A DNA stretch of 37,618 bases from positions 1-37,618 of the IMG/VR virus record IMGVR_UViG_3300020438_000112. The stretch is one strand, 5' to 3'. Below the pieces are notes generated by a model, which saw nothing but the letters and a program-made list of their open reading frames with translations, did no database searches and was not told where the DNA came from. Within the stretch, counting starts at the first letter, position 1, and the number at the start of each line of letters is the position of its first letter. The translations under genes were made by a program, and so were the position numbers. Below are positions 1 through 37,618 of the stretch, piece after piece. This DNA comes from a virus.

Positions 1-893
1 AGATCCTGCTCTTCAAGGTCATCTATATCACTTTCCCACTGGTCTTGTAGAAATGGAAGGTGAGGAGCACGACTTCCCATGTTGGGAACGTAACAATTAT
101 CATGAAGTTTTGTAATTTTATAAGACAAAAAGTTACTAAGACGTTCGAGTTGCTCTTTTTCTTGGGTTTTATCCCAAAGATCTTCCATTATGGTAACATA
201 AGTACTCTCTACACCGAATGCAGAGGCAAATTTAGTGTACACTCCGGAGAAATCACATAAAGTACTACAACAATTTTGTTTCAAAAGGTAAAAAAACAGT
301 TTTTTGTGTTTTTTCTTGCGAATGAGTAGTTTAGATTTCATATCTTCCTTATGTCCGACGGAATATTCAAATTTTTTGTTCAATAAACTACCAACTTCCG
401 AAAAATAGCGTCTTACTGGGTCACGAAATTGAAAAGTGACCTTTACATCAAAGTGTTCTCGCAATTTAGGAGCAACTTCCATCCAAAATTCATATGGAAG
501 TGCGTAATTCCCGTTTGTGAAGTCGCAAACTGCTGCATAAGTGTCTTTTACACTCTCCCAATGACTCTTCCAGTAAGAAATGTAGTTTTCTATTGATGGA
601 GGACTTGCCAAATAAGGGTCTAGCGGAGTTTTGACCGCAAATTTGTTTTTACATGATAAGTATTGACCCCAAGGATGCTGAGAAGGACGCTTGTTATATA
701 AATTTTGACCTGGAGCATATATTTCTTTAAAATGTTCTTCATATTTTGGATACTCACATAATCTTTTGAGATACCAGTTCTCTTTCAGGTGTCCCATGTG
801 TGCATATCTGTTATCAAGCGTCAAAGTATAGTGGAAGGGAGTGGTCGCTGCCCATCCTGCACCTGGATTCAATAATAGTGTTGGTTTTGACAT
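1..893 (-). CDS. Sulfotransferase-like protein, C-terminus cut by window edge
   Basis: The complement of 893 down to 1 is open for 297 codons from an ATG at 893-891 and leaves the window without a stop. It is clearly a paralog of the genes at 1074, 31797 and 32702. It shows a 5'-phosphosulfate-type loop (GAGWAATTPF, residues 11-20), HMGHLKENW (32-40), CDFTN (123-127), a 3'-phosphate-type motif FRDPVRRYFS (156-165) and a C-terminal DQWESD (284-289). These match the layout of PAPS-dependent sulfotransferases, which move sulfate from PAPS to a sugar, lipid or protein. The canonical lysine of the first loop is replaced by W14. A basic stretch (about 186-198, RKKKHKK) is an insertion the paralogs lack. 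It diverges from the small gene at 907 with only 13 nt between starts. Family assignment is by motif; the substrate is unknown. Confidence 0.72.
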   Translation of the reverse strand, partial: MSKPTLLLNPGAGWAATTPFHYTLTLDNRYAHMGHLKENWYLKRLCEYPKYEEHFKEIYAPGQNLYNKRPSQHPWGQYLSCKNKFAVKTPLDPYLASPPSIENYISYWKSHWESVKDTYAAVCDFTNGNYALPYEFWMEVAPKLREHFDVKVTFQFRDPVRRYFSEVGSLLNKKFEYSVGHKEDMKSKLLIRKKKHKKLFFYLLKQNCCSTLCDFSGVYTKFASAFGVESTYVTIMEDLWDKTQEKEQLERLSNFLSYKITKLHDNCYVPNMGSRAPHLPFLQDQWESDIDDLEEQD

Positions 894-906
894 ATATACA
901 GTAGTT

Positions 907-1074
907 ATGGTGGAACAAATGTCCTATGACGTCTACCTAGATAATGAGATTGTTTTTTCTGTATTGACAAAGATGCAAGCAGAGGAAAAACGTGACCAAA
1001 TGCAAAAAATGATCATGGCAGGATTGAAAACTGATTATACTGCCGAACAGATCTCGATCAAGTATCATTCGTAA
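907..1074 (+). CDS. Small hypothetical protein (55 aa), YDVYLD family
   Basis: A 55-codon gene. The reading frame is open upstream to a GTG at 841, but that extension lies on top of the opposite-strand sulfotransferase-like gene, so the ATG at 907 (or 919) is preferred. The protein starts with YDVYLDNEIVF and ends with ISIKYHS, with a charged helical middle. This pattern (YD[VI]Y[LV]D near the N-terminus, a Glu/Gln-rich helix, then a short strand) recurs in the small gene at 4324-4485, so the two look like one family. Its stop overlaps the start of the next gene (TAATG at 1072-1076), which suggests translational coupling to the sulfotransferase-like gene. No function recognised. Confidence 0.6.
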   Translation: MVEQMSYDVYLDNEIVFSVLTKMQAEEKRDQMQKMIMAGLKTDYTAEQISIKYHS

Positions 1075-1967
1075 TGAAACCCACCCTATTTCTGAACGTT
1101 GGAACCGGATGGTCTGGTACAACTCCTTTATATTATACATTAGGGTGGTACAATAAGTATTGCCACAGTGGGCATCGCAAAGAGAAGGGATATTTGTGGT
1201 TGATGGACTTAGCTGAGACCAGAAACACATTTGAAAGGGTCAAATTCTACAAGCAGTTCTTTGGACCTTCAAAACAATCAACTACAAACAGAAAACCGAA
1301 GATATTCACACATGAGTCAAAATATATTGGTGGTAATTGGACACCAGAGGAAATAAACTATTTTTGGAGTCCTCCATTTACGATAGAGAAGTATATTGAG
1401 TATTATGTCAAGCATTGGGACTTTATAAAACATGATTACAAGGCAGTAAGCGATTTTTCCAATCCTAACGGATTTTGCACTCCAGAATTTTTGATGAAGT
1501 ACGCTCCAGCACTCAAATCTGTGTTTGACGTAAAAATTCATGTTGTCTTCCGTGATCCATTACGCAGATTGTGGAGTTTACGTCAAAAACAAAATCCTAA
1601 AGACCCAGTTCGGCAATTTATGAAGATGGGAGTCGATTTTGGATATGTACAGTACTTTATCAAGTTTGTTGACGCATTTGGAATTGATAATTGTCATATG
1701 ACGGTTATGGAAGAATTTTGGAGAGGGGAAACAAAAGAATTGTCGGAATTCATCGACTTTGAGATAAAGGAAGTTCATCCAAACGCATATGTTCCAGATG
1801 TAGGTCCTAATGCTCCTAGAATCCAATATTTGGATGATCAGTGGGAGTCTGATATAATGCATATGCCAAAAGAGGTAAAAGACTACGGAATGAACATGCT
1901 AAAACCCGTCTATATACATTTCAAGGATTACTTCGGTGATCTTCCTGAAAAGTGGAGTACATTATGA
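1074..1967 (+). CDS. Sulfotransferase-like protein
   Basis: 297 residues, complete. The 5'-phosphosulfate-type loop is VGTGWSGTTPL (residues 9-19). It is followed by HSGHRKEKGYLW (31-42), SDFSN (126-130), and a textbook 3'-phosphate-type motif FRDPLRRLWS (159-168). DQWESD (255-260) near the C-terminus is shared with paralogs. The order and spacing fit the cytosolic-fold PAPS sulfotransferases of the heparan/NodH type. W13 stands where the family usually has the catalytic lysine; the conserved H-x-G-[HN]-x-K segment might supply a basic residue (inference). The start overlaps the preceding small gene by 1 nt and the stop overlaps the next gene by 4 nt (ATGA), so it sits in a coupled operon with the carbamoyltransferase. 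Likely role is sulfation of a glycan or other envelope molecule; the acceptor is unknown. Confidence 0.75.
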   Translation: MKPTLFLNVGTGWSGTTPLYYTLGWYNKYCHSGHRKEKGYLWLMDLAETRNTFERVKFYKQFFGPSKQSTTNRKPKIFTHESKYIGGNWTPEEINYFWSPPFTIEKYIEYYVKHWDFIKHDYKAVSDFSNPNGFCTPEFLMKYAPALKSVFDVKIHVVFRDPLRRLWSLRQKQNPKDPVRQFMKMGVDFGYVQYFIKFVDAFGIDNCHMTVMEEFWRGETKELSEFIDFEIKEVHPNAYVPDVGPNAPRIQYLDDQWESDIMHMPKEVKDYGMNMLKPVYIHFKDYFGDLPEKWSTL

Positions 1968-2107
1968 TTTGGCCATTCAACATTATCACTACATGGTGGA
2001 AACTAAGAAAGATTAGAGAAGAAGACCCGTATATTTACGAAGATGACGAATATGACGCAATGTTGGACGAAGATAACGACTATGAGGATTTGAGTGAAGG
2101 AAAATGA
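1964..2107 (+). CDS. Small acidic protein (47 aa)
   Basis: A 47-codon gene joined to both neighbours by ATGA overlaps (start 1964 inside the upstream stop; stop 2105-2107 inside the downstream start). The N-terminus is hydrophobic and aromatic (MIWPFNIITTWW), followed by a short basic patch (KLRKIR, residues 13-18) and then a strongly acidic tail (about residues 19-47, rich in D, E and Y). The bipartite shape suggests membrane-interface or partner binding, but no domain is recognised. The tight coupling between sulfotransferase-like and carbamoyltransferase genes supports it being translated. Function unknown. Confidence 0.65.
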   Translation: MIWPFNIITTWWKLRKIREEDPYIYEDDEYDAMLDEDNDYEDLSEGK

Positions 2108-3483
2108 TTGGTTTCTCCGAAGGATTCCATGATAGTGCTGTTGCGTGTGTCAGTGGCGGTATAATTACCTATGCTACGCATGGAGAACGCTTTTCAAGAA
2201 GAAAGCACGATAAAAGGTTGTGTATAGAGGCTGCTGCGATTGCGAAAGGATTAAATATCTTTGATGACGTAATATCTTTCTATGAACGACCTTTTCCCAA
2301 AAGACTACGTCAATTTACCGCAGGACAGAAGGCATGGAGACGAGATAGGGAATTATGCATGCAACCAACGCATTATTGCGAACATCACATGTCTCATGCT
2401 GCTGCTGCGTTTCAAACCAGCGTTTTTGATGAAGCAGCATGTGTGGTGGTCGATAGTATTGGAGAATGGGACTGTAGTTCAATCTGGACTGCAAAAATGG
2501 TTGATGGTAAGGCAAAATACAAAAAAGTATGGAATATGCGATATCCCAAGTCAATTGGACTGTGGTATTCCGCATTGACGAAATGGGCGGGTCTAAGACC
2601 CTTAGATGAGGAATATATCTTCATGGGTATGGCAGCGTACGGAGAAGCGAAGTATATTGACGAAGTTTCCGCATTATTACACCAAAACAACCACAAGGGT
2701 ATAAAAGACTTACATGGTGCTCCACACGACATTGCAAAGAGTGCAGAAGTGGTTTTAGAGTACGAATTGAGAAATATATTTGAAATAGCACTAACTTACT
2801 CAAATAACATCTGCTATGGTGGTGGAGTCGCCCTCAACTGCGTTGTAAACACCAAACTAAGGGAAATGTGCAATTTATGGATTATGCCGAATCCTGGCGA
2901 TGCTGGAGGTGCCTTAGGAGCAGCATTAATTCCATATGGCGGAAAAGTGCAATTCTCGCCATATGTGGGTTATAATATTCTTAAAAAACCAGATCCTAAT
3001 GAAATCGTCGCAAAACTCTTATCAGAAGGAATCGTGGGGGTTGCGAATGGCCGTGCTGAGTTTGGTCCTCGTGCTCTCGGTAATCGAAGTCTATTGGCGG
3101 ATCCACGCAAAATCTCAACAAAATCACATGTAAACGCAATAAAACGCAGACAGAAGTTCAGACCGTTCGCTCCAGCGATATTAGAAGAGTATTGTACGGA
3201 CTATTTTGAAATGCCAGCACATTCACGATATATGTCGTATGTTTATCAATGTAAACGTCCACATGACATTCCTGCGGTTCTACACGTTGATAACAGTGCT
3301 AGAGTACAAACTGTACCAGAATCATCGGAATCTATCCTCAGGGAGATCCTAGAGGTATGGTATGAACGTACAGGTTGTCCTGTCTTATTGAATACATCAT
3401 TGAACATAAGGGGTAAACCTATGGTAAATGATTTTTCTGACGCACTCAACTTCTCCGCAAAGTACCGTATTGACGTATACTAA
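2104..3483 (+). CDS. Carbamoyltransferase, NodU/CmcH/TobZ family
   Basis: 459 residues. The family transfers a carbamoyl group from carbamoyl phosphate, via a carbamoyl-adenylate, to a hydroxyl of a sugar or antibiotic. The N-terminal Kae1-like domain begins IGFSEGFHDSAVACV (2-16) with ERFSRRKHD (28-36). Metal/nucleotide-site motif EHHMSHAAAAF is at 93-103, YIFMGMAAYG at 171-180, YGGGVALNCVVN at 238-249 and PGDAGGALGAAL at 264-275. The C-terminal domain carries GRAEFGPRALGNRS (316-329), FRPFAPAI (352-359) and TGCPVLLNTSLNIRG (423-437). All key family motifs are present. It is somewhat shorter than the roughly 550-600 residues of NodU-type enzymes. It is preceded by AAGGA just before the start and is coupled to the small acidic gene. 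With a sulfotransferase-like gene and a glycosyltransferase next door, it likely decorates a glycan (inference). Confidence 0.93.
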   Translation: MIGFSEGFHDSAVACVSGGIITYATHGERFSRRKHDKRLCIEAAAIAKGLNIFDDVISFYERPFPKRLRQFTAGQKAWRRDRELCMQPTHYCEHHMSHAAAAFQTSVFDEAACVVVDSIGEWDCSSIWTAKMVDGKAKYKKVWNMRYPKSIGLWYSALTKWAGLRPLDEEYIFMGMAAYGEAKYIDEVSALLHQNNHKGIKDLHGAPHDIAKSAEVVLEYELRNIFEIALTYSNNICYGGGVALNCVVNTKLREMCNLWIMPNPGDAGGALGAALIPYGGKVQFSPYVGYNILKKPDPNEIVAKLLSEGIVGVANGRAEFGPRALGNRSLLADPRKISTKSHVNAIKRRQKFRPFAPAILEEYCTDYFEMPAHSRYMSYVYQCKRPHDIPAVLHVDNSARVQTVPESSESILREILEVWYERTGCPVLLNTSLNIRGKPMVNDFSDALNFSAKYRIDVY

Positions 3484-3498
3484 ATAACGCAGTATAAT
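3470..3498 (+). promoter_or_regulatory. Sigma70-type promoter before the glycosyltransferase gene
   Basis: TTGACG (3470-3475) and a perfect TATAAT (3493-3498) are separated by exactly 17 nt, giving a near-consensus host-type promoter with predicted start near 3505 and the ATG at 3519. The -35 box lies in the last codons of the carbamoyltransferase gene. Cyanophage early genes are generally read from host sigma70-like promoters, so this suggests early expression of the glycosyltransferase (inference). Confidence 0.6.
3480..3486 (+). promoter_or_regulatory. T4-like late promoter motif (CTAAATA)
   Basis: CTAAATA resembles the T4 late -10 element TATAAATA. The TAA stop of the carbamoyltransferase gene (3481-3483) lies inside it, and it falls in the spacer of the overlapping sigma70-type promoter, upstream of the ATG at 3519. 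Confidence 0.4.
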
Positions 3499-3518
3499 GA
3501 ATTGAAAGCGCATTCGGA

Positions 3519-4289
3519 ATGGCAAAAGGATTTAAGGTGGTTACCACTCCACCTAAAACAGATGGTACAACATCAGCAAAGACTGATGAATTTTCTATTG
3601 AAGAAGCAAGAAAATTAGTAAAGGGTAAAACTTTTATATTTTGCTTGCCTGGTAGAAACGTTTCATATATCTACCTAAAGAACTTTGTGCAACTTGCATT
3701 CGAGATTGTACAGAAGGGTGGTACACTACAAATATCACAAGACTATTCATCTATGGTGAACTTTGCCAGATGTAAGTGTCTAGGAGCAAATGTTCTCAGA
3801 GGTCCTGATCAGTTGCCATGGGATGGTAAATTGAAGTATGACTATCAGTTATGGATTGATAGTGACATCGTATTCGGTCTAGAGCAGTTCTATAGACTTC
3901 TTTGGATGGATAAGGACATAGCGGGTGGTTGGTACGTTACAGAGGACGGACAGACTACATCCTGTGCACATTGGATGGAAGAAGAAGATTTCAAAGCAAA
4001 TGGTGGTGTAATGAACCACGAGATGTTAGATGGTATACAAAAGAGAAGAAAACCATTCACATGTGACTATTCTGGATTTGGTTGGTTACTAATCAAGCAC
4101 GGTGTATTTGAGAATAAAGAAATGAAGTATCCATGGTTTGCTCCACAGATGCAAGTCTTTGACTCAGGTGAAGTACAGGATATGTGCGGTGAGGATGTTT
4201 CATTCTGTTTAGATGCACAGAAAGCAGGATATGAAATATGGGTAGATCCTAAATGTAGAGTGGGTCACGAGAAGAATAGAATAATCTAA
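3519..4289 (+). CDS. GT-A fold glycosyltransferase
   Basis: 256 residues. After a Thr/Lys-rich N-terminal stretch (1-25) the Rossmann-like core begins at KTFIFCLPGRNVSY (37-50). The metal-binding DxD motif is LWIDSDIVFG (111-120, D114/D116). GFGWLLIKHGVF (186-197) and GEDVSFCLDAQKAGYEIWVD (224-243) followed by VGHEK (248-252) are the acceptor-side acidic motif and terminal His typical of family-2-like and Anp1-like transferases. It should transfer a sugar from a nucleotide-sugar donor, metal dependent. Donor and acceptor cannot be read. It is preceded by a sigma70-type promoter and a late motif in the same 30 bp, and sits directly downstream of the carbamoyltransferase, supporting a shared glycan pathway. 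Confidence 0.8.
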   Translation: MAKGFKVVTTPPKTDGTTSAKTDEFSIEEARKLVKGKTFIFCLPGRNVSYIYLKNFVQLAFEIVQKGGTLQISQDYSSMVNFARCKCLGANVLRGPDQLPWDGKLKYDYQLWIDSDIVFGLEQFYRLLWMDKDIAGGWYVTEDGQTTSCAHWMEEEDFKANGGVMNHEMLDGIQKRRKPFTCDYSGFGWLLIKHGVFENKEMKYPWFAPQMQVFDSGEVQDMCGEDVSFCLDAQKAGYEIWVDPKCRVGHEKNRII

Positions 4290-4323
4290 TTCCTATATAC
4301 GTTGAAGCACACAAATATATGAG

Positions 4324-4485
4324 ATGGATGACAGATACGATATCTACGTTGACGGGGTACAAACTCACGAGAGTATAACTGAGTCGGAAATGGAAGAAGT
4401 GACTCAGGATTTGGCAGACGAATTTTACGAAAACGGATGGCCACACCCCAAAGATGTAGAAGTTAGATACCTAGGACATGAGTAG
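4324..4485 (+). CDS. Small hypothetical protein (53 aa), YDIYVD family
   Basis: A 53-codon gene from ATG 4324 to TAG 4483-4485. It starts RYDIYVDGVQ, has an acidic helical middle (residues about 18-36) and ends VEVRYLGHE. The layout parallels the small protein at 907-1074 (YDVYLD start, helix, then a strand ending in I-[KR]-Y). It lies 34 nt after the glycosyltransferase and runs directly into a terminator, so it is the last gene of this transcription unit. Function unknown. Confidence 0.6.
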   Translation: MDDRYDIYVDGVQTHESITESEMEEVTQDLADEFYENGWPHPKDVEVRYLGHE

Positions 4486-4509
4486 GGTTCCGAGCGAACC
4501 CTTTTTTTT
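4484..4509 (+). terminator. Rho-independent terminator
   Basis: AGGGTTC pairs with GAACCCT around a five-base CGAGC loop (4484-4502), followed by eight T (4502-4509). It starts inside the stop codon of the small gene ending at 4485 and separates the first enzyme island from the baseplate genes. Confidence 0.9.
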
Positions 4510-4515
4510 ATGCCA

Positions 4516-4530
4516 CTAAATAGATAAATA
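4516..4530 (+). promoter_or_regulatory. Tandem T4-like late promoter motifs before gp25
   Basis: CTAAATA (4516-4522) and GATAAATA (4523-4530) lie back to back just after the terminator and 29 nt before the gp25 start. Both match the T4 late -10 element. This is the natural late promoter for the baseplate gene chain. Confidence 0.65.
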
Positions 4531-4558
4531 TACCGAGAACTCCTTCCACGACGGAATA

Positions 4559-4963
4559 GTGCCACTACAAAGAACATCAGAACCATTCAGAGATATATCT
4601 TTGACATTCAAACGTCACCCTGTGACGAATGATATTATAATGCTAAAGAATGAAGATGCAATCAAACGTGCAGTGCAAAACCTTGTACGCACTCAGATTG
4701 GAGAGCGATTTTTCAATACTAAATTAGGCACTAAAATTACTTCATCTCTATTTGAATTAGCAAATGATGATTATATTGAACCAATTCAAACTGAAATAGA
4801 AATGGTGCTAACACAGTATGAACCAAGAGTACGTTTACAACAAGTGGTCGTAGAAAGTAAACCAGAACAAAATGCTTTGGATGTTTCTATACAATACAAG
4901 ATTGTAGGACTCAATTCACCATCGCAGAATGTCCAATTCATTTTAGAACCAACTAGGTTATAA
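4559..4963 (+). CDS. 25: Baseplate wedge protein gp25
   Basis: 134 residues, close to the 132 of T4 gp25, a wedge protein of the gpW/gp25 lysozyme-like family that joins the inner baseplate and helps start sheath assembly. Recognisable features are DISLTFKRHP near the N-terminus, IIMLKNEDAIKRAVQNLV (residues 26-43), and GERFFNTKLGTKITSSLFE (48-66), the core gp25 signature. The start is a GTG at 4559; the first ATG-encoded Met is too far in and would remove conserved residues. The ribosome binding site is weak (GGAA at 4553). The stop overlaps the gp6 start by 1 nt (TAATG). Confidence 0.92.
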   Translation: MPLQRTSEPFRDISLTFKRHPVTNDIIMLKNEDAIKRAVQNLVRTQIGERFFNTKLGTKITSSLFELANDDYIEPIQTEIEMVLTQYEPRVRLQQVVVESKPEQNALDVSIQYKIVGLNSPSQNVQFILEPTRL

Positions 4964-7017
4964 TGGCACTACAGCAATTTACAAACTTAAACTTTGAAGA
5001 TATAAAGTCATCCATAAAGGATTACCTTAGAGCAAATACTGACTTCAAAGATATGGATTTTGAAGGGTCTAACCTTTCTATCCTAATTGATATATTAGCG
5101 TACAACTCATATAGCACAGCATATAATACTAATATGGCAATCAATGAGACATTCATTGATAGTGCCACATTAAGAGAAAATGTAGTATCATTAGCAAGAA
5201 ATATAGGTTATGTTCCAAGATCTAAAAGAGCAGCGAGAGCAACTGTCAATTACAGTTTATCAGGCATAACATCTTCAACAAAACAGGTAACAATTCAACC
5301 AGGCGTAGTTGCTAATGGATCTGTATCAAATATAAATTATGTCTTCTCATTACCTGAGTCTGTGACTTTCAATGCCTTCAATGGAGCATCTAGAGGTGTG
5401 ATGGTAATATATCAAGGTCAATATATTACTAATTCGTATGTTGTAGATAATAACAATCCTAGCGAAAGATATGTCTTACCTAATGATAGTATAGACACTT
5501 CTACAATTAGTGTAAAAATAAGGAATAGTATTTCTGATAATACAACAACAAATTATGAGTTGGTAGATAACATTATAGGAGTTACATCAACATCTAATAT
5601 CTACTTATTACAAGAGACAACAGATGAGAAATACGAACTATTATTTGGTGATGATGTATTCGGTAAAAAGTTAGAGTCAGGAAATATAATTGATATTAGT
5701 TACATAAAGACTAATGGTAAAGCAGGAAATGGTGTAGAAAGTTTTAGTTTTGCTGGTCTCATAAAAGATGAAGACGGTGCTGATGAAACAGACTTTAGGA
5801 TGTTCCTTTCTGCTAATGAAAAATCCTCTAATGGTGATGAGATAGAACCAGTAGAGTCTGTCAAATACTATGCTCCACGTTTATATGCAGCACAGCATAG
5901 AGCAGTGACTGCTAATGACTATGAAGCAATAATTCCATCAATATATCCAAATATAGAATCTGTGAGTGCCTATGGTGGTGAAGATCTTGATCCTCCACAG
6001 TTTGGTAGAGTATTCATAGCAGCAAAACCAAAGAATGGTTCGTTCTTGTCAGAACTAACTAAAAAGCAATTACTTACGTCACTAAAAAATTACTCCATAG
6101 CAGGAATAGTTCCATCATTTGTGGATCTAAAATTCTTGTATGTGGAGATTGATTCATATATTTACTACAACTCAAACTTTGTAGGTGATCCTGATAATCT
6201 AAAAACAGATGTAATAACTTCATTATCACAATATGCATCAGACACTGAACTCAATAAGTTTGGTGGTAGATTCGCTTATAGTAAAGTATTGTCAGTCATA
6301 GACAATGTAGATGGTTCTATAACTTCTAACATAACTCTAGTGAAGATGCGAAGGAATATCAATACTAAGATAAACCAATTCGCACAATATGAATTATGTT
6401 TCTTAAATCAGGTGTATGCACCAAATGAGAAGTATAATATTCACTCAACTGGATTCACTGTATCTGATGTGGTTGGTACTTGTTACTTTAGTGATATAAA
6501 GACAGATGAGGACTCAGGAACACTATTCATGTTCCAGATTCTAAATGATGAAAGTATCAAGGTCATATCAAATAACTTTGGACGTATTGATTATAAGAAG
6601 GGTGAAATAGTATTAGACACAGTAAACATCGTATCTACAATAGAAGATGATGATGTTATTGAGGTCGAAGCGATACCTCAGTCTAATGATGTACTTGCTA
6701 AAAATGAATTGTTTTTACAGTTCGATATATCAAAAAGTGATTTTTACACAAGAGTGGATAGTATCTCTACTGGTGCTAATACATCAGGTTCTAGATATCT
6801 TCCAGAATCAAGTTACTTTGGAGGTAAGAAGGTAAGAGGAGCAATCATCACAAGCACCACTACAGAAACTACTTTAGTGGGATATGTGAATGGACAACCA
6901 TATTATGGAGAATTCCATGTTATGGCTGGTGGAAACAGGATGACAGGTGCAACACACACAGTTGCAAGTAAGCAGATTACTGAAACAGCACAGACAATTA
7001 GCAATAGCGGATACTAA
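4963..7017 (+). CDS. 6: Baseplate wedge protein gp6
   Basis: 684 residues versus 660 in T4 gp6. T4 gp6 forms the dimeric ring that ties the baseplate wedges together. The N-terminus (FEDIKSSIKDYLRANTDF from residue 11, then DFEGSNLSILIDILAYNSY) and RENVVSLARNIGYVPRSKRAA (residues 72-92) are the strongly conserved gp6/gpJ core. YAAQHRAVTANDYEAI (about 309-324) is the conserved second region shared with gpJ-like proteins. It follows gp25 with a TAATG overlap and leads into the next gene the same way (7015-7019). Assignment rests on motif match plus T4 gene order. Confidence 0.93.
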   Translation: MALQQFTNLNFEDIKSSIKDYLRANTDFKDMDFEGSNLSILIDILAYNSYSTAYNTNMAINETFIDSATLRENVVSLARNIGYVPRSKRAARATVNYSLSGITSSTKQVTIQPGVVANGSVSNINYVFSLPESVTFNAFNGASRGVMVIYQGQYITNSYVVDNNNPSERYVLPNDSIDTSTISVKIRNSISDNTTTNYELVDNIIGVTSTSNIYLLQETTDEKYELLFGDDVFGKKLESGNIIDISYIKTNGKAGNGVESFSFAGLIKDEDGADETDFRMFLSANEKSSNGDEIEPVESVKYYAPRLYAAQHRAVTANDYEAIIPSIYPNIESVSAYGGEDLDPPQFGRVFIAAKPKNGSFLSELTKKQLLTSLKNYSIAGIVPSFVDLKFLYVEIDSYIYYNSNFVGDPDNLKTDVITSLSQYASDTELNKFGGRFAYSKVLSVIDNVDGSITSNITLVKMRRNINTKINQFAQYELCFLNQVYAPNEKYNIHSTGFTVSDVVGTCYFSDIKTDEDSGTLFMFQILNDESIKVISNNFGRIDYKKGEIVLDTVNIVSTIEDDDVIEVEAIPQSNDVLAKNELFLQFDISKSDFYTRVDSISTGANTSGSRYLPESSYFGGKKVRGAIITSTTTETTLVGYVNGQPYYGEFHVMAGGNRMTGATHTVASKQITETAQTISNSGY

Positions 7018-10000
7018 TGATAGAAACCTCGTTATCAAGAGTCAAAATCAATGAAGTAGTTCAGAGTCAAGTACCTGAATTCATTGATGCCGATAATCCT
7101 AACTTCGGCAATTTCTTAAAACAATATTATCTCTCTCAGGAATTTCAAGGGGGATCTGTTGATATTGCTGAAAATTTAGTAGATTATAAAAGTCTAGATT
7201 TTCTAAACAATAGAAACCTAATCGGATTCACCTCACTATCTCAATATTTGAGGGGTAAGCAAGATACGATATATGTTGACTCTACAGATGGTTGGCCAAC
7301 CTCTTATGGTTTGATAAAGATTGATGATGAAATTATTACGTACACAGGAATAGGAACAACATCATTTACAGGATGTATAAGAGGATTCAGTGGTATAGAG
7401 AATAATAAGAAAACTAATAAACCAGAATATCTAACATTTACAAAAACAGGTATAGGTACACATGAGAATAATTCACGTGTACAAAATCTTAGCAGTGTAT
7501 TTTTACAAAATTTCTATAAGAAACTAAAAACACAGGTGCTACCTGGTTTTACTGAGAGAAGTTTACATGGAAAGGTTTCTAAGAGTAATTTTATAAGACA
7601 AGCAAAAGACTTCTATCGTACGAAAGGAACAGAAGAAGCATTTGAGATATTATTTGGTGCACTGTATGGTGAAAAGGTTGAGATGATTCAACCAGCAAAG
7701 TTTTTAATCAAACCATCAGATGCAGATTATATCAGGACAGAAACTATAATTGCAAAACAGGTTACAGGTGATGCTCAGTCATTATCTGGTCAAACATTGT
7801 TTCAGAACACTAATCCACAGACAAGTGGGTCGATATACAATGTAGGTAGTAGTATAATTAATGGTGAAACATATTATAGTTTCGCTATATCTGAAGGAAC
7901 AACCTTTGGAAAATTTGTCCAAAAGAATAAAACTTATGTTACATCAAGTACTCCATCTGGATCTAGTGTTATTAATGTTGATAGTACTGTGGGTTTCAGC
8001 ACCGCAGGTCAACTCTATATTGGGAACGTTTCTTACTCGTATACAGGGAAGAACTACACGCAGTTCACGGGTATAACATCTACAGCGAGTATAGGATTAG
8101 GTTCTACAATTACACAAGGAACTAATGCTTATGCATACAATAACGACTCTTTAGTACAGGTTGAGATAGTAGGATCTCTTACTAAATTCAACGGTTCTGC
8201 TCTAAATCAAGTAGAAGATAGTTCTATAAATGTAAAGACTGTTGGAAAGGAACATGATAGTCTAAGATGGTCAAGTTGGATTCATAACGTATCCCCAAAA
8301 TACAACGTAGTAACTTTCAGAGCATTATCCTCATCAAGTTATGAGTTGACTCTAAATGCAGAGCATTCATTGTACTTTGGTGATGAGATAGAGATAGTAG
8401 ATATAGATGATGTAATCCTAAATGGAACAGTTGTAGCACTATTGTCTGATACTAGAGTATCTGTAACATGTGGAACGCTATCTGAATTCAAAGAATATTT
8501 TGTAAGAAGAAAAATAAAGACTAATCTTGGTGCTTCTGCTGATATACAGAACAGTTACTCTGACTCTTTAGATAATGTATTTGTTGCCTCCAACTCTCTA
8601 CCTCACTGGACAATCAATCCACAGAAAAGAATAAGATTATTTGATACTGTCAATGAATCCTTAGGCACAACAATCAATATTGCAGATCACAATTACTATG
8701 ATGGTGATCTTGTTACTTATACAGTATCTTTAGGAAATAAACTCACCAATCTTACAGTGGGTGAGTCATATTATATAAAGAGACTTACTCCAAATAGTAT
8801 TGCTCTTGCATATACTCCTGAGAATATTAGAAGTGCAAAGTACATAACTGCATTTACATCTACAGATCTAGCATCTATCTCAATCCATAATCTTACACCA
8901 AACATTTTTTATGGTACTGAAATAGGAGCTCAGAAACTATTACGTAAATTCTCTAAACCAGAATATGCTGATGACCATGAGAAGACTAAACAGGGTGGGG
9001 TAGGTTTATTTGCTAATGGTGTAGAGATATATTCATATAAGGCAACAGACACTGTAAACTTTGGAACACTAGAAAGTGTTGATGTTCTTAACACTGGTGG
9101 AGATTATGATGTTATAAACCCTCCTAGTCTATCTGTATCACAGGTAGGACATTCTGGGGTCGGAGCATCTGTCATAGCACAAATGAAAGGAGAACTTACT
9201 GATGTTCTTGTAGAGACACCAGGTTTAGATTATTTGGAGACTCCATCAGTATCAATCGTAGGTGGAAACAATAAAGATGCAGTTGTAAAAGCAGTTATGA
9301 AAATTGCTCCAATCACATTGGAGTTTGATAGCACCTCACAAGGTGGTATTGTAAATACTGCGACTGATAGATTTGTATTCTCAGACCCTCATGGTTTTGT
9401 GGATACAGAAGAGGTTATATACACCACTAATAGTAGTACACCTATAGGTATAGGCACCACACCTGGTACATTAGTTGATACATCTCCGTACTTTGTTGTA
9501 AAAATCAACGACCACGAATTCTTCCTATCAGAGTCAAAAAATGAAGCATTGCTTGGTATAGGAACTATTCCCATATCACAGAATGGTGGTGGATTGCATC
9601 AATTAAAAACAACTCGTAGAAGACTTACCGTAGATAAAATTGGTATAGAAAATTCTGGTGCATTTTACAATAGAAGACTGGAGACCATATCAGGTATAAA
9701 CACTTATATCGATCATATCAATATTGATAGACATGGTTTTGAATCAGGAGAGAAGATAAAGTACTCCTCATCTATAGGAGCTGCTGCTGGTCTAACCAAT
9801 AACTCAGAATATTATGTTATAAAGATTGATGCAAACTCTTTCAGGTTATCAACATTACAGGATCTCTCAGATCATGTTGATGTAACATCTACAGGTAGTG
9901 GTGTACATACATTCCAAGATCCTCCCATCAATATTGTTATCAACGGTAGACAAGGAATCAGTACATTTAATGCTACAGCACAACCATTGATACGTGGTGA

Positions 10001-13000
10001 AATTATAGGAGCACATGTCAACAATAAAGGAACTGATTTTGGATCTAAAGTTATAAACGATGACTTCAAACCAGATGTTACAGCAGTCACAGGTGACAAG
10101 GCATTCTTACAACCATTCATTATCAATGGTAAGATAGATCAAATTATAATCAAGTCAGGCGGTGAGAACTTTGTTAGTATTCCTGATATTATTATTACTG
10201 GTGATGGTGTAGGAGCAAAAGGAAAAGCAGTTGTGTCTGGTGGTAAGATAATTGCAATCAATATGATTGAGAAGGGTGCAAACTATACACAGACAGCAAC
10301 AACTGTAAAGGCAGAAACACCTGGTGATGGTGCTATATTGTCATCTAACGTAAAAGAGTGGACAGTCAATCAGGTAGAGAGATATGCTAAGATAAATGAC
10401 GTCATGCCTGATGATGGATTTTATGAGGTTCAACGTGACTCTGAGTTAGGTAATCCATATGTAAATTATTATGTTCCACGTAATCTAAGAACATACTTAG
10501 GTGATAATGGTAGCGACCACTCTCCTATATTAGGTTGGGCATATGATGGTAATCCAATCTACGGTCCTCACGTTTATAAGGAATCTGATGGTGGTGGTGG
10601 ATTAGATTACATCAAGTCATCTTATGATAAGTTGACTGGTGAAAGAACTAACGGACCTTCTATTGCAGAATATCCTTCTGGATTCTTTGTAGAAGATTTT
10701 ACATACACACCTGGTAAAGGAGATCTAGATGAACACAATGGTAGATTTGGTGTAACACCAGACTATCCAAATGGAGTATATGCATACTTTACAACTGTTC
10801 AACCATCTCAAGTTGCTAATGCTGGCAACCCATTCAACCGTGCTAGAGTCCCAGTATTCCCATATGTAGTGGGTGACTCATACAAATCTAAAGTTGAACC
10901 ACTAAATCTAGGATATGATTTTGATCAAGATGTAGATCCTGTATCATACGGTTTAGTTAGAAACGTCAAACCTTACAATATCAATGATTATGAGTTTATC
11001 TCAAATTCTCAGAAGAACACAAAACTCGCTTCCAAAATCATACGTGCAAGCAGTGGTAGTGTTAGTGGAATTGATCTTATCGATGGCGGTAGCGAGTATC
11101 GTGTTGGTGACGCTCTACTATTTGATAATGAAAGAACCGATGGATTTGGTGCAATTGGATCTGTTCTCAAGATTTATGGACCACAACTCAATAATATCAC
11201 GACAACAGTACAACGGTTACCAGACACAACTTTTATATACTCTCCTGGACAGATTACAGGTATAACGACTGTACCTCATGGATTCCTAACTGGAACAGAT
11301 GTAAACATAAGAAATGTATCTGGAACCGAGCATGATGTAATACAGGGTATGCATAGAATTACAGTTCCTAGAGTATTCTCAGGAATTGCAAGTGCTATAG
11401 AAACATTAGGTGGTGGTGGCAACTCAGGTCTTACTACCAGCATCAAACTTGTTGATGATGTAAACAAATTCCAAGTAAATGATATTATCAGAATTGATCA
11501 TGAAGAGTTGAAGATATTTGGTATTGACAAATTACAGAATGAGATAGATTGTCTAAGAATACAAAATGGAACTGCTGGTACAGGACATACTGTATTCAGT
11601 AAAGTTGAGAAGTTAGTAAATGAATTTACATTCCCACTTTCAGGTTGTCCAGAAACTCCCGTAGATTATACAGTTTACTTTGATGCACCGAATGTAGTTG
11701 GTGCAGGACTCTCTGCTGGTGCTGGTATAGGGCATACTATAACAACATTAGACTTTGGTACTCGTAAGATACCAACACAAACAATCTTCTTACCAAGACA
11801 TAGTATTCAGCATGGTGAGAAACTTTCATACTCACCTGGTGCTGGTACAACTCTTACATATCAAGCACCTGGTGTTGGTACTGCATCTGGTTGGACTGCA
11901 CCCCTACCATCAGAAGTATATGGATATGTAATAGATCAAAACTTAGTGGGTATCGTAACAACTGTTGCTGGAATTAGATCATCCTCAGAAAGAGTCTTCT
12001 TCTATCCAGACCAGACTGGTATTGGTAACACACACTTCTTCCAAACTGTCAGAGGACAAATCACAGGTGATATAGACATTGTCAAGGTTACTGCTACAAC
12101 TAACGAAGAGCATACCTTGAGACCCCTTGATATCATTGACTTATCAGTGGTCTCTACTGGCACAAGTTCTCTTGCTATGTCTTATAATTCTGCTACTAGA
12201 TTTGTAAGTATAGGTTCATCTATCAACCCACTTATAAAGGTTAGAGAAGGTGACTTGTTAGAATTTGATGTTTCTGATGCTTCACTACAGAATACTAAAT
12301 TAGAGTTCTACAAAGATCAAGATTTCAAGAAGCAATTTGTAGGATCTGGTGTTTCTACTATGGAGATTACATATACAGCAGCACATGGTGAAGCTGGTGG
12401 TAAAGCATCTATAAGATTTACACCACAAGCACCTAATGTTGTATATTACAAACTAGCATCTCAGGACATATCAAAAGTTATTGAGACTAATCAAGATATT
12501 GATGATTTCACTAAGATAATTGTTATACCTAGTGAGTTTACTGGTAAGGGTACAATCAGCTCAGTGACCAGCAACTCCTTTGATTACTTTATAGATCAAG
12601 AAGCAGAAAGAGTAGGTTATACTACTAACACTGCTGTGATGTCATATACAACTAATTCACAGAATGATCATGGTCCTATAGCACAAGTGCAACTTGTGTC
12701 TGGTGGTGTAGGGTTCAAAGATATACCTCAAGTTTCAGTAGCGAGTACAACTGGTAAGTCAGCACTTGTAGAAGCAAGGGGAAATGATATTGGTAGACTT
12801 GATGAAGTCAAACTTTTAGACATTGGTTTTGATTATCCTTCTGATAAGACATTGAAACCACAGGCAGCAATGCCACAGGTTGTATTCTTAAAAGATAACT
12901 TCTCAGTTGACACTGTAGCAATTACATCTACAGGTGGTAAGTATCTAACTGCACCTGACCTTGTTCTATTCAATACTAAAACAAAACAAGAAAATAGTCT

Positions 13001-15218
13001 AACTCAATTTAGAGCAAAGTTGAGTGGATCATCAGTATCTGATGTACAGGTAATCAGTGGTGGTGGTAACTTGAGAAGTGGTGATAACAGTTTATTCTCT
13101 GTCAATAATACTAACGGTGTTGGTATTGTTACCGTCACATATAGTGCTCCTACAGTTACTGTTACACTACAGACACCAAGCACTGGATATGATGCAACTA
13201 ATCCTATACCATTCTCAATCAATGATAGAGTTTTTGTTGAGAACGTAGGTGTAACAACAGGTCATGGATACAATTCGTCAACTTATGGATATGAGTTCTT
13301 TACACTAAAAACAGTCAATCAAGCGACTGGATTAGTCAATCAAGCAACTATACAATATGATGTAGATATAGATCCTGGTAATTATGATCTTGCCACATAT
13401 GGTTCAGTATCTAATGAGAAAGATGTTGCTAAGTTTGATGTTGGTCTAAAAGAAGGTGAGTTCTTCAAAGGTGAGACTGTCATTACATCTAGAGGAAAGA
13501 TATCAAAGGTTATTACTGGAGAGGGTAAATCAAGAAACGTTCTACGTGTTGACAATATAGTTGGATTCAGTACAGGCGACAGTCTCATAGGTCAGTTATC
13601 AAATGCTGGTGGTACTATTGATAAACTAGCAGCTTATGAAGGATCATTTGATGTAGGTGTATTCCACAGTAAACCATTTGGATGGGAAAAAGATACTGGT
13701 AAATTATCTAATAGAGATCAAAGAATACAAGACAATGATTATTATCAGCAGTTTGCATATTCACTAAGATCTCAGGTTGGTATATCATCATGGGGTGAAC
13801 CAGTTGATTCACTTGCACACCCTGCTGGATTCAAGAAGCACTCTGATCTCCTTATATCATCTGTACCTGTAGGTCTTGGTAGCACTGCTAACGGTATCGT
13901 TGCCATAGGAACTGCTTCTGCATCTGTTGTTCTTATAGACGGTGAGGGTGCACTCAAGAATTATCATGACTACGATCTTGTGTACGAGAACCCTGCTCCT
14001 GACTTATCTGTAAGTAATGAAGTAGTGTTCAAGTCTACTAGATTTGATCAATCACTTGTATGTCTGACTAACCGTGTACTAGAGATAGATGATATCTCAC
14101 CACAGTTCTACTCAGATCCTAACCTATTGAGGGTTGTTGAAATTGATGCTTTTGATATTGCCAATCCTTCAGGTCCTCAAGCAATCAAATATCATGCACA
14201 GGTTGTGCTTGATGCTGCATTACAGTTAGCATATAACACAACACAGTATTGTGAATTTACTGTATTCCATAATGGATCCGATGCTTATCTCAACCAATAT
14301 TCAGACTTGTCTGACTCGTTTGATCTTGGTGAGTTTATACTCCAGCAGAATGGTAATATCATCTCTGTATCATTCAGTCCTTATAATACTACCTTGACTT
14401 ATGATGTTACTTTCTACAAGGAAATCATAGGTAAGCAGGTTAGCACAGGAACTACCTCATACTCCAACATTGTCAAGTCTGGTGTAAGTTCTGTATTTGC
14501 AGCAAATGCAAGTCCATCAACTGTGACATTAGAAGATATTGATTCAACAGAATTCAAGTCTGGTAACATCATAGTTGTTCACACTGGTGCTGATGATAAG
14601 GAGATTGAAGAATACAACTTCTTAGCAAATGGTGCTGGTATGCTATTCACTGACTTTGGTAACATGGACAGTGGAGATAAGATAGGTAATTTTGATGTTA
14701 TACAGAACGCTGGTGTAATCAAACTTAGGTATACACCTAACGCTAACACAGCAGTAACAGTACAGACATTGACCACTATGGTTGGTGTAGCAACAACTGC
14801 TACAGGTGCCAGTGTTGATAATATTGATATTGGAGACGCTCAGTTGCATGCAACTAGAACAGAGATATCTGCTTCTGGTAGTCCTTCAGAAACAACCTTA
14901 TCAACTAAGTCTTATAATAACTTTACATCATTCAAGTATTTTGTAGAAATACATAATACTACTGACAGTAAGTATTCTTGCTTCAATGTGGCAGCGAATG
15001 CTTTTGATAGTCGTATCAACTTCAACGTTTATAATAATCTGTCTACAGCAGATAATGCGAAACGGGACATACGTGCTATAAACATGGTTGCTAGTGGCAA
15101 CAATGCACTCTTAAGATTTACTCCAGCAGCAAGCAAAGCATATGTTGTGAGAGTTTCTGAAATAAGAATAGACAAACCAGATAACGTCGCAGACGACAAC
15201 ACGATAACACTCAGCTAA
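7017..15218 (+). CDS. Giant baseplate/virion structural protein with YHYH domain (gp7 position)
   Basis: 2733 residues, the largest gene here. It sits where T4 has gp7 (1032 residues), between gp6 and gp8, so it may be the cyanophage wedge counterpart; sequence alone does not prove this. The N-terminal region (1-65) is non-repetitive. Beta-rich modules follow: IDDEIITYTG...RGFSG (about 103-125), repeats of the type HGF-x-[ST]GE...YYVIKI-x-x-N-x-F (about 777-967), and GG-x-x-Y-x-x-P repeats resembling beta-helix or adhesin strands. A YHYH domain spans about 1145-1275 (ILGWAYDGNPIYGPHVY at about 1171-1187, later a GFF-x-EDFTY strand, D-x-NGR and TP-x-YP-x-G-x-YAYF). Its size suggests a peripheral baseplate or fibre-attachment role. 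Coupled by TAATG at both ends. Confidence 0.8.
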   Translation: MIETSLSRVKINEVVQSQVPEFIDADNPNFGNFLKQYYLSQEFQGGSVDIAENLVDYKSLDFLNNRNLIGFTSLSQYLRGKQDTIYVDSTDGWPTSYGLIKIDDEIITYTGIGTTSFTGCIRGFSGIENNKKTNKPEYLTFTKTGIGTHENNSRVQNLSSVFLQNFYKKLKTQVLPGFTERSLHGKVSKSNFIRQAKDFYRTKGTEEAFEILFGALYGEKVEMIQPAKFLIKPSDADYIRTETIIAKQVTGDAQSLSGQTLFQNTNPQTSGSIYNVGSSIINGETYYSFAISEGTTFGKFVQKNKTYVTSSTPSGSSVINVDSTVGFSTAGQLYIGNVSYSYTGKNYTQFTGITSTASIGLGSTITQGTNAYAYNNDSLVQVEIVGSLTKFNGSALNQVEDSSINVKTVGKEHDSLRWSSWIHNVSPKYNVVTFRALSSSSYELTLNAEHSLYFGDEIEIVDIDDVILNGTVVALLSDTRVSVTCGTLSEFKEYFVRRKIKTNLGASADIQNSYSDSLDNVFVASNSLPHWTINPQKRIRLFDTVNESLGTTINIADHNYYDGDLVTYTVSLGNKLTNLTVGESYYIKRLTPNSIALAYTPENIRSAKYITAFTSTDLASISIHNLTPNIFYGTEIGAQKLLRKFSKPEYADDHEKTKQGGVGLFANGVEIYSYKATDTVNFGTLESVDVLNTGGDYDVINPPSLSVSQVGHSGVGASVIAQMKGELTDVLVETPGLDYLETPSVSIVGGNNKDAVVKAVMKIAPITLEFDSTSQGGIVNTATDRFVFSDPHGFVDTEEVIYTTNSSTPIGIGTTPGTLVDTSPYFVVKINDHEFFLSESKNEALLGIGTIPISQNGGGLHQLKTTRRRLTVDKIGIENSGAFYNRRLETISGINTYIDHINIDRHGFESGEKIKYSSSIGAAAGLTNNSEYYVIKIDANSFRLSTLQDLSDHVDVTSTGSGVHTFQDPPINIVINGRQGISTFNATAQPLIRGEIIGAHVNNKGTDFGSKVINDDFKPDVTAVTGDKAFLQPFIINGKIDQIIIKSGGENFVSIPDIIITGDGVGAKGKAVVSGGKIIAINMIEKGANYTQTATTVKAETPGDGAILSSNVKEWTVNQVERYAKINDVMPDDGFYEVQRDSELGNPYVNYYVPRNLRTYLGDNGSDHSPILGWAYDGNPIYGPHVYKESDGGGGLDYIKSSYDKLTGERTNGPSIAEYPSGFFVEDFTYTPGKGDLDEHNGRFGVTPDYPNGVYAYFTTVQPSQVANAGNPFNRARVPVFPYVVGDSYKSKVEPLNLGYDFDQDVDPVSYGLVRNVKPYNINDYEFISNSQKNTKLASKIIRASSGSVSGIDLIDGGSEYRVGDALLFDNERTDGFGAIGSVLKIYGPQLNNITTTVQRLPDTTFIYSPGQITGITTVPHGFLTGTDVNIRNVSGTEHDVIQGMHRITVPRVFSGIASAIETLGGGGNSGLTTSIKLVDDVNKFQVNDIIRIDHEELKIFGIDKLQNEIDCLRIQNGTAGTGHTVFSKVEKLVNEFTFPLSGCPETPVDYTVYFDAPNVVGAGLSAGAGIGHTITTLDFGTRKIPTQTIFLPRHSIQHGEKLSYSPGAGTTLTYQAPGVGTASGWTAPLPSEVYGYVIDQNLVGIVTTVAGIRSSSERVFFYPDQTGIGNTHFFQTVRGQITGDIDIVKVTATTNEEHTLRPLDIIDLSVVSTGTSSLAMSYNSATRFVSIGSSINPLIKVREGDLLEFDVSDASLQNTKLEFYKDQDFKKQFVGSGVSTMEITYTAAHGEAGGKASIRFTPQAPNVVYYKLASQDISKVIETNQDIDDFTKIIVIPSEFTGKGTISSVTSNSFDYFIDQEAERVGYTTNTAVMSYTTNSQNDHGPIAQVQLVSGGVGFKDIPQVSVASTTGKSALVEARGNDIGRLDEVKLLDIGFDYPSDKTLKPQAAMPQVVFLKDNFSVDTVAITSTGGKYLTAPDLVLFNTKTKQENSLTQFRAKLSGSSVSDVQVISGGGNLRSGDNSLFSVNNTNGVGIVTVTYSAPTVTVTLQTPSTGYDATNPIPFSINDRVFVENVGVTTGHGYNSSTYGYEFFTLKTVNQATGLVNQATIQYDVDIDPGNYDLATYGSVSNEKDVAKFDVGLKEGEFFKGETVITSRGKISKVITGEGKSRNVLRVDNIVGFSTGDSLIGQLSNAGGTIDKLAAYEGSFDVGVFHSKPFGWEKDTGKLSNRDQRIQDNDYYQQFAYSLRSQVGISSWGEPVDSLAHPAGFKKHSDLLISSVPVGLGSTANGIVAIGTASASVVLIDGEGALKNYHDYDLVYENPAPDLSVSNEVVFKSTRFDQSLVCLTNRVLEIDDISPQFYSDPNLLRVVEIDAFDIANPSGPQAIKYHAQVVLDAALQLAYNTTQYCEFTVFHNGSDAYLNQYSDLSDSFDLGEFILQQNGNIISVSFSPYNTTLTYDVTFYKEIIGKQVSTGTTSYSNIVKSGVSSVFAANASPSTVTLEDIDSTEFKSGNIIVVHTGADDKEIEEYNFLANGAGMLFTDFGNMDSGDKIGNFDVIQNAGVIKLRYTPNANTAVTVQTLTTMVGVATTATGASVDNIDIGDAQLHATRTEISASGSPSETTLSTKSYNNFTSFKYFVEIHNTTDSKYSCFNVAANAFDSRINFNVYNNLSTADNAKRDIRAINMVASGNNALLRFTPAASKAYVVRVSEIRIDKPDNVADDNTITLS

Positions 15219-18085
15219 TGTCATTTCAATTAGGTTCCGTAAATAGGCAATTCAATACAGAGTCAGAGACTTTTGTACAGTCTTTCAATCTGACTCATGA
15301 TGGTGATCCTTTATTTCATAAGAAATTTGATGGATCAGATAACTCAGAAGTATTATTAGGTGACGATTCTTTTGTTATCAAAAATCATTTTTTTGTAACT
15401 GGTGAGCAAGTAAAATATCAAGCAGACACAGACTTGTCTGGTAGTCCAATAGGAATACAACATGGTCTAAATGGTGTTGGTGCTGCGACAACATTACCAC
15501 AAGATGTATTTGTAATCAAAGTAAGTGAAAATAATTTTCGGGTTGCTGCAACAAAGGCGTTAGCAAAAGCAGGAAGTCCCATTGGTTTGACAACTGTAGG
15601 TGCTGGTGTAACTCATACATTTACATCAATAGATAAGAATTCAAAGTGTGTAATAGCGATTGATGATATCATACAATCACCAGTTTATAAAAGAAATGGT
15701 GCTACAACTACATTAGTATCAATAGCAAACCGTGAAGCGAATGTTGCTGATGCATCATTCATGAAGCAGTATGATCTTTTACAAATTGACAATGAAATAG
15801 TTCGTATCGCTGCTTTACATTTCAATGGTGTGCAGAATAAATTATTACTAGACAGAAACTGGATGGGTACTACAAAGCAGGGACACTCTGTTGGTGATAC
15901 TGTAGAGTTAGTTTTTGGTGATTATAATATTGTGAATGATAAGATAACATTTGCTGATGTTCCATTTGGTGGTACAAGACAAACTGTAGGTATTGACTCT
16001 AGTGATTTTGTTGGTAATACATTTGGTGCTTTGACTGAAATATTCCAGACTGGTACAAAGGTAAAAATTAGAAGTTTGAACCCACCAGTACCGTTAGTTG
16101 CTAACGATGATTACTTCATCATAACAAATGCTGCAAACAACTTTTCTTTTGCTGCTACAAAAGGTGAGGCATTAGTTGGTGCTGCTATAACTCTATCAAA
16201 TTCTGGTATAGGAACTCATAAACTAATTGTTGCTGATATACTAGAAGGTTCTTCTTTCCATGGTAGACAATTTATCAGATCTGACTATGCTGGTAATGTT
16301 ATATTAGATGATATATCACAGAATTTTACGGGTATAGGAAAGACATTCACACTTACAGAAGAAGGTAATAATACCACTGGTATCACTAGCGACTTTGGTG
16401 CTATATTGATAAACAATATCTTTCAGAAACCAGAGGTAGACTATAATTTCTTGAGTTCTCCATCACCAGGTATTACGTCTGTGAGATTTACTGGTAATGA
16501 AGCACCTGGCGTTACAGAGGTGTTATCAGATGATGATGTAAATGCTAACAGACTTCCAAGAAAAGGTATATTGGTATCTGTTTCTAACTCAGAAGGACTA
16601 GGATATCTGCCAGGTCAGTATGATGACATAAGATTGGAGAGTGCAAGCACTGGTATAGGTGCATCTATTGCAGTTGAAATAGGTGTTGGTAATAGTATTT
16701 CAAGATTTAGACTACAAAATCCTGGTTTTGGATACACAACTGGTGAGTATTTGAATGTAGTGGGTATACCAACCATATCATCTTATGGTTCTGACTTTTC
16801 AGCAGCACAATTTACTGTTGTTGATACAGCAGATGATGAGTTTACTGGGTTTGTATTTGGTAAATTACAAGTTCTTGATGATATATCCGATCTATTTGAT
16901 GGTAGAAAGAAGATATTCACTCTAAAAGAGGACAACGTAACAATTAGTATTGAAAAAATTGAAGGAAGCATCCTAAGTTTACAAGATGTACTGATGATAT
17001 TTGTAAATGACACACTACAAAAACCAGGTGTGGCATATAAATTTGAAGGTGGTACACAAATAGAGTTTTTAGAACCACCAGTTGAGGGTTCTGTCTGTCA
17101 AATACTATTCTACAGAGGTACTGATAAAGATATTTCCACAACATCATCACTAGAATCAATCAAAACTGGTGATGGTCTTACAATCAAGAGACAAGACGAG
17201 AGAGTGGTCAGAGGTATCTTATCAAGAGACTCCTTACAGACTACAAACTATAAGGGTGTCAATATATCTGCTACAAAAATACCAAGAAGACCAGTTATGT
17301 GGTCTAAACAACAAGACGACTTGTTCATTGAAGGTGTAAAAGTAAGTAAATCAAGAGATATCTACGAACCAAGAATATTCCCTGCTACAAGATTGATAAA
17401 ATCAGTGGATGTTGGTGACTCAACAGCGTATGTAATCGGTGGTGCATTAGCATTCAAGAAAACTGAGACAAATACTGGTTATTCTCCTACCACAGACTTT
17501 GCAGTCAAGATTATAGATGATAATTTTGAAACTGGATTTGGTTCTACTACATTTGAGATGAAGATTGATAAACAAACATCTGCAAATATCTTTGGAGATG
17601 AGGGTAATATCATAGGTGTCGGTACAGCAGCATCAAGACTATCAATGCATCTGTATTTACCAACAGATAACCAATTAAGAAACACTCGTTTTGGTGGTTT
17701 GACAAAAACTGGTATCAGTACAGGTGATTATATGGTGGTGAGTAGATCAAATGTTGGTACTGGATTAACATCTAAAAATACTGCTGATAATGCGACTGTT
17801 GGAATTGCAACTGAATTTATTGATGGAGTTTATCAGATTGCTGACATAGAAGATGTCACAGCACAGATAGTCAAAGTCCATATTAATATTGAGACAGGTC
17901 ATGGACTAAACTTTACAGGTCTCAGCAGTGATATAGGTAATTATTACGGGTCTTATTCTTGGGGTAAAGTGGTCACAGGATCTATAGGAACATCCTTCTC
18001 TGTCAATACTTTAGATGGTGTTACTGGTCTATCCACTGCACCACAAGTCATTAGAGATGAAAAATTACTTGTGGATTATCCATAA
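15218..18085 (+). CDS. Virion structural protein (955 aa), baseplate-associated
   Basis: 955 residues, coupled to the giant gene by a TAATG overlap and followed by gp8. It contains the same modules as its neighbour: TGEQVKYQ...DVFVIKVSENNFRVAATKA...GVTHTF (about 58-136), a second copy near 275-340, and an ID-N-EIVRI...RNWMGT module (about 185-226). In the middle, ILINNIFQKP (about 403-412) and MIFVNDTLQKPGVAYKF (about 593-609) are copies of a strand motif common in phage fibre proteins (x-x-V-x-x-D/N-x-x-QKP-x-x-x-Y). The sharing of modules suggests origin by domain shuffling or duplication with the 2733-residue protein. Probably a baseplate or fibre-connector protein; no T4 homolog recognised. 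Confidence 0.72.
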   Translation: MSFQLGSVNRQFNTESETFVQSFNLTHDGDPLFHKKFDGSDNSEVLLGDDSFVIKNHFFVTGEQVKYQADTDLSGSPIGIQHGLNGVGAATTLPQDVFVIKVSENNFRVAATKALAKAGSPIGLTTVGAGVTHTFTSIDKNSKCVIAIDDIIQSPVYKRNGATTTLVSIANREANVADASFMKQYDLLQIDNEIVRIAALHFNGVQNKLLLDRNWMGTTKQGHSVGDTVELVFGDYNIVNDKITFADVPFGGTRQTVGIDSSDFVGNTFGALTEIFQTGTKVKIRSLNPPVPLVANDDYFIITNAANNFSFAATKGEALVGAAITLSNSGIGTHKLIVADILEGSSFHGRQFIRSDYAGNVILDDISQNFTGIGKTFTLTEEGNNTTGITSDFGAILINNIFQKPEVDYNFLSSPSPGITSVRFTGNEAPGVTEVLSDDDVNANRLPRKGILVSVSNSEGLGYLPGQYDDIRLESASTGIGASIAVEIGVGNSISRFRLQNPGFGYTTGEYLNVVGIPTISSYGSDFSAAQFTVVDTADDEFTGFVFGKLQVLDDISDLFDGRKKIFTLKEDNVTISIEKIEGSILSLQDVLMIFVNDTLQKPGVAYKFEGGTQIEFLEPPVEGSVCQILFYRGTDKDISTTSSLESIKTGDGLTIKRQDERVVRGILSRDSLQTTNYKGVNISATKIPRRPVMWSKQQDDLFIEGVKVSKSRDIYEPRIFPATRLIKSVDVGDSTAYVIGGALAFKKTETNTGYSPTTDFAVKIIDDNFETGFGSTTFEMKIDKQTSANIFGDEGNIIGVGTAASRLSMHLYLPTDNQLRNTRFGGLTKTGISTGDYMVVSRSNVGTGLTSKNTADNATVGIATEFIDGVYQIADIEDVTAQIVKVHINIETGHGLNFTGLSSDIGNYYGSYSWGKVVTGSIGTSFSVNTLDGVTGLSTAPQVIRDEKLLVDYP

Positions 18086-18107
18086 ATAGGTTGATAGAAA
18101 TTAAATA
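18081..18107 (+). promoter_or_regulatory. T4-like late promoter motifs before gp8
   Basis: CATAAATA (18081-18088) contains the TAA stop of the upstream gene (18083-18085). A weaker TTAAATA follows at 18101-18107. The gp8 ATG is at 18113. The first motif is the better match and has suitable spacing. Confidence 0.55.
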
Positions 18108-18112
18108 GGTAA

Positions 18113-19642
18113 ATGCCAGCGATTATAACTGATCAGATAAGAGTGTTGAATGCTGAGAATTTTGTTAGTGGTATATCAACCACTGCCAATTCTTACTATG
18201 TTTTCATAGGACTACCTAATGCAACTACTGTAGCATCTGACTGGAACACCAATACTCCTTCCCCGATTGACAATTTTGATGAACATGATAATGTTTATGA
18301 TACTTTGATTAGTGCGAAGAAGATAAATTCAGCAGATGTATTGAGAGTTATAAGAAAAAAAGAATGGACTACTGGTTCTATCTACGAGATGTATAGACAT
18401 GATTACAGCATCAATAATACAACACCTCAAACAAGCTCCACAAGTTTATATAATAGCAATTACTATGTTATTAACTCAGATTTCAGAATCTATGAGTGCA
18501 TTTACAATGGTGCTGCCCCTTCCAACTCTGGGAATGGAATTATATCATTACAAGAACCCCTTCATACTGATTTGCAACCTAGACTTGAGAGTGATGGATA
18601 TATTTGGAAGTATCTTTTCACAATCAAACCTAGTGACATTATAAAATTTGATAGTGCAGACTTTATACCAGTTCCAGCAAACTGGAAAACTTCTACTGAC
18701 ACAGCAGATGTAAAGAATGCTTCTGTAGATGGAAAGATTGAAGTTATTACGATAGACGATATATCAAGTGCTTCATATCAGTTTACTGGTACTAAAAATA
18801 ATGTTCCTATCAGAGGTGATGGTTCTGGTGGTTTAGCATCAGTGACATTTACTAATGGTAAACCAAGTTCTGTTCAGGTAACTAATGGTGGTTCAGGATA
18901 CACCTTTGCTACTCTAGATTTAGATGCTGTAGTTACAGGATCAGGAGCATCTTTCACAGTTATCATACCACCACCTGGCGGACATGGTTCTGACATCTAT
19001 CGTGAACTAGGATCTAACAAGGTTCTTGTATACAGTAGAATTGAAAATGCTGATGTAACTAACCCTGACTTCCCAACTGGAAACCAATTTGCAAGAATTG
19101 GAATTATTAAAAATCCTGAAGTCAATGGTAGTACGAATTTATTGACAGATCCTAGTGCTACTGGGGTTTATGGATTACGACTTGCTGGTGCAGCATCAAC
19201 AACAATGACCGTTGAGGTTGATGGTATTGTAAGTCAAACTGTAGGAACAGGTGCTACTGCTTTAGGTAGAATCGTGAACTACGATCCAGCAACTCAGGTA
19301 TTGCAGTATTGGCAGGATAGATCAGTTGCCTCTGGTGACTCAGTTTCCCTTTCCCAATTTGCACTAAATAGATTCACGGCTTCCCCTGCTACAGGCGGGA
19401 GTTTGAACGTCGTTGTAAAAACAACAGGGGGCACAGAAACCCTTGCTATTGACAATACGTTTACAGGAGTTTCCACTAATGTAAACAATAGAGCATATTA
19501 TTTCGGTCAAACATTTACCTCTGGTATTGCTTCCCCAGAGATCAAAAAGTACTCAGGAGATATTATCTACCTTGATAATAGACCAGAAGTGACTAGAGCA
19601 ACCAATCAACGTGAAGATATTAAAATTATCTTAGAATTCTAA
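18113..19642 (+). CDS. 8: Baseplate wedge protein gp8
   Basis: 509 residues, against 334 in T4 gp8, a dimeric wedge component. The N-terminal half has the gp8 pattern: YYVFIGLP (28-35), a Trp/Asp-rich loop, DVLRVIRKKEWTTGSIYEMY (75-94), YYVINSDFRIYECI (116-129), LQPRLESDGYIWKYLFTI (153-170) and FIPVPANWKT (182-191). The C-terminus (SGDIIYLDNRPEVTRATNQR, then EDIKIILEF) closely parallels the T4 end (SGEMIYMENRPP...EEINILFTF), which secures the call. The extra length is an insertion around residues 205-300 (GSGGLASV...NGGSGYTFAT), a beta repeat of the kind seen in neighbouring giants. It is preceded by a late promoter motif. Confidence 0.93.
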   Translation: MPAIITDQIRVLNAENFVSGISTTANSYYVFIGLPNATTVASDWNTNTPSPIDNFDEHDNVYDTLISAKKINSADVLRVIRKKEWTTGSIYEMYRHDYSINNTTPQTSSTSLYNSNYYVINSDFRIYECIYNGAAPSNSGNGIISLQEPLHTDLQPRLESDGYIWKYLFTIKPSDIIKFDSADFIPVPANWKTSTDTADVKNASVDGKIEVITIDDISSASYQFTGTKNNVPIRGDGSGGLASVTFTNGKPSSVQVTNGGSGYTFATLDLDAVVTGSGASFTVIIPPPGGHGSDIYRELGSNKVLVYSRIENADVTNPDFPTGNQFARIGIIKNPEVNGSTNLLTDPSATGVYGLRLAGAASTTMTVEVDGIVSQTVGTGATALGRIVNYDPATQVLQYWQDRSVASGDSVSLSQFALNRFTASPATGGSLNVVVKTTGGTETLAIDNTFTGVSTNVNNRAYYFGQTFTSGIASPEIKKYSGDIIYLDNRPEVTRATNQREDIKIILEF

Positions 19643-19646
19643 TAAG

Positions 19647-22600
19647 ATGCCACAGAACACCAACCTAAACGTCAGTCCATATTTCGACGATTTTGATTCT
19701 GAAAAGAATTATAACAAAGTTTTATTCAAACCCGGAACTCCCGTTCAGGCAAGAGAACTAACGACTTTGCAATCTATTTTGCAAGGGCAAATAGAGAAGT
19801 TTGGAAAACATATATTCAAAGAAGGGTCGATAGTTATACCTGGTAAATTTAAGTATGATTTCAACTACGATTACGTAAAAATCGAATCTACATTTTTTGG
19901 TGTTCCTGTAGAAGGTTATTACGCATTTCTTGTTGGACTACGTATCAAAGGTAAGGACTCTGGTGTTACAGCAAAGGTTGTAAAGGTATTATCACAAACA
20001 GAATCTGTAGAACAAGCAACTACTCTTTATATAAAGTATGAGGGTAGTTCTGATGATTTGACTCGTGATACATTCCTTGATGGTGAAAATCTGATTACAT
20101 TATCTACTTTCACTTATGGAGTAACTACAATTGAAGAGGGATCTGACTTTGCTACTGCGACTACTTCAAATGCCACTGGTACTGGTAGTGCTTTTACAAT
20201 TGTCAGAGGCGTATTCTTTGCTAGGGGTGCTTTCGTAGAAGTAAAAACTGAATCTATGATTTTAGATCAGTATTCTAATACTCCAAGTTATAGAGTTGGT
20301 TTCAATGTTGTAGAGACTATTGTAACTGCTGTAGATGATGATACTTTATACGATAACGCTGCTGGATTTAGTAACTTTACTGCACCTGGTTCTGATCGTC
20401 TGAAGATAGAACTAAAACTTACTAAGAAACTTACAACAGACTTTAATGATGAGAACTTCATTGAATTATTAAGATCACAAGAAGGTGAAGTAAGACATCT
20501 GGTTGATAGAACTGTATATTCTGAGTTGGCAAAGGAGTTTGCACGTCGTACATACGATGAAAGTGGAAACTATTATGTTACTAAGTTTGATATAGAAGCA
20601 AAAGAATGTCTCAATGATAGGTACTCTACCTTCGGTCAGTTTACTGCAAATCAACTAACAGAGGATGGAAACAAACCATCAAGAGATTTACTATGTCTCC
20701 GCATAGGTCCCGGTAAAGCATTTGTGAAGGGATATGAGACACAAGTTATGGGTAATGCATTTGTTGATGTTGTAAAACCTAGAACTACCAAGACTATTGA
20801 GTCAAGAGCAATACCTTTCGTAGCAGGAAATAGACTTAGACTAAACAATGTATTATCTGGTGCTCAAATCAAAATGAACACTACAGATACTGTAGAACTT
20901 AGAGATGCAAGACTAGAAACCACTAAATCCAACTCTGTTGGTAATGTAATTGGTCAAGCAAGAGTATATGATTATAAACTTCAAAACTCCGGATACAGCA
21001 ACAATTCATCAGTATATGAGTTGTTCTTATATGATATCGTAACTGATACATCAATCACAATCAACCAAGCAATAACTCAAAATGCTCCCGCACTTATAGA
21101 AGGTTCTAGATCTGGTGCTAGAGGTATGCTAAAGACTGATGCTTCTAATACAGCAACACTGACACTATCTGAAACATCTGGTAAGTTTGTAAATGGTGAA
21201 CAAATTATAATAAATGGTGTAACTCAAGGTCTTATCATAACTGCTACTACAGAGTATGATATATCTAATGTAAAATCAATCAGAGGATCTGGTGGTGGTA
21301 GAACATTTACTGCTGACGTTTTACTAGAGACAAAAACAGATTATGGTGCTAGAGGATTCTCAATCAGTGCTCCATCTGGTGGTGTAAGCACATTATCATC
21401 TAGTGGTACAGGTTGGGCAAAATTCTTGAAGGTTGGTGATATCATAGAATACACTCAGAGTGGTGTAAATCTTCCTTGTTACCATAAAGTTACTGCTATA
21501 GCTGCTACTGGTCTAACTGCAACTGTAGATGACGTTGCTGACGTATCTAATGTATGCGATGGTACACTTCCAACAGGTGCTATTGCAGTTAGTGGAGTAA
21601 AAGTTGTTGCTGGTCTACTAAGAGAATCAAAAGATGCTTTCCTATCGGCAGATATGCCACACAACTATGTTGCATCTGTTGACCTTACTGATTCTACTCT
21701 CTTTGTTCGTGAAGAGGTAGTAAATCTAACATCTAACAGTGGAGGTCAAATGGATCTGCCTTCATTGGTAGGTACAGAATTTGTGTATGCAGGATTTGAT
21801 GAGGAAAGATATAACATCATGTATAATGATGGTAGTGTAGAAGATCTAACATCTGATCAATTTGTATTGACTAATGGTGGTAAGGGTGCAACTATATCTG
21901 GTTTGACTGCTAGTCAATCATCTAATGTTGATGTACATGTAACTAAACAAAAGTCTAAAGTCACATCTAAATCAAAAACACTTACAAAGTCAGGAGAATT
22001 ATCAGTTACTGGTTCTAAGAATGCTGGTGCATCTGGAGATGGTTCTGGTCTTACATCGAGTGCTGTATATGGTAAGAGAGTACAAGATAGGGAGATATCA
22101 TTAGACGTTCCTGATGTTGTTGCAGTTCATGCTGTATTTGAATCATCAAATGAAGGTAATCCAACAATTCCAACGGTTACTATGGCATCCTTCACAGGTC
22201 CTAGTAGCAATAACACAGATATTATTGTTGGTGAAGTAGGTATAGGTAAGTCCTCAGGGTGTGCAGCGTACGTTCTAGGACGTTCAGGAACAGATGGGGT
22301 AGAAATATGTGTAAAGAACTCTAAGACATTCATAGAGACCGAGGAGATATCATTTGACACTTCTGGTGTAAAAGCAAACATATCTATTGTGGCACCTGGC
22401 GATCCTAACATTCGCTCAAACTTCTTATTAGATAATGGTCAGAGAGATGAGTATCTTGACTTCGGACGTCTAGTAAGAAAAGCAACTGCTGCTGAACCAA
22501 ATGGTAGATTGAAGATCTATATGGATCACTATGTTATAAATTCTGAGGATTCTGGTGATCTTGTTACAGCATCATCTTATGAAAAGTCAGAATATGATAC

Positions 22601-25600
22601 AGTTCCTTCATTAGGTGCTCAGAGAAATACTGATATCATAGATTTGCGTCCACGTGTTGCTAACTACAGTGGTTCTAGATCTCCATTTGAGTTTGCTTCA
22701 AGAGACTTCAGTGCTACTGGTCAATCATGTGCTATTTTAGAAAGCAATGAGAATATAACATTTGATTATGACATCTATCTTGGTAGAAAGGATAGATTAT
22801 ACATCAATCCTAACAGTAGTTTCACTGTTGTAGAGGGTACACCTAGCGAAAACCCTGTGTTGCCTGATATAATCAATGATAGTTTCTTACTAGCAGAGAT
22901 TGAGTATACACCATATGTTTATAATGCACGTGGTTCGGTCAGGATTGATTATAAAGCGAATAGACGCTATACAATGAAAGATATTGGTAAGTTAGAAACT
23001 AGAATAGAGACACTAGAAGAAGTCACATCTCTATCACTTCTTGAGACTAAGACATCTGCACTTACTATCAAAGATCCAACAACTGGTCTTGACAGATTTA
23101 AGAACGGTTTTGTTGTAGATCCATTCAACAATTATGATATAGCAGATAAGACACAGACATTGATAAAATTTGAGGTTGATGGTGGTAAACTTACTGCTAA
23201 GAAACATCGTGATTCTATTGATCTTCTTATGGGGTCAAACACTGTAGTAGGTTTGACTGGTGCACCTGATCCTACAGTAGATCCTAGATATGCTAGTGAC
23301 CTAAGTTCACCTAACATCAAGAAGACTGGTAATTTAGTTACTCTTGATTACTCAGAGTTACAAGATAGAAATCAACCATTTGCTACACGTCTTGAAAGTG
23401 TAAACCCATACATGTATAGGGATTGGAATGGTAGGTTACATCTTGATCCAGAGCAAGATGTTTATATTGATAGAAATCAAGTAACCATAACACAAGGTGA
23501 GGGTTTTGCTAATGATTTCTATGCACAAACTGAACCACAACCATTCATGCGTGAGCAGAATGTTGAGTTCAATGTAACTGTTCTAAAACCTGACACTAGA
23601 CATTACGCTTACTGGTCTGGTACAGATATGATTGACACTAACTCATATATCGTACCAAAACTATTAGAAGTAACACCTGTCAGTGGTTCATTTGAAGTTG
23701 GTGAGACAGTAAGAGGTCTTGCTATATCAACACAGAACGCAAGTCAGGGTGAGGATATTAGATTCAGACTCTGTACACCAAATCATAAAGCAGGTCCTTT
23801 TGCTAGTCCTCAAATATCATATACTGTAAACCCATACAGTCCTACAGTTGGATTATCATCTTCTTATTCTGAGACAGCAACAGTATTGAACGTTGACTGT
23901 GCGTCATTGAACCAGAAATCAGATGGTAACTTCTTCGGATTCATCACCAATGGCATGACTTTGATCGGTGAGAATAGTGGAGCACAAGCAACTGTATCTA
24001 ATGTCAGATTAGTTAGTGATGACGTTGGAACATTACAAGGTTGTTACTACATCCCATCGGGTACATTCCAAGATGGTTCTAATATTGCATTGATTACGCA
24101 AGTAAAACCAGAGAACAGAATACCTGGTAAAAACATATCGAACGCAGAGCAAGAGTTCTTCTCTGAAGGATTTGAGATCACAGAAACAACTGTCATAAGG
24201 ACAGAACCAAACCTTCCTGTGCCTGTCATCAACAATATTACTAATATTACCAACAATATTACTAACATTAATAACACAACAAATATAATACAAGAACAAG
24301 GTCATGATGACGACCCACTAGCACAGAGTTTTGAAGTTATCGAAGATAACGGTATATTCATGACTGGTATCGACTTCTTCTTCCAAAGTAAGTCTGAAGT
24401 CATTCCAGTAAACGTGCATATAGTTACTCTTGAGAATGGTTTCCCATCTCAAAAGATAATGAAGAATAGTCAGGTTGAGTTACAACCATCTCAGGTCAAC
24501 ATATCTGATGATGGAACAGTTCCAACTAAATTCCAATTTCCTGCACCTGTTTATCTACCACGTGGTGACTATGCATTCTATCTCGGATCTCCATCTGCTG
24601 ATTATGATGCATGGATATCACAGGTTGGTGAGAATGATATTACAACTGCTAATCTCAGTCAATTCCAGCAAGTTGTTGTATCTAAACAGCCTACACAGGG
24701 TTCACTATTCAAAGCACAAAGTAATACTACATGGACTGCTTCGCAATTAGAAGACTTGAAATACACAAGTTACAAAGCAAAATTTGTAGAAGGTAATGGT
24801 ACTGTAAGACTTTACAACCCACAATTAGGAAAGTACAATGAAAGAAATAAACTCGGAGAAAACCCAATTGAAACTTTCTCAAAACAAGTCTTTATCGGAC
24901 TTGGATCGGGAACTGACACTCCGTTCATCACAGAAGGAACAATTATATCGCAATCAAATAATACAACAGCAAGAGGAATTGTTGGTGCAAAACTCTCTGC
25001 AATCTCACAAGCAGAAGACTCACTCTCAATTACCAACGGTGGAGCAGGATACGAAGACAACAACTACGAAGTAACACTCTCTGCTATCACAGGTAAGGGA
25101 ACTGGTGCTATAGGTATTGTAACCGTATCATCTGGTGTCATCACACAGGCAACTATCAAGGGTGACAATACAGGTAAAGGATATAATGTAGGTGATACCT
25201 TGACTGCAAACTTAGGTTCTAAGGGATTGGGTCAAGACTTGATACTTACTGTTGGTGTTACCACTGTAACTAATGCACTACAACTTACAAACTGTTCTGG
25301 TGCAGACTTCAATACTTCTGATACTATCACTATCATACCTTCTTCTGGTGGAGGAGCTGGTATAGCATCAGCCCAGAATGCTATCATTCCTACAGCAGTA
25401 ACAGTGGACTCTAATGAGTATGATGGACAACACTTCAAGGTATATCATCCAAATCATGGTCATCATGATATTGGATCTGTAGTGACATTTGATAATCTAA
25501 CTGGTGATTCAGTGCCATCAAAACTTACTGTAGGATACGCTGCTAGTGTGACATCTATTGTTTCCGTGGCAAGTTCTGCTGGATTCAACTTCTTTGAAGG

Positions 25601-26720
25601 TTCTCAAGTTTCCGCAAGTAATCCTGGATACGCTCTGGTTGGGGATGAGATTATAGAATATACCTCAGTTGGAACCAATGTTCTATCGGGCACAATACTA
25701 CGTGGTGTCGATAGTAGTCTCGCTAGTGATCATGCGATCAATGATCCAGTGCAGAAATATGAGTTGTCTGGTATATCTCTTCGTAAGATAAACAAGACAC
25801 ATAATATAACCGATACAAATTCTATACCAAATCAGATCTCACTTGATCACTTCTATGTCAAGATCGGTGGAACTAAACTGTTCAATAAAGATAAAGTTGG
25901 TGGTGGAACTAGAGGATTAGCAACTTCCAATATTATATTTGATACAGTAAATCCTAATATCAATCACAGTGTACCTGTTGCTACTAAGATTACTGGTAAG
26001 GTAAGAACTATCACGGGTAAGAGTGTTGGTGGTATAGAAACACCTTACTTAGATAAGGGATTCCAAGATATCTCTCTATTCGGTAAAACTAATCTTGGAT
26101 CAACAAGAATGATTGCTACTAGGGAAGTAGAGCAAGCGAAGGGAACAATCCTTCCATTACCTGGTGCCAAATCATTCACATTTGAAGCGACATTGACAAC
26201 TGAAGATACCAATGTTTCACCTTCAATCAACGTATTTGCAAGTTCTATTCTTACAGAATCAAATCGTATCAATAGACCTATCGTAAATTTCAAGACAGAT
26301 AACAGATCAAATCTCTTAGAAGATCCACATGACTTTGCATATCAGACAAAGGAGATTGGATTAGAAAACCCATCATCATCACTCAAGGTGTTGTTTGCAG
26401 CGATGCGTCCACCTAGTGCCGACATGAGAGTTCTTTATCGCTTGAAGAGAGCAGACACATCAACGTTTGATAAGAAGTATGAACTATTTCCTGGCTTCAA
26501 GAATTTAGATTCTGCCGGAGATGTTCTAAATCCAGACAATAATGATGGACAGTCTGATAAGAAAATTCCAGCTAGTTTGAATAATCAGTTTGTAGAGTAC
26601 GAGTACACTGTAGATAATCTACCACAATTTACTGCCTTCCAAATCAAGGTTGTATTCAACTCAACGAATCAATCTGAGTCTCCCGAACTAATGGACTTCC
26701 GTACAATCGCAGTAGCATAG
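19647..26720 (+). CDS. DUF4815-type virion structural protein
   Basis: 2357 residues starting 4 nt after gp8. The N-terminus (NVSPYFDDFDSEKNYNKVLF from residue 8, then GTPVQARELTTLQSILQGQIEKFG) is the hallmark of DUF4815 phage structural proteins. Beta-rich repeats follow. About residues 1528-1548 are an Asn/Ile/Thr repeat (NNIT-NIT-NNIT-NIN), followed by DDDPLAQSFEV (about 1554-1564), another DUF4815 landmark, then a beta-sandwich-like part. A DEIIEYT...ILRGVDSS module (about 2004-2028) is shared with the 2733-residue protein. Position after gp8 is where T4 carries gp9/gp10, so a peripheral baseplate or fibre-base role is plausible (inference). Confidence 0.82.
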   Translation: MPQNTNLNVSPYFDDFDSEKNYNKVLFKPGTPVQARELTTLQSILQGQIEKFGKHIFKEGSIVIPGKFKYDFNYDYVKIESTFFGVPVEGYYAFLVGLRIKGKDSGVTAKVVKVLSQTESVEQATTLYIKYEGSSDDLTRDTFLDGENLITLSTFTYGVTTIEEGSDFATATTSNATGTGSAFTIVRGVFFARGAFVEVKTESMILDQYSNTPSYRVGFNVVETIVTAVDDDTLYDNAAGFSNFTAPGSDRLKIELKLTKKLTTDFNDENFIELLRSQEGEVRHLVDRTVYSELAKEFARRTYDESGNYYVTKFDIEAKECLNDRYSTFGQFTANQLTEDGNKPSRDLLCLRIGPGKAFVKGYETQVMGNAFVDVVKPRTTKTIESRAIPFVAGNRLRLNNVLSGAQIKMNTTDTVELRDARLETTKSNSVGNVIGQARVYDYKLQNSGYSNNSSVYELFLYDIVTDTSITINQAITQNAPALIEGSRSGARGMLKTDASNTATLTLSETSGKFVNGEQIIINGVTQGLIITATTEYDISNVKSIRGSGGGRTFTADVLLETKTDYGARGFSISAPSGGVSTLSSSGTGWAKFLKVGDIIEYTQSGVNLPCYHKVTAIAATGLTATVDDVADVSNVCDGTLPTGAIAVSGVKVVAGLLRESKDAFLSADMPHNYVASVDLTDSTLFVREEVVNLTSNSGGQMDLPSLVGTEFVYAGFDEERYNIMYNDGSVEDLTSDQFVLTNGGKGATISGLTASQSSNVDVHVTKQKSKVTSKSKTLTKSGELSVTGSKNAGASGDGSGLTSSAVYGKRVQDREISLDVPDVVAVHAVFESSNEGNPTIPTVTMASFTGPSSNNTDIIVGEVGIGKSSGCAAYVLGRSGTDGVEICVKNSKTFIETEEISFDTSGVKANISIVAPGDPNIRSNFLLDNGQRDEYLDFGRLVRKATAAEPNGRLKIYMDHYVINSEDSGDLVTASSYEKSEYDTVPSLGAQRNTDIIDLRPRVANYSGSRSPFEFASRDFSATGQSCAILESNENITFDYDIYLGRKDRLYINPNSSFTVVEGTPSENPVLPDIINDSFLLAEIEYTPYVYNARGSVRIDYKANRRYTMKDIGKLETRIETLEEVTSLSLLETKTSALTIKDPTTGLDRFKNGFVVDPFNNYDIADKTQTLIKFEVDGGKLTAKKHRDSIDLLMGSNTVVGLTGAPDPTVDPRYASDLSSPNIKKTGNLVTLDYSELQDRNQPFATRLESVNPYMYRDWNGRLHLDPEQDVYIDRNQVTITQGEGFANDFYAQTEPQPFMREQNVEFNVTVLKPDTRHYAYWSGTDMIDTNSYIVPKLLEVTPVSGSFEVGETVRGLAISTQNASQGEDIRFRLCTPNHKAGPFASPQISYTVNPYSPTVGLSSSYSETATVLNVDCASLNQKSDGNFFGFITNGMTLIGENSGAQATVSNVRLVSDDVGTLQGCYYIPSGTFQDGSNIALITQVKPENRIPGKNISNAEQEFFSEGFEITETTVIRTEPNLPVPVINNITNITNNITNINNTTNIIQEQGHDDDPLAQSFEVIEDNGIFMTGIDFFFQSKSEVIPVNVHIVTLENGFPSQKIMKNSQVELQPSQVNISDDGTVPTKFQFPAPVYLPRGDYAFYLGSPSADYDAWISQVGENDITTANLSQFQQVVVSKQPTQGSLFKAQSNTTWTASQLEDLKYTSYKAKFVEGNGTVRLYNPQLGKYNERNKLGENPIETFSKQVFIGLGSGTDTPFITEGTIISQSNNTTARGIVGAKLSAISQAEDSLSITNGGAGYEDNNYEVTLSAITGKGTGAIGIVTVSSGVITQATIKGDNTGKGYNVGDTLTANLGSKGLGQDLILTVGVTTVTNALQLTNCSGADFNTSDTITIIPSSGGGAGIASAQNAIIPTAVTVDSNEYDGQHFKVYHPNHGHHDIGSVVTFDNLTGDSVPSKLTVGYAASVTSIVSVASSAGFNFFEGSQVSASNPGYALVGDEIIEYTSVGTNVLSGTILRGVDSSLASDHAINDPVQKYELSGISLRKINKTHNITDTNSIPNQISLDHFYVKIGGTKLFNKDKVGGGTRGLATSNIIFDTVNPNINHSVPVATKITGKVRTITGKSVGGIETPYLDKGFQDISLFGKTNLGSTRMIATREVEQAKGTILPLPGAKSFTFEATLTTEDTNVSPSINVFASSILTESNRINRPIVNFKTDNRSNLLEDPHDFAYQTKEIGLENPSSSLKVLFAAMRPPSADMRVLYRLKRADTSTFDKKYELFPGFKNLDSAGDVLNPDNNDGQSDKKIPASLNNQFVEYEYTVDNLPQFTAFQIKVVFNSTNQSESPELMDFRTIAVA
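24228..24290 (+). repeat. Asn-Ile-Thr low-complexity repeat inside the DUF4815 gene
   Basis: The DNA repeats units close to AACAATATTACTAAT and encodes alternating NNIT and NIT units for about 20 residues. It sits between the N-terminal DUF4815 part and the DPLAQSF part, like a linker or a trimerising beta-prism/coiled segment. Antisense open frames here are by-products of the repeat. Confidence 0.75.
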
Positions 26721-26721
26721 T

Positions 26722-26856
26722 ATGTGCACAGAAGCACCAAAGAAGACAGCAAAGAGACTTATAAAAAAAGCAAAGAAACATCCAGATCAATATACTGCAT
26801 CTGATGTTCTTTATGCTAAACTTATAAGAAAAGCAGAGAAGAAAAATGCCAATTAA
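26722..26856 (+). CDS. Small basic protein (44 aa)
   Basis: ATG 26722 to TAA 26854-26856, one base after the stop of the DUF4815 gene. The protein is very lysine-rich (APKKTAKRLIKKAKKHPD, residues 5-22) with a second helix DVLYAKLIRKAEKKN. It is likely all-helical and could bind nucleic acid or an acidic partner. Its end overlaps the next small gene by 11 nt (26846-26856). Function unknown. Confidence 0.6.
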   Translation: MCTEAPKKTAKRLIKKAKKHPDQYTASDVLYAKLIRKAEKKNAN

Positions 26857-26980
26857 TGCTTGGAGTTTAGCAGCAGAGGTTCTTGAGGGAACCCTAGATG
26901 AAACTTACCCAATTATCAAAAATGAAAAAAAGGATCAAAGTGAAGGATCATCCGAATCTGGAGAGAGATCCAAAGACTAA
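26846..26980 (+). CDS. Small protein (44 aa) overlapping its neighbours
   Basis: ATG 26846 to TAA 26978-26980, 44 codons. N-terminus MPINAWSLAAEVLEG looks like a real amphipathic helix with Trp; the rest becomes charged and Ser/Glu-rich (QSEGSSESGERSKD). It overlaps the preceding small gene by 11 nt and the following gene (from 26898) by 83 nt in another frame. The charged tail falls wholly in the overlapped stretch, so it may be a by-product of the other frame. Protein-level comparison with related phages would decide. Confidence 0.45.
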   Translation: MPINAWSLAAEVLEGTLDETYPIIKNEKKDQSEGSSESGERSKD

Positions 26981-27116
26981 GGCTATAGTCTCAACTGATA
27001 GTACTGGTTATCAGAAATATATGAATCAAAAGAGAATAATTGAGATGCAGCAGCAGAGGATAGAGCACCTTGAATCTGAAATCATTGTTATAAAACAGAT
27101 GTTGCTGAATAAATAG
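26898..27116 (+). CDS. Small coiled-coil protein (72 aa)
   Basis: 72 residues. GAGGGA (26885-26890) lies 7 nt before the ATG at 26898, a good ribosome binding site, so this start is preferred to the internal ATG at 26922. The body has a short beta part (KVKDHPNLERDPKTKAIVST, about 14-33) and then a long helix with heptad-like hydrophobics (IIEMQQQRIEHLESEIIVIK, about 48-67), a probable coiled coil. Its stop TAG overlaps a late promoter motif. The layout resembles small structural or chaperone proteins of T4-like phages, but no specific homolog is recognised. Confidence 0.72.
   Translation: MKLTQLSKMKKRIKVKDHPNLERDPKTKAIVSTDSTGYQKYMNQKRIIEMQQQRIEHLESEIIVIKQMLLNK
27108..27115 (+). promoter_or_regulatory. 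T4-like late promoter motif
   Basis: AATAAATA at the very end of the coiled-coil gene, with the TAG stop (27114-27116) overlapping its last bases, 22 nt before the ATG at 27138. Confidence 0.45.
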
Positions 27117-27137
27117 ATCTGAATATACTATTTCCTG

Positions 27138-27476
27138 ATGGCAGTCCCAGTTGTAAATATACAAGTTGAACAGGGGACTGATTTCTCTGCCACATTTTTT
27201 GTGACAGATGCAAACGGTTCCGACCTCAATTTACTCAATCATAGTATTGACGGTAAGATGAGGAAGCATCCAGAATCACAAGGTTATATTGGTTTTGGTG
27301 TTACTTTTGGTGCTACACCTACTGAAGGAAAAATAGTTTTATCATTGACTAATGCACAGACAGGTATTATTACTGCTGGCAGATATAACTATGATGTCAT
27401 AGTAACCAATGACACTACCAGTAAGAAGACTAAGGTAATTACTGGTCAAGCACAAGTAAACGGAACTGTATCCTAA
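27138..27476 (+). CDS. Small virion protein, BppU-like beta-sandwich (112 aa)
   Basis: 112 residues, predominantly beta. VVNIQVEQGTDFSATFFVTDANG (about 5-27, read as VNIQVEQGTDF then TFFVTDANG) followed by SDLNLLNHSIDGKMRKHPES, then a GKIVLSLTNAQT strand and a GRYNYDVIVTND strand (about 81-92). This order of strands is that of upper-baseplate (BppU N-terminal-like) domains that anchor fibres. It starts after a late promoter motif, overlaps the next gene by 1 nt (TAATG at 27474-27478) and precedes the fibre genes, which fits a connector role. The domain call is by pattern only. Confidence 0.65.
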   Translation: MAVPVVNIQVEQGTDFSATFFVTDANGSDLNLLNHSIDGKMRKHPESQGYIGFGVTFGATPTEGKIVLSLTNAQTGIITAGRYNYDVIVTNDTTSKKTKVITGQAQVNGTVS

Positions 27477-27865
27477 TGAGAGTTCGCCTTGCAAACAGTA
27501 GCTTTCATGTTCGCATAGGGAAGGGGTCATCCCTTTCTAATGCATCTGGTCTCAAGGTAAAATTAGGAGGCGGTGGCGGTTCAGGAGGAGGATCCGACGT
27601 GGAAAGACTATCAGAACTATCTGATGTTAACATAACTAACCTAACTTCAAGTACAAATAGGTTTGTATTAGTATACGATGCACCTTCATCATCATTCAAA
27701 TTTGTGAATCCTGACGAAGTAGTGGACGCAGCAGTAGGATCAGGAACAGTACCAGGTGGAGCACCTGCTGCTGGAGGATTATCATCAGATTCCTTAGGAT
27801 ATATTGAAACAGAAATGGCAGATAGATTGGATAATGAAATAGATTTAGACGCTGGTAGTTTCTAA
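27476..27865 (+). CDS. Small fibre-associated protein (129 aa), ends LDAGSF
   Basis: 129 residues. The N-terminus (RVRLANSSFHVRIGKGSS) is basic and beta-like, then a glycine linker (GGGGGSGGGS, about 32-41), then VERLSELSDVNITNL...RFVLVYDAPSSSFKFVNPDE, a pattern common at fibre subunits. The C-terminus is IDLDAGSF; the large fibre protein at 27961 ends ITLDGGSF. The shared ending suggests a common packing or capping motif. The stop codon lies inside a late promoter motif. Function inferred only from context. Confidence 0.65.
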   Translation: MRVRLANSSFHVRIGKGSSLSNASGLKVKLGGGGGSGGGSDVERLSELSDVNITNLTSSTNRFVLVYDAPSSSFKFVNPDEVVDAAVGSGTVPGGAPAAGGLSSDSLGYIETEMADRLDNEIDLDAGSF

Positions 27866-27868
27866 ATA
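27862..27868 (+). promoter_or_regulatory. T4-like late promoter motif before the fibre gene
   Basis: CTAAATA containing the stop codon of the upstream gene (27863-27865). A TATAAT also lies at 27873-27878 but has no -35 at proper spacing. A hairpin begins at 27879, close to where a late transcript would start. Confidence 0.5.
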
Positions 27869-27878
27869 GTAATATAAT

Positions 27879-27960
27879 GCTGTCTCTACAGCTTTTTTGA
27901 AAGGTACATACCAATAGAGAATGTTATAAACACAATACTCTAGGAGAGTAGTATAAAAAA
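27879..27960 (+). promoter_or_regulatory. 5' leader: hairpin, U-tract, GGTACATACC and SD hairpin
   Basis: GCTGT/ACAGC around CTCT (27879-27892) is followed by six T (27893-27898) and the palindrome-like GGTACATACC (27903-27912). A second hairpin, TACTCT/AGAGTA with AGG in the loop (27936-27950), contains the Shine-Dalgarno AGGAG (27942-27946) 14 nt before the ATG. The first three parts recur in the same order before the other fibre gene at 35777. Confidence 0.55.
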
Positions 27961-30900
27961 ATGCCCGCACCTATTTTAAAGTTTAAAAGGGGTAATCTAG
28001 TTGATTTACCCAATTTACAAGCTGGTGAACCGGGTTTTACCGTAGACAAGTTTGACTTGTTTGTCGGTGTAAACTCCACCAGTAATGGTAACAAAATAGT
28101 TGGATCTGCAAGGTATTGGACAAGAGAAACCACAACAGCTGGTTCTGGTGTCAACCTAGTAGAAGGAACAAACAATGGCACGAATGCCATAACAATCAAA
28201 TCACCAGCAAGTCTGGCTGATAATCAAACATACATTTTTCCAGGTGCACCTACATCAGGTGGTTTCCTAAGAAGTGATGGAAGTGGAAACCTAACTTGGG
28301 ATACAGGTTCAGGATTCAATGGAGGATCATTCCCTCTAAGTGCATTAGACATAGATGGTGGTACTGATATAGGTGCTGCTATAGTTGATGCTGACGAATT
28401 TATTGTAGATGATGGTGGTGGCGGTACCAATAGAAAGGTAGACGCTTCAAGAATAAAAGATTACGTCTTGGGTGGCGGTCAAGGTGCTAACTTTAGTGCT
28501 ATAAACGTCAGTGGTATTACAACTGCCACATTCCTCAAGTCTACTACAGCAGTCATTGGTGCTGGTCTGACAGTTACAGGAGCATTGGATGTAGATTCCA
28601 CCTCTAACTTCGCTAACACAGTTACAATCGCTTCTGGTGGTGCTAACGTAACAGGTACAGTTTCTGCTACACAGTTCACTGGATCTGGTGCAGGATTGAC
28701 TGGTGGTACAACACCTATCTCAACACTTGATATAGACGGTGGTACTGATATCGGTGCTGACTTAACAGATGGTGACTTACTTGTTGTTGATGACGGTGCT
28801 GGTGGCACTAATAGAAAGACTGCGATGTCACGAGTCAAGAACTATGTTCTTGGTGGTGGACAAGGTGCTACATTCGCTGCTGTAAATGTAACTGGTATTG
28901 CTACACTTGGATTTGTTGATTCAACTCAACTCAAAGTATCCGGTGTTTCCACATTTACAGGTACTGTAGATATCAATGGAGCAATCGATGCTGACGGTGG
29001 TGCAAACATTGCCGGTGGAGAAACTACACTTAGTTCTGCTACAGTCTCTGACCTAACAGATAACCGTGTTGTTATCGCTGGTACTGGTGGTGCACTTGAA
29101 GACAGTGGAAATCTAACATTCAACGGATCACAGTTAGGTATAACTGGAACTGTAAATGCTTCAAGCACAGTTACTGCTTCTGCATTCCATACTGGTGCTG
29201 AAGGATCAGCAATCAGAGTTACATCAGATACAATCTCAGGTCCTGCTACAATCACTCTTGACCCTGCGGGTGTAGGTGATAATACAGGTAAGGTTGTAAT
29301 CGCTGGTGACTTCCAAGTAGACGGTACAACAACCACGGTTAACTCAACCACTATGACAGTGGATGATAAGAACCTTGAGTTGGGTACAGGTGCTGCTAAC
29401 GATGCTGCTGCTGACGGTGGTGGTATTACTATCGTATCTGGTGAAGGTAACAAGACATTCAATTTTGAAGCAACTGGTGACAATCTAGGATCTTCTGAGA
29501 ACCTAAACATTGCATCTGGTAAGGTATACAAGGTAAACAACGTAGAGACATTGAGTGCAACCACTCTTGGTGCTAACGTTGTCAACTCTTCTCTTACTAA
29601 TGTTGGTACACTAACTGGTTTATCTGTAAACGGTACTGCATCTGTCACAGGTCAGATCACAGCAGGAGATCTAAGAAACTCTGATGATGGTCTAATACCT
29701 TTAGTTGGTGTTCAAACTGCTTCTGGTCACTCAGGTTTAGTTACAGCGTTCAAGTTCAGAGGATCTGGTCTTGATGACTTCATCATTTCAAACGGTGTTG
29801 CTGACGTTATCCTAACTGGTGTTGCTGCAACAACATATACATCAAGACAGACACATACTGCTACACAAGGTCAAACTACTTTCACAGTATCTGCTGGATA
29901 TTCAGAAGGATTCATTGACGTTTATCAGAACGGTGTTCGTATTATAAACGGTACAGACTACGCTGCTGAAAACGGATCTACATTCGTATTGACTGACGCA
30001 GCAACTGTTGGAGATGAGTTTGAATCAGTCGCATGGAAGACATTAGGTAACGTAGCAACTCTACAAAACCTAAACGTTGTAGATAATCTAACGGTTACAG
30101 GAGTCACGACCTCAGGTACATTTGTCGGTGATATAACGGGAGACATAACAGGTTCTCTTGCTAATGCAACCGTAAACACTCTACCTATTACTGTAATAGA
30201 CATTGACGGTGCTACAGACATCGGTGGTGCTATTGCTGACGCTGACCTATTCATCGTTGATGACGGTGCTGGTGGTACAAACAGAAAGACTGCTGCTTCA
30301 CGAGTCAAGGATTACGTTCTTGGTGGTGGACAAGGAGCAAACTTCTCTGCTATATCAGTATCTGGTATTGCAACTGCTACATTCCTAAAAGCAACTACAG
30401 CAACAGTTGGTGCTGGACTAACAGTCACAGGTGCATTAGATGTAGACGGTGGTGCTAACATAGCATCTGGTCTTACTGTAACTGGTGGTCTAACTGCTAA
30501 CTCTGCTGCTGTATCTGATCTAACAGATGGAAGAGTTGTACTTGCTGGATCTGGTGGAGAACTAGAAGACCATAGTAACTTGACATTTGACGGTGGTACA
30601 CTGACAGTTACTGGTGCATCCGTAATCACATCTAACGTGACAATCGGTGGAGACCTAACAGTCAACGGTACAACATCTCAGATCAACACGGTCAACATGA
30701 CCATTGAAGACACCTTAATGGAGCTTCAAAAGGTTGATGGTAATAACCTAAGTTCTGACACCAACAAAGACGTTGGTATGGTCATGAACTACTACAGTGG
30801 ATCTGCTAAGAAAGCAGCGTTCTACTGGGATGACAGTGCTGCAAGATTTGTTCTTGCTGGAGAAGCATCTGAGACAACTGGAGTCATGACACCGAGTGCA

Positions 30901-31023
30901 TACGGTGGACTAGAGATAGGTTCCTTATACGTGAATGATTGTGCAGGACAATCACAAGTTATATCATGTTCTGGAACAACAAGAAGTCTGGAAAATATAA
31001 CACTAGATGGTGGCTCGTTCTAA
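27961..31023 (+). CDS. Tail-fibre-like protein (1020 aa) with internal repeats
   Basis: 1020 residues. The N-terminus (LKFKRGNLVDLPNLQAGEPG, about 6-25, then F-x-VDKFDLFVG) is the N-terminal domain found in Mtd-type tropism determinants and many cyanophage fibres. A domain of about 85 residues (DIDGGTDIG...VDDGGGGTNRK...DYVLGGGQGANFSAINVSG) occurs at about 130, 257 and 747. A second repeat (GGANIA...VSDLTDNRVV-x-AG-x-GG-x-LED) occurs at about 347 and 830. ATQGQTTFTVSAGY...VYQNGVRIINGTDY (about 636-670) is a fibre module seen three times in the 35777 gene. The protein ends ENITLDGGSF. Likely a trimeric beta-rich fibre contacting the host surface. No chaperone domain or tip lectin is recognised. 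Confidence 0.82.
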   Translation: MPAPILKFKRGNLVDLPNLQAGEPGFTVDKFDLFVGVNSTSNGNKIVGSARYWTRETTTAGSGVNLVEGTNNGTNAITIKSPASLADNQTYIFPGAPTSGGFLRSDGSGNLTWDTGSGFNGGSFPLSALDIDGGTDIGAAIVDADEFIVDDGGGGTNRKVDASRIKDYVLGGGQGANFSAINVSGITTATFLKSTTAVIGAGLTVTGALDVDSTSNFANTVTIASGGANVTGTVSATQFTGSGAGLTGGTTPISTLDIDGGTDIGADLTDGDLLVVDDGAGGTNRKTAMSRVKNYVLGGGQGATFAAVNVTGIATLGFVDSTQLKVSGVSTFTGTVDINGAIDADGGANIAGGETTLSSATVSDLTDNRVVIAGTGGALEDSGNLTFNGSQLGITGTVNASSTVTASAFHTGAEGSAIRVTSDTISGPATITLDPAGVGDNTGKVVIAGDFQVDGTTTTVNSTTMTVDDKNLELGTGAANDAAADGGGITIVSGEGNKTFNFEATGDNLGSSENLNIASGKVYKVNNVETLSATTLGANVVNSSLTNVGTLTGLSVNGTASVTGQITAGDLRNSDDGLIPLVGVQTASGHSGLVTAFKFRGSGLDDFIISNGVADVILTGVAATTYTSRQTHTATQGQTTFTVSAGYSEGFIDVYQNGVRIINGTDYAAENGSTFVLTDAATVGDEFESVAWKTLGNVATLQNLNVVDNLTVTGVTTSGTFVGDITGDITGSLANATVNTLPITVIDIDGATDIGGAIADADLFIVDDGAGGTNRKTAASRVKDYVLGGGQGANFSAISVSGIATATFLKATTATVGAGLTVTGALDVDGGANIASGLTVTGGLTANSAAVSDLTDGRVVLAGSGGELEDHSNLTFDGGTLTVTGASVITSNVTIGGDLTVNGTTSQINTVNMTIEDTLMELQKVDGNNLSSDTNKDVGMVMNYYSGSAKKAAFYWDDSAARFVLAGEASETTGVMTPSAYGGLEIGSLYVNDCAGQSQVISCSGTTRSLENITLDGGSF
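28348..28596 (+). repeat. Fibre repeat, copy 1
   Basis: Encodes DIDGGTDIG...YVLGGGQGANFSAINVSG...VTGALDVDS. Protein identity to copy 3 is high, yet the DNA differs at many third positions, so the duplication is old or the copies are kept apart by synonymous change. Confidence 0.8.
28729..28980 (+). repeat. Fibre repeat, copy 2
   Basis: Encodes DIDGGTDIGADLTDGD...VLGGGQGATFAAVNVTG. It diverges from copies 1 and 3 after about 60 residues (VSGVSTFTGTVDING). Boundaries are approximate. Confidence 0.75.
30199..30447 (+). repeat. Fibre repeat, copy 3
   Basis: Encodes DIDGATDIGGAIADAD...YVLGGGQGANFSAISVSG...VGAGLTVTGALDVDG. Closest to copy 1 although separated from it by about 1.8 kb. Confidence 0.8.
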
Positions 31024-31036
31024 CACGAGTAATAAG

Positions 31037-31045
31037 TGATATAAT
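31037..31045 (+). promoter_or_regulatory. Possible extended -10 promoter inside the terminator region
   Basis: TGATATAAT (31037-31045) fits an extended -10 (TGnTATAAT) without a good -35. A start about 7 nt downstream would fall in the left arm of the following hairpin, so a transcript begun there would lack part of the stem and could escape termination. Weakly supported. Confidence 0.3.
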
Positions 31046-31046
31046 T

Positions 31047-31073
31047 AGGGGTGTATACACACCCCTTTTTTTT
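31047..31073 (+). terminator. Rho-independent terminator after the fibre gene
   Basis: AGGGGTGT pairs with ACACCCCT around a four-base ATAC loop (31047-31066), followed by T (31066-31073). It ends right at the ATG of the next gene (31074) and separates the fibre gene from the second enzyme island. Confidence 0.9.
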
Positions 31074-31277
31074 ATGGATCCACAAGTACAAGAGATGCAA
31101 CAATTATTGCAGATCTATATCAGACGTTTGAATGAAGAAACATCAAGGTCAATAGCATTTGAAGCAAGAATAGTGCAATTGATAAATCAGATAAATGCTA
31201 TGCAACCACAAGGTAAGGATGCTGGTGATTTTGCAGCACCTAAAAAAAGTGTAGGGAGAGGTAAAACAAGTAAGTAA
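31074..31277 (+). CDS. Small coiled-coil protein (67 aa)
   Basis: 67 residues from ATG 31074; the frame is open further upstream but that part lies in the fibre gene and across the terminator. The protein is a long helix (VQEMQQLLQIYIRRLNEETS, then FEARIVQLINQINAMQ) with heptad hydrophobics, followed by a basic low-complexity tail (KKSVGRGKTSK). There is no ribosome binding site because the T-tract abuts the ATG. It is coupled to the methyltransferase by TAATG (31275-31279). Function unknown; similar short coiled-coil proteins accompany cyanophage fibre genes. Confidence 0.6.
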   Translation: MDPQVQEMQQLLQIYIRRLNEETSRSIAFEARIVQLINQINAMQPQGKDAGDFAAPKKSVGRGKTSK

Positions 31278-31807
31278 TGGACTCGTATTTTAATGGAATC
31301 TGGAAAGACACGAATTATCAATTTCTTAAGTATAGCGGCTATAGTCTGGTCGATTACGTTAATAATCAAAGACCTGATAGCGTCCTAGATGTAGGATGTG
31401 GTTACAATAGACTCAAGGGAAAGATACGCAATCTCATAGGAATAGACCCCTATAATGATTGTGCTGATATGAAAATATCTTTAGAAACTTTGGTATCAGA
31501 TCCTACAGATCCCATATATGAGAATACTGCATTTGATATAGTGTTGTGTCTAGGTTCTATAAATTTTGGAAACGAGAAGAATATTGATAACCAACTGAGG
31601 TTATTGCATCCATTGTTTAAAAAAGAAATGATATTCAGAGTGAATCCTGGTATACCGCATAAAGGTGTGGAAGGTATTGAATGGTTTGGGTGGTCACAAA
31701 AAAAGATATACTCAGTTGCAAGAAAATATAATTATGTTGTAAAAGATCTAAAGATGGAATACACAGAACAAAACGACCTTAGATATTATTTCGTATATGC
31801 CAAATAA
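31277..31807 (+). CDS. Class I SAM-dependent methyltransferase
   Basis: 176 residues, small for the class. SAM-binding motif I is SVLDVGCGYNRLKG (35-48), followed by the acidic ribose-binding strand LIGIDPYNDCADM (53-65) and motif IV-like FDIVLCLGSINFGNE (86-100). The C-terminal half has W-rich GIEWFGWSQKKIYSVARKY (133-151). It should transfer a methyl group from SAM; substrate cannot be read. It overlaps the preceding small gene by 1 nt and the following sulfotransferase-like gene by 11 nt, which indicates one operon. A NodS/O-methyltransferase-like sugar role is possible but unproven. Confidence 0.8.
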   Translation: MDSYFNGIWKDTNYQFLKYSGYSLVDYVNNQRPDSVLDVGCGYNRLKGKIRNLIGIDPYNDCADMKISLETLVSDPTDPIYENTAFDIVLCLGSINFGNEKNIDNQLRLLHPLFKKEMIFRVNPGIPHKGVEGIEWFGWSQKKIYSVARKYNYVVKDLKMEYTEQNDLRYYFVYAK

Positions 31808-32705
31808 AATACCATTTCTAATGAATGGAGGAGTATCCTTCGCTGCTACCACACCATTGTGGTACACATTGCAGTGGGATAATAAGATATGTCATACTGG
31901 CAATCGAAAGAAGACTCACTGGTTGACTATTCTACAGTTCATGGAAGCAGAGAAGTATGGTTATAAAGAATACGTAGATCAAAACGGTAGGACATGGCAC
32001 GATTGGGCAGAGAAGCATCAGAACACACCTTATGAGGAACCATCTACATCAAAACCAGCATTTCTACAGAAGTCAACTTTTACACTAGAAGAGGAGATAG
32101 AGTTATACTCATTACCAACATCTCTTGACAAGTATATTGAATATTTTACAAGACACTATCATAATCTGAACGGTGAGTACAAGTATGTCGCTGATTTTTC
32201 TAATAAAATCTGCTGTTTACATCCAGAGTTCTTGATGGATATACGTGACAAAATGTTAGAAGCATTTGATATCAAAGTCACTTTGATGTTTAGAGATCCT
32301 GTTCGTAGGATATGGTCTAATTGTAAATGTAATATGGATATGGTATTTCGTAAAGGATCTGATAAAAAACCACAGTGGCACTATGATAAGATGTATCAAA
32401 ATCATGTAGATGCATGGGGTGAAGAGAATGTTTATCCTGTTATTATGGAGGATGTGTGGCAAGATACCAGTGGATTAGCAGACTTCTTAGATGTAAAGAT
32501 TGATAAGATGCATAGGAATTGTTACTGGCCAGAGATGGGAATAAACATACCAAAATATCAATGGTTGAAAGATCAATGGCAATGGGAATCAAACCCTGTG
32601 CCATATGATTACCTAAGGGAAAGGTTAGATTTTCTGTATGTAAATTTTGAAAAGAAATTTGGGTACATACCTAAGGAGTGGCGTAAACGAGAATTTGATA
32701 TATGA
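31797..32705 (+). CDS. Sulfotransferase-like protein
   Basis: 302 residues, paralog of the genes at 1, 1074 and 32702. Loop GGVSFAATTPL (11-21), HTGNRKKTHWL (33-43), VADFSN (131-136), FRDPVRRIWS (165-174), CYWPEMG (242-248) and KDQW (258-261). S14/F15 occupy the place where canonical enzymes have Lys. Compared with 1074, the middle (about 55-100) is lengthened by a hydrophilic stretch. It overlaps the methyltransferase by 11 nt and the next paralog by 4 nt (ATGA). Likely uses PAPS or a related sulfate donor, with unknown acceptor. Confidence 0.75.
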   Translation: MPNKIPFLMNGGVSFAATTPLWYTLQWDNKICHTGNRKKTHWLTILQFMEAEKYGYKEYVDQNGRTWHDWAEKHQNTPYEEPSTSKPAFLQKSTFTLEEEIELYSLPTSLDKYIEYFTRHYHNLNGEYKYVADFSNKICCLHPEFLMDIRDKMLEAFDIKVTLMFRDPVRRIWSNCKCNMDMVFRKGSDKKPQWHYDKMYQNHVDAWGEENVYPVIMEDVWQDTSGLADFLDVKIDKMHRNCYWPEMGINIPKYQWLKDQWQWESNPVPYDYLRERLDFLYVNFEKKFGYIPKEWRKREFDI

Positions 32706-33610
32706 AGATACCATTCCTCTTCAATGTTGGATGTGCTTATTGTGCTACCAGTCCTCTATGGCGTACTCTTCAGCACGATACAAAGTATCTGCATACAGGA
32801 CATCGTAAGAAGACACACTGGTTATATGTTTTACAATATCAAGATCAATTTCAGTGGAACAGGGAGCAAAAAGATAATGCAGGTCCGTTAGCAAGTTATA
32901 ATAGATGGCAGGGTAGAGCATCTAAATTTCTTGCAGTGCCAAGGGGAAATCAGATAAGTGATGACTCAAGAGAAGAGACAAAATTTACTAGAGAAGAGGA
33001 TAAGTATTTCTTTTCTCTACCCACATCTATAGAAAAATATATTGAATATTACAAGAGACATTGGGATTACTTGGATGGAGAGTATAAGTCAGTAGGTGAT
33101 TTTTCCAATAAACCAGCAATCATGGATGAGGATTACCTATGCTATCTTCGTGATGCACTGTCTGATCACTTTGATATCAAGGTCACTATGATCTTTAGAG
33201 ATCCTATTCGTAAGATATGGTCTAATGCGTTTACTCAGTATGACAGGATTTACACACCTAAAGGTAATGTACAAAAGTCATCATTATACCATGAGATATA
33301 TGAAAAGCATGTCAGAGTATGGGGTAAAGACAAAGTATTTCCTATGGTAATGGAAAGAATATGGGAAGATCCCACTGAACTATCCAATTTTTTGAATCAT
33401 CCGATACCAAAAATGCATAGAAATGTCTACTATCCTGAGAGAGGAGTCAATAGAGATGAGTTTTCTGAATTCCCTGATCAATGGGTAAATGAAAAGAATC
33501 CTATAGACTATAACAGGATGCGAGAAGAGTTCGATTGGTTATACAAAAGTTATGAAAAGGCATTTGGAGAAGTGCCTAGGGAGTGGTGTAAAAAAAAGAT
33601 AGATAAATAA
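32702..33610 (+). CDS. Sulfotransferase-like protein, tandem paralog
   Basis: 302 residues. Closest relative in the window is the preceding gene. Loop VGCAYCATSPL (9-19), HTGHRKKTHWL (31-41, nearly identical to its neighbour), VGDFSN (131-136), FRDPIRKIWSN (165-175), YYPERG (243-248), FPDQWVNEKNP (257-267). The lysine of the canonical loop is absent (Y12/C13 instead). Tandem position and equal length point to a recent duplication followed by divergence. Its stop codon TAA overlaps a late promoter motif at 33602-33609. Confidence 0.75.
   Translation: MKIPFLFNVGCAYCATSPLWRTLQHDTKYLHTGHRKKTHWLYVLQYQDQFQWNREQKDNAGPLASYNRWQGRASKFLAVPRGNQISDDSREETKFTREEDKYFFSLPTSIEKYIEYYKRHWDYLDGEYKSVGDFSNKPAIMDEDYLCYLRDALSDHFDIKVTMIFRDPIRKIWSNAFTQYDRIYTPKGNVQKSSLYHEIYEKHVRVWGKDKVFPMVMERIWEDPTELSNFLNHPIPKMHRNVYYPERGVNRDEFSEFPDQWVNEKNPIDYNRMREEFDWLYKSYEKAFGEVPREWCKKKIDK
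33602..33609 (+). promoter_or_regulatory. T4-like late promoter motif before the ferritin-like gene
   Basis: GATAAATA overlaps the stop codon of the tandem sulfotransferase-like gene (33608-33610). The ATG of the next gene is 25 nt further on. Confidence 0.5.
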
Positions 33611-33633
33611 TAGCGTAGATATTGTAGATAACA

Positions 33634-34308
33634 ATGCTTTCTGGAACAGATTTCGTTAAGAAGATCAAAGAAGGAAACAAAGAATTATTTGAAGCATCAC
33701 GCTCAAATGTTCGTCGTTTCTTTGCTTCTAGCCCAAGTGATAAGTATCTGGTTGAGCACTTCCGTGGACGCATGGTCAACGAAGCTCAAAACATGTACGC
33801 TATCGCTGGTCAAGTCGCTACAGCAGATCCTTCTACCGACGTAAAAGACTTAGAACTTCTAAGCCGTCAAGCTATGGACGAAGCAAAACACTTCCGTATG
33901 GTAAAGGAAGTAATCGAGCACATCACTGGTGAAGAACTAGATGTTGCTGCTGCATTCAAAGCAGAAGCAGACGCTCCCCAAGCAAAAGGTGCATCACTTC
34001 TTGAGAAGTATGAAGCATCTAATGATGAAGCTGCACTTGCTGCATACCAATTGGTTGCAGAAGGAAGAGCAGAAGCAGTATGGAATGAAATGGCAACATG
34101 CGTAGAAGATAAGTTTATCTCCTCACGTTATGCAACTATTGCTAAAGACGAAGGATTCCACTCAAACTTAGGTGGACGCACACTTTCTAAAATTGTAGAA
34201 GGTAGCGAAGCACTTCAGTCACACGTACTTGCTTTAGTAGAAAGAATGAGAGCAGACCTCCTAGAGATCAGCAATCAGAACACTGCTACTCCTTTAGCCG
34301 TCGTTTAA
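33634..34308 (+). CDS. Ferritin-like protein with two ExxH motifs (putative diiron)
   Basis: 224 residues, helical. The pattern E...ExxH...E...ExxH of ferritin-like diiron carboxylate proteins is present: E50, E83-A-K-H86 (33 residues later), E143 or E147, and E173-G-F-H176. Such proteins bind two irons in a four-helix bundle and act as oxygenases, peroxidases or iron stores; which one is not shown. An Ala-rich insert (about 103-132) links the two helix pairs. Codon use appears less AT-leaning than the enzyme genes around it, hinting at strong expression. It has its own late promoter motif, so late and possibly abundant. Its end overlaps the opposite-strand gene by 23 nt. Family is by motif, not by alignment. 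Confidence 0.6.
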   Translation: MLSGTDFVKKIKEGNKELFEASRSNVRRFFASSPSDKYLVEHFRGRMVNEAQNMYAIAGQVATADPSTDVKDLELLSRQAMDEAKHFRMVKEVIEHITGEELDVAAAFKAEADAPQAKGASLLEKYEASNDEAALAAYQLVAEGRAEAVWNEMATCVEDKFISSRYATIAKDEGFHSNLGGRTLSKIVEGSEALQSHVLALVERMRADLLEISNQNTATPLAVV

Positions 34309-34906
34309 AAGGTTTACGACCTTTTCGGATCTCGTCATCTAACCAATGGTCTTTGATGGGATAAACATACTTATGGTTGGCATCGACAGTTATAAAATTG
34401 TCGATGCCTTCTTTCGTTACAGGGAACTCTAATATTCTTCCAAGGTACTCCATGTACCTTTCTTTGTATAGGAAGAACGCTTCATGGTCTATAAAATGAT
34501 GCCTAAGATCTGCATAGTAATCTAGTGCAATATCCATAGTCACTTCCCCACCAACTCTTTTTTGTTGTAGTTCGTTTATATTTCTATCTCTACATACAAC
34601 CGCAATGATCGGTTCAATTCCCATGGTGACTGCTCTATAAGCAACCTCCCTAATTTTTGGTGTGCGTCTGACTCCATCATAAAAGAATGGTACTGATACA
34701 TTTGTGCAAAAGAAGTCTCCTTCTGGAAACTCTAGTTCATCTGGATATACCCAATATCTTGCAAATGGTTCTTCATCAGAAGGAACCCAATACTTATCAT
34801 TCAAAGCAGTCCAACCCTTTACCATTGGGTGTTGTGATAGTAGTCTTGCGAAAAGATGATTACCAGAACCCTGTGGTCCTGTAACGATTAGTAATTTTTT
34901 ACTCAT
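34286..34906 (-). CDS. P-loop, sulfotransferase-like protein (206 aa)
   Basis: 206 residues. N-terminal strand and loop: LLIVTGPQGSGNHLFARLL (5-23). GPQGSGNH has the glycine-rich shape of a P-loop but N16/H17 replace the Lys-[ST] of Walker A, as in sulfotransferase-type 5'-phosphosulfate loops. VVCRDRNINELQQKRVGGE (103-121) resembles a 3'-phosphate R-D-x-x motif. VDANHKY (174-180) is shared with the paralog at 34899. The gene reads toward the ferritin-like gene, overlapping it by 23 nt, and overlaps its upstream paralog by 8 nt. A nucleotide-dependent transferase is likely; the exact family is uncertain. Confidence 0.62.
   Translation of the reverse strand: MSKKLLIVTGPQGSGNHLFARLLSQHPMVKGWTALNDKYWVPSDEEPFARYWVYPDELEFPEGDFFCTNVSVPFFYDGVRRTPKIREVAYRAVTMGIEPIIAVVCRDRNINELQQKRVGGEVTMDIALDYYADLRHHFIDHEAFFLYKERYMEYLGRILEFPVTKEGIDNFITVDANHKYVYPIKDHWLDDEIRKGRKPFKRRLKE
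34307..34325. terminator. Weak inverted repeat between convergent genes
   Basis: AAAAGG and CCTTTT flank a 7-nt loop at the 3' ends of the convergent genes. On each strand the right arm ends in a T run, so it could act as a weak two-way terminator. It lies inside the coding end of the minus-strand gene; only 6 bp of stem. Confidence 0.3.
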
Positions 34907-35687
34907 AGGTCACCCATTTCTCATCATCATGTTTTTCCCAAAGGTCAAGTTTGACTTGAACAGCAGGTGGGTTCTTTGGTGGACAACATGGTGGTTTTGA
35001 ACCTTCATCATAAGCATGATCAGTATCTTTATAGTGTGGTTTTTCTGGTGTGTTTGGATTCCATGGAGATGGAACTCCTGTTTTATTGCAGTCATCTAGA
35101 GGACTGTCTTGTACATACGTTGTATATTTCTCGTTAGCATCTAACTCAAGTATGGTGTTTATCTTTTCTCTCTCGTACCATGCTATAGGTATACCAATGT
35201 TTAGTGATTTCAGATACTCCTCTTTATAAAGGTACAATAATTCGTAACTAAGAAATGTTGGTTTATTGAATTTTGGTAACTGATCATAGAAATACCTGAC
35301 AGTGGATTCACCTCTGAGTCTTGTCTGCTGATGTTTTAGAATATTTTGGTCACGACCAACTACACATATTTTTACTTTTATCCCAAGTGACTCGACCTTA
35401 TTTGCGAACTGCATGATGTTTGGACGTCTTATTGTCCCTAATTCTTTTATGCCGAGTGGGATACTAATACTTGTAAAAAAATATTCGCTTTGTGACCAAT
35501 CAAATTCGCCTAGTAATTCTGGATCTTTCCAGTGCTTGGCAAAGGGTTCTGATATACGGTGTGCCTCCCAGTAATTATCCAGAAGACTTTTCCACCCAAA
35601 GACATCTTCGTGTAACGAGAAGATTTTTGACCACAGATGGTTACCCGATCCTTGAGGTCCTGTGAGTATCACGAGCGTCTTGTTCAT
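34899..35687 (-). CDS. P-loop, sulfotransferase-like protein (262 aa)
   Basis: 262 residues, paralog of the gene at 34286. Loop LVILTGPQGSGNHLWSKIF (5-23), GRDQNILKHQQTRLRGE (111-127) and LDANEKY (182-188) match it closely. It carries an extra C-terminal segment (about 197-262) with Pro-rich and Cys-containing stretches (SKPPCCPPKNPP, about 230-241) that the paralog lacks. That segment could be a binding or disulfide-forming tail. Start ATG at 35687-35685, with a sigma70-type promoter about 25-50 nt upstream on the same strand, so probably expressed early. A nucleotide-dependent sulfotransferase-like function is likely but unproven. Confidence 0.62.
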   Translation of the reverse strand: MNKTLVILTGPQGSGNHLWSKIFSLHEDVFGWKSLLDNYWEAHRISEPFAKHWKDPELLGEFDWSQSEYFFTSISIPLGIKELGTIRRPNIMQFANKVESLGIKVKICVVGRDQNILKHQQTRLRGESTVRYFYDQLPKFNKPTFLSYELLYLYKEEYLKSLNIGIPIAWYEREKINTILELDANEKYTTYVQDSPLDDCNKTGVPSPWNPNTPEKPHYKDTDHAYDEGSKPPCCPPKNPPAVQVKLDLWEKHDDEKWVTYE

Positions 35688-35710
35688 ATCAATAATTGAA
35701 TCCCATACTA

Positions 35711-35739
35711 ATTATAACACATAAATACTGCTGTGACAG
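35711..35739 (-). promoter_or_regulatory. Sigma70-type promoter for the minus-strand pair
   Basis: On the minus strand, a perfect TATAAT (35716 to 35711) lies 17 nt after CTGTCA (35739 to 35734, 4 of 6 to TTGACA). The predicted start near 35704 is about 17 nt before the ATG at 35687. It overlaps the late promoter motif and leader hairpin of the opposite-strand fibre gene. Confidence 0.5.
35720..35727 (+). promoter_or_regulatory. T4-like late promoter motif before the second fibre gene
   Basis: CATAAATA lies 49 nt before the ATG at 35777 and 8 nt before the leader hairpin. It is one of the few late motifs here that is not part of a stop codon, because the upstream gene is divergent. Confidence 0.6.
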
Positions 35740-35776
35740 TCTTTACTGTTTTTGATAGGTATATACCACATAAAGA
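35736..35776 (+). promoter_or_regulatory. 5' leader: hairpin, T-run and GGTATATACC
   Basis: ACAGT/ACTGT around CTTT (35736-35749), then T (35750-35753), then GGTATATACC (35758-35767), then AAAGA just before the ATG. This repeats the order and spacing of the leader before the fibre gene at 27961 (hairpin, T-tract, GGTACATACC). Confidence 0.55.
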
Positions 35777-37414
35777 ATGGCAAGTCCACAAATAAAAATA
35801 AAGCGATCTAGTGTCGCTGGAAAGGTACCGCATTACCCCTCAACGCTTGATGTAGGTGAGTTTGCAATCAACACTGCTGATGGAAAGGTATTCATAGCAG
35901 CAGGAGTTGGTGCGGGAGTAACTGTAAGAGAGGTAGGAATATCAACTACTCAAGTACTCGCTTCAGGTATTGGTACATTCAAATCATTAGTAGTAACTGA
36001 TCAAGGGCATGCGATTGTTGGTATATCTACAGGTTCAGCAAAAGTAGAGACAGCAATAGATGGTGGTAATCAATGGCACCACGTAGGATTTTTAGATAAT
36101 AGAACTGGATATCAAAAGGTAAAGACAAACGGATTGACATACAATCCAAACACTGGAAAGTTATATGCTGGTATAGGAAGTTTTGGTGCTGTCACAGGTA
36201 ATCTAACTGGTGATGTCACTGGTAATCTAACAGGTAGTGTAAATTCATCGGGTATTTCAACCTTTGCTAGTGGAGCACTAGATTTTTATCGCAGTAGTGG
36301 TAACACATATATTGATAATGATAGTGGACACCTCATTATAAGAAACCAAGCAGGTGGTGTTGATGATGGTCGTGACATATACATTATGGCAAAACCCGGT
36401 GAAACTGGGATTCTAGTATCAGATGATTCAGCAGTATATTTGTATTTTGATGGATCTCCTAAGATGCGATCTGCTACCGACGGTATCTACGTTTATGGTA
36501 ATGTAGCACTATCAGGTACTGTAGACGGAAGAGATGTAGCAACTGATGGTGCAAAATTAGACGGTATAGACTCTAATGTCAGTAGCGTAGTAAATGCCAC
36601 TCATGGTCTTACTGGTAATGTAAACTCAACTGGTATAAGTACTATATCAGGGTTCACGTTCCCCTCAACCGACGGGAGTGAAGATCAGGCACTTGTTACT
36701 GATGGAAATGGTTCACTGTCCTTCAAGACCCTCTCAGGTGGTGGAGGTGCTGTAGGTGGTGCTACAACTATCAGTGCTTCAAATACTATAGCAACACAAG
36801 GACAAACAGCATTTACTGCACCTAATGTATTTGATGATGGTGAGCAAGCAACTGCATTCTCTGTTCTTGTAACTCTGAACGGTATGAAGATGAGACTTGG
36901 TGCATCTGCTGACTATCAACTATCTGCACCACAAACCATAAACTTTACATCTGGAGTAAACGTAGGTGACAACGTGCAAATTAGTGTCTATTTTGGACAC
37001 ACGTTTGAAGAAGAGTTATTTACATCAACGCAAAATCAAGCAACATTTACGCTTGCTGGATCTCTCGCTGCTGCTAAGAACTACAGAGTTTTTCTGAATG
37101 GAGTCAGACTCAGAAGAGATGTTGACTATCAAGCGTCTGCTGCTGTTGTACTAACTCAAAATTGTGCATCTGGTGATGAGGTAGATATATGCTCAGATCA
37201 AGCCGAAGACCACCTAACTGCTTCTGATGGGCAGTCTGCATTTGCACCATCAAACTCTGATACATCTTCTGACAATATGGAGGTATATTTAAATGGTGTA
37301 TTACTACAAAAAACATCTGACTGGTCTATAGGTAGTCCTGCTGTGACAATAATCAACCCTGCAACTGGTCTAGATGTAGGTGACGAGTTGGATGTTGTTG
37401 TAAGACGTTCATAA
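35777..37414 (+). CDS. Tail-fibre-like protein (545 aa) with repeated C-terminal module
   Basis: 545 residues. The N-terminus (IKIKRSSVAGKVPHYPSTL, then VGEFAINTADGKVFIA) is the same kind of Mtd-type N-terminal domain as in the 27961 gene. Short G-x-LTGDVTGNLTG repeats (about 139-151) and a glycine linker follow. The C-terminal 220 residues hold three copies of a module (GQTAFT..., F-x-V-x-x-NG-x-x, ... GD-x-V): about 333-412, 413-477 and 478-545, with VLVTLNGMKM, RVFLNGVRL and EVYLNGVLL as landmarks. The module also occurs once in the 27961 protein. Likely a fibre or fibre-tip component; host contact is inferred. Confidence 0.8.
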   Translation: MASPQIKIKRSSVAGKVPHYPSTLDVGEFAINTADGKVFIAAGVGAGVTVREVGISTTQVLASGIGTFKSLVVTDQGHAIVGISTGSAKVETAIDGGNQWHHVGFLDNRTGYQKVKTNGLTYNPNTGKLYAGIGSFGAVTGNLTGDVTGNLTGSVNSSGISTFASGALDFYRSSGNTYIDNDSGHLIIRNQAGGVDDGRDIYIMAKPGETGILVSDDSAVYLYFDGSPKMRSATDGIYVYGNVALSGTVDGRDVATDGAKLDGIDSNVSSVVNATHGLTGNVNSTGISTISGFTFPSTDGSEDQALVTDGNGSLSFKTLSGGGGAVGGATTISASNTIATQGQTAFTAPNVFDDGEQATAFSVLVTLNGMKMRLGASADYQLSAPQTINFTSGVNVGDNVQISVYFGHTFEEELFTSTQNQATFTLAGSLAAAKNYRVFLNGVRLRRDVDYQASAAVVLTQNCASGDEVDICSDQAEDHLTASDGQSAFAPSNSDTSSDNMEVYLNGVLLQKTSDWSIGSPAVTIINPATGLDVGDELDVVVRRS

Positions 37415-37417
37415 ATA
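37410..37417 (+). promoter_or_regulatory. T4-like late promoter motif before gp13
   Basis: CATAAATA includes the TAA stop of the fibre-like gene (37412-37414). AGGAAAG (37419-37425) provides a good ribosome binding site 10 nt before the ATG at 37436. Confidence 0.55.
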
Positions 37418-37435
37418 TAGGAAAGTAAGTTATAA

Positions 37436-37618
37436 ATGGCGAATCCTGCAACTAGAACTGAATTAGTAAACTATGCAAAAAGGCAGTTGGGTGCACCTGT
37501 CTTGGAAGTGAATGTTGCTGACGAACAAATTGAAGATGCGATGGATGATGCTATCCAGATATATCAGAACCGTCACATGGATGGTGTTGAATTGATGTAT
37601 CTAAAGCATAGGATTACA
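37436..37618 (+). CDS. 13: Neck protein gp13, N-terminal part
   Basis: 61 codons are visible before the window ends. The sequence ANPATRTELVNYAKRQLGAP then VLEVNVADEQIEDAMDDAIQ and MDGVELMYLKHRI is the conserved N-terminus of the cyanophage form of T4 gp13, which with gp14 closes the filled head at the neck. T4 gp13 is 309 residues, so about 80% is missing. A strong ribosome binding site and a late promoter motif precede it. Its place after the baseplate and fibre block matches T4-like gene order. Confidence 0.88.
   Translation, partial: MANPATRTELVNYAKRQLGAPVLEVNVADEQIEDAMDDAIQIYQNRHMDGVELMYLKHRIT

Follow-up and report, generated by a model that had tools for sequence, protein, structure and literature searches.

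What do carbamoyltransferase and sulfotransferase-like genes do beside the baseplate genes of an uncultured marine cyanophage? The question is raised by a 37.6-kb virus record (hereafter the window, meaning the whole stretch of DNA that was analysed), which carries cyanomyovirus baseplate genes and, at its left end, a group of genes for group transfer. A sequence-only reading had proposed that a NodU/CmcH-type carbamoyltransferase (CT), two sulfotransferase-like genes (ST1 and ST2) and a glycosyltransferase (GT) form one island coupled by overlapping start and stop codons, and that their products decorate a glycan of the virion or of the host envelope, perhaps blocking superinfection. The features on which our analysis rests are as follows.

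3..893, minus strand: ST1, sulfotransferase-like paralogue, divergent from the remaining genes, 297 aa up to the contig edge, where its 3' end is lost (about 325 aa in full-length relatives)
919..1074, plus strand: small1, conserved ORF of 51 aa, its stop overlapping the ST2 start (TAATG, 1072-1076)
1074..1967, plus strand: ST2, sulfotransferase-like paralogue of 297 aa, supported by AlphaFold/Foldseek, the family profile and dN/dS of 0.11-0.15
1964..2107, plus strand: small2, acidic ORF of 47 aa that links ST2 to CT through an ATGA overlap at either end (1964-1967 and 2104-2107)
2104..3483, plus strand: CT, O-carbamoyltransferase of the NodU/TobZ/NovN type, 459 aa, supported by Pfam domains, PHROG and motifs
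3470..3498, plus strand: sigma-70-like promoter of GT, TTGACG-N17-TATAAT, 11/12, conserved upstream of GT
3519..4289, plus strand: GT, GT-A-like glycosyltransferase (phrog_1574), a widespread cyanophage gene beside gp25, outside the ST-CT unit
4324..4485, plus strand: small3, conserved small ORF between GT and gp25
4484..4502, plus strand: intrinsic terminator, 7-bp stem and T run, dividing the island from the baseplate block
4516..4530, plus strand: late-promoter-like CTAAATAGATAAATA of gp25, with ATAAATA at the same place in 28/28 loci
31277..31807, plus strand: MT, probable SAM methyltransferase of a second island (Methyltransf_23, E 0.006, below the cut-off)
31797..32705, plus strand: ST3, third sulfotransferase-like family member, in the fibre block
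32702..33610, plus strand: ST4, fourth sulfotransferase-like family member, in the fibre block

Chance or spurious ORFs are ruled out by the gene order, which 27 relatives (67-100% identity) share over whatever part their contigs cover, together with dN/dS values that, where dS was computable, lay at 0.11-0.28 for ST1/ST2 and 0.03-0.15 for CT/GT. The overlaps described earlier do exist, but they run from small1 through ST2 and small2 to CT, thus including two small ORFs that had gone unmentioned. Neither ST1, encoded on the minus strand, nor GT, whose start is 35 nt past the CT stop, takes part in them. A single overlap-coupled operon from ST1 to GT is ruled out by strand, by spacing and by GT having a promoter of its own.

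The assignment of CT was confirmed. Carbam_trans_N (2.5e-33, 116 bits) and Carbam_trans_C (8.8e-54, 182 bits) exceed their curated cut-offs of 24 and 27 bits, and the best PHROG was phrog_1601, the phage Nol-like carbamoyltransferase (8.3e-89). CT has the same two domains (PF02543 and PF16861) as NodU, TobZ, NovN and GdmN, the last three being the related solved structures, and shares with these proteins the Kae1-like HHxxH and GGG and the YrdC-like C-terminal motifs. Conserved motifs include HHxSHA, GGG and EFGPRALGNRS; H94-H95-x-S-H98, G239-G241 and D266 are invariant in nine divergent copies and align with NovN and GdmN. We take HxxxH to be the metal site of the Kae1-like domain, next to its GGG/DAG motifs, residue roles here being presumed from established knowledge. 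CT differs from TobZ in being about 100 aa shorter, and its identity, 65.6% to Marine virus AG-345-D19, falls to at most 38.7% in the next full-length matches in named phages (30.7-38.7% for the best of these, C48C1 and S-SSM5). On these comparisons, CT is placed as a divergent branch of the O-carbamoyltransferases.

The sulfotransferase-like genes are a less ordinary case. ST1, ST3 and ST4 are paralogues of ST2, with 31-39% identity to it, and none of these four proteins matches Pfam significantly; in a profile search, however, Sulfotransfer_3 was matched by 9 of 48 family members, at best with 3e-10. A structure model built on a family alignment of 46 members (pLDDT 91.8, pTM 0.91) found 3rnl as its top Foldseek match (E 4.3e-7), followed by the olefin synthase sulfotransferase 4gox and then by TPST-2, NDST and 3-OST, with a probability of 1.00 and a TM of only ~0.5; the family profile matched 3rnl with 6.5e-9. 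The modelled fold is that of a sulfotransferase, and the activity is a predicted one. With PAPS-dependent sulfotransferases (PF13469, heparan sulfate 3-O- and N-sulfotransferases, TPST, 3rnl) the family has in common this fold, the 3'-phosphate-binding R(x7)S (R160 in 46/46 and S168 in 45/46 members), the KE motif and the invariant P-loop Thr/Ser; K36 is nearly invariant in the family. Unlike them, it has a near-invariant H31 and an aromatic residue or His in place of the P-loop Lys/Arg, a residue (Lys48 in SULT1E1, Lys614 in NDST1) that is catalytic. In a gap-free alignment, the P-loop reads G-x-G-W-S-[GA]-T-T in the family and G-x-x-[KR]-x-G-T-[TS] in the homologues. Among 89 distinct N-termini the position is occupied by W in 59, F in 16, H in nine, Y in four and K in one, whereas K or R was kept in all nine cyanobacterial homologues examined. 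The earlier annotation of two sulfotransferase-like genes therefore stands as regards family and fold, but sulfuryl transfer is not assured, because the catalytic residue is replaced in 88 of the 89 members. Perhaps His31 or Lys36 takes over its role.

Also unlike PAPS-dependent sulfotransferases in general, the family is present in several copies in one phage and forms a clade apart from cyanobacterial homologues: in our tree, 46 phage proteins separated from the four cyanobacterial rows included (support 100/98). ST1, ST2, ST3 and ST4 formed old separate groups, which we read as four orthologous groups under purifying selection. The family profile matched the psbA-bearing single-virus genome AG-345-D19, whose contigs were the only ones to match ST2 in a phages collection of 50,697 records; 13 named phage genomes, P-SSM2, S-SSM7 and S-SRM01 among them, gave no match to the profile. 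Scanning GTDB genome contigs with a pattern returned no relative; in the Prochlorococcus-type genus a single genome out of 41 gave a weak generic match (1.3e-9), and other cyanobacteria offered only distant generic sulfotransferases (best 5e-20). A recent gain from a bacterial host is rejected on the empty GTDB scan and the weak, distant cyanobacterial matches. No description of the family appeared in the open-licence papers found, and by all these searches it is large, phage-only and previously undescribed. The window has four members, while tandem arrays in IMG/VR relatives reach about seven (seven or eight in G009, six or seven in G008, six in G010).

Which of these genes belong together? 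Because the CT and GT loci were sampled by their resemblance to genes of the window, the counts apply to the wider lineage around it and not to cyanophages in general. Of the CT loci, 50 had 3 kb or more of upstream sequence, and 45 of these carried one to six ST family genes in it; in 28 of the 50 such a gene lay within 300 nt, and the copy number beside CT varies from 0 to 6. The ST-CT association is robust, real and conserved. Taken with the occurrence of ST genes near fibres in the second island, it means that ST and CT are not independent in relatives. An SGNH/DUF6071-like gene, which had escaped the sequence-only reading, was detected by sequence similarity in 66/72 CT loci; one copy exceeded the Pfam cut-off (41 vs 27 bits), and the other copies tested were weaker.

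GT is another matter. It was confirmed as a phrog_1574 gene (3.7e-109) and is a candidate GT-A enzyme: D114-S-D116, a DxD motif, is invariant in 26 copies, and a model with a pLDDT of only 64.5 gave a Foldseek list topped, at a weak E of 1e-4, by the GT-A proteins LH3, COLGALT1, GpgS and GlfT2. GT is present in 71/71 CT loci with enough downstream sequence. The reverse does not hold: where a GT locus extended 2 kb or more upstream (53 loci), CT was present in 27 and a sulfotransferase in nine, none of the latter without CT, while gp25 accompanied GT in 72/73 loci. In the cultured Synechococcus and Prochlorococcus phages S-SSM7, S-SRM01, Sf-FS3, P-SSM2 and P-TIM68, GT is found near gp25 with no ST or CT there. 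Such a distribution indicates that ST and CT form the unit and GT is an older neighbour, and we reject GT as a member of the cassette, the joint island of the earlier reading being reduced to its carbamoyltransferase and sulfotransferase-like part. We also considered hydroxylysine/collagen-type glycosylation, an idea that came from the LH3 and COLGALT1 matches and from the 2OG oxygenases beside the GT of P-SSM2; a 2OG gene was detectable in only 1/72 CT loci, so this chemistry is not tied to the cassette.

Putative expression signals were also read from the sequence. GT is preceded, at a distance of 20-60 nt, by a sigma-70-like promoter with at least 10/12 matching positions in 78/91 distinct loci (shuffles average ~8); ST1 and ST2-CT showed no conserved promoter of this kind. 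The late motif of cyanophages is NATAAATA (PMC2984593); it precedes gp25 in 28/28 loci and was found before ST1, ST2, CT or GT in no locus tested. A terminator between GT/small3 and gp25 is present in the window and, by a simple scan, in 33/91 loci. Co-transcription of the island with the baseplate genes is unsupported, given the terminator and then the late promoter before gp25. By contrast, ST3 and ST4 are located within the late fibre block, and their co-occurrence with fibre genes was seen in several relatives too.

The host of this lineage is probably Prochlorococcus, judging from psbA. G013, 99.9% identical in the overlap to the window's close relative G001, carries the start of the gene, and AG-345-D19 carries it in full; both are closest to Prochlorococcus (88% over the fragment and 95%, respectively). 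Since AG-345 wells came from an extracellular sort gate (PMC6122165), we read AG-345-D19 as a single virus particle. An APS kinase is encoded in 10/12 host-type genomes, from which it appears that hosts can make PAPS, and in none of the six phage contigs tested, for which reason PAPS made by the phage is rejected.

Overall, decoration of a surface glycan is the best explanation of these genes. In its specific form, to which we give somewhat less than an even chance, a lineage of cyanomyoviruses would carry ST1-ST2-CT as a variable cassette for glycan decoration, inserted ahead of the core genes GT-gp25-gp6. Judging from its family, CT would use carbamoyl phosphate and ATP to form a carbamoyl-adenylate and then carbamoylate a sugar hydroxyl, while the ST-like enzymes would bind PAPS made by the host and put sulfate on hydroxyl groups of this acceptor or a related one, with specificities that differ between the paralogues. 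The SGNH-hydrolase-like partner present in most related loci might strip off acyl groups or shift them. Relatives differ in how many ST genes they have and of which kind, while CT, GT and gp25 are retained; such turnover would be expected if selection on the trait keeps changing.

As target of the cassette we tentatively favour a precursor of a host envelope polysaccharide, which would be modified in the cytoplasm during infection; the tail fibres come second and are somewhat less probable. If the virion were the target, the enzymes would act on tail fibres or on further proteins exposed at the particle surface, either directly or via glycans that these bear, and would shield such proteins or tune adsorption. 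ST3, ST4 and MT directly follow a tail-fibre gene inside the late fibre block, an arrangement that recurs in G001 and L058, and ST genes also lie near fibres in L060 and AG-345-D19; the position of ST3 and ST4 leans to the virion. CT is near a fibre cluster in S-SSM5 and P-RSM4 and near the tail-lysozyme hub gene in C48C1, which together with ST3/ST4 would fit virion decoration too; in S-SSM5 and P-RSM4, however, it lies on the strand opposite to the fibres. The lack of a late motif at ST1, ST2 and CT in all loci tested, with the terminator before the baseplate genes, speaks against the virion and leans mildly to the host envelope; the lack of a conserved sigma-70 promoter at ST1 and ST2-CT counts against the best explanation. 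We regard virion decoration as a serious but less likely alternative.

The altered P-loop, an argument against glycan sulfation, allows for a further reading, in which the family kept its fold and lost its chemistry, binding a 3'-phosphoadenosine nucleotide or other ligand and either transferring another group or serving as a binding or decoy protein. One form of such a decoy could act against nucleotide-based host defence. Loss of the catalytic Lys/Arg in 88/89 members with the 3'-phosphate site intact, and its retention in 9/9 cyanobacterial homologues, speak for this reading; against it stand the remaining motifs of the active site (KE, R..S), which are strongly conserved, as well as purifying selection and the constant partnership with CT, and we consider it quite unlikely. 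Modification of a host small molecule or lipid, not of a surface polymer, is less likely still. The CT relatives TobZ, GdmN and NovN act on antibiotics, and acyl chains are the substrate of certain cyanobacterial sulfotransferases, as in 4gox, but no biosynthetic core gene lies nearby, and zero to six ST genes beside the same CT would be odd for such a role.

We would also like to compare the cassette with known systems. The Nod factor comparison made in the sequence-only reading is valid for the pair of chemistries, carbamoylation by NodU and sulfation by NodH, and goes no further: we see no Nod backbone genes, a cyanobacterial host and no orthology, and CT scored 132 bits against the NodU equivalog, whose NCBIfam cut-off is 1000. 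Superinfection exclusion had been suggested before, for the LPS genes of P-SSM2 (PMC2984593); for the LPS clusters of P-SSM2 and S-SSM7, the proposed role is to change the surface of the host and keep other phages out (PMC2984593, PMC3037559). As is supposed for our cassette, these clusters represent surface-glycan chemistry in T4-like cyanophages and carry the same superinfection hypothesis, but they comprise other genes at another locus and no ST family member. A Sulfotransfer_3 gene, of a function termed unclear by the authors, is reported in Synechococcus phage S-SRM01 and OM43 phages (PMC10580990). It is likewise a phage-encoded protein of the sulfotransferase superfamily, but the one in S-SRM01 matches ordinary Sulfotransfer_3 (PF13469) and not our family profile.

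Our results describe a large sulfotransferase-like family of uncultured cyanophages, whose genes lie next to that of a carbamoyltransferase at a locus that varies between relatives. It is tempting to suppose, though we consider it doubtful, that this phage-only family with its altered active site, expanded at a fixed locus to tandem arrays of up to about seven diverged paralogues beside CT and the SGNH-like gene, constitutes a variable "decoration repertoire" tracking host glycans. The altered P-loop makes the mechanism of the enzymes testable, and if they do act on surface glycans, they would provide a genetic handle on the contest between cyanophages and picocyanobacteria over the cell surface.

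The window holds six copies of ATAAATA, a cyanophage late-promoter-like motif.

4524, 18082, 27109, 33603, 35721 and 37411, + strand: all ATAAATA motifs of the window
33634-34308, + strand: protein with two ExxH di-iron-like motifs, downstream of a late-promoter motif

All six lie on the same strand, and five are placed 29-56 nt upstream of annotated genes (gp25, gp8-like, fibre-assembly, ferritin-like and fibre 2). Since shuffled sequences contained 14 copies on average, so that the motif is rarer than expected, the copies in the window look like real late promoters, judging from sequence. The ExxH protein had no relative in the phages collection.

Two further pairs of genes deserve a comment.

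7017-15218: large baseplate protein, ORF 1 (phrog_2885)
15218-18085: large baseplate protein, ORF 2 (phrog_2885)
34286-34906, - strand: P-loop protein 1 (GPQGSGNHL), between fibre genes
34899-35687, - strand: P-loop protein 2 (GPQGSGNHL), between fibre genes

The baseplate protein of phrog_2885 (4179 aa) is split into two overlapping ORFs. The P-loop proteins are paralogues (39% identity); PHROG and NCBIfam searches matched neither, and PDB and phage-collection searches gave no match for the second. They possibly form another sulfotransferase-like family.

Related loci carried additional genes.

L072:8924-9421 region (G001, about 108.6 kb): fifth sulfotransferase-like family member
L073:4301-4804, - strand: 2OG-Fe(II) oxygenase (PF13640, 1.6e-8)
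L067:10524-11300, - strand; L075:2897-3598; L073:10093-10737: SGNH-hydrolase/DUF6071-like genes

In G001, the closest long relative, the fifth member lies ~65 kb away from the second island. The oxygenase gene of L073 is located within a tandem sulfotransferase-like array. An SGNH-hydrolase/DUF6071-like gene accompanied the O-carbamoyltransferase gene in 66 of 72 loci carrying the latter, and is probably a missing partner, located just beyond the window edge.
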